From Sinorhizobium mexicanum (lineage in GTDB: Bacteria; Pseudomonadota; Alphaproteobacteria; Rhizobiales; Rhizobiaceae), in the NCBI RefSeq assembly GCF_013488225.1, contig NZ_CP041238.1:707501-771500 (forward strand): a DNA stretch of 64,000 nt, in the 5' to 3' direction. This document shows positions 1 through 64,000 of the stretch, one piece after another; within the stretch, counting starts at the first letter, position 1; each line of letters begins with the position of its first letter. Made by a program: the position numbers and the translations under genes. The notes beneath the pieces were generated by a model. It saw only the letters and a program-made list of their open reading frames with translations, made no database searches and was not told where the DNA came from.

Positions 1-821
1 AGCTTGATCGTGTCGACGCCGAAGTGGCGCATGTCGATGAAGGATTCCGATTGCCAGACAACGATCAGCGGGGCTTCCTCGTGTCCGATCAGATCCAGCA
101 CGACGGCGCGAAGCCGTTCAGAAAGCTCGGCGACGATTTTTTCGCGTTTCACGCCCAGCCAAATAATGAAATGGAAGACGACGGAGGCAAACGTCCCGAA
201 GCGCACCGTATTCATCTTGACGTTAACGGCCCTTACGAGTTTTTGCACAAGCGCCGCTGTCGGCCGGTTCACCGGCCCGTAGAACAAAAGGCCCCAAGGC
301 GCGCTGGCGGCGAAGATCATCAGCAGAATCCAGAACAACTTGGCTTGCGCGGGCAAGATGCTTGGCTCGAAATACATGTAGAGGGCGGAGACGCCGAACA
401 CGTAAAGGCAAGCGACGATCCAGAACAGGATATTCAGCGAAGTCGCGTAGAAGATCGTCTTGTATTTGAAGACATCCGCGACGAGCGCGATGTCCGAGAA
501 AACCAGCGGCTCGCGGATGAACTTGAACTTCGCGCGCGATATGCCGGTGAAGATGATGAAGAAGCTCATGACTCCGGCAGCGGCATAGAGCGGGCGCCAG
601 GAAATCGCGAAAAAACCAGCAAAGACGAGCGCTATGACCGGCAGGCGCGCGAGGATGTCGATTCTGTCCTGATTGCGCCCGTAGGGGGGCCTGTTCCTCC
701 TGCGCTCACGCGCCGGCAGGGCAAAGCGATCCGTGAAGAAAATCACGGCGCAGGACAGCAGATAGCAAAAGAGGGTCAGCGCCGCCGGATAATCATGGAG
801 ATGAAAGGAAAGCTGCGGCAA
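1..821 (-). CDS. rkpI: RkpI, K-antigen cluster membrane protein with LTA-synthase/sulfatase-like domain (partial)
   Basis: The reading frame runs off the left edge, so only about 273 N-terminal residues are visible. It begins at TTG 821, the only plausible start in an open frame that is closed upstream by a stop at 876-878; an AAGG Shine-Dalgarno lies just upstream. The visible part holds hydrophobic segments (for example around LTLFCYLLSCAVIFF and LNILFWIVACLYVFG), then a soluble stretch starting LIVVWQSESFIDMRHFG. That stretch resembles the entry of the alkaline-phosphatase/sulfatase fold in LTA synthases and phosphoglycerol transferases. Position behind rkpH identifies it as rkpI of the rkp-1 region. 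The catalytic Thr and metal ligands lie outside the window, so activity cannot be judged. Confidence 0.8.
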   Translation of the reverse strand, partial: MPQLSFHLHDYPAALTLFCYLLSCAVIFFTDRFALPARERRRNRPPYGRNQDRIDILARLPVIALVFAGFFAISWRPLYAAAGVMSFFIIFTGISRAKFKFIREPLVFSDIALVADVFKYKTIFYATSLNILFWIVACLYVFGVSALYMYFEPSILPAQAKLFWILLMIFAASAPWGLLFYGPVNRPTAALVQKLVRAVNVKMNTVRFGTFASVVFHFIIWLGVKREKIVAELSERLRAVVLDLIGHEEAPLIVVWQSESFIDMRHFGVDTIK

Positions 822-861
822 ACGGTTACCTTCAGGCCATTCGGTCGCGCCGCGTCCCCCT

Positions 862-964
862 ACAGCGCCGCGCGTCTAATCGGACGCGCTAAGGTCGCTG
901 CAGCGCTTTAAAGTGCCGATGATTTTCCCCATAAATCGATTCCGATTTATGGAATCATGCAGCA
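862..964 (+). repeat. Intergenic mosaic repeat, copy 1
   Basis: This element fills the rkpH-rkpI gap. It has a GCGCGTC/GACGCGC hairpin (870-889), a conserved GGTCGCTGcAGC core, and a second hairpin in which CATAAATCG pairs with CGATTTATG, ending ATGCAGCA. The same layout recurs at 1865-1967 (minus), 14043-14124, 32869-32969 and 33446-33540. Its orientation is opposite to the rkp operon. Confidence 0.75.
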
Positions 965-1036
965 GGCAGCACGGCAATCGTCTGACACTTAAATCCTATC
1001 TCCGATCCGCACAAGCGCGGCTAGGGATATCGGCTA

Positions 1037-1840
1037 TCACCGTCCACTGCCGCGTGCGATCGCCCGGTCGAACCACCAGTCGAGGAGCGGTCTGACCGCT
1101 GGTCCGAAGCGGCCGAGCAGGAACAGGGTGGTGCCGAAGTAAACCTCGAAACGTCCCCTGTCGATGCCTTTGGCGATTCTTTGAGCGACGGCATCCGCCG
1201 GCCATGGCCGGACAGTTCCCATCACAGCGTTCGCCTCGCGCGGGCGCAAGGAGAGTTCGCGCTCGAACTGCGGGGTTTCCGTATCCGGCGGGAAGCTCAC
1301 CGATATCTGCACATCGTGTCTTCGCGCCTCGCTGCGCAGCGCCTGGGCAAAGCCGTGAAGCGCGAATTTCGACGCGCAATAGGCGGAATAGCCATAGATG
1401 CCGATGAGGCCGGCGCCCGACGAGATCATCATGATCTTGCCTCCATGCCGTCGCTTCATGTCCGCATAGACGGAGCGTACCGCGTGCACGGTGCCCGAAA
1501 AGTTCGTTTCCATCTGCCGGCGGAAGGCTGCGCTTTGCTGTTCCTCGAAAGGCGCCGGTTCGACGATGCCGGCCGAGGTCACGAGAATGTCGCACGGGCC
1601 GAAGGTTTCGATGCAGCGTCGAATGGCCGTTTCGATTTCTTCCTCCCGGGCAACGTCGGCTGCCTCCACCTGGACATCTCCGGCCTTTGCACCGTGCTCC
1701 GCCAGGAGCTTCTGCCTGGCCTGTTCCAGAAGGTCGCCTGAACGCGCGATGAGCGAGAGCCGCGCGCCGCGGCCCGCGTAGATGGATGCAAGTGCCAGGC
1801 CTATGCCGCTGGAGCCACCGGTGATGATCACATGGGTCAT
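1037..1840 (-). CDS. rkpH: RkpH, short-chain dehydrogenase resembling 3-ketosphinganine reductase
   Basis: This is a 267-aa classical SDR. The NAD(P)-binding motif TGGSSGIG lies at residues 7-14, Asn113 in NFSG, catalytic Ser140/141, and Tyr154-x3-Lys158 in YCASK. A VSFPPDTETPQF segment (181-192) resembles the VxxPPDTxTPGF signature of eukaryotic 3-ketodihydrosphingosine reductases (KDSR/TSC10) more than that of FabG. In the rkp-1 cluster it follows rkpG and precedes rkpI, with repeat elements in both gaps. Likely role (inference): reduction of the ketone made by RkpA/RkpG to an amino-alcohol lipid intermediate in K-antigen biogenesis. Family assignment is firm; the substrate is inferred. Confidence 0.88.
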   Translation of the reverse strand: MTHVIITGGSSGIGLALASIYAGRGARLSLIARSGDLLEQARQKLLAEHGAKAGDVQVEAADVAREEEIETAIRRCIETFGPCDILVTSAGIVEPAPFEEQQSAAFRRQMETNFSGTVHAVRSVYADMKRRHGGKIMMISSGAGLIGIYGYSAYCASKFALHGFAQALRSEARRHDVQISVSFPPDTETPQFERELSLRPREANAVMGTVRPWPADAVAQRIAKGIDRGRFEVYFGTTLFLLGRFGPAVRPLLDWWFDRAIARGSGR

Positions 1841-1864
1841 GCTGAGGTTCCGCCTGCGGCTTGG

Positions 1865-1967
1865 CGCATCGGCCCAAAAATCGGCATCGATTTTCGGAAA
1901 GCACGATGCGTAGGTTCAAAGAGTTACAGCGTCCTTTGTGCGTCCTGAAGGACGCACGGCGCTGTAG
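1865..1967 (-). repeat. Intergenic mosaic repeat, copy 2 (inverted relative to copy 1)
   Basis: This element lies between rkpG and rkpH. Read on the minus strand it has CTACAGCGCC, a GTGCGTCCT/AGGACGCAC hairpin (1939-1958), GGACGCTGTAACTCTTTGAA, and a distal hairpin AAAATCG/CGATTTT. It is the same family as 862-964 but in the opposite orientation, so the two copies flank rkpH as an imperfect inverted repeat. Confidence 0.72.
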
Positions 1968-1994
1968 GAGCAGAGGTTTGCGTAAGGAATGATC

Positions 1995-3410
1995 CTACCG
2001 CGCCGAAAGCGCCTTCAACATCTGTTCGATATCGACACCGCCAAGGCCGAAATTCCGTTCAGTCAGATCCTTGAGGCGTTCCGCGGTGAGCGCGACGGTA
2101 CGGCGGATCTGGTCCTCGGTGTGATCGCTGGTGATGAAGAAGCGCAGCCGCGCCAACCCTTCCGGTACGGCCGGATGGATGATCGGCAGAACATTGACTC
2201 CGGCCGCGAGCAGATCGTTGGAAAGCTGTACCGCGCGGAGCGAATCGCCGACGATGACCGGAACAACCGAAAAGCCGCCGCTCAAGCCGGTATCGAGGCC
2301 GGCTTCCTTGGCAAGCTTGAGGAACAGGCCGCCGTTGCGCCTGAGTGCCGCGGTGCGTTCCGGTTCGCGTTCAAGGATATCGAGGCTGGCGACCGCCGAT
2401 GCGCCAAGCACCGGTGCCAGGCCGACGCTGTAGACGAAGCCACCGGCCGATGCCTTGAGCACCGCCGCCAACGCTTCGCTGCCGGCAATATAGCCGCCGC
2501 AGCTCGACGTCGTTTTCGACAGCGTTCCCATCCAAATGTCGATCTCGTGGGGATCGACGCCGAAGTGTTCGGCCAGACCCTTGCCCTGCCGCCCGAGAAC
2601 ACCGAGAGAATGGGCCTCGTCGACCATCAGCCAGAAGCCATATTCGGCCTTGAGCTTCAACAGCGCGGGAAGGTTTGCGACATCGCCGTCCATCGAATAG
2701 ATGCCTTCGACGATGACCATGATGTGACGGTATTCGCCGGAAACGGTGCGCAGCACATGCTCGAGATCGGTCGCGTCGTTGTGCTTGAAGAGACGGCGCG
2801 TGGCGCCGGAAAGCTTGATACCGGCAAGTGCGCTGTTGTGGATGAACTCGTCATGGATAACGAGATCCTTGGGGCCCATCAGGCAGCTGATGGCGGCAAC
2901 ATTGGTGAGATAGCCGCTGACGAAACAGACTGCCGCGTCGACGCCGTAGAAGCGCGCAATTTTCTCCTCGAGCTCGACATGCACCGGTCGCTCCCCGGCC
3001 ACAAGCCTGCTCGCGGAGGCGGAAATCCCGAAGTTCCCGATCGTGTCGCGCGCTCTGTCGAGCACGTGGGCGTGGCGGTTCAGCCCAAGGTAATCGTAGG
3101 AGGCGAAATTGATCATCGTGCGACCGTCGATCACGGTCGTCGCACCGGCTGCCGTCTGGTGTGCCCGATAGAAGGGATTGGCGATACCCAACTGCTCGCT
3201 CGCGAATTTTTGCGTGAGCACCTGCTTATATTCAGGAAGGTCCTCGAAACGCGACTGGCGCCGACGGGGAGGTGCCGGCAACTCCCGTTCCGAGCGCGCC
3301 ATCCGGTTGCGCTCGGACGATTGGTGCGTGTTCCTCATCCTGTCCAGAAGGTTCTCCTTGAGGCTGCTGTTCATCTTGGAGAAGGTCTGGCCGTTTCCGT
3401 CGTTGCTCAT
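1995..3410 (-). CDS. rkpG: RkpG, PLP-dependent alpha-oxoamine synthase
   Basis: This 471-aa fold-type I aminotransferase-like enzyme belongs to the family of AONS (BioF), KBL, ALAS and serine palmitoyltransferase. Visible hallmarks are the PLP aspartate in VDEAHS (263-268) and Lys299 in MGTLSKT, the Schiff-base lysine. It has an N-terminal extension of roughly 50-90 residues compared with BioF. The family condenses an acyl thioester with an amino acid and releases CO2. The start ATG overlaps the rkpA stop (ATGA), indicating translational coupling. RkpG is therefore well placed to off-load the acyl chain from the RkpA carrier domain. The amino-acid substrate is unknown. Confidence 0.9.
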   Translation of the reverse strand: MSNDGNGQTFSKMNSSLKENLLDRMRNTHQSSERNRMARSERELPAPPRRRQSRFEDLPEYKQVLTQKFASEQLGIANPFYRAHQTAAGATTVIDGRTMINFASYDYLGLNRHAHVLDRARDTIGNFGISASASRLVAGERPVHVELEEKIARFYGVDAAVCFVSGYLTNVAAISCLMGPKDLVIHDEFIHNSALAGIKLSGATRRLFKHNDATDLEHVLRTVSGEYRHIMVIVEGIYSMDGDVANLPALLKLKAEYGFWLMVDEAHSLGVLGRQGKGLAEHFGVDPHEIDIWMGTLSKTTSSCGGYIAGSEALAAVLKASAGGFVYSVGLAPVLGASAVASLDILEREPERTAALRRNGGLFLKLAKEAGLDTGLSGGFSVVPVIVGDSLRAVQLSNDLLAAGVNVLPIIHPAVPEGLARLRFFITSDHTEDQIRRTVALTAERLKDLTERNFGLGGVDIEQMLKALSAR

Positions 3411-6400
3411 TGGCTCAGTGCTTTTTCCCTGTCCGCCCCGGCGTGGCGCTGTGCAAGTTCGCTCACAAGCCGGTCATCGGCCGCCTCGCCATCGTCGCCC
3501 TGGTCCCGCTTGCTTACTTTCTCATAGAGTTTGCGCGCAACATCGCCCACCGTCGTATTGTCGGCGACGCCGCTCAACGGCATGTCGAAGCCGGTGTTTT
3601 GCTGGAAGCTCATGCCGAGTTCCACCGCCATCAGGCTATCCAGGCCGATTTCCTTCAGGATCTTGCCACGGGTCACCGTATCTTTCGACACGCGAAGGAT
3701 TGCGGCGATTTCGCCTGCCACCAGGTCGAACAGGATGTCTTCGGCTTCCTGCGACGATTTCCCCTCGATCATCGCGACGAGGTCCATCTTTGTTCCCTCG
3801 GCACCGGAAGAATGCTGATCCGCGCTGCGCAGAATCACCTCGAAGAGCGCGTTCCGGGCGACCGGCAGGTTGCGTGCCGCCGTCCAGTCGATCTCCGAAA
3901 TCATCACGACCGCCGCATCGACGGTGCCGGGATCCGAGGCGATGTGGCTTTCGACCATGTCGAGCGCCACCTGAGCCCTCAAGGTGATCTTGCCGATGCG
4001 CTTGGCCAGAAGCTCGTTCACGTCGGTGTTCTGCGCAAGATAACCGGCGTCGGCGATCGCGCCGAAGCCGACCGCGAGACCCGCGAAGCCCCCCGCGCGG
4101 CGGGCGCGGGCAAGGCCTTCGAGATAGCCGTTGGCTGCGACGTAGTTGGCCTGTCCGGGGTTGCCGACCAGAGTCGTTGCCGAGGAGAACAGGATAAAGT
4201 TGTCGAGTTGGTCGTCGCGCGTCAGCCGGTCGAGGATCGCAGCACCCTTGGCCTTCGTGTCGATCACCGGTCGGTTACGCTCGCGGCTGAGATTGCTGAT
4301 CAGGGCGTCGTCCAGCACCATCGCCGCATGAACGACGGAACGCAGCGGCGCCTCGGCACGAAGCGTCGCAAGAAGTCCATCGACCGCGGCAGCGTCGGTG
4401 ATATCGCAGGCATGGAGTGAGGCAGACACGCCCGTCTTCTGCCAGCGCGCGAGCATCGCGCTCGTCCCGGCGTCCGCCTGACCGCGGCGCGAGCACAGTG
4501 CGATCCTGCGTGCACCTTTCTCGACCAGCCAGTTGGCGGCTGCGAGACCGAAACCGCCGATGCCGCCGACGACGAGATGAACGCCGTTCGGATCCACTTT
4601 GACGCCCCTATGCGGCTTCGCGGCGATCTCGTGCGTGCCGGCGACCGGCGGCAGGACCACGATCTTGCCGATGTGCCCGGCATTCTGCATCAGGCGGAAA
4701 GCGTTGCCGATTTCGTCGAAATCGAAGGCGCGGTAGGGCAGCGGCGTAAGCTTCCCTTCTTCGAAAAGCGCCCCGATTTCCATGAAGATTCGTTTGGTGA
4801 GCGCAGGCGCATTGACCAGAAGCTGGTCCGCATCGATGCCGAAATAGCTGACATTGCGTCGGAACGGCCGCAATCCGATCTTGCTGTCCGCGTAATAGTC
4901 GCGCTTGCCGAGTTCCAGGAACCGGCCGAAAGGCTTCACGAGCGCGAGGCTTTGTTCCATCGCCTCGGCGAACAGCGAGTTGAGCACGAGGTCGACGCCC
5001 TCTCCGCCGGTGGCGGCGCGCACGTCGTTGACGAAGCCGAGGGAGCGCGAATCGAAGACATGGTCGGCACCGAGCATCGTCAAGAAGCGTCGTTTTTCAC
5101 GCGTTCCAGCCGTCGCTATGACCTTGGCGCCCTTTAGTTTGGCAACCTGGAGCGCGGCCAGACCGACGCCGCCGGCAGCGCCATGGATGAGGATAGTCTC
5201 TCCGGCCTGGATGCGGCCGAGCTCGATCATCGCGTAATAGGCCGTGAGGAAAGCGACCGGCACAGTGGCGGCGGCTACCGGGCTGATGGTTCGCGGCAGT
5301 TTTGCAACGCCGGCGCGGGAAACGACCGCGTGCGTCGAGAATGCCGAAGATGCGATCGCCATGACCGCGTCGCCGACGGCAAGGTCGTCGACCCCTTCGC
5401 CGACCGCGACCACATGGCCCGAAAGCTCCATGCCGATCGTCGCGCCGGCAAAGCCGTCTTCGAGCGCTTCCTCGGGAAGAAGGCCCATCGCCCACATGAC
5501 GTCGCGGAAGTTCAGGCCCGTCGCCGCAACGGCGACGACGATCTCGCCCCGTCCGGCCCGTGGCACATCAGCTTCCTCCCAGGCGATGCTCGCAACCTGC
5601 GAGCTCACGCGCTGGCGGATGGTCGCCGCCGTGAAGGAGCTTGTCTTTCCTTCCGTTCGGGCGGCGGGGCCGGGAACGGCGCGGATTTCCGAGAGCAACC
5701 CGGTGGCCTGGTCCAGCAACCATTCACGATTTGAACCGGATGCGGTCAACAGCGGCAATGCCGACCTGATGCCAGCATCCAAGCTCGCCTTCTCGTGACC
5801 GCCAAGGTCGAGCGAATGGACGTCGAGGAATTCGTATTCATTCTGAAGAACGCGAGCGAACGCCCAAAGGCCGGAATTCACGCCGGAACTGATCGAAATG
5901 CCACTTTTGCCCGAAGTAACCGGCGCGCCGCCCGGAACAACTAGCACCAGGCGAGGGCGGTCGTCGACTGACGCGTCAGCGTCTGCGAGATGCTGCCTCA
6001 GTGCTTCGGCGAAGGCGCTCAGCGCAAGCACATAGGTCTGCAGCGAGGCGGAATCGGTGTCGCTCGCATGACCCGTCGCGGGCGAAACGAGTACCGCGCG
6101 AACAGGGTTCTGGCCCAACATGCCGAGCGCGGTCTGCAGTGCTGCAACGTCCACGGCCATGTCGCCCACGAGCGAGACTGGTACGGCGTGGCCAGGCATC
6201 GACGCGGTGTCGCGGGCGGAACCTTCCACCTGGATGACAAGATAGGGGCCGGCAACGGCCTCGTTCGCCTGCATCGGCTCGCCGGATGTTGCCGCCGCAA
6301 TCGTGCCGCGGGCCTCGAGCAGGATGATGTTGCCGTGTGCGCACTCATGGTCCGCGACGTTGATGTCGCGCAGTCCGAGATCCGAAAGACATTTCTGCCA

Positions 6401-9400
6401 ATGCGGTACGGCAGCAAGGTTGCCGATTGGGAACTCCGCCGTCTGACTGCGGGCGAACCAGCCGTCGGACAATCCGAGAGCGAAGTCGCCGAAGATCGAG
6501 GGAGCACTGACAGCTGCAGCAAGGACGCCGCCTTCACGCAGCATCGCTCGCAATGCAGTGCGCAGCGCGACCTCATCCTCGATCAGATGGTAAAGCCTGT
6601 CAGAGGCGCTGACAGCGAGGTCGAAGGGCGCGATCGCCGCGAATTCACCTTTCTTGAGAATGCGCACATGGGCATCGTTCTCGAATGCGATCTCAAGGTT
6701 GCGCTGCGCGTTCTCGCGCGGTTCGGCGACGATCAGGCTCGCGCCATGACGCGCCGCCAGGTCAGCGAGCCGCCGCGTAAAGCCCGTCGAAACGCTTCCG
6801 AATTCGACGATGCGCAAGGGGACGCCGGTGTTTTGCGCAGTCAGTGCCCGTTCAGCCGCCCCGAGCACCCGCTCCATGCGCTGCCGGCTCGCAACGGAAT
6901 GCACAGCCTGATGGTCGAGCGTCGCGTCGCTGATGAAGCCCGCGAAGGACGGAGAGTGGTCGCCATCCGGCCCCGCAGTGAAGAGCGCGTCGAGCCGGCT
7001 CAAGGCCTCAGTGTAGGCATTGTTGATAAGCACGGCTTCGACCGCGCGATCGGGGCGCTCGCCATAGAGTTCGCCGAGGATTTCGGCCACGGCCGGAAGG
7101 CTGAACTCGCGCGCAACCGTCCAGACACCATTTTGATGTCCGCTCAGTCCCGCGTCCTCCAACACGTAGAGGCAGCTTGTCAGGAAACACTGGAAGGCGA
7201 AGTCGCCGGGCAGGGCATCGCCGCGGATCGTGGCGCCTCCCCTTGCAAGTTTCAGCGCGATTTCCTGGCAGGCGCGGTAGATCGCAGCGTTGAACAGCAA
7301 GGTCGCGTTGTCCACGCTGTCGTCGCCACCGGCGGGCGGCGTCAGCAAGGACGGCATGGGTGCGGCCGGCTTGGCGCCGGGCAGTGTCGTCTCGGAGAGC
7401 ACGGTCTCGTAGTGGAAGGAAAGCCCATCCAGCGTCTTGTGCTTGCGCAAATAGGTGCGGCGGAAACGACAATCGTCGAAATGTGCAATCGCTTCGCCCG
7501 ATTTGTCGAAGAATTGGAACCTCGCCTTGATCGAATTGGCACTGACGCGCTCGATCTCGATGATGGCGCGAGCGATCGGCCGTCCGGCGTTGACGACGTG
7601 CACGGAACCGAAGCGCACCGGAATGTAGGGTGCGCCGCCCTTGTCACCCGTAAAGCGATCGAAGAGCGCAACGAGGCCATGGAAGGTGGCATCGACGGAG
7701 ATTGGGTGAAGAGAGTAGCTGACGAGCGGGTGTCCCGCCGCATTCGGCGCCTTCAGTTCGACATCGATGATCCGGTCGCCGTACGCGACGGCCTTTGAAA
7801 GCAGTTGGAAGCTCGGACCGTAGTCGAGCCCGAATTGCTTCGCCGTATCGTAGGCTTTCGAAGGATCGACGCTCGCCGTTTTCGCCATTTTGGCGAAGGA
7901 CGGAGAGGCATTGTTCTTTCCGGGCACGGGCTTGCGGCTTCGCGCGACGGCATGCACGGCCCAGTCGTCCTCCGAGAGGCGCTCGCGCGAGCGGATCTCG
8001 ATGTCCCCCGTCTCTGGCGACAGGATGGTCGACAGCTCCATGATGCGGCTGTCATTGAGCTCCAGCGGGCGAACGATCTCCAGGTTGGTGATCTCCACCT
8101 CGTCACTGCCGTAATACTGCTGTGCGGCGGAAACCGCCACTTCGATGAAGCCGCTGCCCGGCAAAATAGCTTTGCCGTCGACGACATGCTCCGCCAGATC
8201 CGGGAAGAGATGTGCGTCGACGTGGTTCTTCCAGCTTCCGCTGTTCGGATCGCTACGCCAGCCCGTCAGACGATAAGGCCGGGCGGAACGGCCGAAGAGG
8301 TCGGTGGAATCGGTCGTGGCCGCGGGCCGCAATTCGACCGGCTCGAAGGGCAGCGCCGGCAATTCGACGAAAGCGTTGCGCTTGCCGTAGACGCGGGGGC
8401 GGTCGACCGCCGCACCGTGCGCGACGGCACGCGCCATCGATGCCGAAATCGGATCGTGACCGCTCTGGCCGACGTCCCGAAGCAACGTCGGCACGACCGC
8501 CGCCGGGAAGGCCGCCTGCTTGATCGTTTCCTTGACATAGGATGCCAGGATCGGGCGCGGGGAAATTTCGATGAAAAGCCGGCAGCCGAGTTCGAGCGCC
8601 GCCTCCGCGGCGGCTTGGAAGCGGACCGGTTCGCGGACGTTTTTCCACCAATAGTCCGGATCGAGCTCGGTACCCTCGAGTGCCGCGCCGGTTACGGTCG
8701 AGAGATAGGTCAGTTCCGTCCGCCGCGGGGCAATGTCCGGAATGTCGGAAAGGAAGGCCTGCTTTGCCTGGTCGATGACCGGATGGTGGAACGGGTAGTT
8801 GATGTCGAGGATCTGGACCGGGATCTTGGCCTTGCGCGCGGCGTCGCGGAAAGCGGAGATTTCGTGCGCCGGACCCGACATCGTGACCGAATTGTGCGCA
8901 TTGACGGCTGCGACGCAGAGCTCGTTGAGACCGCGCGCCTGCGCAAAGGCCCGGGCCGCTTCCTCGCCAAGCATCGCGGCCGCCATCGTTCCCTGGCCTG
9001 CCAGCAGATCCTGATGCAGCGACCGCTTGGCAACGATCGACACCGCATCAACGAGCGACAGTGCGCCGGCCGCATAGGCGGCGGCGATCTCGCCGACCGA
9101 GTGACCGAAGACCGCAGTCGGTTTGATGCCCATCGCCACCAGAGAATCTGAGAGAGCAGCCTGCACGGCGAAAAGCAGCGGCTGCGCGATCTTCGTGTCC
9201 GAGAGCTTCTTGTCGAGTTCCGGATCCGTCAGCAGGTCGGTCAAGACGATGTCGGAATGGAACTTGAAGAGCGCGCTGACGGATGTGAAGGACTGGCGGA
9301 AGTGCAGGTTCTCGCGGAAGGCTTCGACGCCCATCCCGGCCCATTGAGAGCCGTTGCCCGAGAAGACGAACGCGACTTTTGCATCCTTCACCGGGGCTTC

Positions 9401-10948
9401 GCCCACTTCGCCAATGTCGGAGCCGGGCTTTTCCAGATGGCTGGCGATCGCGCGCACGATATCTTCGGGGTGATCGCTGCGCGCTGCGAAGCGATGGCGC
9501 ATATGGGTGCGGTTGGCGCCGGAGGCGGCGATCATCGCGCGCGTCTCTTCCTTTGAGGCAGTCGCAAAGCTCGCCTTGTACTCCTTCAACAGGGTCTCGA
9601 GGCTCGACGCCGTGTGGGCGCTCGCCATGAACACGTGACCGGCCGGCGAAAGAGCGGCTTTCTCTTCGTGTAACGTCTCCGGATCGCTGATGACCACGTG
9701 CGCGTTGGCGCCGCCGAAGCCGAACGAGTTGATGCCGGCGAGGCGTGCACGCTTGCCTTTGAGCAGTTCGATCGGGTTGGCAGTGACGCGAACGTTCAGT
9801 CCGTCGAAATCGATATGTTCGTTCGGCGTGTCGAAGTGCAGCGACGCCGGCAGGTAGTTGTGCTCAAGCGCCAGGATGGCTTTCATCATGCCGAACAGAC
9901 CGGAGGCCGGCTCGGTGTGCCCGATATTGGACTTGATGGAACCGATCGGCACCGGCGCCCTGCGTTTCGCGCCAATTACGGTGCCGATGGACCATACTTC
10001 CGCCGGGTCGCCGACCTTTGTTCCGGTGCCGTGGCCCTCGACAAAGGCGACCTGGTTGGCGTCGATGCCGTTGCCTTCATAGATGGCCCTGAGCAGATTG
10101 GCCTGCGCCTCACGCGAAGGAAGCGAAATGCCATTGGTCCGGCCGGCGGAGTTGACTCCGGTTGCTACGATCCTGGCGTAGCTGCGGTCGCGTTCGCGGC
10201 GCGCCCGGTCCGAGCGACGAAGGATGAAGACGACGCCGCCCTCGGCGCGCACGTAGCCGGCGCCATCGTTGTCATAGGCCCGGCAGAGGCCCTCCGGCGA
10301 CAACATCCGCGCTTGGGCGAAGCCGACGAAGGGAAGGGGATGGGCAAGAATGTTGACGCCGCCGACGATCGCAGTGTCGATCTCGCCGGCGTTGAGAGCC
10401 CGCATCGCCTGATCGAGCGCCACCAGCGACGAGGAACAGGCGGTATCCACCGTCATGCTCGGTCCGCTCAACCCGAAGATGTGGGAAATGCGGTTTGAGA
10501 CGATCGACAGCGTGTTGCCGGTCATGAAATAGGGACCGGCGGCGGCCGGATCTTCCACGGTCAGATTGGCGTGGTCGAGGCTCGACGCGCCGACATAGAC
10601 GCCGACATTTTCGCCGTGGAGGGATGCGATGGAAATATTGGCGTCTTCAAGCGCGCGCCAGGCGAGCTGCAACAGCACGCGCTGCTGCGGGTCCATGTAC
10701 ATGGCCTCCCGCTGGGACATGCCAAAGACGGCCGGATCGAAATCATAGATTTGATCGAGCACGCCAGCCGCAAAGGAATAGGTCTTCCCCTGCACGCCCA
10801 TGACCGGATGCCAAAAGCGTGCCAAATCCCAGCGGTCCGAAGGAACACTGGATACGGTGCATTTGCCTTGACGAAGAATCTTGAACAGCGCCTCAGGCGA
10901 TTTCGCTCCAGGGGCAAGGCATGCACGCCCTATGATTTCAACAGTCAT
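3407..10948 (-). CDS. rkpA: RkpA, multidomain polyketide / fatty-acid synthase
   Basis: This uninterrupted 2513-aa type I synthase has domain order KS-AT-DH-(methyltransferase-like)-ER-KR-ACP. KS: Cys171, His306, His344. AT: Ser617 in GHSVGE and YPFHHP near 718. DH: HVVDGKAILP at 921-930 and Asp1086 in HPISVD. A methyltransferase-like region covers about 1200-1530 with a non-canonical motif I (VEFGSVSTG). ER: NADPH site HGAAGGVGL near 1922. KR: VVGGIGGFG near 2126, Ser2255/2256 and Tyr2269. ACP: Ser2438 in GLDSL. There is one fully reducing module and no thioesterase, so chain release must come from elsewhere, plausibly RkpG, to which it is coupled by ATGA. It supplies a lipid needed for K-antigen production. 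The start has no strong Shine-Dalgarno. Confidence 0.95.
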   Translation of the reverse strand: MTVEIIGRACLAPGAKSPEALFKILRQGKCTVSSVPSDRWDLARFWHPVMGVQGKTYSFAAGVLDQIYDFDPAVFGMSQREAMYMDPQQRVLLQLAWRALEDANISIASLHGENVGVYVGASSLDHANLTVEDPAAAGPYFMTGNTLSIVSNRISHIFGLSGPSMTVDTACSSSLVALDQAMRALNAGEIDTAIVGGVNILAHPLPFVGFAQARMLSPEGLCRAYDNDGAGYVRAEGGVVFILRRSDRARRERDRSYARIVATGVNSAGRTNGISLPSREAQANLLRAIYEGNGIDANQVAFVEGHGTGTKVGDPAEVWSIGTVIGAKRRAPVPIGSIKSNIGHTEPASGLFGMMKAILALEHNYLPASLHFDTPNEHIDFDGLNVRVTANPIELLKGKRARLAGINSFGFGGANAHVVISDPETLHEEKAALSPAGHVFMASAHTASSLETLLKEYKASFATASKEETRAMIAASGANRTHMRHRFAARSDHPEDIVRAIASHLEKPGSDIGEVGEAPVKDAKVAFVFSGNGSQWAGMGVEAFRENLHFRQSFTSVSALFKFHSDIVLTDLLTDPELDKKLSDTKIAQPLLFAVQAALSDSLVAMGIKPTAVFGHSVGEIAAAYAAGALSLVDAVSIVAKRSLHQDLLAGQGTMAAAMLGEEAARAFAQARGLNELCVAAVNAHNSVTMSGPAHEISAFRDAARKAKIPVQILDINYPFHHPVIDQAKQAFLSDIPDIAPRRTELTYLSTVTGAALEGTELDPDYWWKNVREPVRFQAAAEAALELGCRLFIEISPRPILASYVKETIKQAAFPAAVVPTLLRDVGQSGHDPISASMARAVAHGAAVDRPRVYGKRNAFVELPALPFEPVELRPAATTDSTDLFGRSARPYRLTGWRSDPNSGSWKNHVDAHLFPDLAEHVVDGKAILPGSGFIEVAVSAAQQYYGSDEVEITNLEIVRPLELNDSRIMELSTILSPETGDIEIRSRERLSEDDWAVHAVARSRKPVPGKNNASPSFAKMAKTASVDPSKAYDTAKQFGLDYGPSFQLLSKAVAYGDRIIDVELKAPNAAGHPLVSYSLHPISVDATFHGLVALFDRFTGDKGGAPYIPVRFGSVHVVNAGRPIARAIIEIERVSANSIKARFQFFDKSGEAIAHFDDCRFRRTYLRKHKTLDGLSFHYETVLSETTLPGAKPAAPMPSLLTPPAGGDDSVDNATLLFNAAIYRACQEIALKLARGGATIRGDALPGDFAFQCFLTSCLYVLEDAGLSGHQNGVWTVAREFSLPAVAEILGELYGERPDRAVEAVLINNAYTEALSRLDALFTAGPDGDHSPSFAGFISDATLDHQAVHSVASRQRMERVLGAAERALTAQNTGVPLRIVEFGSVSTGFTRRLADLAARHGASLIVAEPRENAQRNLEIAFENDAHVRILKKGEFAAIAPFDLAVSASDRLYHLIEDEVALRTALRAMLREGGVLAAAVSAPSIFGDFALGLSDGWFARSQTAEFPIGNLAAVPHWQKCLSDLGLRDINVADHECAHGNIILLEARGTIAAATSGEPMQANEAVAGPYLVIQVEGSARDTASMPGHAVPVSLVGDMAVDVAALQTALGMLGQNPVRAVLVSPATGHASDTDSASLQTYVLALSAFAEALRQHLADADASVDDRPRLVLVVPGGAPVTSGKSGISISSGVNSGLWAFARVLQNEYEFLDVHSLDLGGHEKASLDAGIRSALPLLTASGSNREWLLDQATGLLSEIRAVPGPAARTEGKTSSFTAATIRQRVSSQVASIAWEEADVPRAGRGEIVVAVAATGLNFRDVMWAMGLLPEEALEDGFAGATIGMELSGHVVAVGEGVDDLAVGDAVMAIASSAFSTHAVVSRAGVAKLPRTISPVAAATVPVAFLTAYYAMIELGRIQAGETILIHGAAGGVGLAALQVAKLKGAKVIATAGTREKRRFLTMLGADHVFDSRSLGFVNDVRAATGGEGVDLVLNSLFAEAMEQSLALVKPFGRFLELGKRDYYADSKIGLRPFRRNVSYFGIDADQLLVNAPALTKRIFMEIGALFEEGKLTPLPYRAFDFDEIGNAFRLMQNAGHIGKIVVLPPVAGTHEIAAKPHRGVKVDPNGVHLVVGGIGGFGLAAANWLVEKGARRIALCSRRGQADAGTSAMLARWQKTGVSASLHACDITDAAAVDGLLATLRAEAPLRSVVHAAMVLDDALISNLSRERNRPVIDTKAKGAAILDRLTRDDQLDNFILFSSATTLVGNPGQANYVAANGYLEGLARARRAGGFAGLAVGFGAIADAGYLAQNTDVNELLAKRIGKITLRAQVALDMVESHIASDPGTVDAAVVMISEIDWTAARNLPVARNALFEVILRSADQHSSGAEGTKMDLVAMIEGKSSQEAEDILFDLVAGEIAAILRVSKDTVTRGKILKEIGLDSLMAVELGMSFQQNTGFDMPLSGVADNTTVGDVARKLYEKVSKRDQGDDGEAADDRLVSELAQRHAGADREKALSQ

Positions 10949-11361
10949 GTATGATCGAACGCTCTAAACTGCCGTTAAAATTGTCCTAGCCAATTGCCGT
11001 GCCAAACGTAAATTGCAATTGGGTAGATTACCGATTTGTTATTTTCCCCGATTTTCTTCGTCTAGCCGTCCCCGCTGTATTAGTGAGCTTTTAACTCAAA
11101 GTACCTAGCTTTCAACCCCAAAGGCTCAGATACACAGGTCGCAGGGCCCCATCCAGACAATTACCGCGACGGATCGTAATCAATGTCGAGAGGGTATGAC
11201 CGGAAAGGCGCAGTGCCGAATATTTTGGTTGCCTGGTGGTGAGGTGGCTTGTTGTGGCACGGCGATTGTGCTTTGCAGTGACCGGCGGATTCCCTGCCGG
11301 GAAAACATACGGCGCAGATCTGTAAGCAGTATCATCGCTGTGCCGAATACGGAGTATCGTA
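10949..11361. other. Divergent intergenic control region, rkpA / export lipoprotein
   Basis: This 413-bp gap carries no convincing gene. It is clearly AT-richer than its flanks around 10960-11110. It should hold the promoters of rkpA (minus) and of the export lipoprotein (plus). The most striking element is the inverted repeat at 10990-11022. Confidence 0.6.
10990..11022. promoter_or_regulatory. Candidate operator: CCAATTGC / GCAATTGG inverted repeat upstream of rkpA
   Basis: Perfect 8-bp arms at 10990-10997 and 11015-11022 are separated by 17 bp. The repeat is centred about 58 bp upstream of the rkpA start, in AT-rich DNA. Arm length and centre-to-centre spacing of 25 bp would suit a dimeric or tetrameric regulator, but the regulator is unknown. 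Confidence 0.4.
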
Positions 11362-12549
11362 GTGAAACGAGTGACTGCCCTTCTGCTTTGCACCGCGCTT
11401 GCGGGATGTCAGGCCGTGCCGGGAGAAGGCCCTCTCACAACCGATATCGTCGCGGATGCCGGCCAGTCCGGGGCGCAGATCGGCAGAAAGAATGCGACCG
11501 TCTTTGACATTGTCGACGTTGATGGCCAATCGGCACGGTTGGTCTCGGACTACGTTTCCACGACGCTCAGCCGGCGCTTCGGCATTGGCGGCGGTGTCGG
11601 TCAGGTGGTCATCGGCGTCGGTGATCAGCTGAAAATATCGATCTTCGAGGCAGGCAGCGACGGGCTGTTTTCCACAACGGAATCGAAGCAGACCAACATC
11701 GATCTTGTTGTTCAGCCTGACGGCAAGGCGGCCATTCCCTATGTCGGTCCGGTTCGCTTTGCCGGCCTGACGCTGGAACAGGCGCGCCAGGCAATTCTCG
11801 AAGCACTGAAGCAGAAGGCCGTGGAGCCCGATGTCATCGTGACGAGCACGTCCACGGCATCGCGCATCGTCACCGTCTCCGGCGCAGTCGGCCGTCCATC
11901 CGTCGTGCCGTTGAACCTCGTCAGCGAGTCGATCAACGAAGTCATCGCCAAGGCCGGCGGTCCGTCGGCGCAGCCTTACGAGACCTATGTCACGCTTGTG
12001 CGCGGCAAGAAGACCGGAACGGTCCTGCTGAAATCGATCATCGAAAACCCGTCGGAAAACATTCATGTCAAGCCGGGCGACCAGGTCTTCGTGACCCGGG
12101 ATCCGCGCACGTTCACGATCCTTGGCCAGGTCAGGGCGAACCAGCGCGTCGAGTTCGGTGCCAATGACCTGAACCTGCTCGAAGCCGTGGCGCTCGCGGG
12201 CGGCGGCTCGGACCGCACTGTCGATGCCAAGGGCTATTTCATCTTCCGCTACGAAGAGCCGGATATCGTCATGAGCCTGCTAGGACGGGAACGGTTCAAC
12301 ACGATGCTGAGCAAGGGCATGAAGCCCGACAGCGTCGGGCGCTATCCGATCGTCTATCGTTTCAACATGACCAACCCGGATAGCCTGATCGTCGGCCAAA
12401 CCTTCCCGATCAAGAATCGCGATGTGATCTATGCATCGCGTCATCCCTCCGTCGATATTTCGAAGTTCCTCGACTTCGTCGCGCGGCCGATCGGCATAGC
12501 CAATACGGGCGTCAACATCGCGGACAACCTCGACGATCTGCAGAACTGA
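11362..12549 (+). CDS. Outer-membrane polysaccharide export lipoprotein (Wza/KpsD family)
   Basis: This 395-aa protein starts at GTG 11362, with GGAG upstream. A lipoprotein signal peptide ends in LAGC, with Cys16 as the lipidation site. A Poly_export (PES) domain follows, beginning IGVGDQLKISIFE, with VQPDGKAAIPYVG and the LTLEQARQAI helix, and then SLBB-type repeats (VTVSGAVGRPSVVPL and FTILGQVRANQRVEF). The family forms the outer-membrane channel for capsule or exopolysaccharide export. Divergent transcription from rkpA suggests a role in K-antigen or another surface polysaccharide. A gene beside rkpA has been called rkpU in S. meliloti; I cannot confirm that name from sequence. Confidence 0.85.
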   Translation: MKRVTALLLCTALAGCQAVPGEGPLTTDIVADAGQSGAQIGRKNATVFDIVDVDGQSARLVSDYVSTTLSRRFGIGGGVGQVVIGVGDQLKISIFEAGSDGLFSTTESKQTNIDLVVQPDGKAAIPYVGPVRFAGLTLEQARQAILEALKQKAVEPDVIVTSTSTASRIVTVSGAVGRPSVVPLNLVSESINEVIAKAGGPSAQPYETYVTLVRGKKTGTVLLKSIIENPSENIHVKPGDQVFVTRDPRTFTILGQVRANQRVEFGANDLNLLEAVALAGGGSDRTVDAKGYFIFRYEEPDIVMSLLGRERFNTMLSKGMKPDSVGRYPIVYRFNMTNPDSLIVGQTFPIKNRDVIYASRHPSVDISKFLDFVARPIGIANTGVNIADNLDDLQN

Positions 12550-12665
12550 CGGAGTTCGGCGGCAAGCCAACCTGCTTGCTGCCAAGCAAATTCTGTGATT
12601 GATCTTCGGTTTAAATCGATTTTGTCGATGGCCGGTGCGGTCCGGCTGGATCGCGAGGAGGTCCC

Positions 12666-13265
12666 ATGGCCAAGGAAGCCTTGATCGTCATCGATGTGCA
12701 GAACGATTTCTGCCCCGGCGGTGCCCTTGCCGTTGCCGGCGGCGATGAAATCGTGCCCATCGTCAATCGCCTCATCCAGCAGTCGGCCCATGTCATCCTC
12801 ACGCAGGACTGGCACCCGGCCGGCCATTCCAGTTTCGCATCGAGCCATCCGGGCAGGGCGCCCTTTGCCACGGTCACGATGCCCTACGGCGAGCAAACGC
12901 TCTGGCCCGATCACTGCGTTCAGGGCAGCCCGGGCGCTGAATTCCATCCGGATCTCGAATGGACGACGGCAGAGCTGGTGGTCCGCAAAGGATTCCGCGC
13001 CGAGATCGACAGCTATTCCGCCTTTTTCGAGAACGATCACCGGACCCCCACCGGCCTGGCCGGCTACCTGCGCGAGCGTGACATCTCCAAGGTCTCGCTC
13101 TGTGGTCTTGCGACCGATTTCTGCGTCGCCTTTTCGGCGCTCGATGCGGTCGCTCAGGGCTTTTTGACCTCCGTTGTGCTCGGAGCCTGCCGCGGCATCG
13201 ATCTGAACGGATCGCTTGCCGCGATGACGGAGCGCATGCGCGATGCGGGTGTTAAGCTGATCTAG
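12666..13265 (+). CDS. pncA: Nicotinamidase / pyrazinamidase
   Basis: This 199-aa cysteine hydrolase of the isochorismatase superfamily converts nicotinamide to nicotinate in NAD salvage. It has the catalytic triad Asp10 (DVQNDF), Lys108 (VVRKGF) and Cys153 (ATDFCVAF), and metal ligands Asp48, His50 and His54 in QDWHPAGH. A strong GAGGAGG ribosome-binding site precedes ATG 12666. Its partner pncB, which uses the product, lies 0.9 kb downstream. Confidence 0.95.
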   Translation: MAKEALIVIDVQNDFCPGGALAVAGGDEIVPIVNRLIQQSAHVILTQDWHPAGHSSFASSHPGRAPFATVTMPYGEQTLWPDHCVQGSPGAEFHPDLEWTTAELVVRKGFRAEIDSYSAFFENDHRTPTGLAGYLRERDISKVSLCGLATDFCVAFSALDAVAQGFLTSVVLGACRGIDLNGSLAAMTERMRDAGVKLI

Positions 13266-13416
13266 GGGCAAGGCTTCGTCCCCGGCTGTGGCCCGTCAAT
13301 TCGATTGCAGAGTTCCCTTATTGTCCCGCAGCATCGGATACGCTCGATCGGAACGTTCTGCCCGCATTCATCATTGAAGCTCTACAATCGCGCGTCATAA
13401 CGACAGGAGCTTCGAG

Positions 13417-13779
13417 ATGGCACGTATACGGGTCAGGCTTTTTCTCGCGACCGCGATAGTCGCCACGTCGATGGCACCGACGGTCGGTTTTCCCCAAGAC
13501 TTCGAACTTTATATCGGTCCGGACGGCCAAGGTTACTACGACGACTATCGCCCGCGATACTATGACGAGTATCGACCGCGGCGATATTATCGCGAGCGCT
13601 ATCGTGAGGGATATCAATGCACCAAACGCGAGGCGCTCTATCTGTCTCGGCAATATCTTCGGAGCCCCAGGGTAGGGCGAACGACGAGATACGCCATCGA
13701 GGTGAGGGGGACAGGGCGTAGGGGAGAGCGCAATCGCGTAACTTTTGCAAACGAGCCCGGCTGCCCGCGGATAGACTAA
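13417..13779 (+). CDS. Small exported Tyr/Arg-rich protein of unknown function
   Basis: This 120-aa protein has an N-terminal signal peptide (hydrophobic LFLATAIVATSMAPTVGF) and AGGAG ahead of the ATG. The mature part begins with a repetitive Tyr/Arg/Asp segment (three YRPR-like units within residues 42-60), then a more ordered region with two cysteines (in YQCTKRE and PGCPRID) that could form a disulfide. I recognise no characterised family. It lies between pncA and pncB but nothing ties it to NAD metabolism; a periplasmic or surface role is likely. Confidence 0.65.
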   Translation: MARIRVRLFLATAIVATSMAPTVGFPQDFELYIGPDGQGYYDDYRPRYYDEYRPRRYYRERYREGYQCTKREALYLSRQYLRSPRVGRTTRYAIEVRGTGRRGERNRVTFANEPGCPRID

Positions 13780-14151
13780 AATCCGCACGAGCAGCCAAAA
13801 CGGTCGCCAGGCCGCCGCCATCTGCAGAAAGCGGCAGCGTCCTTGCCGCCTTGGAAATGAGGGAACAGCTGCCAGTTCCTGCACCCGGTGCTGGCCCGCT
13901 GGTGCGGACGATATGGGCCTTGTCAGAAACACGAGTGACGCCATCAATTCGTTTGACTAGGCGCCGAAGCGCGATCGTTCCGAACGGTCAATCGATCGCA
14001 ATGGCCTCCTCAGCCGAGCCAACGACAGCGCCAAGTGTCTTGCAGACGCACAAAGCTCGCTGTAGCACTTTGAATTGCTGCATGTTTTTCCGTGGATCGG
14101 CTTCGATTTAAGGAAACATGCAGCGGTGATCCAGAAGGAGCGTAGTCGCAG
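13780..14151. other. Intergenic region before pncB
   Basis: This 372-bp region shows no convincing gene. An 86-codon frame at 13851-14111 is open but has no ribosome-binding site, no recognisable protein character, and runs into the mosaic repeat. The only structured feature is that repeat at 14043-14124, which sits immediately upstream of the pncB ribosome-binding site. Confidence 0.55.
14043..14124 (+). repeat. Intergenic mosaic repeat, copy 3
   Basis: It contains CAGACGCAC followed by the core CTCGCTGTAGCACTTTGAATTGCTGCATG, then a terminal inverted repeat (GCTGCATGTTT near 14077 with AAACATGCAGC at 14115). It lies about 30 bp upstream of pncB. The 5' hairpin half is truncated relative to copies 1 and 2. 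Confidence 0.75.
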
Positions 14152-15456
14152 ATGCCAAAGACCGATATCGCGCGGCGGGTCTATAACCATACCTGGAAGC
14201 TCGATCCGATCATCCGCAGCCTTTTGGACACGGATTTCTACAAGCTCCTGATGCTGCAGATGATCTGGCAGCTCTATCCGGACGTCGACGCGACCTTTTC
14301 GCTGATCAATCGCACCAAGACCGTGCGCCTTGCCGAGGAGATCGACGAACAGGAGCTGCGCGACCAGCTCGATCACGCGCGCACCCTGCGCTTCAGCAAG
14401 AAGGAGATGATCTGGCTCGCCGGTAACACGTTCTACGGGCGCAAACAGATCTTCTTGCCGGAATTCCTCGCCTGGCTCGCCAAGTTCCGGCTGCCCGAAT
14501 ATGACTTGTCGCGCCGCGACGGCCAGTTCGAACTGACCTTTCGCGGCCGCTGGGTCGAAACGACGATGTGGGAGATTCCGGCGCTGGCGATCATCAATGA
14601 GCTGCGCTCGCGCGCCGCGATGAAAGGCCTCGGCCCCTTCACGCTAGACGTGCTCTATGCGCGCGCCAAGGCCAAGATGTGGTCGAAGGTCGAGCAGCTG
14701 CGGCAATATCCCGACCTGCGCATTTCCGATTTCGGCACGCGCCGCCGGCACAGCTTTCTTTGGCAGCGATGGTGCGTCGAGGCACTGAAGGAGGGGATCG
14801 GCGGCTCGTTTTCTGGTTCCAGCAACATCCTGCTTGCGATGGATACCGATCTCGAGGCGCTCGGCACCAATGCGCATGAACTGCCGATGGTGGCGGCGGC
14901 GCTTGCGCGTAACGACAAGGAGCTCGCCGCAGCGCCCTACAAGGTCCTGCAGGACTGGAACCAGCTCTATGGCGGCAATTTGCTGATCGTGCTGCCGGAC
15001 TCCTTCGGGACCGCGGCATTCCTGCGCGACGCGCCGGAATGGGTGGCGGACTGGACCGGTTTTCGACCGGATAGCGCACCGCCGATCGAAGGCGGCGAGA
15101 AGATCATCGCCTGGTGGAAGAAGATGGGCCGCGACCCGCGAGAAAAGCTGCTGATCTTTTCCGACGGGCTCGACGTCGATACGATCATCAAGACCTATCG
15201 CCACTTCGAGGGTCGCGTGCGCATGAGTTTCGGCTGGGGAACCAACCTCACCAACGATTTCGCCGGCTGCGCGCCGACCGAAATCAGCGGCCTCAATCCG
15301 ATATCGATCGTCTGCAAGGTGAGCGAGGCGAATGGCCGGCCCGCGGTCAAGCTTTCGGACAATCCGCGCAAGGCGACCGGAGATCCGAAGGAAGTGCAGC
15401 GCTATCTGAAGTTCTTCGGGACCGAGGATTTCGTCGAGCAGACCGTCAAGGTCTGA
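14152..15456 (+). CDS. pncB: Nicotinate phosphoribosyltransferase
   Basis: This 434-aa enzyme makes nicotinate mononucleotide from nicotinate, PRPP and ATP in NAD salvage. Recognisable features are the N-terminal [13 protein letters not shown], the RFLW-type substrate region ([14 protein letters not shown]), [30 protein letters not shown] active-site region containing the phosphorylatable His in GTNAHE, and the PRPP-binding [10 protein letters not shown] segment. AAGGAG lies upstream of ATG 14152. Length is normal for the family. It forms a functional pair with pncA. Confidence 0.95.
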
Positions 15457-15465
15457 ACCCATCCC

Positions 15466-15494
15466 AAAAAAAGAAACCGGCAAGCGCCGGTTTC
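15466..15494 (-). terminator. Rho-independent terminator for the 15581-17863 chemoreceptor
   Basis: GAAACCGGC (15473-15481) and GCCGGTTTC (15486-15494) form a perfect 9-bp stem with a 4-nt loop, followed on the minus strand by seven T residues (15472-15466). The polarity fits termination of the minus-strand MCP gene ending at 15581. It may also slow transcripts from pncB, which lacks a T tract on its side. Confidence 0.8.
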
Positions 15495-15580
15495 AAGAAG
15501 GGGATTGCGATTGTCCATCATCGCATTGTCAGATCTAGCAATAGAATCTTAAGCTTGCGTTAAGGTCGTCGTGGCGGCCA

Positions 15581-17863
15581 TCACGCGCGCCGGCGGAGGA
15601 ATTCGGTGCCGGTAGCGTAACCGATCTCAATGGGCTGGTCGAAGGCGATGCGGAACTGCGCGACGAGTTCCGAGAGGCCGGACGCCTCGTTCGAGAGCCG
15701 ATGCGTCATCGCCGTGCTTTCTTCGACCATCGCGTTGTTTTGCTGTGTCATCCGGTCGAGTTCGCGCACGGTCTCGTTGACGTCCTGAAGGCCGCTAACC
15801 TGGGCGCGCGCATCGGCGGCGATCTCCGATATCTGGTCGTTGATTGCGTGGATTTGTCCGGAGATGCGGCCAAGCGCGTCGCCTGCCGCCCGCACGAGCG
15901 AAACGCCATTCGCCACCTCGTTTGCGGAGGCGGTGATGATGGTTTTGATTTCACGGGCCGCGACGGCGGATTTCTGGGCAAGCTCGCGCACTTCGTGGGC
16001 GACGACCGCGAAGCCCTTGCCTGCCTCGCCGGCGCGCGCGGCCTCGACGCCGGCATTCAGCGCCAAGAGATTGGTCTGGAATGCGATATCGTTGATCGCG
16101 CCGATGATCTGCGAAATCGAATGCGAGCCGGCTTCGATCCTGCCCATGGCGTCAACCGCATCGTTCACGACATCGCTGGACTGATCGGAACTCTCCTTCG
16201 CGGCGGCTGCGATCTCAGTCGCGGAGGTGGCATGTTCGGCGGTTCGTCGCACGGTAAGCGTGATTGTTCCGAGCGCCGCGGCGGCTTGCTCCAGAGACAA
16301 AGCCTGATGCTCCGTTCGCTTTGCAAGCTGGTCCACTGCGTCGCGCATTTCACCGGCGTCGCCGTGGATGTGGGCGATTCTTGCCTTTACATCGCGGAGC
16401 GTCAGCGCGAGACGGTCGAGATACGTGTTGTAATCCAGGCGCAGGCGATCGAGTCCTTCGACGAATGGCTGGTCGATGCAGGTGCTGAGGTCGCCAAGCG
16501 AAAGTCGTTCGAGCCCTGTCGCCAGCTCGTCGACTGCTTCGCCGATGTGGCGGGCTTCGTCCATGCGAGCGACTTCGTGTGCCCGTCGCTCGTCCTCGAT
16601 CGATGCCCGCGTCTCTTCCGCCTCCATCTCGAGGCGCACCCGGTCAATCGCCGCATCGCGGAAGACGACGACGGAGCGGGCCATGTCGCCGATTTCGTCC
16701 CTGCGCTCCTGGCCCGTGCAAGCGATCGCCGTATCGCTTTCGGCGAGCTGATTCATATCCTTCACCAGAGCCGAGATCGGATCTGTCAGCCGGCGTGAGA
16801 ACCAGATTGCGGTGACGATTGCAGCAATCAGAACCATGAGCGCGGACAGCAATGTCCAGTTGCGTAGCACCGTCACCGCCGCGAAAGCCTCGCGGGAGGT
16901 CATGACGGCTGCGACAGTCCACCGGGTGCCGAAGGCATCGAGAGCGGTCGCCGCCATTCGCGCTTCTTCGCCGCGGAATTCCGGCAGCGCGCTGCTCGCG
17001 ATCCCATCGCTTTCGGTGACTGCGGGTTGGTCCACCCGCGCTCGCAACATGTCGTTTTCAGTCGTCCTGCTGCTGTCCGTCAGGAAGAAACCGTGATCGT
17101 CGAGGAGGATCGTCTCGCCGGCTTCGCCGAGACCTGTCGTGTTTCCGACGATTTGGCCGATCATTGCGTCGGGCATTTCGAGCACGCGTGAACCGATCTT
17201 GCCGTCGAGGGAGGCGATCGGAATGGCAATGAAGGCGGATGGTCTTTCGCCAAGCGGGCCGTAGCTCTCGTAGGAGGCGAAGGCAAGGCTGTTCTTGTCG
17301 GTGCCTTCCGCCGTTGCCTTGAAGATCCGGCCAAGGCCCGCGTCCTTCCACGGCGCCTGCGAGAGATTGACCGCGAAATTGCCTTTCTTGTTCAGCGTAT
17401 AGACCACGTCGCCGTTGAGATTGACGAGCAGCACATCCCTGTAACCGTGTTCTTCGGCGAACCGTCGGAAGAACGGATGGTAGCGGCCGTGCAGCTCGTC
17501 ATATTTGTCCTTTCCGGCGGAGCTGAGCAGTGCCCGCTTGTCCTCGGCGTTGGGGTTGGCCGTCACATAGCGCCGCGCAAGTTCGGCTTGAGCATCGTTG
17601 CCGATCCCGGCCATTGCACTGCCGAGATCGCTCAATGCCTTCGCGACCGTCTTTTGCGCCTGCAGATTGCGCAAGTCGTTTTCGATCGTCGTCAGGTAAT
17701 GGCGCAATTCGTTGCGCCGGGCATCCGCCAGGGCTTCGAGTTTCTCGACTGCCGCTTGAGAGGAAATGCTGCCGCTGACCGTGAGGCTGGCGAAGCTGGT
17801 AGCGGCGATGGAAAGGACGGCCAGACCCGCCGCTGCGAGCGGAAGCTTCACGGATAAACGCAT
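15581..17863 (-). CDS. Methyl-accepting chemotaxis protein (transmembrane)
   Basis: This 760-aa receptor has TM1 at about residues 8-27, a periplasmic domain to about 335 resembling a Cache fold, TM2 at 336-356, and a HAMP domain ([14 protein letters not shown]). A charged linker and a second HAMP-like segment follow, then a full signalling domain with the conserved hairpin tip ([19 protein letters not shown]). Its C terminus ends EFLRRRA, without a CheR-tethering pentapeptide. The frame remains open to 18097, but the ATG at 17863 begins the signal-anchor and is preferred. It is unlinked to the che operon, as usual for rhizobial receptors. The ligand is unknown. Confidence 0.93.
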
Positions 17864-18214
17864 GACAACACCGTATCTTGGAAGAAGATCAAATGCCGAA
17901 GAGGCAAGTCGTGACGCGTCATGCATCCGGCGGGTTTGCCGCGGGGGCGAGTTATACGGATTTGTTTTACGATTTGATGACGGCGTGGCACGCATGGCGC
18001 AAATGCGCATTTTTCGGATCTTCGAAGGTGCGCTGCGCGGGTCTTGGTAGGGCCCGCCAGGTGCTGACCAAGGGCCGACCAAGTGCCGAAAAGGCATCGG
18101 CAGCCCGCAATCGTATGACTTATTGGGGTACCTCAGTATTTTCTTGAATTTGCCCCAAAATGTCCCATGATGCCGCTAATGAATGTGTTGAGGTACACAC
18201 CTTGGGAGGGGTTC

Positions 18215-18427
18215 GTGCGTCAAGCCTATTCACCGGATGATGTCGATGTCATGCGCGGGGCCCTGGATGTCTGGTGCGCTCTGCATAACGTCGGAAGGGA
18301 TGGTGTGGAGGCCAATGAGGCTGCCCGCCGCATCCTCGATCTGATGGGCAGGAAGAAATTCACCTGCGACCAGCTTCTGGCACAGCTCGCCGATTTCAGG
18401 CCGGCCCCTCGTCACCGGATTTCCTGA
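18215..18427 (+). CDS. Small conserved-looking protein of unknown function
   Basis: About 70 aa. I prefer GTG 18215 because GGGAGGGG lies five bases upstream; the frame is open to ATG 18167, which lacks a site. The protein is soluble, with a helical pattern (MRGALDVWCALHNVG ... NEAARRILDLMG) and a basic C terminus. The composition suggests a small helical cytoplasmic protein. It overlaps the convergent gene at 18396-18602 by 32 bp. No family recognised. Confidence 0.6.
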   Translation: MRQAYSPDDVDVMRGALDVWCALHNVGRDGVEANEAARRILDLMGRKKFTCDQLLAQLADFRPAPRHRIS

Positions 18428-18602
18428 TCAGGCCGGAAACAGTATCCCGGAGTTTCAACAGCGGCAGATATTCGTTCGCCAGATGGATATCGAGGTGCGC
18501 CAGCCGCTCACCGTTCAGCTCCGCCACCTGCCCGGTTTCCTTGTCGATTACCGTCCAGGAGCCGTCCGGTTCCTCTTTCAGATCGTATCTCTGAGCGTCC
18601 AT
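18396..18602 (-). CDS. Small protein of unknown function
   Basis: This 68-aa soluble acidic protein starts MDAQRYDLKEEPDGSWTVID. The first half looks like two beta strands (DGSWTVIDKETGQVAELNG, as in small beta-rich domains), followed by a helix (LANEYLPLLKLRDTVSGLI). It is convergent with, and overlaps, the 18215-18427 gene. Real-protein composition and codon use make it believable; no function can be given. Confidence 0.6.
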   Translation of the reverse strand: MDAQRYDLKEEPDGSWTVIDKETGQVAELNGERLAHLDIHLANEYLPLLKLRDTVSGLIRKSGDEGPA

Positions 18603-18750
18603 AAGAAGAAGCTTAAGCGACGTGCGGCGCGTTTGGTAGAGGTTTCTGCGGTTGACCGGTGCCCGAGTAGCAATTGGCAGGCTCTTCGCGCCGCGTTGCT
18701 CATCTGGAGAACCCGTGTGCCTGACCTCTTCAGGAAGCCATTGCGTCGCC

Positions 18751-19257
18751 CTACCGTAAAATTCTGTTTGTCATCAGCCATTTCGCCGAGCGGGGCCACG
18801 CATGGTTCGCGCCCATGCGAAGATTGGTAAAACCCGCTGAAACCTGCTTTCCGGTTTCGGCGTCAAGGATGCGAATGAACATCGTGTGTTCTGTTCGGTT
18901 CACGCGTGTTACGACACCCAGCAACGCAAGGGACGCGCCGTGCGCTTTGGCAATCGGGGCCTCACAGCCCCCGCAATTCCTCAGTCCATGCGGCGCAGCC
19001 GCCTGTTCATTCTCCGCTCGCACGTCAACTATTAAAAAACGCCCGGACTTTGAGAGCATGTCCTTCGCAACTTTTGCCGATTCCACCAGATAGCGCCTGT
19101 CGTAGTCATCCGGGGCGATTATTCCTGCCCCAGCGCTCTTGTCCTCCAATTCGAAAGGAAACACCTCGATCGACATTGGCCCTTTTTGCTGAGCCTGCGC
19201 AAATGGGCAGGTGCCGGCAATCAGCGCCACAAGGGCAGTCAATATGCGAATGCGCAT
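18751..19257 (-). CDS. Exported protein of unknown function (DUF2380/DUF3280-like)
   Basis: This 168-aa protein has a clear signal peptide (ILTALVALIAGTCPFAQA) cleaved before QQKGPMSIEVFPFELED. The mature domain contains DDYDRRYLVESAKVAKDMLSKSGRF, a CGGCEAP dicysteine and ALLGVVTRVNRTEHTMFIRILDAETG. This is the pattern of the DUF2380/DUF3280 group of periplasmic proteins found near methylotrophy or transport genes, but function is not established. The frame stays open far upstream into the ABC-F gene; the signal peptide fixes the start at ATG 19257. It is divergent from the ABC-F ATPase. Confidence 0.75.
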   Translation of the reverse strand: MRIRILTALVALIAGTCPFAQAQQKGPMSIEVFPFELEDKSAGAGIIAPDDYDRRYLVESAKVAKDMLSKSGRFLIVDVRAENEQAAAPHGLRNCGGCEAPIAKAHGASLALLGVVTRVNRTEHTMFIRILDAETGKQVSAGFTNLRMGANHAWPRSAKWLMTNRILR

Positions 19258-19497
19258 GGTCGGTCCTCCCACGAACGGGACGGCCATTGTACACGGCCTG
19301 AACACCCAGATCACGATTGACGCAGCGGAAATCCGACGCTTGGACCACGGCCCTGATACTTCGCGCAGCCTTGGTCGATGCTGGCAACGCGTCAATCGGC
19401 GCGGCAAACGTTGCCGACAAAAGATCCCAGTTCGCGTGACAGCGGCGCCTGGCCGTGGCATAGGGGCCCCCGCAACCCCCACCAGGCCGTCTTCCCC

Positions 19498-21120
19498 ATG
19501 ATCCGTATCGATAATATTAGCAAGTCCAACAGCCACCGCATCCTCTACATCGAAGCCTCGGCAGCGTTGAACCGCGGCGAGAAGATCGGTCTCGTCGGCC
19601 CGAACGGGGCGGGAAAGACGACGCTCTTTCGGATGATCACCGGCGAGGAACTGCCCGACGAGGGACAGGTCTCGGTCGAGAAGGGCATGACGATCGGCTA
19701 TTTCGATCAAGACGTCGGCGAGATGGCGGGACGGTCGGCCGTCGCCGAGGTGATGGAAGGGGCAGGACCGGTTAGCGCGGTGGCGGCGGAGCTGCGCGAG
19801 CTCGAGGCGGCGATGTCGGATCCGGACCGCCTGGATGAAATGGATGCGATCATCGAACGCTATGGCGAGGTCCAGGCGCGCTACGAGGAGCTTGATGGCT
19901 ACGCTCTGGAGGGGCGTGCCCGCGAGGTTCTGGCGGGACTGAGCTTCAGCCAGGAGATGATGGACGGCGATGTCGCCACGCTGTCGGGCGGCTGGAAGAT
20001 GCGCGTGGCGCTCGCCCGCATCCTGCTGATGCGCCCGGACATCATGCTGCTCGACGAACCGAGCAACCACCTCGATCTCGAAAGCCTGATCTGGCTGGAG
20101 GATTTCCTGAAGGGCTATGACGGCGCGCTGCTGATGACGTCCCACGACCGCGAGTTCATGAACCGGATCGTCACCAAGATTATCGAGATCGACGGGGGCT
20201 CGCTCACGAGCTATTCGGGCGATTATGGCTTCTACGAGGAGCAGCGGGCGCTGAACGAACGGCAACAGCAGGCCCAGTTCGAACGCCAACAGGCCATGCT
20301 AGCCAAGGAGATCAAGTTCATCGAGCGCTTCAAGGCCCGCGCCTCGCACGCCTCGCAGGTTCAGAGCCGGGTGAAGAAGCTTGAAAAGATCGACCGCGTC
20401 GAGCCGCCGCGCCGCCGCCAGACGGTCGCCTTCGAATTCATGCCGGCGCCGCGCTCGGGCGAAGACGTCGTCAACCTCAAGAATGTCCACAAGGCCTACG
20501 GCAGCCGGACGATCTATGGCGGCCTTGACTTCATGGTGCGCCGGCGCGAACGCTGGTGCATCATGGGCATCAACGGCGCCGGCAAGTCGACGCTGCTGAA
20601 GCTCGTCACCGGCACCGCCACGCCGGACAAGGGCAGCGTGTCGCTCGGCGCAAGCGTCAAGCTCGGCTATTTCGCCCAGCACTCCATGGATTTGCTCGAC
20701 GGCGACAGCACCATACTGCAATGGCTGGAGGAACGCTTTCCCAAGGCAGGGCAGGCGCCGCTCCGGGCGCTGGCCGGCTGTTTCGGCTTTTCCGGCGATG
20801 ACGTCGAGAAGCGGTGCCGGGTGCTCTCCGGCGGCGAGAAGGCGCGGTTGGTGATGGCGGCGATGCTGTTCGACCCGCCGAACTTCCTGGTCCTCGACGA
20901 GCCGACCAACCATCTCGACCTCGACACGAAGGAGATGCTGATCAAGGCGCTCTCGGCCTACGAGGGCACCATGCTGTTCGTCTCACACGACCGCCGCTTC
21001 CTGTCGGCACTCTCCAACCGGGTGCTGGAGTTGACGCCGGACGGGATCCATCAATATGGCGGTGGTTACATCGAATACGTGGAGCGCACTGGACAGGAAG
21101 CGCCGGGGCTGCGCGGGTGA
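19498..21120 (+). CDS. ABC-F family ATPase (duplicated ATP-binding cassettes, no membrane domain)
   Basis: This 540-aa protein has two nucleotide-binding domains: Walker A GPNGAGKTT (near residue 36) and GINGAGKST (near 360), signatures LSGGWKM and LSGGEKA, and Walker B LLLDEPSNHLDL and LVLDEPTNHLDL. A charged linker with KEIKFIERFKARASHASQVQSR joins them. ABC-F proteins bind the ribosomal E site and act as translation factors or stress and antibiotic-protection factors. ATG 19498 (MIRIDNISKS) is chosen over the longer frame because it starts the first cassette. Subfamily assignment (Uup or YbiT-like) is uncertain. Confidence 0.92.
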   Translation: MIRIDNISKSNSHRILYIEASAALNRGEKIGLVGPNGAGKTTLFRMITGEELPDEGQVSVEKGMTIGYFDQDVGEMAGRSAVAEVMEGAGPVSAVAAELRELEAAMSDPDRLDEMDAIIERYGEVQARYEELDGYALEGRAREVLAGLSFSQEMMDGDVATLSGGWKMRVALARILLMRPDIMLLDEPSNHLDLESLIWLEDFLKGYDGALLMTSHDREFMNRIVTKIIEIDGGSLTSYSGDYGFYEEQRALNERQQQAQFERQQAMLAKEIKFIERFKARASHASQVQSRVKKLEKIDRVEPPRRRQTVAFEFMPAPRSGEDVVNLKNVHKAYGSRTIYGGLDFMVRRRERWCIMGINGAGKSTLLKLVTGTATPDKGSVSLGASVKLGYFAQHSMDLLDGDSTILQWLEERFPKAGQAPLRALAGCFGFSGDDVEKRCRVLSGGEKARLVMAAMLFDPPNFLVLDEPTNHLDLDTKEMLIKALSAYEGTMLFVSHDRRFLSALSNRVLELTPDGIHQYGGGYIEYVERTGQEAPGLRG

Positions 21121-21339
21121 TGAGCGGCGCCTCCGTGATCTCCACCGAGGCTGATAAACGCCTGGGTGAATATTGTGACCGGCGCAAATTGTTCGTAGCG
21201 GAAGAAACCGGCATCTGTCAGCGCGAAGCGCCTCCCGAAGTTCGGTCTCGTTATCGCGGAAGGGCGGAGCACTTTCGGGATAACGAGCGAACAGAAAGCC
21301 TTATAAATGCAAGGTCTTCAGGGATTTCAAGGGGATAGC

Positions 21340-21414
21340 TGGTGCTGCTAGAGAGATTTGAACTCTCGGCCTCTCCCTTACCAAGGGAGTGCTCTACCCC
21401 TGAGCTATAGCAGC
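21340..21414 (-). tRNA. tRNA-Thr (anticodon GGT)
   Basis: A 75-nt cloverleaf is read on the minus strand: acceptor GCTGCTA pairs with TAGCAGC, D arm AGCTCAGGGGTAGAGC, anticodon stem CTCCC/GGGAG around loop TTGGTAA (GGT), T arm GAGAGTTCAAATCTCTC, and an encoded CCA end. Confidence 0.95.
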
Positions 21415-21564
21415 ATTCCGGCGGCCGGTTTGTGACAAGCCGCATCAAGCGAGGCGCCTATTGCCATAGCTTTGGGGCGAGCGCAAGCCGCATTTCGAAG
21501 TTTTTGACCTGATCCATCAGAAATCGCCCTCATGCTTTCGAAGGTCCTGATTTTGCGCTAATGC

Positions 21565-21789
21565 ATGACCATGCAGGACGATGACGACAAGCAGCAGGGG
21601 CAGCAGGGGCCGAAGGCGGCAAAGGGTGCCGGGCGCAGCGTGGAGGCGGACGCCAAGCGGTTGCGGCTCGCAAGGAACTTGCGCGACAATCTCCAGCGCC
21701 GCAAGCAGCAGATGCGCGCGCGCCGCGCCGGCGCTGCCGACGAGGCATCCGGATTGCCTGCCGCAAAAACGGACGAATCGGACGATTAG
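21565..21789 (+). CDS. Small highly charged protein of unknown function
   Basis: This 74-aa protein is almost entirely hydrophilic: an acidic/Gln N terminus (QDDDDKQQGQQGP), a basic helical core (EADAKRLRLARNLRDNLQRRKQQMRARR) and an acidic tail. ATG 21565 or 21571 could start it. It lies upstream of murA in the same direction. The composition suggests a disordered, nucleic-acid- or ribosome-binding protein, but this is inference. Confidence 0.6.
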   Translation: MTMQDDDDKQQGQQGPKAAKGAGRSVEADAKRLRLARNLRDNLQRRKQQMRARRAGAADEASGLPAAKTDESDD

Positions 21790-21953
21790 ACAGAGATGAG
21801 GACGATTGTCGTGAATTCTTCCGGGATTCCCGGTTGTCGCCCGCAGGCCCGCATTTCAGGGCACTTCTAATTTCATGGCATCTCCAATAAGAGACGCCTT
21901 CAAACAACACTGAATTTATGGAAAGGCGGGCTCGAGCCCGTTCAAGAGGCCTC

Positions 21954-23246
21954 ATGGATCGCATCAGGATTGTAGGCGGCAACGAACTCCACGGGGTCAT
22001 TCCCATTTCCGGCGCCAAGAATGCGGCCCTGCCGCTGATGATCGCGTCGCTGCTCACCGATGATACGCTGACACTGGAAAACGTTCCGCATCTTGCCGAC
22101 GTCGAGCAACTGATCCGCATCCTCGGAAACCATGGCGCCGATATTTCCGTCAACGGCCGGCGTGAGCGCCAGGGCGAGAGCTACGCCCGCACGATCCATT
22201 TCACGAGCCGCAACATCGTCGACACCACCGCCCCCTATGAACTCGTATCGAAGATGCGTGCCAGCTTCTGGGTCATCGGGCCGCTGCTCGCCCGTGAAGG
22301 CAAGGCGCGCGTGTCGCTGCCGGGCGGCTGCGCCATCGGCACGAGACCGGTCGATCTCTTCATCGAGGGGTTGACTGCGCTCGGCGCCAATATCGAGATC
22401 GACGGCGGCTACGTCAACGCGACGGCGCCAGCGGGCGGGCTCATCGGCGGGCGCTACGTGTTCCCGAAGGTTTCGGTCGGCGCCACGCATGTGCTGATGA
22501 TGGCTGCGACGCTCGCCAACGGCACGACGGTGCTCGGCAATGCCGCTCGCGAGCCCGAGGTCGTCGATCTCGCCAAGTGCCTCAACGCCATGGGCGCGAA
22601 GATCGCCGGCCAAGGCACGAGCACGATCACCATCGAGGGCGTACGCTCCCTTTCCGGTGCGCGCCATCGCGTGCTGCCAGACCGTATCGAGACCGGCACC
22701 TACGCCATGGCCGTTGCGATGACTGGCGGTGACGTCATTCTCGAAGATACTGATGCCGCGCTTCTCGATACGGCGCTCGAAGCGATCCGGCGGGCGGGGG
22801 CCGAGATCAGCCAGACTAACAGCGGCATTCGCATCGTTCGCAACGGCGCCGGCATCAAGCCCGTCGATATCGTCACCGATCCTTTCCCGGGCTTCCCGAC
22901 CGACCTGCAGGCCCAGTTCATGGGGTTGATGACCAAGTCGAGCGGTGTTTCCCACATCACGGAAACGATCTTCGAAAACCGTTTCATGCATGTACAGGAG
23001 CTGGCGCGGCTCGGCGCGAAGATCTCGCTGTCCGGCCAGACTGCGAAGATCGAAGGGGTGAGCCGGTTGAAGGGCGCGCCGGTGATGGCGACCGATCTGC
23101 GCGCCTCCGTCTCGCTCGTCATTGCCGGGCTCGCGGCCGAGGGCGAAACCATGGTTTCACGCGTCTACCATCTCGATCGCGGCTTCGAGCGCCTGGAAGA
23201 GAAACTTACCCGCTGCGGTGCGCATGTGGAGCGTGTCAGCGATTAA
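21954..23246 (+). CDS. murA: UDP-N-acetylglucosamine 1-carboxyvinyltransferase
   Basis: This 430-aa enzyme catalyses the first committed step of peptidoglycan synthesis, enolpyruvyl transfer from PEP to UDP-GlcNAc. It has Lys22-Asn23 in GAKNAALP and the fosfomycin-sensitive nucleophile Cys126 in [15 protein letters not shown]. The inside-out alpha/beta barrel repeats are complete. ATG 21954 ([10 protein letters not shown]) is chosen over an in-frame extension to 21918. It begins a same-strand run with DUF2948, hisD, UPF0262 and a phosphatase-like gene. Confidence 0.96.
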
Positions 23247-23499
23247 GTTCCCGGAGGAACGGGCTTATCCAGATTGCAAGATGGGCCGTTGCGAGGAAAA
23301 CAGAAGCGGATGCGCGCGGAAAACCACTTCCCGCGCGTTTTCGTCGCGTCAGCTTTTGAAACGGCGCAAGTCCGGACGGAAAACGGCTACACACTTTTCG
23401 TGGACTTGCTGTAATGCGCGTGGAACCGTTGCGGTTTCGGGCGCGACGCCTTATGTCCATTGCTATTGCGGCGCAAAAATACGGGCGCCTGATAACGGG

Positions 23500-23949
23500 A
23501 TGGATCGCATGGATGCTCTGAAGCTGCTGGCACTCGACGAGGAAGACCTTGGCGTCGTTTCCGCGCATGTGCAGGACGCAGTCTTCAAGGTGGCGGGCAT
23601 TTCCTATGACGCCCGCCGTGGTCAGCTTTCCGTGGTCGTCAACCGGTTCGTCTGGGAAAATGCCGAAGGCAAGCGCCGCGGTTTCGAGCGGCGTCGGGCC
23701 GTGCTTTCGTTCAAGCGTGTGGTCGCCGTACGTTCGCTCGGTTTCGACCGTGGGGACGCGGACGCGGTTCTCGACCTCCTGGCTCTGCGCTTCTCGGTCA
23801 AGGACGAAGGACCGGAAGGTACGGTCGAACTGGTGCTCGCCGGCGAGGCATCGATCATGCTCGATGTAGAATGTATCGAGGTACAGCTTGCCGATACGGG
23901 CGGGGCGTGGGAAACCGCCTTCAGACCCCGGCATCCCGAAGGCGCCTGA
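23500..23949 (+). CDS. DUF2948 family protein
   Basis: This 149-aa protein starts MDRMDALKLLALDEEDLGVVSAHVQDAV, the recognisable opening of the alphaproteobacterial DUF2948 family. It is predicted soluble and beta-rich, with LSVVVNRFVWE, RAVLSFKRVVAVRS and MLDVECIEVQLAD. An in-frame ATG at 23509 is an alternative start; the longer frame to 23122 overlaps murA and is rejected. Its conserved place between murA and hisD in rhizobia is known, but its function is not. Confidence 0.82.
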   Translation: MDRMDALKLLALDEEDLGVVSAHVQDAVFKVAGISYDARRGQLSVVVNRFVWENAEGKRRGFERRRAVLSFKRVVAVRSLGFDRGDADAVLDLLALRFSVKDEGPEGTVELVLAGEASIMLDVECIEVQLADTGGAWETAFRPRHPEGA

Positions 23950-23985
23950 GCAGCGGACCGGTCATCACCAGAAGGAAATCTCGCA

Positions 23986-25290
23986 TTGGCAATCAGGCTG
24001 AACTATCTCGACAGCGGCTTCGAACAGGCATTTGCCGCGTTTTTGACAACCAAGCGGGAAGTTTCGGAAGACGTCAATGCCGCCGTGCGCGCCATCATCG
24101 ACGATGTACGCGTGCGCGGCGATGCGGCGTTGGCCGACTATTCGGCTCGCTTTGACGGCATTGACTTCGCCAAGACCGCGATGGCTGTCAGCGCGGCCGA
24201 GATCGATGCGGCGATCGACGCGGTCGCGCCCGAAGTTCTCGGCGCCTTGAAGGTTGCTGCAACCCGGATCGAGGCGCATCACCGCCGGCAGTTGCCGAAG
24301 GACGATATCTACGAAGACGCGATGGGCGTCGGGCTCGGCTCGCGCTGGACTGCGATCGACGCGGTCGGGCTCTACGTGCCGGGCGGCACGGCAAGTTATC
24401 CGAGTTCGGTTCTCATGAATGCGCTGCCTGCCAAGGTTGCCGGCGTTCCGCGTATCGTCATGGTCGTGCCCGCAAGCGGCGGCGCGATCAACCCCGCAGT
24501 TCTTGCGGCGGCGCGTCTCGCCGGTGTCGAGGAAATCTACCGCGTCGGCGGCGCCCAGGCGGTCGCCGCACTCGCCTATGGCACCGCGACGATCGCGCCG
24601 GTGGCCAAGATCGTCGGCCCGGGCAACGCCTACGTCGCGGCCGCCAAGCGACAGGTTTTCGGAACCGTCGGCATCGACATGATCGCCGGTCCGTCGGAGG
24701 TGCTGGTGATCGCAGACGGCGGAAACGATGCCGACTGGATCGCCGCCGACCTTCTGGCGCAGGCCGAGCATGACGCCGGCGCGCAGGCGATCCTCATCAC
24801 CGATGATGCAGCCTTCGGGGACGCGGTGGAAGCAGCGGTCGAACGGCAGTTGAAAACGTTGCCGCGTGCCGAAACGGCAGCCGCAAGCTGGCGCGATTTC
24901 GGCGCCATCATCCATGTTCCGGATCTCGAAAAGGCGGTGCCGCTCGCCAACCGCATCGCCGCCGAGCACCTGGAACTGGCGATGGCGGATGCGGATGCGA
25001 TGGTTCCGAAGATCCGCAATGCCGGTGCCATCTTCATTGGCCGCCACACGCCGGAGGTTATCGGCGACTATGTCGGCGGCTCCAACCATGTGCTGCCCAC
25101 GGCGCGCTCGGCACGCTTCTCGTCCGGCCTCGGCGTGCTCGATTACATGAAGCGGACCTCGATCCTGCGTCTCGGTGCGGATCAGCTGCGCGCGCTCGGT
25201 CCCGCCGCCATCGCGCTCGCACGGTCCGAAGGCCTTGAGGCCCATGCCCGCTCCGTCGCCATTCGCCTCAATCTCGGGGACGAGGGATGA
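23986..25290 (+). CDS. hisD: Histidinol dehydrogenase
   Basis: This 434-aa enzyme carries out the last two oxidations of histidine biosynthesis (histidinol to histidine, Zn and NAD dependent). Visible hallmarks are the [16 protein letters not shown] loop, [41 protein letters not shown] and the catalytic [19 protein letters not shown] segment. The start is TTG 23986, preceded by AGAAGGAAA. The stop overlaps the UPF0262 start (ATGA). Confidence 0.96.
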
Positions 25291-25763
25291 AGGCCGATCG
25301 CAATCTGCGCCTCTGCGATGTCGTGCTGGACGAAACGATCGGCCGCTCGACCCCGGATGTGGAGCACGAACGCGCGGTTGCGATCTTCGACCTGCTCGAG
25401 GAAAATCTCTTCGAGCCCGTGGGGCACCCCGGTGGCCCCTATCGGCTGAACCTGTCGCTGGTTGACTCGAAGCTCGTCTTCGCGATTTCGACGGATAGCG
25501 GAGAGGATGTCGCCACGCACATCCTTTCGCTGACGCCCTTCCGGCGGATCGTGAAGGATTATTTCATGATCTGCGAAAGCTATTACGCCGCGATCCGATC
25601 GGCGACGCCGAGCCAGATCGAGGCGATCGACATGGGCCGCCGCGGTATTCACAACGAGGGCTCGCAGACGCTGATGGATCGCCTGTCCGGCAAGATCAGG
25701 CTGGACTTCGACACAGCGCGGCGGCTCTTCACGCTGGTCTGTGTGCTCTATTGGCGTGGTTGA
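25287..25763 (+). CDS. UPF0262 family protein
   Basis: This 158-aa protein matches the alphaproteobacterial UPF0262 family in length and sequence: a [36 protein letters not shown] opening and the [24 protein letters not shown] segment. It is translationally coupled to hisD by a 4-bp overlap. The function of the family is unknown; the constant position next to hisD suggests co-regulation rather than a role in histidine synthesis. Confidence 0.88.
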
Positions 25764-25773
25764 CGGGGGCGAT

Positions 25774-26244
25774 ATGACCGGTACCGCCTTACCGCAATTG
25801 AAGACGCCCCGTTCGGTTCTCTTCATGTGCGGCATGAATGCGATCCGCTCGCCGATGGCCGAAGCGCTCGCCAAGGCAACCCTGCCGAAGGGGACTTACG
25901 TCGCATCCGCCGGCGTGCGGCATGGCGAGCGGGATCCCTTCGTCGATGTGGTTCTCGCCGAGATCGGGCTGACGATCGACCGCCATCAGCCGCGTACGCT
26001 CGATGAGCTCGAGGACGATTACTTCGACATCATCGTGACGCTCGCGCCGGAGGCTCATCACGTGGCGCTTGAATTGACCCGGTCCATGGCCGTCGATGTC
26101 GTCTATTGGCCGACACCGGATCCGACGGTTGCGACGGGGACGCGGGAGCAGATCGTCGCGGCCTATCGCTCCGTCCGCGATCATTTGGCGACGCTGATCC
26201 GCAGCCGGTTGGCTGTCGAGCACGCGCGCCGCAAGGAGGCCTGA
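25774..26244 (+). CDS. Low-molecular-weight phosphotyrosine phosphatase-like protein
   Basis: This 156-aa protein of the LMW-PTPase/arsenate-reductase fold has the P-loop Cys-x5-Arg-Ser as CGMNAIRS close to the N terminus and a C-terminal TPDPTVATG that carries the general-acid DP motif. Family members hydrolyse phosphotyrosine or reduce arsenate; here the residues fit a phosphatase. ATG 25774 with GGGGGCG upstream is chosen over an extension to 25741 that would overlap UPF0262. Confidence 0.82.
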   Translation: MTGTALPQLKTPRSVLFMCGMNAIRSPMAEALAKATLPKGTYVASAGVRHGERDPFVDVVLAEIGLTIDRHQPRTLDELEDDYFDIIVTLAPEAHHVALELTRSMAVDVVYWPTPDPTVATGTREQIVAAYRSVRDHLATLIRSRLAVEHARRKEA

Positions 26245-26387
26245 TCCTCAAAAAAGCAGTGCCGTTCCGTGCAAGGGCAAACGGCATTGATATCGATCGA
26301 GCAGGCATGGCGTACAATTGCTGAAAAAGCCGGATCAAAGCGGTTCACAAATCCTCCCCGATTGTGTAGTTTCCGGCAACTTTTTCT

Positions 26388-26406
26388 GGGATGCGTGGCG
26401 CATCCC
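26388..26406 (+). promoter_or_regulatory. Stem-loop in the infA leader
   Basis: GGGATGCG (26388-26395) and CGCATCCC (26399-26406) form a perfect 8-bp stem with a 3-nt loop, 29 nt upstream of the infA ATG. There is no T tract downstream, so it is more likely a leader or mRNA-stability structure than a plus-strand terminator. Confidence 0.35.
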
Positions 26407-26435
26407 GGAATGAACACGAGAAAGAACAATCCTGC

Positions 26436-26654
26436 ATGGCGAAAGAAGAAGTCCTCGAATTTCCGGGCGTGGTCACCGAATTGCTTCCCAACGCGACCTT
26501 CCGCGTGAAGCTTGAAAACGAGCATGAGATTATCGCTCATACGGCCGGCCGTATGCGCAAGAATCGCATCCGCGTTCTCGCCGGCGACAAGGTGCTCGTC
26601 GAGATGACCCCCTACGATCTGACGAAGGGCCGCATCACCTACCGCTTCAAGTAG
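26436..26654 (+). CDS. infA: Translation initiation factor IF-1
   Basis: This 72-aa OB-fold protein starts [22 protein letters not shown] and contains [24 protein letters not shown] and [13 protein letters not shown], which is textbook IF-1. It binds the 30S A site during initiation. An in-frame upstream extension to 26391 lacks family support. It precedes maf and yacG on the same strand. Confidence 0.97.
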
Positions 26655-26703
26655 GTCCCGGCGACGGCAGCGCTTACCAACCGGGAAACAACGGCTCGCT
26701 TCG

Positions 26704-27324
26704 ATGGCAGTGAACCAAAAACTGATACTGGCGTCCGGGTCGCCGCGTCGTGTGGAGCTTCTGGCGCAGGCGGGCATCGAACCTGCGCGCCTGCTGCCGA
26801 TGGATCTCGACGAGACTCCCAAGCGTGCGGAGCATCCCCGCTCTCTGGCACGGCGCCTGTCGGCCGAGAAGGCGAAAGCGGCGCTGGCCGCGATCAAGGG
26901 AGAGCCGGGCTGGGACGGCAGCTACATTCTCGCAGCCGATACCGTCGTCTGCGTCGGCCGCCGTATTCTGCCGAAGCCGGAACTGGTGAGCGAGGCGTCG
27001 AGCGCGTTGCACCTTCTGTCCGGCCGTAGCCATCGCGTCTACACCGGCATTTGCCTCGTCACCCCGGACCGCACCATCCGTCAGAAGGTCATCGACACCA
27101 AGGTGCGGTTCAAGCGCCTTTCCGGCCACGACATCGAAAGCTACCTGGCCTCGGGCCAGTGGCGCGGCAAGGCGGGTGGCTATGCCATCCAGGGCATTGC
27201 CGGGAGTTTTGTCGTCAAGCTCGTCGGTTCCTACACCAATGTGGTAGGCTTGCCGCTCTACGAAACCGTCAATCTTCTCATCGGTGAAGGATATGACGTG
27301 CACAATCGTTGGCTGGAAGGCTGA
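26704..27324 (+). CDS. maf: Maf family nucleoside-triphosphate pyrophosphatase
   Basis: This 206-aa protein opens [19 protein letters not shown], the Maf P-loop-like motif, and has [16 protein letters not shown] with the catalytic Asp. It also has the [15 protein letters not shown] and YAIQGIAG blocks. Maf proteins hydrolyse non-canonical or modified nucleoside triphosphates and were first linked to septum formation. The gene sits between infA and yacG, an arrangement common in alphaproteobacteria. Confidence 0.93.
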
Positions 27325-27330
27325 AGAAAA

Positions 27331-27540
27331 TTGAGCAGCGAAAGCAAGAAGAGCGGTTCGAATGTCGAACCCCTGCGCGCGACGCGGCCCTGCCCGGAAT
27401 GTGGCCGCCCGTCCGCGCGCGAGCATTATCCATTCTGTTCCGCGCGCTGCCGCAACGTCGACCTCAATCGCTGGCTCTCCGGATCTTATGCCATTCCGGT
27501 AGCCGACGACGAGTCGAAGGCGGACGACGAGGATCGTTGA
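27331..27540 (+). CDS. yacG: YacG zinc-finger DNA gyrase inhibitor
   Basis: This 69-aa protein starts at TTG 27331, six bases after the maf stop. A treble-clef-like zinc finger is formed by the cysteines in PCPECG and FCSARCR. It also has the [13 protein letters not shown] block typical of YacG, which binds GyrB and inhibits gyrase in E. coli. The acidic C-terminal tail is also typical. Confidence 0.9.
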
Positions 27541-27836
27541 CGCCTCTCGAGGAGTCCCGCTGGGGCTTCGTTCTCCGCCGCATCTCCCCTGTTCCCGTGC
27601 AGTGGCCGGCCGCCGTCGATTTCGGCCCGGGACGCCCGAAATCGTTGCCATCCCGGCGCGATCCTGCTGAATAGCCTTGACTTTTTCGCCTTTTCCACCG
27701 CGCACTAAATTCCTTTCAAAAAAGAGTCATTTGGTGCTGGACACGGCCGAACAAGATGTTATAACCCCGCTCGCTTCCGGGGCGAACGAGACCGCTCCGA
27801 TGGCTCTGAAGAGAGCCGTTGCCGTCAAAGGCAGAT

Positions 27837-27912
27837 GCCCGGATAGCTCAGTTGGTAGAGCAGCGGATTGAAAATCCGCGTGTCGGTGGTTCAAATCCGC
27901 CTCCGGGCACCA
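27837..27912 (+). tRNA. tRNA-Phe (anticodon GAA)
   Basis: A 76-nt cloverleaf: acceptor GCCCGGA/TCCGGGC, D arm TAGCTCAGTTGGTAGAGCA, anticodon stem CGGAT/ATCCG with loop containing GAA, T arm CGGTGGTTCAAATCCGCC, and an encoded CCA. No integrase or attachment-site duplication is seen downstream. Confidence 0.96.
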
Positions 27913-28062
27913 TTACTATCCTCAAACGGTTGGACCTTGGTTCGCGACTTGCTCTCGTGCGGTCGCCCGGCACTTCTTGCCAAGCAGCTCGATCGCCAGC
28001 GTCGCCTTCGTCGCGCCGGCATGAGGTAGCATCTGAGGAATTGGCTGAGACGGCGAGCGCTA

Positions 28063-29223
28063 TTACGAGGTGCTCGCGAGCGGGCGCGGCGCGGTCGTTT
28101 TGATCCGGGACTCATGCGAGCCGATCGACATTCTGTTGCCGCGCCAATCGGCGCTGCCCGCCAGCCAGCCTCGAACCCATATTATCGGGAGCAAGAGATC
28201 GCGCGTGAACATCGCGATGAGCGACCATCGGGAAATATGCCAGTTCTTCCGGTAGGCGAGGGCGAGTTCCGGCAAGTAGCTGGCACCGACGATAAAGCCG
28301 GTGATGGCCAATAGGCTGCGACCTGCAACGAAAGCGGCGATCAGCGCCAGCAGAAGTGGCGGCATCACGCCGAGCAGGATTTCCGGCGAGAAGAACTGAG
28401 GAAAGGTGACGCGTCGCAACCTCGCCCAACGGCACTGCCGCGCCCAGACCTCGCGAAACGTCCTGGTACCCAGTGGCTGTTCGAACGGCGAGGAAACCAG
28501 GCGCACTTTCAAGCCGAGGCTTCTCACAAGTTTCGTTGCTGCCGCATCCTCGGCGATCTGCGAGGCCAGCGCCTGAATGCCGCCGTTGGCATCCAGCATG
28601 CCTTTGCGCCAGAGCATGCTCTTGCCCTGCGCAAACCCGAATCCAAGCGCTTCGCCGGCGTATTGCCAGCGCGCCTGGTGGGCGTTGAGGAAAGCACATT
28701 CAACCTCCGCCCAAAACCCATGCGGACGTGAGCCAAGCGGGGTCGAGCATACAAGCCCGGTATCCAGCCTCCACGCAGCCATCAGGCGAATGAGGTAGTC
28801 GGCCGGCATGAGAACATTCGAGTCGGCGAGAACCACCCATTCATGCGAGGCCGCTTTCCAGCCTTTCACGCAGTTATTGAGCTTGGGATTGGCGCTGATC
28901 AGGTCGTCACCAACAAGAATTGTTGCGGGAATGGCCGGGTGGCGCTCACGTGCTTCCTCGACCAATGGGATCACCGCGTCCTCCGCGTCGGCGATGCAGA
29001 AGATGACCTCGTAGTCGGGCCAATCCAGGCGAAACGCGCTATTGAGCGTTTCCCGGGAAAATTCCTCGACGCCGCAAAGCGGGATCACGACAGAGACAGG
29101 AGGTCGATGCTGCGTCCCGGGCTGAGGGGCCAGACGCGGCCAGATGCGCCGGCCCGCGATCATCAGGGTCAGCACATTGACGGCCAGGAATGCACCGGCG
29201 GCGGCGAACAAGTTCAGCATCAT
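28063..29223 (-). CDS. Membrane glycosyltransferase, ceramide glucosyltransferase-like (GT21/GT2)
   Basis: This 386-aa protein has an N-terminal membrane anchor (LFAAAGAFLAVNVLTLMIAG) and a GT-A catalytic domain. The domain has VSVVIPLCGVEEF, LVGDDL, the DxD-like VLADSNVLM, acceptor-site EDAAATK, and the Q/RxxRW motif as RQCRWARLR. Two or three C-terminal membrane segments follow (for example GVMPPLLLALIAAFVAG). This D1-D2-D3-RxxRW layout defines ceramide glucosyltransferases and HpnI-like enzymes. It probably transfers a sugar to a membrane lipid on the cytoplasmic face. The lipid acceptor is not known; no hopanoid genes are near. Confidence 0.82.
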   Translation of the reverse strand: MMLNLFAAAGAFLAVNVLTLMIAGRRIWPRLAPQPGTQHRPPVSVVIPLCGVEEFSRETLNSAFRLDWPDYEVIFCIADAEDAVIPLVEEARERHPAIPATILVGDDLISANPKLNNCVKGWKAASHEWVVLADSNVLMPADYLIRLMAAWRLDTGLVCSTPLGSRPHGFWAEVECAFLNAHQARWQYAGEALGFGFAQGKSMLWRKGMLDANGGIQALASQIAEDAAATKLVRSLGLKVRLVSSPFEQPLGTRTFREVWARQCRWARLRRVTFPQFFSPEILLGVMPPLLLALIAAFVAGRSLLAITGFIVGASYLPELALAYRKNWHISRWSLIAMFTRDLLLPIIWVRGWLAGSADWRGNRMSIGSHESRIKTTAPRPLASTS

Positions 29224-29438
29224 CTATCCAGCGACGAGTCGCGGCGCCATTCCGACGGACTCAGGCAGCGGATAAACATCACCGTTAGATGACATGCCTA
29301 TGACAGCCGATGCCTGGGACCCAGGGGGCGGTTGCCTTGCGGCTTGGCTTTCGGACAGCGATCCGTCGGGCAAGTTTCCGCGCCGTGGAACCAAACCCCG
29401 CTACCGGCGTTCTTTCGACGATATCCGGGAGGCGAAGG

Positions 29439-29627
29439 ATGACACATGCTGATATCAGAACGCTCGACCAGTCTCGGGCCAAGCATGTTTGGGACGTGGA
29501 GGAATATTGCAGGCGGACGGGCATACATAAAGCCGAGGAAAAGCGCCTAATCAAAGTGCTCGGCAGATATGCATCGAGCCATGAACTGCAGATGAACATC
29601 GTTCGGCCTCAAAGTCGTATCCGCTGA
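29439..29627 (+). CDS. Small protein of unknown function
   Basis: This 62-aa protein starts MTHADIRTLDQSRAKHVWDVEEYC, with GGGAGGCGAAGG just upstream. It is helical and soluble (EEYCRRTGIHKAEEKRLIKVLGRYAS). The start at 29439 is chosen by the ribosome-binding site over an open frame to 29310. No domain recognised. Confidence 0.65.
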   Translation: MTHADIRTLDQSRAKHVWDVEEYCRRTGIHKAEEKRLIKVLGRYASSHELQMNIVRPQSRIR

Positions 29628-29719
29628 CCGGTAAAGTCTGAGGCGCATGGGAGCGAGGTTGCGTCTCTGACGAGGCGCGCGGTGCTTTCGCGTAACGACG
29701 AACGCTGGAGGAGGCGCGC

Positions 29720-29980
29720 GTGTGGACAGTTCTGGCTGGCGTGTTTCTCTTTGTCTGCGGCATGCTCTTCATGGCGTGGGAGGCGCTCGGCCGTCGACAG
29801 TTGAGCAACCCGTCGACGCCGCCTTCGCACGACGGACGTGGGCGGGACGGACCTGGCCGGGACGGAACCGGACCGACGCTCGAGCCGGAACAGCAGGGCT
29901 TGGGCTTTCTCGGCTTCGGGCGGAATTGGCCCGGATTGGCCCTCATGGCAATCGGTGCGGCCTTGTTGCTCTTCGGCTAG
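29720..29980 (+). CDS. Small membrane protein, two helices with glycine-rich loop
   Basis: This 86-aa protein starts at GTG 29720 (GGAGGCGCGC upstream). TM1 is VLAGVFLFVCGMLFMAWEAL and TM2 is WPGLALMAIGAALLLFG, joined by a disordered Gly/Arg/Asp-rich loop with RDGPGRDGTG repeats. The protein ends right after TM2. The function is unknown; composition is consistent with a small inner-membrane protein. Confidence 0.65.
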   Translation: MWTVLAGVFLFVCGMLFMAWEALGRRQLSNPSTPPSHDGRGRDGPGRDGTGPTLEPEQQGLGFLGFGRNWPGLALMAIGAALLLFG

Positions 29981-30016
29981 AGCCGTCCGAAATGTCCTTC
30001 AAAAGCGGTCAAGCAA

Positions 30017-31075
30017 TCAGCGGCTGGAAGCCGGGCGCCGTGCTGCCGCAAGTTGCTTGCGCGCTGCACCGGGGGTTAGCGAAAACGCCTCCCTGAACTT
30101 CCGGATGAAGTGAGAGACGTTCTCGAAGCCGGTTTCTAGCGCAATGTCGATCAATGGCTTCTCGGTTGATGCAACGAGCCGCATCGCCGCGTCGAGGCGA
30201 AGTTTCAGATAGACCGAAACCGGGGTGGCGCCGAGTTCATTCTGGAACAGGCGTTCGAGTTGCCTGCGCGATATGCCAAGTGCGTTCGCCACGTCATCGA
30301 TGCCGATGATGTCCTCAAGATGCTGCTCCATCACCATGAGCGCGAGACTGATCCGCTTGTCCTGCACGATGACTGTGCCGAGCGGATTGCGCGTCTGCAT
30401 TTCGGTGGCGTCTCTGCGGCGTGTGATCTGCATGATTTCGAGCGCGTTGCGCTCGGCTTCCTCGCCGACATGCTTGCGGATCAGGTAGGTGGCGAGGTCG
30501 GCGACGCTGCTGCCGCCGGCGCAGGTGATCACATTGCCATCCTCGACAAAGATGCGCTTTGACGTCACCTCGATTGCGGGGAAGCGCGATCGAAATTCAT
30601 TGTGATGCAGCCAGCTGACGCAGGCGGCACGTCCGTCCAGCACTCCCGCTTCGGCCAGAATGAAGCTTCCCGTGCAGACACCGATGATCGGCACGCCCTC
30701 TCGTGCCGCCCGATGGAGATAGTTGATCGTTTCACGGTCGATCGGTTCTTCGACGTTGAGCCGCCCGCCAACGACGGCGATGTAGCTGAACTCGGTCGGT
30801 GGGCGAAGCGAGGCCGTAGGCGCCACCTGTATGCCGCAGCTGGACATGACGAAGTTCCTCGTGCTGCCGAGCACCTCCCAATCGCAGTTCACCCGGCCCG
30901 ACTTGTCCTCGACATCGCTGCCAAGCCTCAAGGCGTCGGCAAACAGGGAAAAGGCGCTGAGCGTGAAGCTCCGCGCGAGAATGAAGCCGACGCGCAGCAC
31001 CCCGTGCGCGGCGAGATGCCTGTTCGCGGCCGCCTTTTTTCCTATCAGAGTCGTTTCCAATGCGGTGCAATCCAT
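30017..31075 (-). CDS. GlxA-type transcriptional regulator (DJ-1/PfpI domain plus AraC HTH)
   Basis: About 352 aa from ATG 31075; the frame is open to 31180, so the start is uncertain. The N-terminal DJ-1/PfpI-like domain has the nucleophile-elbow Cys in GVCTGSFILAEAG. The C terminus has two AraC helix-turn-helix motifs: IDDVANALGISRRQLERLF and IDIALETGFENVSHFIRKFREAF. GlxA regulators sense small molecules and often control amino-acid or quaternary-amine catabolism in rhizobia. No obvious target is adjacent on the same strand. Confidence 0.85.
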   Translation of the reverse strand: MDCTALETTLIGKKAAANRHLAAHGVLRVGFILARSFTLSAFSLFADALRLGSDVEDKSGRVNCDWEVLGSTRNFVMSSCGIQVAPTASLRPPTEFSYIAVVGGRLNVEEPIDRETINYLHRAAREGVPIIGVCTGSFILAEAGVLDGRAACVSWLHHNEFRSRFPAIEVTSKRIFVEDGNVITCAGGSSVADLATYLIRKHVGEEAERNALEIMQITRRRDATEMQTRNPLGTVIVQDKRISLALMVMEQHLEDIIGIDDVANALGISRRQLERLFQNELGATPVSVYLKLRLDAAMRLVASTEKPLIDIALETGFENVSHFIRKFREAFSLTPGAARKQLAAARRPASSR

Positions 31076-31374
31076 TCCTGCTGGGCGGCAAGCGTCCGTG
31101 CGCGGCCCATGAGGAACGCATGATACCAAGCGCAAGACGCTATAGGTAGGCCGCTCGTGCCCCGCAGCCGGCCGAGGCAAGGTGGGCTGTTCCCGAGATG
31201 TTGTCGTCTGTGCCGATCTGCACCCTAAGCGGGCTAATCCCCATGTATATGATGATTTATTAACTGATTTGTCAGAAAATTGTCATTGTCCGGCAGGTGC
31301 GCCGGCTCGGCTCATCGGACGCATCGTCTCGCCGGTCTGGTTGTTAGGTTCGTTCATCGGGGAATGAGGCTGGG

Positions 31375-31470
31375 ATGTACGAAATGACGGAACACATGAT
31401 GAAAGTGCTCATGAGCATCATGGCCGCGCTTTCGCTCGGCTCGCTGATGTTCCTTATCGTCGTGCTCTAG
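31375..31470 (+). CDS. Possible 31-aa single-helix membrane peptide
   Basis: A short frame from ATG 31375 (GAGGCTGGG upstream) to TAG 31470 encodes MYEMTEHMMKVLMSIMAALS and then a strongly hydrophobic tail LGSLMFLIVVL. An amphipathic start followed by one membrane helix is typical of small inner-membrane peptides. Such a short frame could arise by chance, so this is tentative. Confidence 0.35.
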   Translation: MYEMTEHMMKVLMSIMAALSLGSLMFLIVVL

Positions 31471-31576
31471 GATTTTGAACCTGGAGGTCTTTTCTGCTTT
31501 CAATCCACGTGGAAGCAGAACGCTCTAGCCGTGTGGGCAGCAGGACCGGTTCGCGGTCTTGTTTCAGGTGCGATTG

Positions 31577-31966
31577 TCAGGGGTAAAGAAAGAGCTGGTC
31601 CCAGCGTTCCCGCGGCACGAGTTCCCCGATCTTGTATTCAAACGACAGCACGTCGAGATGTTCCGCATTGGTGCGGCACTTGAAGGCGAGCTTGTACCAT
31701 TCGCCCCCACTTCGAAAGACTGCGCCCGGCGCCTTCATCTTGTCACCTTTGAAGATTGGATCGGCGAAGGTGTAGGCGATGACCTTGTCCGGGCTGTACG
31801 ACGTCTTGTCCGCGCTGATCCGTTCCATCGCCTCGGTATCGCACCGCTGCTCCAGGCGCGTTTGCGGGTCGAGCTTTTCGAACTGTCGCACCAGAGATTG
31901 ATCCATCGCGGCTGCCGGATCTGTCATCGACAGGCCGAGGGCGAACGCGCAGGCAAGTGCTTTCAT
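31577..31966 (-). CDS. Exported DUF930 family protein
   Basis: This 129-aa protein starts at ATG 31966 with GGAGGAG upstream. It has a signal peptide (LACAFALGLSMTDPAAA) and then the DUF930 pattern: SLVRQFEKLDPQTRLEQRCDTEAMERI, DKVIAYTF, GAVFRSGGEWYKLAFKC and SFEYKIGELVPRERW. Two cysteines may pair in the periplasm. DUF930 proteins are common in Rhizobiales and have no assigned function. Confidence 0.82.
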   Translation of the reverse strand: MKALACAFALGLSMTDPAAAMDQSLVRQFEKLDPQTRLEQRCDTEAMERISADKTSYSPDKVIAYTFADPIFKGDKMKAPGAVFRSGGEWYKLAFKCRTNAEHLDVLSFEYKIGELVPRERWDQLFLYP

Positions 31967-32106
31967 TCTCGGTGTTCTCCTCCGAAAAATGCGGCTCATT
32001 TATTCAAGTCGAAGCGCAAGGGTATGCGGGGGACCGGGCGAATCGCTCTCCGCTCGGCGTCCGAGGTTTTCAATTAAGCTCTATGGCTATTCCAAGGCAG
32101 AAAACA

Positions 32107-32568
32107 TCACGTTGCCGAAACATCGACCCATTCCGCTCCGGTCAATTCCGCGATGCGCGCCGGGCTGATGTGGACGGCGGCGTTGGTCGCGCCAGCTGCG
32201 GGAACGACGACGTCGTAGGCCTTCAAGGACTCGTCGCAATAGACGCTGTGCGGCTTGGCGAGACCGAAAGGGCAGACCCCGCCGACCGGATGGCCCGTTT
32301 CCGCCTCTACCTCGTCGAAGCCGAGCATGCGGGCCTTCGTGCCGAAGCGGGCCTTGTACTTCTTGTTGTCGAGCCGGGCGTCACCACGCGTGACGATCAG
32401 GATGACGTCGTCTCCGACTTTGAGCGCCAACGTCTTGGCAATTTGCGCCGGCTCGACACCGTGCCCTTTGGCTGCGAGTTCCACGGTGGCGGTGCTTTGT
32501 GCAAGTTCGATGACATCGATGTCGGGAGCGTGTTCGGAGAAGAACTGTTTGACGGAAGCAAGGCTCAT
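32107..32568 (-). CDS. YbaK/ProX-type aminoacyl-tRNA deacylase domain protein
   Basis: This 153-aa protein (ATG 32568) opens MSLASVKQFFSEHAPDIDVIEL and shows the YbaK/EbsC fold blocks: AQIAKTLALKVGDDVILIVTRGDARLD, KKYKARFGTKARMLGFDEVEAETGHPVGGVCPFGL and HISPARIAELTGAEWVDV. Members remove mischarged Ala or Cys from tRNA-Pro or tRNA-Cys. The exact specificity is not predictable. An in-frame extension to 32628 is unlikely. Confidence 0.88.
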   Translation of the reverse strand: MSLASVKQFFSEHAPDIDVIELAQSTATVELAAKGHGVEPAQIAKTLALKVGDDVILIVTRGDARLDNKKYKARFGTKARMLGFDEVEAETGHPVGGVCPFGLAKPHSVYCDESLKAYDVVVPAAGATNAAVHISPARIAELTGAEWVDVSAT

Positions 32569-32664
32569 CGGGGGCGATCTATGCGGAAAACAGGGTTGTC
32601 GGGAAAGAATACGAATATGTAGCGGCAAGCCGGGATCGCGGTCGCTGCAGGCGGCGTCAGTGTT

Positions 32665-32853
32665 TCAATCGTCGTTCGACGCGTCAAGATCTTCAGGGCG
32701 CCGGCCTTCCTGTTGCGGCGGGAGATAGCCGTGGCTTGCGAACCAGTTCTCGAGGATTGTCGAAATCGCCTGTTCGCGCGTCAGCGTGCCCCGATGATCG
32801 GTGATGAAGGTTTTGAGGGCCGTCTCGATATTTGCGGCGTAGAGTTCGCTCAT
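32665..32853 (-). CDS. Small protein of unknown function
   Basis: This 62-aa soluble protein starts MSELYAANIETALKTFITDHRGT with GGAGG ahead of ATG 32853. Its C terminus is acidic. The helical core ATLKTF...REQAISTILENWFASHGYL looks like a short regulatory or adaptor domain. Codon usage and a strong ribosome-binding site support a real gene; no family recognised. Confidence 0.65.
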   Translation of the reverse strand: MSELYAANIETALKTFITDHRGTLTREQAISTILENWFASHGYLPPQQEGRRPEDLDASNDD

Positions 32854-32868
32854 GGTTGCCTCCGCTTA

Positions 32869-32969
32869 CGGCGCCGCTCGTCCCATCGGACGCGCAAGGT
32901 CGCTGTAGCACTTTGAATCGCTGCATATTTTATCCTCAAATCCGCTCCGATTTAAGGAAACATGCCGTA
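32869..32969 (+). repeat. Intergenic mosaic repeat, copy 4
   Basis: It contains the core GGTCGCTGTAGCACTTTGAATCGCTGCAT, then CCGATTTAAGGAAACATGCC, with GCGCC...GGACGCGC to the left as a degenerate hairpin. It lies between two minus-strand genes (32665-32853 and 33026-33280). Confidence 0.75.
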
Positions 32970-33025
32970 GCTCTTGCAAGAGGCGGTCCGCACTTTCGCG
33001 CGGATCGCAATGTTCCTCGACAGAC

Positions 33026-33280
33026 TTACGCTTGTTTGACGATGCGGATCAGCACCAGGAGGATGATCGCGCCGATCGTCGAGTGAATGATCGCGGAAAG
33101 GATGCCAGTTCCGAGGCTTATGCCGATTGCCGGAAAGAGGTAGCCGGCGATGAAAGCGCCGACGATGCCGACGACGATGTTGCCGATCAGACCGAAACCG
33201 AAGCCGCTGACGATCAGACCGGCAAGCCAGCCGGCAACAGCGCCGACGATCAGGAATACCAGGATGCTTTCAATACCCAT
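33026..33280 (-). CDS. GlsB/YeaQ/YmgE family small membrane protein
   Basis: This 84-aa protein (GGAGCG before ATG 33280) has three hydrophobic helices: SILVFLIVGAVAGWLAGLIV, FGLIGNIVVGIVGAFIAGYLFP and ILSAIIHSTIGAIILLVLI. The GxxGGxxVG-like glycine pattern is that of the transglycosylase-associated (GlsB/YmgE) family, stress-induced small integral membrane proteins. The biochemical role is unknown. Confidence 0.88.
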   Translation of the reverse strand: MGIESILVFLIVGAVAGWLAGLIVSGFGFGLIGNIVVGIVGAFIAGYLFPAIGISLGTGILSAIIHSTIGAIILLVLIRIVKQA

Positions 33281-33445
33281 GAATCGCTCCTACCCGTTGG
33301 ATCCATAGGAAAGGATAGATCAGGATTTAAAATCAGATAGAGGGCAATTTTATCGTGCGGCGATTTTGCACCGATTTCCGGCTGCCGCTACCACGCCTCC
33401 GGGCGGTCCCCGATGTGGAGCCAGAAGTGACCGCCCTTGGCCGCC

Positions 33446-33540
33446 AGCGCCGTGCGCCTTTCAGACGCACGAACGTCGCTGTAGGACTTTGAGTTGCTGC
33501 ATGTTCCGCTGAAACGGTCCCAATTTAAGGGGACATGCAG
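33446..33540 (+). repeat. Intergenic mosaic repeat, copy 5
   Basis: AGCGCCGTGCGCCTTTCAGACGCACG hairpin, then CGTCGCTGTAGGACTTTGAGTTGCTGCATG, an imperfect inner palindrome and GGGGACATGCAG. It is located directly downstream of the rhaI stop codon (33549) and could form the 3' end of the rhaDI transcript. Confidence 0.75.
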
Positions 33541-33548
33541 TTGACTGC

Positions 33549-34841
33549 TCAGACGATGCCGCCGCCACCGCCGGCGACGGCGGGCCGCTCGCCCGCCACC
33601 TTGGCGCGGTAGCCGCTCGCGCGGTAGGTCGCGACCGGCGCGATCGCGCCGTCCCGGTCGAGGCGCGCCATCGCCAGGATCGGTTCGACGTCCGTTCGGA
33701 AAGCGGCTTTCAGCGTTTCCGACGCCATCAGCGCATCGTTGCCCTGCTGATAGCCGTTGAGCGCCTTGCGATCGACGAGAAGGGCCTGGGCATATGCGCG
33801 GCAGACTTCCATCGCGCTGGTCATCAGGCTCTCGATGGGATCCGTCACGTTGTGACTCTGGTCGAGCATATGCGCGGGATTGAAACCTTCCGCACCGCGC
33901 ACCTCGGCGTCTACCAGTTCGTTGAACACCAGGAACAGCCGATAGGGATCGATCGATCCGGTATCGAGATCGTCGTCGCCGTATTTGGAGTCGTTGAAAT
34001 GGAAGCCACCGAGCTTCCTGAACTGGATCAGCCGCGCGACGATCATCTCGATGTTGACGTTCGGTGCGTGATGGCCAAGGTCGACGAGGCAGAAGGCCTT
34101 GGGGCCCAGTTCCTGCGCGATCAGGTAGTTCGTTCCCCAGTCCTGCACGACGGTCGAATAGAAGGCGGGCTCGTACATCTTGTGTTCGGTGAAGACGCGC
34201 CAGTCGTCCGGAAGTGCGGCATAGATTGCCTTCATCGCATCGAGATAGCGCTCAAACGACTTGGTGAAATTGCTCTGCCCCGGAAAGTTGGAGCCGTCGC
34301 CGATCCACACTGTCAGGGCCCTCGACCCCAGCGCCTTGCCGATCTCGATGCATTCGAGATTGTGCTCGACAGCCTGGCGCCGCGTCGCCGCATCGCTATG
34401 GGAGAGCGACCCGAACTTGTACGAGTGGGCCTGCCCGGGCGCGTCCGAGAAGGTGTTGGAATTCATCGCATCGAAGCCCAAGCCGAGCGCGCCGCCCTTC
34501 TCCTTCAACGCCTGGAGATCGGAAACCTTGTCCCACGGGATATGCAGCGAAACGGTCGGCGTCGCCCGCGTCAACTGATGGATGACGCCGCAGTCTTCGA
34601 GCTTGTCGAAGATGTTGCGCGGTTCGCCCAGGCCGGAGAAGCGGGCAAAACGCGTGCCGCCCGTGCCGACCCCCCAGGAGGGAACGGCAACGCCATAGGA
34701 GCCGACCTTTTTCTTGATCGCATCGATCTCGATGCCGCGACGGGCAAGCCTTTCGCCGAGGCTGTCGTAGTCTCGGCTGAGCGCGTCCCGGCGGCCTGCA
34801 TTCTCGGCCTCGACAACGGCCTTGCTGATCATCTCGGTCAT
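33549..34841 (-). CDS. rhaI: L-rhamnose isomerase, rhizobial type
   Basis: This 430-aa xylose-isomerase-like TIM-barrel protein belongs to the L-rhamnose catabolism isomerase (RhaI) family. It has SLHIPWDK, WIGDGSNFPGQ, TEHKMYEPAFYSTVVQDWG, CLVDLGHHAPNVN and KLGGFHFNDSKYGDDDLD, which carry the metal-binding Glu, Asp and His residues. It converts L-rhamnose to L-rhamnulose. ATG 34841 with GGAGG overlaps the 3' end of rhaD by... no coding residues: it begins 14 bases after the rhaD stop. The two genes form one minus-strand unit divergent from rhaR. Confidence 0.93.
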   Translation of the reverse strand: MTEMISKAVVEAENAGRRDALSRDYDSLGERLARRGIEIDAIKKKVGSYGVAVPSWGVGTGGTRFARFSGLGEPRNIFDKLEDCGVIHQLTRATPTVSLHIPWDKVSDLQALKEKGGALGLGFDAMNSNTFSDAPGQAHSYKFGSLSHSDAATRRQAVEHNLECIEIGKALGSRALTVWIGDGSNFPGQSNFTKSFERYLDAMKAIYAALPDDWRVFTEHKMYEPAFYSTVVQDWGTNYLIAQELGPKAFCLVDLGHHAPNVNIEMIVARLIQFRKLGGFHFNDSKYGDDDLDTGSIDPYRLFLVFNELVDAEVRGAEGFNPAHMLDQSHNVTDPIESLMTSAMEVCRAYAQALLVDRKALNGYQQGNDALMASETLKAAFRTDVEPILAMARLDRDGAIAPVATYRASGYRAKVAGERPAVAGGGGGIV

Positions 34842-34854
34842 GGCAGCCTCCGGA

Positions 34855-36954
34855 TCAGCGCGTGAACGACTGGGCATTGCCCGCGTCGACATTGACGATG
34901 TTGCCGGTCGATTTTGCCGACATATCGGAAGCGAGGAAGTAGATGGCTTCGGCAATATCTTCCGGGAAGACGCTGAGCTTCAGCATCGAACGCTCGCGAT
35001 AGTGCGCCTCCAGGTCGTCGACGTCCATCTTGTAGGCGGCTGCGCGCTGCTCCTTCCATTCGCCGGTCCAGATCTTGGAACCGCGTAGCACCGCGTCCGG
35101 ATTGACGACATTGACGCGGATCTGCGCTGACGCCCCTTCGAGCGCGAGGCAGCGGGCAAGATGGATCTCCGCCGCTTTCGCCGTGCAATAGGCGGACGCG
35201 CCCGGGGAGGCGGCAAGGCCGTTCTTCGAGGCGACGAACACGACATTGCCGCCGGCCTTCTGGTTGCGGAAGATGCGGAAGGCCTCACGCGAGACGAGGA
35301 AATAGCCGGTCGTGAGAATGTCGATGTTCTTATTCCAGAGCGCCAGCGTCGTATCCTCGATCGCCGCCGACGAGGCGAGCCCGGCATTGGAGACGAGAAT
35401 GTCGAGACCGCCAAAGGCGAGGAGCGCATCGCCGAAGCCTGATTCGACCGCCGCCTCGCTGGTCACGTTCATGTTGACGGAGCGGACGAAATCCTTGCCG
35501 TATCGTCCGGCAAGCTCGGTCTGCGCGGCCTCGAGCGCCGTTTCGTCGATATCGGCGAGAACGACGCAGGCGCCTTCCTGCATCAGCCGGTTGGCCGTCG
35601 CCTTGCCGATGCCGCCGGCGCCGCCGGTGACCAGCGCGATGCGGCCGGCGAGACTCTTCGGCTTCGGCATGCGCTGCAGCTTGGCTTCCTCCAGGAGCCA
35701 GTATTCGATGTCGAAGGCTTCCTGCTCTGGCAGGCCCACATAGGTCGACACGCCGGAGGCGCCGCGCATGACATTTATTGCGTTGATGTAGAATTCGCCG
35801 GAGATCCGCGCCGTCGCCTTGTCCTTGGCAAAGGTGATCATGCCGACGCCGGGGACAAGATAGACGACGGCGTTCGGGTCGCGCATCGCCGGGCTGTCGG
35901 GGCGCTTGCAGCGCTCGTAGTAGGCGGCATAGTCGGCGCGATAGGCGGCAATCGCCTCGGAAAGCCCGGCGAGCGTCTTGTCAATATCGGGATTGGCCGG
36001 ATCGAATTCGACGACGAGCGGGCGGATCTTCGTCCGCAGGAAATGGTCAGGGCAGCTTGTACCAAGTGCCGCCAGCGGCTCGAGATTTTTGGATGCCACG
36101 AAATCGAGTACGGCCTGGCTGTCGTCGAAGTGCCCGACCTTTTTCTCGTCCGCGCTGATCAGCCCGCGGATGACGGGCATCAGTCGCTTGGCGATCGCGG
36201 CGCGTTCGGCGCTATCCAGCGTCGGCTTCACCGACCCGCCGAAGGCCGGTGCCGTGGTTTCTTCCTCGAACCAGGCAATCGCGCGGTTGATGATTTCGAT
36301 CGTCGTCTCATAGGCTTCCTTGGCCGTATCGCCCCAGGTGAAGAGGCCGTGGCTTTCCAGGACCACACCGCGTGCCTTCGGGTTTTCGAGGCAGAACTTT
36401 TCGAGCCACAGGCCGAGCTCATAGCCCGGCCGCTTCCAGGGCAGCCAGCCGATCTCTTCGCCGAAGATTTTCTGCGTCAGTTCCTTGCTGTTGCTGGAAG
36501 CGGCGATCGCGATGATCGCATCCGGATGCATATGGTCGACATGCGCCTTCGGCACATAGGCATGCAGCGGCGTGTCGATCGAGGCCGCGCGCGGATTGAG
36601 GTTGAAGGTGCAATGCGGCAGGTAGCCGACCATCTCGTCTTCGAATTTGACGCCCCGGTAGATCCCCTTCAGGGCATTGAGCTTGTCCATGTACAGGGTG
36701 GCGAAGCCGTCGAGCTTGATGGTGCCGACGTCACCGCCCGACCCCTTGACCCAGAGAACCTCCGCCATCTCGCCCGTCAGCGGGTCCTTTTCCTGAACCT
36801 TGGCCGAGGTATTGCCGCCACCGTAATTGGTGATGCGCTTGTCCGATCCGAGAAGGTTCGATCGGTAGAGAAGCTTCTCCGGCTCGGTCATTCCTGCCGC
36901 CTTGCCCTCGTCCCAGAGGTTGGCCAGGCGTGCGCCTTGTTGCTTGTCGAGCAT
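34855..36954 (-). CDS. rhaD: Bifunctional rhamnulose-1-phosphate aldolase / short-chain alcohol dehydrogenase
   Basis: This 699-aa fusion has an N-terminal class II aldolase (residues about 30-400; the RSNLLGSDKRITNYGGGNTSAKV block, Zn-binding HVDHMHPDA and later GVVLESHGLF). The C-terminal classical SDR starts near 430 with RIALVTGGAGGIGKATA and has AYCTAKAAEIHLAR as the YxxxK site. The fusion cleaves rhamnulose-1-phosphate to dihydroxyacetone phosphate and L-lactaldehyde and can oxidise the aldehyde. GGGAGGAA precedes ATG 36954, so the extension to 37044 is rejected. Confidence 0.95.
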   Translation of the reverse strand: MLDKQQGARLANLWDEGKAAGMTEPEKLLYRSNLLGSDKRITNYGGGNTSAKVQEKDPLTGEMAEVLWVKGSGGDVGTIKLDGFATLYMDKLNALKGIYRGVKFEDEMVGYLPHCTFNLNPRAASIDTPLHAYVPKAHVDHMHPDAIIAIAASSNSKELTQKIFGEEIGWLPWKRPGYELGLWLEKFCLENPKARGVVLESHGLFTWGDTAKEAYETTIEIINRAIAWFEEETTAPAFGGSVKPTLDSAERAAIAKRLMPVIRGLISADEKKVGHFDDSQAVLDFVASKNLEPLAALGTSCPDHFLRTKIRPLVVEFDPANPDIDKTLAGLSEAIAAYRADYAAYYERCKRPDSPAMRDPNAVVYLVPGVGMITFAKDKATARISGEFYINAINVMRGASGVSTYVGLPEQEAFDIEYWLLEEAKLQRMPKPKSLAGRIALVTGGAGGIGKATANRLMQEGACVVLADIDETALEAAQTELAGRYGKDFVRSVNMNVTSEAAVESGFGDALLAFGGLDILVSNAGLASSAAIEDTTLALWNKNIDILTTGYFLVSREAFRIFRNQKAGGNVVFVASKNGLAASPGASAYCTAKAAEIHLARCLALEGASAQIRVNVVNPDAVLRGSKIWTGEWKEQRAAAYKMDVDDLEAHYRERSMLKLSVFPEDIAEAIYFLASDMSAKSTGNIVNVDAGNAQSFTR

Positions 36955-37040
36955 GTTGAATTCCTCCCGGTAAGCTATCCGGCGGCAGTAGGACCGCGGC
37001 GACATGATTGGCATCAGATCACACGGTCGGTGCGCGAATG

Positions 37041-37109
37041 TCAATCAAAAACGATCAAATCCGTTCATATTGCGCTGCACAATGAAAAAACATGATTGAT
37101 ACTGATTGA
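37041..37109. promoter_or_regulatory. Candidate RhaR operators in the rhaD-rhaR intergenic region
   Basis: TGATTGA occurs twice on the plus strand at 37093-37099 and 37103-37109, exactly 10 bp apart. On the minus strand TTGATTGA (complement of 37041-37048) and TTGATC (complement of 37053-37058) are likewise spaced about one helical turn. Two oppositely oriented pairs flank an AT-rich core, which fits a DeoR-family repressor controlling both rhaDI and rhaRSTPQUK. Confidence 0.6.
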
Positions 37110-37155
37110 CAATGCTCGGGACTGATGGAAGCATGCGGGGCATTCGGAGGAGCGA

Positions 37156-37968
37156 ATGCACGAGAAAGAAAGACATAGGGTCATCCTGTCTGCGGTTCAG
37201 GAGAAACCGGTCGTGACGGTGCCCGAACTCGTCGAGCTCACCGACAGTTCGGAGGCGACGATCCGGCGCGATATCGCCGCTCTTCACGTGCAAAAACGCC
37301 TGCGCCGGGTCCGCGGCGGCGCCGAGGCGATCAATCCGCCACAATTCGTCGGTCTCGCCGGCCGGCCCTTCAGCGTCAACGAGGGCCTGCATGCCCGCGA
37401 GAAGCAGGCGATCGCAAAGGAGGCGGTGGCGCTGTGCGCCGACGGCGAACCGATAATCATCAACGGCGGCACCACGACCTTCCAGATGGTGCACTTTCTC
37501 GCAAACCGCCGGATGCAGGTCTTCACCAATTCCTTCCCGATCGCCGAGCACCTGCTGAAGCACTCGAAGAACACCGTGATGCTTTCGGGAGGCACGATCT
37601 ACCGTGAGCAGAACATCATATTGAGCCCCTTCGACAACGACGTGACGCGCAATTTCTATGCGCGCCGCATGTTCATGGGGGCACAGGGGCTCGGGCCCCT
37701 CGGGTTGATGGAGGCGGATCCGCTTCTGATCCAGGCCGAACAAAAACTGATCGATCAGGCCGACGAATTGGTCGTGCTGGTCGATTCCTCGAAATTTCAC
37801 AGGCGCTCGAGCCTCATACTTTGCGGGCTCAAGCGTATCGCCACTGTGATCACGGATTCGGGCATCGAGGACAGGCATGCCGCAATGCTCGAAGGCGCCG
37901 GCGTCAATCTGGTCATCGCCAAGGCGAAGCCCGCCGTTGACGCGGAAAGTGCTTCATCGTCCGCCTGA
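37156..37968 (+). CDS. rhaR: DeoR family transcriptional regulator of rhamnose genes
   Basis: This 270-aa protein has an N-terminal DeoR-type winged helix: VTVPELVELTDSSEATIRRDIAALH, followed by LRRVRGGAEA, the family signature. The C-terminal sugar-phosphate-sensing domain has PIIINGGTTTFQM, MLSGGTIYREQNI and LVVLVDSSKF. GGAGGAG lies ahead of ATG 37156. It is divergent from rhaDI and heads the transport operon, so it is the likely repressor acting on the 37041-37109 repeats. Confidence 0.92.
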   Translation: MHEKERHRVILSAVQEKPVVTVPELVELTDSSEATIRRDIAALHVQKRLRRVRGGAEAINPPQFVGLAGRPFSVNEGLHAREKQAIAKEAVALCADGEPIIINGGTTTFQMVHFLANRRMQVFTNSFPIAEHLLKHSKNTVMLSGGTIYREQNIILSPFDNDVTRNFYARRMFMGAQGLGPLGLMEADPLLIQAEQKLIDQADELVVLVDSSKFHRRSSLILCGLKRIATVITDSGIEDRHAAMLEGAGVNLVIAKAKPAVDAESASSSA

Positions 37969-38091
37969 CGCGGGCGGAGGAGAGGGGAGTGGGACGTTGC
38001 GGCGCCCGGGCATGTCCGGGTCGGCCGCAGATAGGGGGCCGGACCGATGCATTTATACCGAATGCGCGCGGCTCAAAGGGAGGAGAAAGTC

Positions 38092-39081
38092 ATGAAGATT
38101 ATGAAATCATTGATGATCACGGCTGCAGTCGCGATGGCACTCATGGCCAATGCCGCGCATGCGGAAAACAAGAAGATCGCGCTCGTCGTCAAGGCGCTCG
38201 GCATCGGCTTCTTCGAGGCTGCCAACAAGGGTGCGCAGGAAGCCGCCAAGGAGCTCGGTGACGTCGAGGTCATCTATACCGGACCGACGTCGACGACCGC
38301 CGAGGGCCAGATCGAGGTGATCAACTCGCTGATCGCTCAGAAGGTCGATGCGATCGCCGTTTCCGCCAACGACACCGATGCGTTGGTGCCGGCTCTGAAG
38401 AAGGCGATGGATCGCGGCATCAAGGTCATTTCGTGGGATTCGGGTGTCGCCAAGGAAGGCCGGCTGATGCACCTTAATCCGTCCTCGAGCCCGCTCATCG
38501 GCAACATGATCATCAAGCTTGCCGCCGACAACCTGCCCGAAGGCGGCGACGTCGCGGTGCTCTCGGCCTCGGCGACGGCGACCAACCAGAACACCTGGAT
38601 CGCGGAAATGAAGAAGGTCCAGGGCAACTACAAGGGCATCAACGTCGTGGCTACAGTCTATGGTGACGACCTTGCCGACAAGTCCTACCGTGAGACCCAA
38701 GGCCTTATTCAGTCCTATCCGAACCTGAAGGCGATCATCGCGCCGACCTCCGTCGGCATCGTCGCGGCCGCGCAGGCGGTTACGGACGCCGGCAAGATCG
38801 GCCAGATCAACGTCACCGGCCTTGGTCTGCCTTCCGAAATGGCGGGCCACGTGAAGTCCGGCGCATCGAAGTCCTTCGCGATCTGGAACCCGATCGACCT
38901 TGGCTACTCGGCAACGATGATCGCCTATGGCCTCGTCAACGGCGCCGAAGCCAAACCCGGCGCGGAACTGAAGATGGGCCGCATGGGAACAGTCAAGCTC
39001 GACGACAACAATGAAGGCGCCATGGCCGATCCGTTCGTCTATGATGCCTCGAACGTCGAAGAGTTCGCGAAGATCTTCTGA
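38092..39081 (+). CDS. rhaS: Rhamnose ABC transporter, periplasmic substrate-binding protein
   Basis: This 329-aa protein has a signal peptide (SLMITAAVAMALMANAAHA) and a periplasmic-binding protein type 1 fold: KIALVVKALGIGFFEAANKGAQEAA, DAIAVSANDTDALVPALKKAMDRGIKVISWDSG and the hinge and binding-cleft blocks. GGGAGGAG precedes ATG 38092. It delivers rhamnose to RhaPQ/RhaT. A large inverted-repeat element separates it from rhaT, which may raise its level relative to the membrane components. Confidence 0.94.
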   Translation: MKIMKSLMITAAVAMALMANAAHAENKKIALVVKALGIGFFEAANKGAQEAAKELGDVEVIYTGPTSTTAEGQIEVINSLIAQKVDAIAVSANDTDALVPALKKAMDRGIKVISWDSGVAKEGRLMHLNPSSSPLIGNMIIKLAADNLPEGGDVAVLSASATATNQNTWIAEMKKVQGNYKGINVVATVYGDDLADKSYRETQGLIQSYPNLKAIIAPTSVGIVAAAQAVTDAGKIGQINVTGLGLPSEMAGHVKSGASKSFAIWNPIDLGYSATMIAYGLVNGAEAKPGAELKMGRMGTVKLDDNNEGAMADPFVYDASNVEEFAKIF

Positions 39082-39094
39082 TCCGCGGAGGATA

Positions 39095-39224
39095 TTGCCC
39101 CTCATCCGGCCTGTCGGCCACCTTCTCCCCGTGAGACGGGGAGAAGGGAACAAGCGGCGCCGCCTCACGAACGTTGAGGTGTCGCCTCTCCCCGCCAGCG
39201 GGGAGAGGTTAGGGTGAGGGGCAA
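39095..39224 (+). repeat. Palindromic repeat element between rhaS and rhaT
   Basis: Outer arms TTGCCCCTCA (39095-39104) and TGAGGGGCAA (39215-39224) enclose three internal hairpins: CCTTCTCCCCGT/CGGGGAGAAGG (39121-39147), CCTCA/TGAGG near 39162-39179, and CCTCTCCCCGC/CGGGGAGAGG (39185-39208). This is a widespread rhizobial intergenic element layout. It can fold into a large cruciform or RNA structure and could end or protect the rhaS mRNA. Confidence 0.85.
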
Positions 39225-39295
39225 CCTCACTGCCGAGGCGTCACGGCGAAGGCGCTTGAACGAACGACCGCGGCCCAATTGAAACGACTGAACTG

Positions 39296-40846
39296 GTGGA
39301 CCCTCTCTTGTTGCAGGACACAACCACATCGCGGATGAAGCCCGCTGTCGCACTCGAGGGCATATCGAAGTCCTTTCCCGGCGTGCGCGCTCTCTCCGAT
39401 GTTTCACTCGCGCTCTATCCCGGATCGGTGACGGCGCTCGTCGGCGAAAACGGCGCGGGCAAGTCGACCCTCGTCAAGATCCTCACGGGCATCTATCAGC
39501 CGGATGCCGGCGTCATCCGTGTGGCCGATGAGGAAGCGACGTTTCCGACCGCCCTTGCTGCGGCCCGTGCCGGCGTCACCGCGATCCATCAGGAGACGGT
39601 GCTTTTCGACGAACTCTCCGTTGCCGAAAACATCTTCCTCGGCCATGCGCCGCGCAATCGCTTCGGCTTCATCGACTGGAAGAAGCTCAATGCCGATGCG
39701 ACGGCCCTGCTGCATCGTGCAGGGGCCGATTTCGACCCGACGATCCAGCTCCGCGATCTCGGCATCGCCCGGAAACATCTGGTGGCGATCGCCCGGGCGC
39801 TGTCGGTCGATGCGCGCGTCGTCATCATGGACGAGCCGACGGCGGCCCTGTCGCACAAGGAAATCCATGAACTCTATGCCCTGATCGAGCGGCTGAAGGC
39901 CGATGGCAAGGCGATCCTCTTCATCAGCCACAAGTTCGACGAGATCTTCCGGATCGCCGACCGCTACACGGTCTTCCGCGACGGGACGATGGTCGGCGAG
40001 GGCCTGATCGCCGACGTGAGCCAGGACGATCTCGTCCGCATGATGGTTGGTCGCGCCGTCGGCTCCGTCTATCCGAAGAAGGAGGTCGCGATCGGCGAGC
40101 CGGTGCTCACCGTCTCCGGCTATCGCCACCCGACCGAATTCGAGGACATCAATTTTGAGCTGAGGCGCGGCGAAATCCTCGGCTTCTACGGTCTCGTCGG
40201 CGCTGGCCGCTCGGAATTCATGCAGTCGCTGATCGGCATCACCCGGCCGTCGGCCGGCGCGGTCAAGCTGGACGGGCAGGTGCTGGTGATCCGAAGCCCC
40301 GCCGAGGCGATCCGCGCCGGCATCGTCTACGTGCCGGAGGAACGCGGCCGGCAGGGCGCGATCATCGGCATGCCGATCTTCCAGAATGTCACGCTGCCCT
40401 CCCTGTCGCACACGTCGCGCTCAGGCTTCTTGAAGCTCGCCAACGAATTCGCGCTCGCACGTGAATACACTTCCCGGCTCGACCTCCGTGCCGCCTCTCT
40501 CGACCAGGACGTCGGCACACTTTCCGGCGGCAATCAGCAGAAGGTCGTGATCGCCAAGTGGCTCGCGACCCGGCCGAAGGTCATCATCCTCGACGAGCCG
40601 ACCAAGGGCATCGATATCGGCTCCAAGGCCGCCGTCCATGCCTTCATGAGCGAACTTGCCGCCGCGGGCCTGAGCGTCATCATGGTGTCTTCGGAAATTC
40701 CCGAGATCATGGGCATGTCGGATCGCGTCATCGTCATGCGTGAGGGGCGGATCGCCGGGCGCTTCGAGCGAGCCGAACTGACCGCCGAAAAGTTGGTGCG
40801 CGCGGCTGCCGGCATCGAAACGCAATCGAACGGTAGGGCCGCATGA
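39296..40846 (+). CDS. rhaT: Rhamnose ABC transporter, ATP-binding protein (two cassettes)
   Basis: This 516-aa sugar-type ABC ATPase has two cassettes. The first has Walker A GENGAGKST near residue 51 and Walker B VVIMDEPTAAL. The second has a degenerate Walker A (GLVGAGRSE), signature TLSGGNQQKV and Walker B VIILDEPTKGIDIG. The start is GTG 39296; ATG 39335 (MKPAVALEG) is an equally good alternative and would shorten it by 13 residues. It energises RhaP and RhaQ. The stop overlaps rhaP (ATGA). Confidence 0.93.
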   Translation: MDPLLLQDTTTSRMKPAVALEGISKSFPGVRALSDVSLALYPGSVTALVGENGAGKSTLVKILTGIYQPDAGVIRVADEEATFPTALAAARAGVTAIHQETVLFDELSVAENIFLGHAPRNRFGFIDWKKLNADATALLHRAGADFDPTIQLRDLGIARKHLVAIARALSVDARVVIMDEPTAALSHKEIHELYALIERLKADGKAILFISHKFDEIFRIADRYTVFRDGTMVGEGLIADVSQDDLVRMMVGRAVGSVYPKKEVAIGEPVLTVSGYRHPTEFEDINFELRRGEILGFYGLVGAGRSEFMQSLIGITRPSAGAVKLDGQVLVIRSPAEAIRAGIVYVPEERGRQGAIIGMPIFQNVTLPSLSHTSRSGFLKLANEFALAREYTSRLDLRAASLDQDVGTLSGGNQQKVVIAKWLATRPKVIILDEPTKGIDIGSKAAVHAFMSELAAAGLSVIMVSSEIPEIMGMSDRVIVMREGRIAGRFERAELTAEKLVRAAAGIETQSNGRAA

Positions 40847-41823
40847 TGGCGAAGCTTCTGAAGAATCGCGAAATCCTGCTCGTCGTCGCCATCGTCGCGC
40901 TGGTCGGCCTGATTGCACTGCGCTTCCCCGCGTTCGTAACTCCGGCAAGCTTTGCCCGCGTCTACAACGACACCTCTATTCTGATCATTCTGGCGCTCGG
41001 GCAGATGGCGGTGATCCTCACCCGCTGTATCGATCTGTCGATGGCCGCCAACCTTGCGTTGAGCGGCATGGTCGCGGCGATGTTGAACACCGCCTTTCCC
41101 GGACTGCCGATTCCCCTGGTCATTCTTGTCGCGATGGCGCTCGGCGGCCTGCTCGGCATGGTCAACGGAACGCTCGTCTGGAAACTCGGCATCCCGCCGA
41201 TCGTCGTCACTCTTGGAACGCTGACGATCTATCGCGGCCTGATCTTCCTCCTGACGGATGGCAAGTGGATCAACGCGCACGAGATGAGTGATGCCTTCAA
41301 GGGCCTGCCGCGTCTTGAGATCGCCGGGATGCCGGTGCTCTCCTGGCTCTCGCTTCTGATGATTGCGCTGATGTTCCTGGTGATGGGCCGCACGCCGCTC
41401 GGGCGCGCGTTCTATGCCGTCGGCGGCAATCCGCATGCTGCCGTCTATACGGGTATCGATGTCGGCCGCACGCGCTTCTTCGCCTATTGCCTCTCGGGCA
41501 CGCTCGCCGGCCTCTCCGGTTATCTGTGGGTGTCGCGCTATGCGGTCGCCTATGTCGACATCGCCGCGGGCTTCGAACTCGATATCATCGCGGCCTGCGT
41601 CATCGGCGGCATTTCGATTGCCGGGGGCATCGGCTCGGTGGCAGGCGCGGTGCTCGGCGCGCTGTTCCTCGGCGTGATCAAGAACGCCTTGCCGGTCATC
41701 AACATCTCGCCCTTCGCGCAAATGGCGATTTCCGGAACGGTCATCATCATCGCGGTCGCCGTCAACGCCCGTGCCGAAAAGCGCAAGGGCCGGGTCATTC
41801 TTAGAAAAGCGGAGGCGGTCTGA
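40843..41823 (+). CDS. rhaP: Rhamnose ABC transporter permease RhaP
   Basis: This 326-aa BPD_transp_2 permease has about eight to ten hydrophobic segments and the family motif block AVGGNPHAAVYTGIDVGRTRFFAYCLSGTLAGLSG. The GGISIAGGIGSVAGAVLGAL loop and the basic C terminus are typical. It starts within the rhaT stop and ends one base before the rhaQ ATG frame (TGATG), so the genes are translationally coupled. Confidence 0.92.
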   Translation: MMAKLLKNREILLVVAIVALVGLIALRFPAFVTPASFARVYNDTSILIILALGQMAVILTRCIDLSMAANLALSGMVAAMLNTAFPGLPIPLVILVAMALGGLLGMVNGTLVWKLGIPPIVVTLGTLTIYRGLIFLLTDGKWINAHEMSDAFKGLPRLEIAGMPVLSWLSLLMIALMFLVMGRTPLGRAFYAVGGNPHAAVYTGIDVGRTRFFAYCLSGTLAGLSGYLWVSRYAVAYVDIAAGFELDIIAACVIGGISIAGGIGSVAGAVLGALFLGVIKNALPVINISPFAQMAISGTVIIIAVAVNARAEKRKGRVILRKAEAV

Positions 41824-42827
41824 TGACGGACGCTCACCTTTCTCCCCGCCACATTCCGGACCGGCTGCAGAGCCGCGGTGCGCGCATCCTGAAGAGCTGG
41901 GAAAGCCTGCTGCTTGTCGTCGCGATTGCGATCTTTCTCGGCAATTCGCTGGCATCGCCCTATTTCCTCGATCCCTGGAACCTCTCCGACGCCACTTTCA
42001 ATTTCACCGAGAAGGCGATGATCGCCTTTGCCATGGCGCTCGTCATCATCTCCGGCGAGATCGATCTGTCGGTCGCCTCGATCATCGCGCTGGCTTCGAC
42101 CGCCATGGGCTATGCCGTGCAATTGGGCGTGGACACACCGGCGCTCGTCGCGATCGGACTTGGCGTCGGGCTCATCTGCGGCATGGTCAATGGGCTGCTG
42201 ATCACCGGCCTGGGCTTGCCGTCGATCGTGGTGACGATCGGCACGATGAGCCTGTTTCGCGGGCTCTCCTTCATCGTCCTCGGCGACCAGGCCTTTACCG
42301 GTTATCCCGAAAGCTTCGCCTGGTTCGGGCAGGGCTATGTCTGGTGGGTCTTCTCGTTCGAGTTCACGCTCTTCGTGCTGCTCGCCGTTGTTTATGGCGT
42401 GCTCCTGCACAAGACGAATTTCGGCCGCGCTGTCTATGCCATCGGCAACAACCAGACCGCAGCGCTGTTTTCGGGCGTGCGCGTCGCGCGGGTGAAGTTC
42501 ATCCTCTTCCTGCTCACCGGGCTGATGGCGGGCCTCGCCTCGATCTGCCTCACCTCCCGCCTCGGCTCGACGCGTCCCTCGATCGCACTCGGCTGGGAGC
42601 TGGAGGTGGTAACGATGGTCGTCCTCGGCGGCGTCAACATTCTCGGGGGCTCGGGCACCATTCCCGGTGTCGTGCTGGCGGCGCTGATCATGGGCATGGT
42701 GACATTCGGCTTCGGCCTCTTGAATGTGCCCGGCATCGTCATGTCGATTTTCATCGGCCTGCTGCTGATCTCGGTCATTGCGCTGCCGATCCTTTGGCAG
42801 CGCGCCCGCCGTCGTCTTGCGCATTGA
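41823..42827 (+). CDS. rhaQ: Rhamnose ABC transporter permease RhaQ
   Basis: This 334-aa paralogue of RhaP shares the same permease fold: [42 protein letters not shown] and [23 protein letters not shown]. RhaP and RhaQ should form a heterodimeric channel. It overlaps rhaP by one base and is followed by rhaU after a 10-bp gap. Confidence 0.92.
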
Positions 42828-42837
42828 GGTGTCTCCC

Positions 42838-43152
42838 ATGGAAAAATACGCCTTCCGCATGCGGCTCAATCCAGGAATGGCCGACGAATACAAGGCACGC
42901 CATGATGCGATCTGGCCCGAACTGGTTGTCCTGCTCAAGGAAGCGGGAATTTCCGACTATTCGATCCACCTCGACGAAGAGAGCAACCTGCTTTTCGGCG
43001 TGCTCTGGCGGACCGATACGCACGGGATGGCGGAGCTTCCTTCGCATCCGGTAATGCAGAAATGGTGGGCTTATATGGCGGACATCATGGAGACCCGCGC
43101 CGACAACGAGCCGGTGGCGGTGCCGTTGAAGACCGTTTTCCATCTGAGCTGA
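42838..43152 (+). CDS. rhaU: L-rhamnose mutarotase
   Basis: This 104-aa protein of the RhaM/RhaU family interconverts alpha and beta L-rhamnopyranose, giving the kinase and isomerase the anomer they need. Tyr18 and His22 ([14 protein letters not shown]), the active-site pair known in E. coli RhaM, are conserved. The VLWRTD and [12 protein letters not shown] blocks are also present. ATG 42838 is chosen over an extension inside rhaQ. Confidence 0.93.
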
Positions 43153-43154
43153 CG

Positions 43155-44543
43155 ATGAAGACGGTCGCTGTCATCGACATAGGCAAGACGAACGCCAAGG
43201 TCGCGCTGGTCGATCTCGCGCGGTTCGAGGAAATTGCCGTGCGCAAGACGGGCAACGGCGTGGTCAATAGCGGCCTTTACCCACACTTCGATATCGAGCG
43301 TCTTTGGCGCTTCATTCTCGACAGCCTCGCCGCACTTCATCGCGAGCACAGGGTGGACGCCATATCGGTTACCACCCACGGGGCCACCGCAGTCCTGCTC
43401 GACGATGCCGGCGACCTTGCGCTGCCCGTTCTCGATTACGAGTTCGCAGGGCCGGACGCGCTCGCGGCGGACTACGACCGGGTTCGCCCCCTGTTCTTCG
43501 AGACCGGTTCGGCGCGCCTGCCGATGGGCCTGAATGTCGGCGCACAGCTCTTCTGGCAGGAGCGTATGTTCCCGGAGCACTTCGCGAAGGTCGCGACGAT
43601 CCTGACCTATGCGCAGTACTGGTCCTACCGGCTGACAGGCGTCAGAGCGAACGAATTGACTTCGCTCGGCTGCCACACCGACCTCTGGAATCCGAAGGCC
43701 GCAGGTTTTTCTTCGATGGTCGACGCACTCGGCTGGCGCAAACTCTTCGCACCCGTGCGCAAGGCGAGCGACGTGCTTGGCGGGCTGCTGCAACATTTGG
43801 CGGATGAAACGGGCTTGCCGCGAAATCTGCCGGTCTATTGCGGGATTCACGACTCCAATGCCTCGTTGCTACCGCATCTGCTGACGCGCAATGCACCCTT
43901 CTCGGTCGTTTCGACCGGGACCTGGGTTGTCATCCTGTCGGTCGGCGGCGACCGGGTGGAACTCGACGAGAAACGCGACACGCTGATCAACGTCAACGCG
44001 CTCGGCGATCCGGTGCCCTCGGCCCGGTTCATGGGCGGCCGCGCCTTCTCGACGCTTATGGGCGAGAACCCGCCCGCCGGTTCGCTGGAGGCGGAAAGCA
44101 AGGTTCTGGCTGCGGGCCACATGCTGCTGCCGTCGGTGCCGGTCGGCTCCGGCCCTTTCCCTTCGACCAGCGCGCGCTGGACGGTCGACGAAAGGGCGCT
44201 TGCTCCGGCCGAGCGGCTTGCCGTCGCTTCCTTTCATCTTGCACTGATGACGGCGACATGCCTTGATCTCATCGGAGCAAGGGGCGAGATCGTCGTCGAA
44301 GGGCCTTTTGCCGCCAACGCCGCCTATTTGCGGATGCTTGCCGCGGCCACCGGGAGACAGGTCCTTGCCGACAGCCACAGCGCCACCGGAACCAGCCTTG
44401 GTGCGGCCTGCCTCGTGACCGGCGTTCGCGTCCACACGGGGGCAGAACGTTTCAAGGGTAGCGTCTCGGATGATTATGCGAGATACGCCGAGGAATGGCG
44501 CGCACTCACTGCGGCGCACGTAGAGCACGCAGTCGACGCCTAA
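43155..44543 (+). CDS. rhaK: Rhamnulokinase-type FGGY carbohydrate kinase
   Basis: This 462-aa kinase has the actin-like ATPase fold: N-terminal phosphate-1 motif VIDIGKTNAKVALVD, GCHTDLWNP, GIHDSNASLLPHL, VVSTGTWVVIL and the adenosine motif region VEGPFAANAAYLRML. In rhizobia RhaK is also reported to be required for rhamnose transport activity, besides phosphorylation. The start at 43155 lies two bases after rhaU. It is the last gene of rhaRSTPQUK. Confidence 0.93.
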   Translation: MKTVAVIDIGKTNAKVALVDLARFEEIAVRKTGNGVVNSGLYPHFDIERLWRFILDSLAALHREHRVDAISVTTHGATAVLLDDAGDLALPVLDYEFAGPDALAADYDRVRPLFFETGSARLPMGLNVGAQLFWQERMFPEHFAKVATILTYAQYWSYRLTGVRANELTSLGCHTDLWNPKAAGFSSMVDALGWRKLFAPVRKASDVLGGLLQHLADETGLPRNLPVYCGIHDSNASLLPHLLTRNAPFSVVSTGTWVVILSVGGDRVELDEKRDTLINVNALGDPVPSARFMGGRAFSTLMGENPPAGSLEAESKVLAAGHMLLPSVPVGSGPFPSTSARWTVDERALAPAERLAVASFHLALMTATCLDLIGARGEIVVEGPFAANAAYLRMLAAATGRQVLADSHSATGTSLGAACLVTGVRVHTGAERFKGSVSDDYARYAEEWRALTAAHVEHAVDA

Positions 44544-45221
44544 AGTCTACCCGATGTAATGTAATGTATACGCGAAGTAGAGCATTCGCGTTGCGTAAAT
44601 CAATCAGAAAACCGCGTTCCGGTTTAGCGACCGATTATGTTCCAGATTGATGACGATCGAAATTGCTGCCATTGTCAGAATTGCAGTGATGGCGGCGCCT
44701 ATTCCAAGAACAATCATTGTTCATTTCCCGTCGGCGCACCGTCATGATGTCGCCCAGCCCGTGTGAAGGTTACTGCAGGCGGTCTGCGCCTTTTTCACTG
44801 TCGCTTTCGATACGAGATCGCAAGTAGAAGCACAACTATAAACTCTTGTGATTGAAAACCTGTTGTTGTTCGCATCGAATAGTGCAGTTTCGCTGCAGTG
44901 CAAAATCGAACGAGCCGGAAGTCCTGTGAATTTTAGCCATTCCAATTAGGGGCCAGGAATCGTTAACTTTCAAGCAACGAATTAACCATAAACATGGTCG
45001 CACACGTCGGAATAGGAAAGTCTCAGCTACTCCTCAAGGCATGACGCCGCCCCGCCGTACCGGTTCCGGTCCGGGATCTATTCTTCACCGAAATTACTTG
45101 CGGGATGGACGGTGGCAGACGCTGCGGCGCGCTGATCGCATCGATCGGGCGTAACCACCGCTGGCTTGCTGGCTGGCCCTCCCCAGGCGAGTTTCGATTG
45201 CGCAACAGGCCGGGGATTGGT
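44544..45221. other. Intergenic region between rhaK and the che operon
   Basis: This 678-bp gap holds a candidate 37-aa membrane ORF on the minus strand (44604-44717). A weak hairpin AAACCG/CGGTTT near 44607-44626 lies after rhaK. AT-rich DNA from 44850 to 45005 is the likely place of the che operon promoter. A 67-codon minus frame at 44742-44945 shows no protein-like features. Confidence 0.55.
44604..44717 (-). CDS. Possible 37-aa single-helix membrane protein
   Basis: ATG 44717 to TGA 44604, too short for usual gene callers. The first 24 residues (MIVLGIGAAITAILTMAAIS plus IVIN) form one hydrophobic helix, followed by a short basic tail containing HNRSLNRN. GGGAAA lies 9 bases upstream of the ATG. 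The membrane-helix-then-positive-tail design and a plausible ribosome-binding site favour a real small protein, unrelated in strand to rha or che. Confidence 0.45.
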   Translation of the reverse strand: MIVLGIGAAITAILTMAAISIVINLEHNRSLNRNAVF

Positions 45222-46856
45222 GTGAAGCAGGACGCGTCGTCAGAACAGGCAAGGAGGGGCCAAGCAGGAAGCTTGCTTGAGCGCTTGCGTTTTGCCGGGC
45301 TCGACGAAGACGGCTGCGCGCTTGTGCGCCACCACCGCCAGGCCCTTTCGCCGCGCATCGAGCTTGCGCTACGGGATCTCTTTCAACGGTTTCAAACCTA
45401 TCCGGAGGCCGCCCGCCACTTCGAAAGTGACCGCCAGCTTGATCGTCTGCACGATCTGCAATCGTCGCATTGGAATGTGCTGACCGATGCCCGTTTCGAC
45501 GGGCTTTATGCGGAGCGCGTGAAAGTGCTTGCCGATACGGAAGGTCGCATGGGGCTCGACCCCCGCTGGCAGGTCGCAAGTCACGCGGTGGTACTGGAGC
45601 ATTTGCTAACCGGCCTCGTCGAGGACGCGTGGCCCAGCTCGCTGCTTCCCTTCGGCAAGGCGCGCAAGAAGGAACTCTGCAATCTCGTCGCCGCGCTCGT
45701 GCGCACCGCCTTCGTCGATACGGAGATCGCGGTATCGCTGCGTTTCAACGCCTTGCGCCAGCAGCATCAACGGCAAATGGCCGAGCAGCGCAGGGACGAC
45801 GAGACGGCGGTCAGCGACCTTTTCTCAAGCTTTCTGGAGGCTCTCGGTGACGGCGATCTTGCTGCCCGGCTGCCGGAAGACGCTTCGGATGCCTATCAAC
45901 CGATCGTCGCACGCCTCAATGCGTCCCTGGATCAGATTCAGGCGACGCTGAAATCCGCTGACGAGCGCAGCACAGCGGCAGAAGCGATGGTCTCGCAGCT
46001 GCACGCCCGTGTGGCGGAATTTTCCGGCAGGGCCGGAGGCGAAGCGGAGGCACTTTCGCGTCAGGCGGCAACACTCGGCGGCGTAACAGAACGCATGCAA
46101 ATCGGATCGGCGCGCATCGGTGAAACCGAGACGAAAGCGAACGAGACGCGCATTGCCGTCGAGCGGAGCGGTGAGATTGCCGGTCAGGCGATTTCGGCGA
46201 TGGCCGACATCGAGGCGTCTGCCGAGAAGATCGGTCAGATCATCGGCGTGATCGACGAAATCGCCTTCCAGACCAATCTTCTGGCTCTCAACGCCGGCAT
46301 CGAGGCGGCACGCGCCGGCGAGAGCGGCCGCGGCTTCGCGGTGGTCGCCCAGGAGGTTCGCGCACTTGCCCAGCGCTCCGGCGAGGCGGCGCGCGAGATC
46401 AAGCAGCTTGTTACCGGAACCAAGGCCCAGGTCGAGGCTGGCGTCGAGATGGTCGGCCGAACGCAGGATGCGATCAGCAGCATCGTCGAGCAGGTGATTT
46501 CCATTAACGCGGCGGTCTCGGGCATCGCCCGTGACGCCGAAGACCATGTGAGCGATCTTCGTACCGCCACCACCGAAATCGGGGGCATCTCGCAAGCAAT
46601 GCAGCAAAGCGCGGCGCTGGCGGAAAACGCCGCGAGATCGTCGGGCGACCTTAGTGCGGTCATCGAGGAACTGGGCCGGACGGTCCGCAGCTTCCGTCTC
46701 GAACAGCATCAGGCGGGGCGGGCAGCGGCGATCCGCAGCCCGGCGCTCTCGCCCGCATCGCAGCGCGCGCCGGGGCAGGCTAGCGACGACGACGCGATCG
46801 CTCTGTTCGACGACGGCGCTGTCACGGGGCGACATGTTGCGGCACGGCACCACTAG
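45222..46856 (+). CDS. icpA: IcpA, soluble globin-domain chemoreceptor
   Basis: About 544 aa from GTG 45222 (GGGG upstream; TTG 45198 or ATG 45105 are alternatives). There is no transmembrane segment. Residues about 15-185 are a protoglobin/globin-coupled sensor domain ([20 protein letters not shown] and GRMGLDPRW). Where heme-binding members have the proximal His before the R-x-GL motif, this protein has Glu107, so it may not bind heme. The C terminus is a complete MCP signalling domain ([19 protein letters not shown]). It is the first gene of the che operon, matching the S. meliloti internal chemotaxis protein. Confidence 0.92.
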
Positions 46857-46898
46857 TCTTGGGCAAGAGATTTAACGCAGGCAGGCGAGGAACCCGAA

Positions 46899-47192
46899 AT
46901 GGCCAGCAAGAAGACCGCTCAGAAGACGCTCAGGCTCGCTCCTGTGCTCGATCTGAACGAGGCGACGGCGCTGCATGAAAAGCTGCTGGCGCTGAAAGGC
47001 AGCGCAGTCGCCATCGATGCCTCCGCTGTCGAGCGGATCGGTGCGCTCTGCGTTCAGGTGCTGATCGCCGGCGCAAGAAATTGGGAAGAACAGCAGCTGT
47101 CTTTCACCTTTGCAAAGGTGTCGGACGCCTTCGTTAAAACGACACAGCTCATCGGCGTGGACATCGATCCCCTGATGGCAAAGGAGATTTGA
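46899..47192 (+). CDS. cheS: CheS, STAS-domain chemotaxis protein
   Basis: This 97-aa protein has a STAS-like fold: LRLAPVLDLNEATALHEKLLALKG, AIDASAVERIGALCVQVLIAG and LSFTFAKVSDAFVKTTQLIG. In S. meliloti the corresponding product binds the CheA P2 domain and speeds dephosphorylation of CheY1, the phosphate sink. It lies between icpA and cheY1, four bases before cheY1, with AGGA ahead of ATG 46899. Confidence 0.88.
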   Translation: MASKKTAQKTLRLAPVLDLNEATALHEKLLALKGSAVAIDASAVERIGALCVQVLIAGARNWEEQQLSFTFAKVSDAFVKTTQLIGVDIDPLMAKEI

Positions 47193-47195
47193 GAA

Positions 47196-47561
47196 ATGAA
47201 GAAGAGAGTTCTGACTGTCGACGACTCCCGGACGATCCGGAACATGCTTCTCGTCACGCTCAACAACGCCGGGTTCGAAACGATCCAGGCGGAGGACGGC
47301 GTCGAAGGTCTCGAGGTCCTCGAAGAGGCCAATCCCGACGTCATCGTCACGGACATCAACATGCCGCGCCTCGACGGCTTCGGCTTCATCGAGGGCGTGC
47401 GCAAGAACGACCGCTACCGCGCCGTGCCGATCCTCGTGCTGACCACGGAGAGCGATGCTGAAAAGAAGAACCGCGCACGGCAGGCAGGTGCCACCGGCTG
47501 GATCGTCAAACCGTTCGACCCGACCAAGCTGATCGACGCAATCGAGCGCGTAACGGCCTGA
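47196..47561 (+). CDS. cheY1: CheY1 response regulator (phosphate sink)
   Basis: This 121-aa stand-alone receiver has the acidic pocket Asp9-Asp10, phospho-acceptor Asp53 in VTDINMP, Thr in VLTTES and Lys in VKPFDP. In S. meliloti CheY1 does not set motor speed itself but drains phosphate from CheY2 through CheA. Its position next to cheS supports that role. AAGGAG precedes the ATG. Confidence 0.93.
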   Translation: MKKRVLTVDDSRTIRNMLLVTLNNAGFETIQAEDGVEGLEVLEEANPDVIVTDINMPRLDGFGFIEGVRKNDRYRAVPILVLTTESDAEKKNRARQAGATGWIVKPFDPTKLIDAIERVTA

Positions 47562-47580
47562 AATCCGAGGACAGCCTCCA

Positions 47581-49836
47581 ATGGATATGAACGAAATCAA
47601 AGAGATTTTCTTCCAGGAATGCGAGGAGCAACTCGCGGAACTGGAGTCGGGTCTCCTGAAGCTCAACGACGGTGATCGTGATCCGGAAACGGTCAACGCC
47701 GTCTTTCGCGCGGTCCACTCCATCAAGGGGGGCGCCGGCGCGTTCGGGCTGGATGATCTCGTGTCGTTCGCACATGTGTTCGAGACGACGCTCGACTGCG
47801 TTCGATCCAACAGGCTGGAGCCCAATCAGGACGTCCTGAAGGTCATGCTGAAGTCGGCGGACGTGCTCGCTGACCTCACCAATGCTGCGCGCGATGGCGG
47901 CAGCGTCGATCAGGCCCGCAGCCGTCAACTGATCAAGGAACTCGAGGCGCTGGCGAATGGCGAGCTGCCGCAGGCGTCCCCTGCCGAGCCGGCGCCCAGG
48001 GGTGCAGCCCCAACTCCTGCGCCTGTTGTCGCGCCGCCTGTGAACGAGGAAGGCTTCCAGCCCGTTGCCTTTTCCTTCGAAGACTTCGAGGCGGACGAAC
48101 CGGCCCTGATCGAGGGGACGTGCTACGAGATCGTCTTCAGGCCGAAATCCGAGCTCTATGCCAAGGGCAATGATGCGACGCTACTTCTGCGCGACCTGTC
48201 GCGCCTCGGCGAGATGAGCATTCACTGCGATACGGATGGCCTACCGCCGCTCGACCGGATGAATCCGGAAGAGGCCTACTTCTCGTGGAAGATTTCGCTG
48301 AAGACGGACAAGGGCGAAGACGCGGTCCGCTCTGTATTCGAATTCGCCGAATGGGATTGCGACCTCGACATAGCGCTGGCCTGCGGCGGCGCGGTCGACG
48401 CGAGCGAGGAGCTGCCGATGCAGCCCGTTCCCTTCGATCTCTCGTTGCTGGACGAGGCAGCGGCCGGCTCGGCCGAAGAGGAAGAGCAAATCGCGACCCG
48501 CGACCGCGATGCGGCTGTTTCGGCGGCCGAGACGGCGAGCAATGTTTTGCAGATGGCCCAGTCTTCAAACCGGGCGCCGGTGGAGGCTCAGAGGAACGCG
48601 GCGGCCGCCCAGCAGGCCGCCTCCGCAGCGACCCCGACCATCCGCGTTGACCTCGATCGCGTCGATCGCCTGATCAACCTCGTCGGCGAACTGGTGATCA
48701 ACCAGGCGATGCTGTCGCAGAGCGTGATCGAGAACGACACGAACGGCACGTCGTCGATCAACATGGGCCTCGAGGAGCTGCAACAGCTCACCCGCGAGAT
48801 CCAGGACAGCGTCATGGCGATCCGCGCCCAGCCGGTGAAGCCCGTCTTCCAGCGCATGTCGCGCATCGTCCGCGAAATCGCCGACATGACCGGCAAGTCC
48901 GTTCGTCTTGTCACCGAAGGCGAGAATACGGAAGTGGACAAGACGGTCATCGACAAGCTGGCCGAACCGCTGACGCATATGATCCGCAACGCCGTCGACC
49001 ACGGCCTAGAAACGCCGGAAAAACGACTTGCCGCCGGCAAGAGCGCCGAAGGCACCGTGCGCCTGACGGCCAAGCACCGTTCGGGCCGCATCGTCATCGA
49101 GCTTGCCGACGACGGCGCCGGCATCAACCGCGAGAAGGTGCGCCAGAAGGCGATCGACAACGATCTCATCGCCGCCGACGCCAACCTCTCGGACGAGGAA
49201 ATCGATAACCTGATTTTCCACGCGGGCTTCTCGACTGCCGACAAGATCTCCGACATTTCCGGCCGCGGCGTCGGCATGGATGTCGTCAAGCGCTCGATCC
49301 AGGCGCTCGGCGGGCGCATCAACATCTCATCGAAGCCCGGGCAGGGTTCGGTCTTCACGATGAGCCTGCCGCTGACGCTCGCCGTCCTTGACGGCATGGT
49401 GGTGACGGTCGCCAATCAGACGCTGGTCGTGCCGCTGACCGCGATCGTCGAAACGCTTCAGCCCGAGGCATCCGCGATCCACAGCTTCGGCGCCAGCCAG
49501 CGCCTGATCTCGATCCGCAACTCATTCTGCCCGCTGGTCGATGTCGGCCGTATCCTGAATTTCCGCGCGACGCAGGCCAATCCGGTCGAGGGCGTGGCGC
49601 TGCTCGTCGAGTCTGAGGGTGGCGGTCAGCGCGCCCTTATGGTGGATGCGATCCAGGGGCAGCGGCAGGTGGTAATCAAGAGCCTGGAGGCAAATTATAC
49701 CCATGTTCCAGGGATCGCAGCGGCGACCATCCTCGGCGACGGCCGCGTGGCGCTCATCCTCGACGTCGACGCCATCGTAGCCGCATCGCGCGGACAGTCT
49801 CTGAAACCTGAAATGTCGCTTGCTGCAGCCGGATAA
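47581..49836 (+). CDS. cheA: CheA histidine kinase
   Basis: This 751-aa protein has P1 HPt with His46 in [14 protein letters not shown], a P2 response-regulator docking region (about 180-285), P3 dimerisation ([25 protein letters not shown]), P4 ATPase (N box [18 protein letters not shown] boxes DDGAGIN and GRGVGMDVV) and the P5 CheW-like domain. Ala/Pro-rich linkers join P1-P2 and P2-P3. It phosphorylates both CheY proteins and CheB. It is translated from the polycistronic che mRNA. Confidence 0.97.
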
Positions 49837-49841
49837 CAGTC

Positions 49842-50309
49842 ATGACCTATGCTGCAAAAAATCTGACGACTGGCGGCCGGGAGCTCATCGCTTTCCGCGT
49901 CGGAGATCAGGAATTCTGCGTGAACATTATGGCCGTCCGCGAAATTCGCGGCTGGACCCCGGCGACCCCGATGCCGCATGCGCCATCCTATGTGCTCGGC
50001 GTGATCAATCTGCGCGGCGCAGTGCTGCCGATCGTCGATCTGTCAGCGCGTCTCGGCATGAAGGCCGCGGAGCCGACCGTTCGGCATGTGATCATCGTCG
50101 CCCAGGTGAAGAGCCAGATGGTCGGACTCCTGGTCGATGCCGTATCCGACATCCTGACCGTCAGGGACGATGAGATCCAGCCGACGCCGGACATTTCGTC
50201 GGAATTCGAGAAGAGCTTTGCCCGAGGCGTATTGGCCATCGAAGGCCGGATGATCTGCCTGATCGAACTCGAAGCGGTCTTCCCCCGGGAAGAAAGGGAG
50301 GCGGCATGA
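49842..50309 (+). CDS. cheW: CheW coupling protein
   Basis: This 155-aa SH3-like adaptor opens [26 protein letters not shown] and has [23 protein letters not shown] and [12 protein letters not shown], which are diagnostic of CheW. It links CheA to receptors, including IcpA and the receptor at 15581-17863. The stop overlaps the cheR start (ATGA). Confidence 0.96.
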
Positions 50310-51214
50310 GAGCCCAGGCCATTCTCGAACCGAGGCTGTCGCCGGACGAATGTCTTGCAAGCGGTGAGTATCCGCTGACACGCCGCGATCTCAGTGAAAT
50401 CGCTGCGATGATTTATGCGGACGCCGGCATTTACCTCAACGAATCCAAGGCATCGCTCGTCTATTCGCGGCTTTCGAAGCACATCCGCAATCTCGGGCTC
50501 AGGGGTTTTCGCGACTATTGCCAGCTCGTCGCCTCGCCGGCCGGCGCGGCGGCGCGGCGCGACATGCTCTCGCACCTGACGACGAACTTCACCCGCTTCT
50601 TCCGCGAAAACCACCACTTCGAACACCTGAAGACGGAGGTCTTGCCCGACCTCATCGCCCGCGCGAGGAATGGTGGGCGCGTTCGCATCTGGTCGGCTGC
50701 ATGCTCGGATGGTCAGGAGCCCTATTCGATCGCGCTCACGGTTCTGTCGCTGCTGCCGAACGCGGCGGACTATGACTTCCGCATTCTCGCGACGGACATC
50801 GACCCGAAGATCCTGGCACTTGCGCGGGCCGGTGCCTATGACGCCACGGCGCTGGAAACGATCGACACCGCGATGCGCAAGCAGTGGTTCAGCGAGGTCA
50901 ATGTCGGTGGCCGCTTCAAGTGGCAGATCGACGATCGCGTCAAGCGGCTGATCACCTTCAACGAACTGAACCTCATGGCACAATGGCCCGTGAAGGGGCC
51001 CTTCGACGTGATCTTCTGCCGCAACGTGGTGATCTATTTCGACGAGCCGACGCAGATGAAGATCTGGTCGCGCTTTGCCGGCGTGCTGAACACCAACGGG
51101 CATCTTTATATCGGCCATTCGGAGCGCGTGTCGGGAGACGCCAAGTCGCTGTTCGACAATATCGGCATCACGACCTATCGCCATACCGGCAAGTTTCATG
51201 GAGTTCGGGCATGA
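50306..51214 (+). CDS. cheR: CheR protein-glutamate methyltransferase
   Basis: This 302-aa SAM-dependent methyltransferase has the N-terminal helical CheR domain ([19 protein letters not shown]), [10 protein letters not shown] for substrate contact, [18 protein letters not shown] for SAM binding and [17 protein letters not shown]. It adds methyl groups to receptor glutamates in adaptation. It overlaps both cheW and cheB by 4 bp. Confidence 0.96.
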
Positions 51215-52269
51215 GTGTTCCCGCACGCGTTCTCGTTGTCGATGACTCGGCCACCATGCGCGGTCTGATCACCGCAGTGCTCAATGCGGATCCGGAGGTC
51301 ACGGTCGTCGGTCAGGCGGCCGATGCGATCGAGGCGCGCCAGGCGATCAAGCAACTCGATCCCGACGTCGTCACCCTCGACATCGAGATGCCGAACATGA
51401 ACGGGCTCGAGTTCCTCGACAAGATCATGCGGCTGCGCCCGATGCCGGTCATCATGGTCTCGACCTTGACCCACAAGGGCGCGGAAGCGTCGATCGCTGC
51501 GCTCGAGATCGGCGCCTTCGACTGTGTCGGCAAACCGCATCCGGGCGACCCCCATCCCTTCGGCGATCTGGTCGACAAGGTGAAGGCGGCTGCCCGGTCA
51601 CAGCGAAAACTCATCATCACCGGCAACAAGGCCGCAGCACCCGCCGCGGCAAATGCCAATGCCGCTTCCGAATACAGGGCGGGCCGCAAGATCATCGCCA
51701 TCGGAGCGTCGACCGGCGGGGTCGAAGCGCTGATCACGGTGTTGCAGAAGTTTCCGCCCAATTGCCCGCCGACGGTGATCACCCAGCATATGCCGCACAC
51801 TTTCACCAGGAGCTTTGCGGAGCGGCTCAATCGCCTTTGCGCGCCGACGGTGCAGGAGGCGACCGATGGCGCCCGCCTCGAGATCGGCAAGATCTACCTG
51901 GCACCGGGCGGCGAACGCCACCTTCAGGTGGCCAATGCCGCCGCGCCTTGCTGCCGGCTGGTCGAACGCGCCCCTGTCAACGGCCATCGCCCCTCGGTCG
52001 ATATGTTGTTCGATTCGGTTGCCGAGCTCGCAGGCCGCAATGCGATCGGTGTCATCCTGACCGGAATGGGCCGCGACGGCGCGTCCGGTCTCCTCAAGAT
52101 GCGCCATGCCGGAGCACGCACCTTCGGACAAAACGAAAAGACTTGTGTCGTCTACGGCATGCCTAGAGTTGCCTATGAATTGGGTGCTGTCGAAACGCAG
52201 CTCCCCCTCGGATCGATCGGGGAGGAGATCCTGAAGACCGCAGCAGCCCGAAAAGAAGGAAGCGAATAA
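51211..52269 (+). CDS. cheB: CheB receptor methylesterase/deamidase
   Basis: This 352-aa protein has an N-terminal receiver (Asp11-Asp12, Asp57 in TLDIEMP, Lys in GKPH). The C-terminal methylesterase has the catalytic Ser in [11 protein letters not shown], His in TQHMPHTF and Asp in [11 protein letters not shown]. The start ATG 51211 lies inside the cheR stop; an open frame continues to 50884 but lacks CheB sequence. It reverses CheR modification when phosphorylated by CheA. Confidence 0.96.
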
Positions 52270-52658
52270 TGTCCATCGCCGAAAAAATAAAAGTTCTGAT
52301 CGTCGACGATCAGGTCACCAGTCGCCTGCTCCTCGGCGACGCCCTGCAGCAGCTCGGTTTCAAGCAGATCACTGCAGCCGGCGACGGGGAGCAGGGCATG
52401 AAGATCATGGCCCAGAACCCGCACCATCTGGTTATCTCGGATTTCAACATGCCGAAGATGGACGGACTGGGGCTGTTGCAGGCCGTCCGGTCGAACCCGG
52501 CGACGAAAAAGGCGGCCTTCATTATCCTGACCGCCCAGGGCGATCGCGCGCTGGTGCAGAAGGCAGCAGCCCTCGGTGCCAACAACGTGCTTGCCAAGCC
52601 TTTCACGATTGAAAAGATGAAGGCTGCAATCGAGGCAGTGTTCGGGGCACTGAAATGA
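52269..52658 (+). CDS. cheY2: CheY2 response regulator (motor output)
   Basis: This 129-aa receiver has Asp13-Asp14 and phospho-acceptor Asp58 in VISDFNMP, Thr in ILTAQG and Lys in AKPFTI. In S. meliloti phosphorylated CheY2 slows the flagellar motor. It overlaps cheB by one base and cheD by four. Confidence 0.95.
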
Positions 52659-53206
52659 CGACCGCGGCTGCTGCCGGCAGGCGCGTTCACGTCATCCAGG
52701 GCGAGTTCAAGGTCGTCAACGATCCGAATATCGTTCTTTCGACCATCCTCGGTTCCTGCGTGGCCGCTTGCCTGCGCGATCCGGTGATCGGTGTCGGCGG
52801 CATGAATCATTTCCTCTTGCCCGGCTCCGCGACAAACTCCGGCAGCGATGCCACGCGCTATGGCGTGCACCTGATGGAACTCCTGATCAACGGCCTGTTG
52901 AAGCAGGGAGCCCGTCGCGACCGCTTGGAAGCGAAGATCTTCGGCGGCGCCAAGACGATTGCAAGGTTCTCCAATGTCGGTGAGCAGAATGCCGCGTTTG
53001 CGCGCCAGTTCCTGCTGGACGAAGGGATCCGCATCGTCGGAGAGAGCACGGGAGGGGAACACGGTCGCAAGCTGGAATATTGGCCATCGTCCGGGCGTGC
53101 CCGCCAATATGCTTTGACGGGCGTCGAAGCGCAGCAGGCGATCCAGTTGGATCAGCGGCCCATGCCCGTGCCGAAGCCGGTGGAAAGCTCGATCGAATTC
53201 TTTTGA
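52655..53206 (+). CDS. cheD: CheD receptor glutamine deamidase
   Basis: This 183-aa protein has the CheD pattern: [23 protein letters not shown] with the catalytic Cys, [10 protein letters not shown] with the catalytic His, and [10 protein letters not shown]. It deamidates receptor glutamines and can act in adaptation with CheT. It is translationally coupled to cheY2 through ATGA. Confidence 0.94.
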
Positions 53207-53274
53207 TCGTGCTTGCCCTCGGGCCGGCAGAGAGAAACGCACTTCCGAATTCGCAGACGACGTGAGAACTGACT

Positions 53275-53667
53275 ATGCAGATTGACCATCAGAGCCATAC
53301 GCCTCACGCCGAAGAATCGTTGCCCGGTGTGCTGACGCGCATCGTCACCGAGCTCCATGACGTCGCCTATCTCATCGAGCGCATCGAGCCGCAGCTTTAC
53401 GGCAATTGCGGCGTGGGCGCGGCGGACGAGTCCGAGCAAATGATGGTGCTTCAGGGGCTTGATCTCGCCGTACAGAAGACGCGGGGGCTGGCCGAGTTTA
53501 TCGATACGATCACGGCATCCATCCCCGACACCTGGCTGGTCGACGTTACGACTGCGGTCAACCTGATCAAGCTTGCCGATATGAAGAAGGCATTGAGCAA
53601 TGGCATGCTGCGCTATGGCCACTCGCAGCCGTTGACGAAAGCCTCCGGCGACTTCGAGGCATTCTGA
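53275..53667 (+). CDS. cheT: CheT, chemotaxis protein with CheZ-like DxxxQ motif
   Basis: This 130-aa mainly helical protein is the last gene of the che operon, at the place of S. meliloti orf10/cheT. Asp63-L-A-V-Gln67 forms a DxxxQ motif like that of the CheZ phosphatase, embedded in a long helix (MMVLQGLDLAVQKTRGLAEF). It is reported to bind CheR and influence signal termination in S. meliloti. It is far shorter than CheZ. Confidence 0.85.
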   Translation: MQIDHQSHTPHAEESLPGVLTRIVTELHDVAYLIERIEPQLYGNCGVGAADESEQMMVLQGLDLAVQKTRGLAEFIDTITASIPDTWLVDVTTAVNLIKLADMKKALSNGMLRYGHSQPLTKASGDFEAF

Positions 53668-53700
53668 CCCGTAGCCGGCAGTTTCCGCTACATGCCTGAG

Positions 53701-53722
53701 AAACAACCACGAGGTTGTTTTA
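53701..53722 (+). terminator. Likely terminator of the che operon
   Basis: AAACAACC (53701-53708) and GGTTGTTT (53713-53720) form a perfect 8-bp hairpin with a 4-nt loop, ending in TTTTAG, 34 bases after the cheT stop. The T tract is short, so termination may be incomplete. Confidence 0.5.
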
Positions 53723-53915
53723 GCCGACGCAACGTGGCCTGACCAAGTTCGCGCAAGTTTCGCTGCCTAGCTTCGCATCCGGGGCTGGTAGATTCGCGCG
53801 TATTGGACATCGGCTGAGCGCAAGCCGATACCCAGCGAACCCGAATGTTGGATCTGCGCATGGCGTGGGCCGGATGACCGGCTGACCGTCTTGCGATACT
53901 GGGTGCGGAAACAGA

Positions 53916-55589
53916 ATGAATCTGTTCGATCAATTCTCGACGTTCACGAAAAACCTCGGCAGTCTGGGGCAAAGCAAACTGATCGCGCTCGCCGTGGCCG
54001 GTATCGTTGCGGTCGGCTTCGTCCTTGCCGCCGGCATTTACGTCAACAGGCCTTCTTATGAGACGCTCTATGTAGGCCTTGAGCGCAGCGATGTGACCCA
54101 GATCAGCATTGCGCTCGCCGAGGCGAATATCGATTTCGATGTCGGGTCCGATGGCGGTAGCATCCAGGTTCCGGTCGGCATGACCGGTAAGGCCCGCCTG
54201 TTGCTTGCCGAACGCGGGCTTCCCAGCAGCGCCAATGCCGGCTACGAACTCTTCGACAATGTCGGCTCGCTTGGCCTCACGTCTTTCATGCAGGAAGTCA
54301 CGCGCGTTCGTGCGCTTGAAGGCGAAATTGCCCGCACCATCCAGCAGATTTCTGGCATTGCCGCCGCACGCGTGCATATTGTGATGCCGGAGCGCGGAAG
54401 CTTCCGCAAGGCCGACCAGACGCCGACGGCATCGGTCATGATCCGCGCGAGCGCCACCGTTGGCCGCAGTGCGGCAGCCTCGATCCGCCATCTCGTCGCA
54501 TCCTCCGTGCCGGGACTTGATGTTGACGACGTTACCATTCTGGACTCCACCGGACAGCTTCTCGCCTCCGGGGATGACCCGGCCAACAGCGCGCTGAACC
54601 AGTCGCTCGGCGTCGTCCAGAATGTCCAGACCGATCTTGAAAAGAAGATCGACAATGCGCTTGCGCCGTTCCTCGGCATGGACAATTTCCGCACGAGCGT
54701 GACGGCGGCGCTCAACACCGATGCGCAGCAGATCCAGGAAACCGTCTTCGACCCCGAGTCGCGTGTCGAGCGCTCGACCCGCGTGACCAAGGAAGAGCAG
54801 AAGTCCAGCCAGCAACAGCCGGACAATGCCGCAACCGTGCAGCAGAATGTGCCCCAGGCCGCACCGCGCGGCGGCGCCGGTCCGCAGTCCAGCGACGAGG
54901 CGGCAAAGAAGGAAGAACAGACCAACTACGAGATCAACAGCAAGACGATCGCCACCGTCAAGAACAGCTATTCGATCGAGCGGCTGTCGATCGCCGTCGT
55001 CGTCAACCGCGGTCGTCTCGCGGCAATGGTGGGAGAACCGGCTGATCAGGCGAAGATCGACGCCTATCTGCAGGAGATGCAGAAGATCGTCTCGTCCGCC
55101 GCGGGCGTCGACGCCAACCGCGGTGACGTCGTCACGCTGAACGCGATGGATTTCGTCGAGACGCAGCTGTTGGACCAGCCGGTGTCCGGCCCGGGCGTCA
55201 TGGAAATGCTGACGCGCAATCTCGGCGGCATCATCAACTCGCTTGCCTTCGTCGCGGTCGCCTTCCTGGTTGTCTGGATGGGGATGCGGCCGCTCGCCCG
55301 CCAGATGGGTTTCGGCGGCAAGGCGGGCCAGCTGGAAGGCGAGGCGGCCGGTCTCGAACTGCCCGACTTCTCGCCGGTCGGCGCCGGTGCCGGGGGTGCG
55401 CTTATGGAAGGCTTCGGCGCGGACTTCGGTTTCGACAGCACCGACGACCTGCTCAACCTCGGCGAGGAGGGCAACTTCAACCGGCGCGTCAAGGAAGGAC
55501 CGGAACGGCGACTCGCCCGCATGGTGGAGATCAGCGAGGAGCGCGCCGCGAAGATCCTGCGCAAATGGGCCCTCGACCGCGCCGCCTGA
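53916..55589 (+). CDS. fliF: Flagellar MS-ring protein FliF
   Basis: This 557-aa protein has TM1 at about residues 24-46 (LIALAVAGIVAVGFVLAAGIYV) and ring-building domains (YETLYVGLERSDVTQI, AARVHIVMPERGSF, VEDVTILDSTG-like block). A Gln/Ala/Pro-rich variable loop lies around 290-335, TM2 is near 440 (INSLAFVAVAFLVVWMGMRP), and the C-terminal FliG-binding tail is VEISEERAAKILRKWALD. It builds the inner-membrane base of the flagellum. It has its own upstream region, separated from cheT by a hairpin. Confidence 0.95.
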   Translation: MNLFDQFSTFTKNLGSLGQSKLIALAVAGIVAVGFVLAAGIYVNRPSYETLYVGLERSDVTQISIALAEANIDFDVGSDGGSIQVPVGMTGKARLLLAERGLPSSANAGYELFDNVGSLGLTSFMQEVTRVRALEGEIARTIQQISGIAAARVHIVMPERGSFRKADQTPTASVMIRASATVGRSAAASIRHLVASSVPGLDVDDVTILDSTGQLLASGDDPANSALNQSLGVVQNVQTDLEKKIDNALAPFLGMDNFRTSVTAALNTDAQQIQETVFDPESRVERSTRVTKEEQKSSQQQPDNAATVQQNVPQAAPRGGAGPQSSDEAAKKEEQTNYEINSKTIATVKNSYSIERLSIAVVVNRGRLAAMVGEPADQAKIDAYLQEMQKIVSSAAGVDANRGDVVTLNAMDFVETQLLDQPVSGPGVMEMLTRNLGGIINSLAFVAVAFLVVWMGMRPLARQMGFGGKAGQLEGEAAGLELPDFSPVGAGAGGALMEGFGADFGFDSTDDLLNLGEEGNFNRRVKEGPERRLARMVEISEERAAKILRKWALDRAA

Positions 55590-55627
55590 CGAACATTCGG
55601 CAAGGCAGCAGACACTTTGCAGAAAGG

Positions 55628-55652
55628 TCCCGCCCGAGTGGCGGGATTTTTT
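55628..55652 (+). terminator. Rho-independent terminator after fliF
   Basis: TCCCGCC (55628-55634) pairs with GGCGGGA (55640-55646) across a 5-nt loop, followed by six T residues. It lies 38 bases after the fliF stop and should isolate fliF from visNR. Confidence 0.85.
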
Positions 55653-56446
55653 AGTGCGGCCGGATCAGTTCGGCTTGCGCGACGCCCCAGAAATCCTGAA
55701 CGCGAATCGAGGCTATCGTTGAAATATTGGTTGAGTCCGGCGTGTATTGGCGACCGGGTCGGGACTCGACATCAAGAATCCGCCGCCGCCCTCGGAGTCT
55801 CGGCCGCAATGTCCGGTATGAAAATTAACAATAAAGCAACCTTTGTAGATTCGGAGCCGCGATCCATGCCTCGCCTGGCGGTGCATCTACTGATCAGTTC
55901 TATGTCCGGTGCTAAGTTTCGGCAAATATAGTTTGAAATATTCCAAATAAAATCGAAAAGAGGCTGACTTTTATTCATGAAGCTCCTACGCGCAGACTGT
56001 GTCGGAATTGGTGCATTTTGGCAACAGGGGCTGCGGTAAAGTAAATTTCGCTTTTATTTCGTTGGCAGCGTATAGTTAAAAAAGCGGGCATGAGCGCGGC
56101 AAAAATCGCGCTCATGCGCAAGTTCAGACGCGCTCTCGTTATGTGTCGAGGAAACGAAATTGCGTAGAAAAATGTTGGATATCAATGCGGTATATTTAAT
56201 GAGGCTTTTCGGTTCGCCTCTTGCCTGATCGGTCGCGGACCAGGTAATCGCAAATGATTTCATCGATCATCGCTGAAGTAAACGGCCAGAGGACGCCAGT
56301 GGTTTTTCCGCAGACGCGATGTACAGTTTAGGAACTGATTCGCGTCCTGATTTGCGGATGGCGGTGAATATCGGTTCCGGCCGGGCTGTCGGCGGCGATA
56401 ACAAGCGCATGTTCAGGGCGTCGAATTCGGCACGGGGGCTGAGGCT
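55653..56446. other. Long AT-rich intergenic region upstream of visNR
   Basis: This 794-bp region is distinctly AT-rich from about 55810 to 56270, unlike any other gap in the window. No plus-strand gene is convincing. A strong hairpin with a minus-strand T tract lies at 56078-56117. Two minus frames (56054-56263 and 56267-56500) lack ribosome-binding sites and protein character. The region probably holds the visNR promoter and possibly a small RNA. Confidence 0.6.
56078..56117 (-). terminator. Orphan minus-strand hairpin terminator before visN
   Basis: GCATGAGCGCG (56088-56098) and CGCGCTCATGC (56107-56117) make a perfect 11-bp stem with an 8-nt loop. Read on the minus strand, it is followed after four bases by six T residues (56083-56078). 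No minus-strand gene is recognised upstream of it, so it may end an unannotated transcript. Confidence 0.6.
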
Positions 56447-57184
56447 ATGGACATTTCGCAGGCAGGGGTCGTTTGGCCTTTGCAGACGGCTGCGCCGCAT
56501 AAAAGCGGGCGCGAGATTTCAAGGGAACAATTGATCCGGCGACTCGCTGAAACCGCCGAGCGCGGGGGTTTTGCAAACGCACTTGCGGCACTGACCGATT
56601 ACGTTGGTGCCACCCACTATCTGCTTGCACGCCACGAGCTTTCCCAGGACGGCGGGCTTGATAGCGTCGTCTGCTCCGATTGGCCGTTCGATGTCGTGCG
56701 GCGGTTGGCGGGAATCGTTGTCGACCTCAACGCCAAGACGACCGAACTGGAGAAGTGCCTCGCGGTCCTGCAGCCGTGCTTTCACACGATGCCGGATGAC
56801 ATAGACCTGCCTCGCGGGGTGAGCCGGGAATATTGCGCCGTTGTTTTCAACGTCGGACGAACGCGGTTCTCGCTGATGCTCCTGTTCCCGGCGGACGTGA
56901 TCCTGTCGCAGGCGGGGCTGCGTGATATCGCGTTGCTTGCCGCCTATGTCGCAAGCCTCAAGACCAGCGTAGATGCACGGCACGAGCGCGAATGCGACTT
57001 GACCGAACGCGAAATCGAATGCCTGTTCTGGATCGCCGAAGGCAAGACGAGCGAGGAGATCGCCGTCATTCTCGGCATATCCCGCAATACCATCAATAAT
57101 TACATCACCAGCGTGATGCGAAAGACTGCGACGCGAACGAGGTCGGAAGCGATCGCCCACGCCGTTCGCAACAATCTGGTTTAA
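56447..57184 (+). CDS. visN: VisN, LuxR-type master regulator of motility
   Basis: This 245-aa protein has an N-terminal ligand-binding-like domain (about 25-170) and a C-terminal LuxR helix-turn-helix: LTEREIECLFWIAEGKTSEEIAVILGISRNTINNYITSVMRK. With VisR it forms the heteromeric top-level activator of the flagellar and chemotaxis genes in S. meliloti, acting through Rem. GGGGGCTGAGG precedes ATG 56447. visR follows after an 11-bp gap. Confidence 0.94.
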   Translation: MDISQAGVVWPLQTAAPHKSGREISREQLIRRLAETAERGGFANALAALTDYVGATHYLLARHELSQDGGLDSVVCSDWPFDVVRRLAGIVVDLNAKTTELEKCLAVLQPCFHTMPDDIDLPRGVSREYCAVVFNVGRTRFSLMLLFPADVILSQAGLRDIALLAAYVASLKTSVDARHERECDLTEREIECLFWIAEGKTSEEIAVILGISRNTINNYITSVMRKTATRTRSEAIAHAVRNNLV

Positions 57185-57195
57185 GGGAGGCACCG

Positions 57196-57939
57196 ATGGT
57201 TCATTTCGTCACAGGCGGTCGTCCCGACGACGATGGCCGACTGGGCAGGAATGGGCGGGCTGCGCGCGCGGCAACCCTGGTGACACGGCTGCAGGCGATG
57301 CAGCGGCGGATCAATGCGAAGAATTTCGCTGTTCTGCGCGTCAACGGCAGAGGCACGCCTGCGGCGCGCAAGCTAACCTGCGTCCTTCACAACTGGGGTG
57401 CCGCGTGCGAGGCGAACGCCCGCGATCTCATAGGCGTCTATGGCGAGGAGTTGCTTGCACATCTCGATCGCTCCCTGCTGCCGGTCCTGTGGGATGGCCT
57501 GGGCGAGCATCAGGCCGCCGAAGTCGCCGATTTCCGTCCGTTCGCGCAGCGGCTGGCGGGACGAAAACTCGCCTATTCCGGGATCGCCTTCCCGGTCCGA
57601 CTCGGCGCTCAGGGCAACGGCTATGTCGTCTTCACCGGCAGCTATATCGATGCGTCCAGCGAGCAGGTCGTCGATCTGCATGCGCAGAGCTGCCACATCA
57701 TGACGGATATGCTCGCCGCAGACGAAAGGCGACTGTTTCAGGCGGAGGCGCTCAGCGATCGCGAGATCGCTTGCCTGCAGATGGCCGGCGACGGGCACAT
57801 CAGCGAGGAAATCGCCGAGAAGATGGGTCTCTCCGTGCACACGGTCAATGCCTATCTCGGGGCGGCAACGACGAAGCTAGACTCCGTCAATCGCATCCAG
57901 GCGATCGCTAAGGCGATACGCCTCGGCTATATCAGTTGA
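57196..57939 (+). CDS. visR: VisR, LuxR-type partner of VisN
   Basis: This 247-aa paralogue of VisN has the LuxR DNA-binding domain LSDREIACLQMAGDGHISEEIAEKMGLSVHTVNAYLGAATTKLD at the C terminus. The N terminus carries a divergent sensor domain. GGGAGG lies upstream of ATG 57196. The gene ends 28 bp from the convergent flhB-operon gene. Confidence 0.94.
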   Translation: MVHFVTGGRPDDDGRLGRNGRAARAATLVTRLQAMQRRINAKNFAVLRVNGRGTPAARKLTCVLHNWGAACEANARDLIGVYGEELLAHLDRSLLPVLWDGLGEHQAAEVADFRPFAQRLAGRKLAYSGIAFPVRLGAQGNGYVVFTGSYIDASSEQVVDLHAQSCHIMTDMLAADERRLFQAEALSDREIACLQMAGDGHISEEIAEKMGLSVHTVNAYLGAATTKLDSVNRIQAIAKAIRLGYIS

Positions 57940-57967
57940 CGACTTTTGTCGCGGTGGCCCCTCGGTC

Positions 57968-58417
57968 CTAGCTCGCGAGTGGAAGGGCGTAGGATTTGAC
58001 GAATTTCGCCTCTTCCAGGCTTTTCGCGAGGAAGGCGGTGTTTTCGTCCGGATCCGCGGACGGGTGCTGGAAGCTGATATGGCTGATCTCGACCCCGGCG
58101 GTGTCGTTGCCGAGAGTCAGCCGCGCATAGACCGTAATGCCACGCGGCTTCAGTTCTAGGTCGAGAACGATCTCGGGGTTGCTGTCCCAATCCAGATTAT
58201 AGTTGCCGCCGAGACCGAAATTCACCGTGCCCGGCAGGAAGTAGAGCTCGGCGGCAGACTCCACGAGGTCGGCGAGGCTCGCATGTGACTCGAACCGTAA
58301 GAGCGCGATGAAGTCCGCAGCGTCGACCAGACGCAGTTCCGTCGCCACCGGACGGATTGCTTCCGCCACTATCTGCTCGCGTTTTTCGGAGAATTCGCAC
58401 TTTTTCATCGAGATCAC
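57968..58417 (-). CDS. Unknown protein co-transcribed with flhB
   Basis: This 149-aa soluble protein starts at ATG 58417, sharing ATGA with the flhB stop, so it is translationally coupled. A helical N-terminal half ([18 protein letters not shown] ... [17 protein letters not shown]) is followed by a beta-rich half ([33 protein letters not shown]). No signal peptide or membrane helix is seen. No characterised family is recognised; the coupling implies a role in, or co-regulation with, flagellar export. Confidence 0.8.
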
Positions 58418-59496
58418 GTCACCCGTTTTTGTTGCGGCTGAGCTGCGTAAACCCGGTGAATGAGTTCGGCGACTGCCTTGTAAAACACCGGTGGAATCAC
58501 ACTATCCACCGAGACTTGTGCAAACATGGAGCGCGCGAGCGGCGGATCCTCGAAGACCGGAATGCCGTTTTTCTCGGCAAGTTCGCGGATCTTGAGCGCG
58601 ACCAGGTCCTGGCCCATGGCGACCACGACCGGCGCATCGTTCTCTTCACGAACGTAGCGCAGGGCGACGGCATAGTGCGTCGGGTTGGCGATCACCAGCG
58701 TGGCGCGCGGCACCGAGGAAATCATGCGCTTGCGCGCCCGGTCGCGCTGGATCGAGCGCAACCGCGACTTGACGATCGGATCGCCTTGGGACTGCTTGAG
58801 TTCCTCCTTTACCTCCTGCTTCGTCATCATGAGTTCCGTGTACCAGTGATGCCGCGTCCAGAAGAGGTCGCCGATGGCAAGCACGGCCGTCGCCAGCAGG
58901 ACGACGATCATGATCTGCTTGAGGTCGGACGTCATCGCCGTGAAAATCGTCACCGGATCGGAGAACATCAGATCGAGCGTGGCGAAATAGTCGTTCCACA
59001 AAACAAGGACGACGACGGTCGAAACGACGACGATCTTGAACAGGGACTTGCCGAATTCGACCAGCCCTTGCACGCCGTAGATGCGCTTGAAGCCGGCTGC
59101 TGGCGATATGCGGTTCATCTTCGGCTGAATGCGGTCGAGGACCGGACGGGGGAGATTCTGGAAGATCGACGATCCGACACCGAAGATGATGAGCAGCACG
59201 AAGATCGGGACGAGCAGCGCCCCGGATTTCATGACGATGTGCGAGATCAGCGCGACGACGTCGGTCGAGGTGTCCAGCCGCCAGGCTTCCGGCTGCTCGA
59301 AAATGTCCTTGAGAGCCTCGGCGACACTGGCCGCACCGTCCGACAGAAAGAAGACGACGAAGATGTAGATCGCGAGCGTCGAGGCGAACACCGTCACCTC
59401 GCGGGAAAATGGGACATTACCCTTGTCGGCGGCATCGGAGAGCTTCTTCTCCGATGGCGCCTCGGTCTTGCTGTCTTTGTCCTGATCTTCCGACAT
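58414..59496 (-). CDS. flhB: Flagellar export apparatus protein FlhB
   Basis: This 360-aa protein opens with the typical charged leader ([25 protein letters not shown]) and four membrane helices (for example [15 protein letters not shown] and [17 protein letters not shown]). The cytoplasmic autocleavage domain has NPTH in [15 protein letters not shown]. FlhB switches export from hook to filament substrates. It is downstream of fliG on the minus strand, after a 161-bp gap. Confidence 0.95.
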
Positions 59497-59657
59497 GAAA
59501 CAGGAAGCTCCCGGCGATTGCCCGATCGAACGTCATCCGATCAGGCAAGCCTGCGGCAACGCTCTCCCGCTGTCGTGAACCTGGAATTTCTGACGCGCAA
59601 GGGTCTGGCGCAGCCGGCAGGGCCGGGTCAACAGGAATTATGGAGTCGCGGCGGGCC

Positions 59658-60689
59658 TCAGGCGGCCGCCGCTTCCTTGTCCTTGAGCTCCAGCTGTCCG
59701 CCGGCGGCAAGGCGGATCGCTTCCTGGGTGATCGACCGTCTGGCGATCGCGATGTCGCGGGGGTTGATGCCGGCGTCGCCGACCGCCAGATCCGATTCGA
59801 TCATGCGGCGCTGGCGGGCGCCGATCGACGCGAGAACCGATTCGCGCAGGTCCGGCGCCGAGCCGCGAAGCGCCATCGTGATGATGTCGGTGGACACGTC
59901 GTTGAACAACTGCACGCGGCTTCGCTGCGGCATGAAGAGGATGTCGTCGAAGAGGAAGATCTTCGGCCGGACCTTTTTGGCCGAGTCGGTGTTGATCGTC
60001 TCGAGCGACGCGAGCAGCGTGTCCACCTGTCCCTTTTCGAGTTCGTTCATGACCTCGGCGATCTTGGCCGGTCCGGGCGAGTTGCGCTCGGCTTCCATCT
60101 CGTCGATCATTTCCATCACGCGCGCCTCGATGATGGCGGCCGCCTTCGGGCTGACATTCTTTATGTTGACGGCGCGGTTGAGGATATCAGGCCGTTGTGT
60201 TTCCGAAAGCTGCAACAGCACCTTGGCGCCGAAGCTTGAGGGCATCATCGACAGGACGTACGCGATCGTCTGCGGGTGTTCCTTGGCAAGCGCCTGGGCA
60301 ACGAGGACCGGATCGCATTCCTGCAAACGATCCCAGATATTTGCTTCGTAGGACTGGAAGGTGGCGCGGCGGCCGAGCAGGCCGTCGACCTCGTCGGGGG
60401 TCAGCCCTTCTTCGAGGATGCTTTCGATCGCCCGGGCATTGTCCATCAGGCCCGCACCTTCGGTGAAGAGATCCTCGAACTCGTTGACGAGCGCTTCGAG
60501 TTCGTGGGGCGGGATGGCGCGCAGTGATTGCGCCGCGGCGATGATCGCCTGGAGCTCGCTCTGGGTGAAGAACTTCAAGAGCTTCCCGGCCACGGACTTG
60601 CCCATGGCAAGCAACACGGCGGCCGCCTTGTCTGTCTGGCTCAGCGGATGTGCCGGCGTTTGTGCCCCGAAACTTTCGAAATCCATCAT
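59658..60689 (-). CDS. fliG: Flagellar motor switch protein FliG
   Basis: This 343-aa protein has the FliF-binding N-terminal domain (LSQTDKAAAVLLAMGKSVAGKLLKFF), middle domain with the EHPQ motif (LAKEHPQTIAYVLSMM) and a C-terminal torque helix region (RESVLASIGARQRRMIESDL). It couples MotA to rotor rotation. GAGGGA lies upstream. The ATG ATG doublet leaves the first or second Met as start. Confidence 0.95.
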   Translation of the reverse strand: MMDFESFGAQTPAHPLSQTDKAAAVLLAMGKSVAGKLLKFFTQSELQAIIAAAQSLRAIPPHELEALVNEFEDLFTEGAGLMDNARAIESILEEGLTPDEVDGLLGRRATFQSYEANIWDRLQECDPVLVAQALAKEHPQTIAYVLSMMPSSFGAKVLLQLSETQRPDILNRAVNIKNVSPKAAAIIEARVMEMIDEMEAERNSPGPAKIAEVMNELEKGQVDTLLASLETINTDSAKKVRPKIFLFDDILFMPQRSRVQLFNDVSTDIITMALRGSAPDLRESVLASIGARQRRMIESDLAVGDAGINPRDIAIARRSITQEAIRLAAGGQLELKDKEAAAA

Positions 60690-60717
60690 GGATTTATCCC
60701 TCGCCCATTCATTGGGC

Positions 60718-61347
60718 CTATGTGTTCTTGCTGCCCTTGATCTCGATGAGCTTGACGCCGAAACGGGTTACGTCGCCCTCGAGTACGGTAATTTCGCCGC
60801 GGCCGATCACCCGGCCATTGACCATGATCTCGACCGGCTCCCCGATCTTGCGGTCGAGCGCGATCGTTGCGCCTTCGGCCAGGCCCATGAGCCCGGAAAC
60901 CTGCATCCGGCTGGTGCCGAGCACGATCTGAACATCGATCGGAATGTCCATGATCAGATCGAGATTGGCCGTCATGCCGCTACCCGGCGCGGATTCGATT
61001 GCCGGCTCGGCAGCATCGAAGCTGCCGCCGCCGAAAGCGCTGCCGGCGTCGAAGGCGCCGTTCAATCCAGCGTCGGCGAAATCGCCACCGAAGCTGTCCG
61101 CCCCGAAGTCGCCACCGAATGCGCCACCGAATGCGCTTGAGCTGTCGGTCGTGCCACCAAAGTCGCCGCCGAATTCTGTTGCCATGTCCAGCGCGCCGGT
61201 GGAGGCGAAGTCGGCGCCAAATTCCGCCGCCTGGTCGCCATCCTTCTTGAGAACGCCGCGCAGGTCGTCGATCGCCTGGTCGAGCTCCGTGTCTTCGACG
61301 GCGAAGGCGGCCTGTTCTTGGATGGGTGCTGCTTTCTTGGGTGCCAT
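60718..61347 (-). CDS. fliN: Flagellar motor switch protein FliN with Gly/Ala/Phe/Asp-rich insert
   Basis: About 209 aa from ATG 61347 ([12 protein letters not shown]); ATG 61383 would add 12 residues. The C-terminal about 80 residues are a standard SpoA/FliN domain ([48 protein letters not shown]). Residues about 50-125 form a low-complexity region of [15 protein letters not shown] and similar units, absent from enteric FliN. It is the lower ring of the C-ring. Confidence 0.92.
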
Positions 61348-61400
61348 GTGCGAATTATTCCAGTTGAAGCTTGCCTCAGGCATTCTACCGAGGCGGGCTG

Positions 61401-62348
61401 TTAGCTCATGATGTGGCGAAGAATGTCCTGTTCGGAGCCGTGCGTATCCTTGACCCGGACCGTGTATTTCGCGCCCGACCGCCCGAACTCGCAGACATAG
61501 AGCTCGCGTCCGTTGGCGTTTACGTCGACGCGAACGTCCTGGCCGTCATGAAACGGGATCACGGCCCCCGGCTGCAGGCGGCTGATCGTGTCGAGTGTCA
61601 GGCTTTCCAGCCGGATGCGTGCCTCGAGCGTTACGGCCGAACGGCGAACCTGTTCCTCGAGCTGCTCCGTCCATTCCGTCTTGCCCTTATCAGCGCCGCC
61701 GGCACCCTTGGGTGGGACGATCTGTGTCTTGATGAGAACGCTTTGGGGAACGATCACCGAAAAGGTCGAGAGCACCGGGCCAAGGCCGATCGTCATATCG
61801 ATGGAGGCGGCGTAAACGTCCTCCATTGCCGGATCGGGTTTGGGGCGTGTTTGGCTGTTGTACGGACGGCCCACGACAGGCTCGAAGCCATCCGGCGCGT
61901 TCACCGCTCCGCGCAGCACATCGGCGATCTTGTCGAAGATCGGCACCGCGACGTCGATCTCGATCTGCGACATCGACCGGGGCTGCGGTTCTCCGATGCT
62001 CGTAGGCTCGGCGCCGAGCAGGGCTTCGACGAGGGTGATGAGGACCGGGCTGTCACATCCGATCTGGAAATCTTGGCACCAGTTGCGCAGCGAAGCGTCG
62101 GTTAGCAGCACGCCGTCTCCAAGGCCGGCAATGAGCTCGTTCCGGAGACCGGTCTTGAAACCGGCATAGCCGATTGCAATGTCGTGACCGGTCTCGGCCC
62201 TATAAATGCCCGGAAGCATTTCGCCGAAGACCTGGCCGAGTTCGAGCGCGGTCCGGCCGATGGTCTTGTCGTCGCCGAGCGCGCCGATCATGCGCGCAAG
62301 CAGCCTCTTGTCGAATGCGTAGACGTTCGATGCCGTGCTCGGATTCAT
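61401..62348 (-). CDS. fliM: Flagellar motor switch protein FliM
   Basis: This 315-aa C-ring protein has a middle CheC-like domain and a C-terminal SpoA domain ([43 protein letters not shown]). It receives the CheY2 signal and sits between FliG and FliN. The N terminus lacks the enteric LSQxEIDALL CheY-binding consensus. It starts two bases after the motA stop. Confidence 0.92.
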
Positions 62349-62349
62349 G

Positions 62350-63228
62350 TTATGCCGCCTTGCTTTCGCTGCCGCCGCCCGGGTTCATCATCTCCTGCTC
62401 GACCGCGTCGATGGACGGCCGTTCGTAGGCGGAGATCGTCTTGCGGCCATATTCGAGCGCGACCTGCGGGACCGAGCCGTTCATGTAGGCTAGCAGCGTT
62501 TGCTTGACGATGACGTAGAGGCGGTTCTGCTTCTCGCGCACGGCCTTGATGTTGGCGACGAGCGGACCGACGATCGAATAGGAGAGGAAGACGCCGAGCA
62601 GGGTTCCGACGAGCGCGGCGGCGATCTTGGCCCCAAGCACTTCCGGGGCCTCGTTGATGGCGCCCATCGCCTTGATGACGCCGAGAACCGCCGCGACGAT
62701 ACCGATCGCCGGCAGTGCATCGCCCATGATCGTCAGCGAGTGATAGCACTTCATCTTGTCATGGGTGATCGTCTGGATTTCCTCGTCCATCAGCGCTTCG
62801 ATCTCATGCGAGCGGGCATTGCCGATGATGATCAGTCGCACATAGTCACAGATGAAGGCGGTCAGTTCCTTATTCTGCAGGACGGTCGGCGCGGACTGGA
62901 AGATCGACGATTCCTCCGGGTTGTCGATGTGACTCTCGATCTCGTTGCGGGACTTGGTCCTGAGATCGCGCATCAGGCTGTAGAGGACGCCGAGCGTGTC
63001 GAGGTAGTGGCGCTCCTTGGGCACCTTGTGCCGGAAGGCTTCGCCGAGCGCCTTGCCCGTGTCTTTCACGACCTTCATCGAGTTGGCCATGATGAAGCCG
63101 CCGATTCCGGCTCCGCCGATGATCATCAGCTCGAAAGGCTGGTTCAGCACTTCCAGGTGTCCGCCCATCGCGAGGTATCCGCCGAGGATACAGCCGAAGG
63201 TCACAAGAAGCCCGATGATGATGTTCAT
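62350..63228 (-). CDS. motA: Flagellar motor stator protein MotA
   Basis: This 292-aa membrane protein has four helices ([40 protein letters not shown], and the pair [25 protein letters not shown] and [22 protein letters not shown]). The large cytoplasmic loop holds charged residues that contact FliG. With MotB it forms the proton channel. ATG 63228 with AGGTA is chosen; the extension to 63279 lacks family similarity. It heads motA-fliM-fliN. Confidence 0.95.
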
Positions 63229-63412
63229 TGTCGATACCTGTCGCGATCGTGATTTTCCGTTGACGGAATAGGGCTTCATCCTTGCGTGAGGCTGTTCGTA
63301 GAGCCCTCTTGAAACCCGCGCGCGGAACAGGTTCGCGCAAGCCAGTCAGGTCAGGATTTGCGAGGTCGGGCGAAGTCGCGCCCGGCTTCATTCCGGACAG
63401 GGCGAAGCGATC

Positions 63413-64000
63413 GTGACCACGACCCATACGAGCTACAAGCTGATCACCGCCGATCTGACGAAATCGCTTGAGCGCGTCTCGGAACAGCCGGACGTTGCTC
63501 GCGAGACGGAATATTATCTGGCGACGATCGGCAGCATCAAAACCATCGACGATTTCTTCGCCGACAGCCGGCTCTACAACTACGCGATGAAGGCGCATGG
63601 CCTCGAAGACATGGCCTATGCGAAGGCCTTCATGCGCAAGGTGCTTTCCGAGGGCATCGACAGCGATGACGCCTTTGCCAACAAGCTGACGGATGGCCGT
63701 TACAAGGCGCTGGTCGAATCCCTGAATTTTGCCCGCAACGGCGAGGCGGCGACCTCATTCGATCGCGCGCAAAAGGGCGTTGCCGACAAATACGCCCGCC
63801 AGACACTCGAACAGAATGCCGGCGAGGAAAATGCCGGCGTGCGGCTGGCGCTCTATTTCTCGCGCATGGCGCCGACGATCACCAGCGGCTACGCCATCAT
63901 CGCCGACGAGGCCTTGGCACAGGTCGTGCGAACTGCCCTGCAGCTGCCCGACGAGTTCGCGGCGGCCGATGTCGATCGCCAGGCCGAGGCCTATGAGGCG
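63413..64000 (+). CDS. DUF1217 flagellar-cluster protein (partial)
   Basis: The frame starts at GTG 63413 (AGGGCGAAG upstream) and runs off the right edge after 196 codons. The visible sequence opens TTHTSYKLITADLTKSLERVSEQPDVARETEYYLATIG and has NKLTDGRYKALVESLNFA and SRMAPTITSGYAIIADEALAQVVRTAL. This is the DUF1217 pattern found in alphaproteobacterial flagellar clusters. It is divergent from motA. The function is not established. Confidence 0.85.
   Translation, partial: MTTTHTSYKLITADLTKSLERVSEQPDVARETEYYLATIGSIKTIDDFFADSRLYNYAMKAHGLEDMAYAKAFMRKVLSEGIDSDDAFANKLTDGRYKALVESLNFARNGEAATSFDRAQKGVADKYARQTLEQNAGEENAGVRLALYFSRMAPTITSGYAIIADEALAQVVRTALQLPDEFAAADVDRQAEAYEA

Follow-up and report, generated by a model that had tools for sequence, protein, structure and literature searches.

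The genes rkpA, rkpG and rkpH, near the start of the analysed window (the whole stretch of 64,000 nucleotides), raise the question of what lipid is made by a polyketide synthase (PKS), an alpha-oxoamine synthase (AOS) and a short-chain reductase (SDR) encoded together, and whether this lipid serves the capsule. Discussion of the rkp-1 lipid carrier as a fatty-acid-synthase-like product goes back to the 1990s. A preliminary description of the locus read the three genes as a polyketide route to a sphingoid-like lipid, a reading which is largely supported by the placement of RkpG in an SgaB-type clade, the grouping of RkpH with TSC10 and a natural PKS-AOS fusion in one relative. The rkp names came from that description, on sequence alone; they fit the rkp-1 region as described in PMC7902896 and PMC4881576. 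The closest named locus is from an Ensifer sp. (RkpG 97% identical) and the genome is Ensifer/Sinorhizobium-like.

The acyl chain would come from RkpA, for which the following features were located:

3407-10948, minus strand: rkpA, 2513 aa, monomodular fully reducing type I PKS/FAS (KS-AT-DH-ER-KR-ACP) with no thioesterase, from Pfam and motifs
9830..10942, minus strand: ketosynthase (KS), residues 3-373, PF00109/PF02801
8465..9370, minus strand: acyltransferase (AT), residues 527-828, PF00698, with GHSVGE and YPFH
7457..8245, minus strand: dehydratase (DH), residues 902-1164, PF21089/PF14765
5555..7456, minus strand: DH-ER interval, no Pfam match
4655..5554, minus strand: enoylreductase (ER), residues 1799-2098, PF08240/PF00107/PF13602
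4052..4585, minus strand: ketoreductase (KR), residues 2122-2299, PF08659
3533..3721, minus strand: acyl carrier protein (ACP), residues 2410-2472, PF00550, with GLDSL at 2435

The motif scan also found DTACSSS, HGTGT and NIGH in the KS, HVVDGKAILP and DATFH in the DH, LIHGAAGGVG in the ER, and GGIGGFG and S..Y..N in the KR, giving RkpA the full set of domains of a one-module highly reducing type I PKS with its motifs intact. No thioesterase domain was found in RkpA by the Pfam search, and no GxSxG was found C-terminal of the ACP by the motif scan; domains and motifs therefore agree with the earlier view of a fully reducing synthase lacking a thioesterase. The AT is predicted to be malonyl-type, and the module is presumably used iteratively. 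The approximately 630 residues between DH and ER, in which the Pfam search found no family, could possibly be a degenerate methyltransferase or a structural region. The same domain order was present in the SgaA relative of locus L172.

The enzyme expected to receive the chain is encoded directly downstream:

3407..3410, minus strand: ATGA overlap of the rkpA stop and the rkpG start, 4 nt, read from the sequence
1995..3410, minus strand: rkpG, 471 aa, PF00155, AOS of the PKS-linked (SgaB) clade
2514-2516, minus strand: pyridoxal phosphate (PLP) lysine of RkpG, Lys299 of GTLSK

The 4-nt overlap noted previously is present and is consistent with translational coupling of rkpA and rkpG, and residue 299 is the lysine of GTLSK, as claimed. 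RkpG has what is expected of an AOS, namely the fold-type I PLP domain (PF00155), the Schiff-base lysine, the stacking histidine and the aspartate, and H191, D264, H267, K299, R421 and R423 were unchanged across 12 aligned sequences. In the tree, RkpG fell in a single clade of PKS-linked synthases with support of 98/95, in which SgaB was represented by L172 and other relatives; identity to these SgaB relatives was 51-52%. Of the 80 named loci that were kept, 78 have the AOS gene next to a PKS gene of the RkpA/SgaA type.

RkpG as a canonical serine palmitoyltransferase (SPT) was rejected, being outside the SPT clade on a separate branch (100/99). Its scores against the NCBIfam SPT equivalogs were 298.7, 273.4 and 203.1 bits for cut-offs of 640, 500 and 670, respectively, cut-offs which only 1 of the 8 alpha-type SPT rows in the tree exceeds for its own model. 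RkpG also carries an N-terminal segment of the PFFxxH type, which is missing in all 8 SPT rows with the N-terminus included. The phylogeny suggested in the preliminary description thus separates RkpG from BioF, KBL and HemA and joins it to the SgaB type, and it leaves RkpG out of the canonical SPT clade. RkpG and the canonical bacterial SPT pathway have their AOS chemistry and their catalytic residues in common; unlike canonical SPT, RkpG is tied to a PKS.

The reductase follows 154 nt downstream of rkpG:

1037..1840, minus strand: rkpH, 267 aa, PF00106, SDR of the 3-ketosphinganine reductase (KDSR/TSC10) group
1271..1300, minus strand: VSFPPDTETP motif of RkpH, residues 181-190, from the alignment

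The VSFPPDTETP segment is found where it was described, and its class, P[PSC][DG]TxTP, was present in 13 of 15 RkpH-like rows and in none of 23 SgaC-like SDR rows. TSC10 was the best single-domain PDB match of the RkpH profile (148 bits), while with a single-sequence query it only ranked 25th. RkpH did not cluster firmly with unrelated SDRs, an outcome named beforehand as one that would speak against the sphingoid reading: a 100/98 branch had ten RkpH rows with TSC10, L056, L061 and L062 on one side and the generic reference SDRs on the other, in a tree where these references number only five and TSC10 is a long branch. Profile and tree together support membership of the KDSR/TSC10 group, and relatives of RkpH already carry the UniRef label '3-dehydrosphinganine reductase'. 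Reduction of the ketone to sphinganine by RkpH is predicted from this kinship.

Two further genes continue the operon, separated from rkpH by 215 nt and from each other by 15 nt:

1..821, minus strand (part in the window; whole gene at G000:C1:706729-708321): rkpI, 530 aa, PF00884, GacH/LtaS phosphoglycerol transferase-type membrane protein
G000:C1:705397-706713, beyond the window, after rkpI: rkpJ, putatively KpsS-type

PDB profile matches of RkpI were GacH, LtaP and LtaS. It has the alkaline-phosphatase fold, the catalytic threonine, the glutamate and the Asp-His pair, with its best kinship to this subfamily, and E259, T299, D469 and H470 were invariant in 16 sequences. The whole-length fold is nearer MCR-1/EptA than LtaS/GacH. 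RkpJ matched the Capsule_synth domain PF05159 with 363.7 bits and, over its full length, the KpsS equivalog NF050054 with 209 bits against a cut-off of 600. The order A-G-H-I-J, with a KpsS-type rkpJ, was found in most of the Rhizobiaceae loci fetched. On the other side of rkpA lies a divergent gene:

11362..12549, plus strand: Wza-type polysaccharide export protein, Poly_export/SLBB

By its position this is probably rkpU, which sits upstream of rkpA (PMC7902896).

Taken together, these genes suggest a pathway in which a saturated long acyl chain would be built iteratively on the ACP of RkpA and, because RkpA has no thioesterase, would be offloaded from the ACP by RkpG. RkpG would condense the chain with an amino acid, L-serine being the most likely by analogy with the SgaB clade, and CO2 would be lost to give a 3-ketosphinganine. 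RkpH would then produce sphinganine, and synthesis of sphinganine by RkpA, RkpG and RkpH is very probable. RkpI would place phosphoglycerol on the 1-hydroxyl, which we consider reasonably likely, giving a single-chain phosphoglycero-sphinganine. This mimic of lyso-phosphatidylglycerol could be the acceptor of the putative KpsS-type Kdo transferase RkpJ, a step that we regard as a serious possibility somewhat short of likely; a PKS-made sphingoid lipid would consequently be the base on which the K-antigen/KPS is built and by which it is anchored. The likelihoods of both last steps were lowered a little by the whole-length fold matches of RkpI, which include outward-facing phosphoethanolamine transferases. 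With RkpI facing outward, a flipping step ahead of KpsS would be required. Support for the sphingoid step is good and the anchor step is one that we infer; the balance leans slightly towards rkpA-G-H(-I-J) being a dedicated lipid-anchor pathway. Against the anchor step stand this topology problem and the many clusters distant from capsule genes.

PKS-derived sphingolipids were published in 2025, in a pathway where SgaB (PfSgaB) is a palmitoyltransferase specific for L-serine and receives its chain from a monomodular PKS (PMC12134224). The P. fluorescens MYb115 sgaA-sgaB(-sgaC) cluster shares with rkp the monomodular KS-AT-DH-ER-KR-ACP synthase without thioesterase (seen in the relative L172), an AOS of the same clade and an SDR. 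However, the MYb115-type SDR is of another lineage than RkpH and lacks the PPDTxTP-type motif, and the gene order is unlike rkpA-G-H. The main text of PMC12134224 gave no match for capsul, rkp or rhizobi. The PKS-to-sphingoid chemistry is therefore already known in kind, while the capsule link looks new.

Another possibility is that the product is a free lipid, a sphingoid or another aminoalcohol, acting as a membrane component or secreted metabolite, with capsule loss in mutants being indirect. The P. fluorescens sga lipids are free in extracts and act on the host (PMC12134224), the neighbours of locus L056 are HlyD, FtsX, ABC and outer-membrane efflux genes and not capsule genes, 5 of 19 PKS-AOS genomes have no strong KpsC/S match and 15 of 33 non-rhizobial loci have no surface gene nearby. 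We nevertheless regard this as rather unlikely, as RkpI-type genes and strong KpsC/KpsS matches occurred in the same 15 of 298 Pseudomonas-genus genomes, with the AOS in 14 of these 15, and the rhizobial gene order points the same way. In close relatives of the published strain, the sga genes adjoin kpsC/kpsS and an RkpI-like gene; in MYb115 itself, the spacing of locus tags predicts KW062_RS19780 as the RkpI-type neighbour of sgaC.

The amino acid varies among AOS enzymes, and RkpG, at its modest identity to SgaB relatives and under all SPT cut-offs, could use alanine or glycine instead, giving a 1-deoxysphingoid (fumonisin-like) or other amino ketone with no 1-hydroxyl for phosphoglycerol. 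This is improbable given the clade shared with the L-serine-specific SgaB type and the presence of RkpI, whose transferase type needs an acceptor hydroxyl. Instead of making the anchor backbone, RkpA-G-H could also serve to modify an ordinary lyso-PG anchor, or LPS, with an acyl or amino-acyl group, in line with the fatty acid synthase-like cluster reportedly described by Petrovics in 1993 and the 'phospholipid anchor' of which Fraysse is said to have written in 2005; an AOS and a KDSR-type enzyme suit a sphingoid base, which the sister cluster makes, and there is little probability in this explanation. It is very improbable that RkpG belongs to the BioF/KBL type or is a CqsA-like signal synthase, unrelated to sphingoid synthesis: bioF gave its top NCBIfam score (360 bits, cut-off 426), but RkpG is under every NCBIfam cut-off, the tree places it elsewhere, and its best PDB match was the serine palmitoyltransferase 3a2b with 230 bits, whereas CqsA entries reached 84.

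In the fumonisin pathway, FUM1 is the PKS and FUM8 the AOS. Fumonisin- and sphingofungin-type pathways (FUM13, SphF) resemble rkp, by gene content only, in their PKS-derived sphinganine-like products and KDSR-type SDR (PMC12134224), but are fungal and have no capsule genes. The E. coli group 2 capsule (KpsS/KpsC), to which rkp is similar in its putatively KpsS-type RkpJ, has (lyso-)PG as its anchor (PMC7694667), in contrast to the PKS-made sphingoid proposed here. LtaS and GacH resemble RkpI in profile and fold, and the acceptor proposed for RkpI is a sphingoid base. The wcb (wcbR-type) capsule clusters of Burkholderia have been called orthologous to rkp (PMC3908369). For the +154 Da lipids made by the Pseudomonas sga cluster, a phosphoglycero-sphinganine type has been put forward (PMC12134224). 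Tentatively, rkp-1, sga and their relatives may be one system, in which a PKS-made very-long-chain phosphoglycero-sphinganine replaces lyso-phosphatidylglycerol as the KpsS acceptor, an unrecognised capsule anchor across alpha-, beta- and gammaproteobacteria. RkpI would be the phosphoglycerol transferase so far missing from the route to the published PG-sphingolipids, and these 'secondary metabolite' lipids would be intermediates of the capsule anchor.

A search of the whole genome with the alphaproteobacterial SPT model alone gave no match at E 1e-100. If the proposed anchor is correct, rhizobial capsules important for nodulation would have a sphingoid lipid as their foundation, in a genome without a match to that model, and sphingolipids would extend beyond the groups counted as producers. 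A published host-protective lipid would gain a function in the cell envelope and a candidate headgroup enzyme, and the old question of the lipid foot of rhizobial capsules would be answered.

In the 7.14-Mb genome that carries the window (placed at G000:C1:707501-771500), a polyketide synthase (PKS), an alpha-oxoamine synthase (AOS) and a short-chain dehydrogenase (SDR) are followed by genes of capsule biosynthesis:

10948-3407, minus strand: rkpA, fully reducing PKS
3410-1995, minus strand: rkpG, AOS
about 3100-3410, minus strand: RkpG N-terminus, containing a PFFxxH-type segment
1840-1037, minus strand: rkpH, SDR
after rkpH, about half of it beyond the window, minus strand: rkpI, GacH/LtaS phosphoglycerol-transferase-type gene
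after rkpI, minus strand: rkpJ, KpsS-type gene, putative Kdo transferase
beyond rkpJ, strand opposite to rkpA-J: kpsF-type gene
11362-12549, divergent from rkpA: Wza-type export gene

This gene set fits the published rkp-1 region as described in the available part of PMC7902896, where the former rkpA-F are now taken as a single large rkpA, and the nearest named loci are of the Ensifer/Sinorhizobium type. By Pfam and motif scan of the protein, RkpA carries the complete domain set of one fully reducing module and, as the preliminary description had proposed, lacks a thioesterase; the motifs of the module are intact. Lys299 of RkpG and the ATGA overlap of rkpA and rkpG were likewise confirmed in the sequence. 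Between DH and ER (window 5555-7456, minus strand), about 630 residues match no Pfam family, which may be a degenerate methyltransferase region.

RkpG falls below all NCBIfam cut-offs, the nearest being bioF (360 vs 426 bits), and its best solved-structure match is 3a2b, a serine palmitoyltransferase (SPT). In an unrooted maximum likelihood tree of 56 selected synthases, all 33 that are linked to a PKS fall into a single clade (98/95), with five stand-alone synthases as its sister (100/99). This clade includes RkpG and the Pseudomonas SgaB relatives, and the SPT, BioF, KBL and HemA rows are placed outside it. The earlier reading of rkpA-rkpG-rkpH as a route to a sphingoid-like lipid is largely supported. 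Labels were above their own NCBIfam cut-offs for HemA (3/3), KBL (1/1), one of eight alpha-type SPT rows (the other seven were labelled by a strong sub-threshold match) and BioF rows L067 and L068, with L065 slightly below and L066 labelled without a scan. A PFFxxH segment precedes the catalytic domain in 28 of the 33 PKS-linked rows and in 0/23 others, a group that includes two PDB segments lacking the N-terminus; it is a possible ACP-docking element.

The sister clade contains the synthases of two further clusters. L062 (8997-12800) has an AOS, DUF4833, a myo-inositol-1-phosphate synthase (Pfam) and an SDR resembling 3-ketosphinganine reductases (KDSR), with LptF/LptG beyond, and L061 (6330-10531) shows the same arrangement of similar-sized frames, its KDSR-like SDR containing PPDTDTP. 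These are possibly inositol-phospho-sphingolipid clusters.

Loci were picked on RkpG similarity only. The named collection gave at least 574 candidates, and among the 80 top-ranking ones a PKS adjoined the synthase in 78, several contigs ending inside the PKS. In the other two, L116 and L142, both Hyphomicrobium MAG contigs, different open frames lie upstream of the RkpG-type synthase, whose PKS partner may be elsewhere. Among 398 phylum genomes, a PKS adjoined the AOS in 18/18 best matches beyond the window's own and in 1/12 further fetched loci (L063). At L056, KS-AT-DH-ER-KR-ACP and the synthase are fused in one 2611-residue open frame, with a KDSR-like SDR downstream on the same strand; the neighbours (1183-16667) are HlyD, FtsX, ABC and outer-membrane efflux genes, a CTP_transf_1 gene and this SDR, and the locus is a sphingoid cluster in an export setting. 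By motif scan only, a 1937-residue frame at L064 (2201-8014, plus strand) combines a KS and two carrier-like motifs with a more distant AOS, making it a putative second PKS-AOS fusion of a layout different from L056. One genome, G012, holds two separate PKS-AOS pairs (L053, L055) and no PF05159 (KpsC/KpsS domain) match at E 1e-40.

For RkpH, a single-sequence search matched many SDRs, with the KDSR TSC10 at rank 25; a profile of 13 relatives placed TSC10 second overall and first of the single-domain matches (148 bits). In the SDR tree, ten RkpH rows group with TSC10, L056, L061 and L062 apart from generic SDRs (100/98), as had been anticipated; with just five generic references and TSC10 on a long branch, this gives moderate support for the kinship. 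The motif P[PSC][DG]TxTP occurs in 0/23 SgaC-like rows and in 13 of 15 rows initially labelled RkpH-like; the tree places the two exceptions among generic SDRs. RkpH relatives, including an S. meliloti entry, carry the UniRef label '3-dehydrosphinganine reductase' among the 120 of 4077 matches listed. Capsule-linked SDRs at other loci form a second lineage (100/99), which suggests an exchange of the reductase.

The closest tested system is the sga cluster of Pseudomonas fluorescens MYb115, in which, according to the available part of PMC12134224, SgaA (a monomodular PKS) and SgaB produce C24-C28 sphinganines, the purified SgaB enzyme shows a strong preference for L-serine in assays with acyl-CoA surrogates, SgaC is a presumed KDSR, and extra lipids at +154 Da are most likely phosphoglycerol sphingolipids. 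The main text of that paper has no match to rkp, rhizobi or capsul. The published sgaA start primer matches exactly in L172-L174, from three members of the genus of G344, which we therefore take as Pseudomonas; the remaining two published primer sites have no exact match there, so these are relatives of MYb115. The order in L172 is KpsC, KpsS, SDR, RkpI-type, GNAT, KpsC and PhyH, then SgaB and SgaA convergent. If locus tags run in fives from RS19805 (SgaA), RS19775 (published SgaC) would be the SDR adjoining KpsS and RS19780 the RkpI-type gene.

Within one set of 298 genomes of this genus, 15 have the AOS (E 1e-75), 15 the RkpI-type gene (E 1e-30) and 39 any PF05159 match, strong (E < 1e-30) in 15 of those. 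The strong KpsC/S and RkpI-type sets are the same 15 genomes, 14 of them shared with the AOS set. One exception, G437, has a distant AOS and only a weak PF05159 match; the other, G547, keeps KpsC-KpsS-SDR-RkpI-type-KpsC (L195) with a PKS frame cut to about 1233 codons and the AOS missing from 30 kb of sequence, reflecting a decayed cluster or an assembly gap. Kps lies within the 20-kb locus in 12 of the 15 AOS genomes, RkpI in 11 and SDR in 10. Across the 398 phylum genomes, PF05159 (E 1e-40) is present in 58, comprising 14/19 PKS-AOS genomes vs 44/379 others (Fisher 3e-9). Shared ancestry is ignored in all these comparisons. Block transfer of the whole cluster would yield equal counts, though such transfer itself points to joint function. 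The 29 named loci that we grouped as Rhizobiaceae-type contain Kps in 23, RkpI in 22 and SDR in 27; for 33 others, each with at least 7 kb downstream, the counts are 15, 3 and 13, with Kps, RkpI and Wza all absent in 15.

We propose that the chain would be assembled on RkpA, released by RkpG as 3-ketosphinganine and reduced by RkpH, steps that rest on homology to sga; RkpI would then transfer phosphoglycerol and the KpsS-type RkpJ would add the first Kdo, steps based on the assigned protein families, the order of the genes and their co-occurrence. A 2005 report is said to have described a phospholipid anchor, which is a point of weakness for this scheme. Phosphoglycero-sphinganine, with one chain and a phosphoglycerol, resembles in outline lyso-PG, and (lyso-)PG is the KpsS substrate reported in the available part of PMC7694667. 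As far as the consulted sections go, PMC4881576 ascribes to rkp-1 a role in making 'a specific lipid carrier', and PMC5126122 describes reduced K-antigen in a P. gingivalis SPT mutant, its authors speculating that surface polysaccharide is anchored by sphingolipids, which is an independent precedent for this idea. PKS-made sphingolipids are already in print or databases, as is the label of RkpH; literature searches listed no prior report equating rkp-1 with sga, assigning RkpI as a headgroup enzyme or giving KpsS a sphingoid acceptor.

Some observations count against the anchor step. By fold comparison, RkpI matches MCR-1/EptA over its whole length, and the rhizobial members of its type have additional hydrophobic stretches. 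Enzymes of the LtaS, GacH and EptA types are outward-facing. A crude count places positive residues of RkpI in loops 1 and 3 and after TM5, and this count alone would suggest an inward-facing domain. If RkpI is outward-facing, the lipid would need to flip ahead of the KpsS step. Several PKS-AOS clusters are distant from capsule genes, and the lipid may therefore have other fates.
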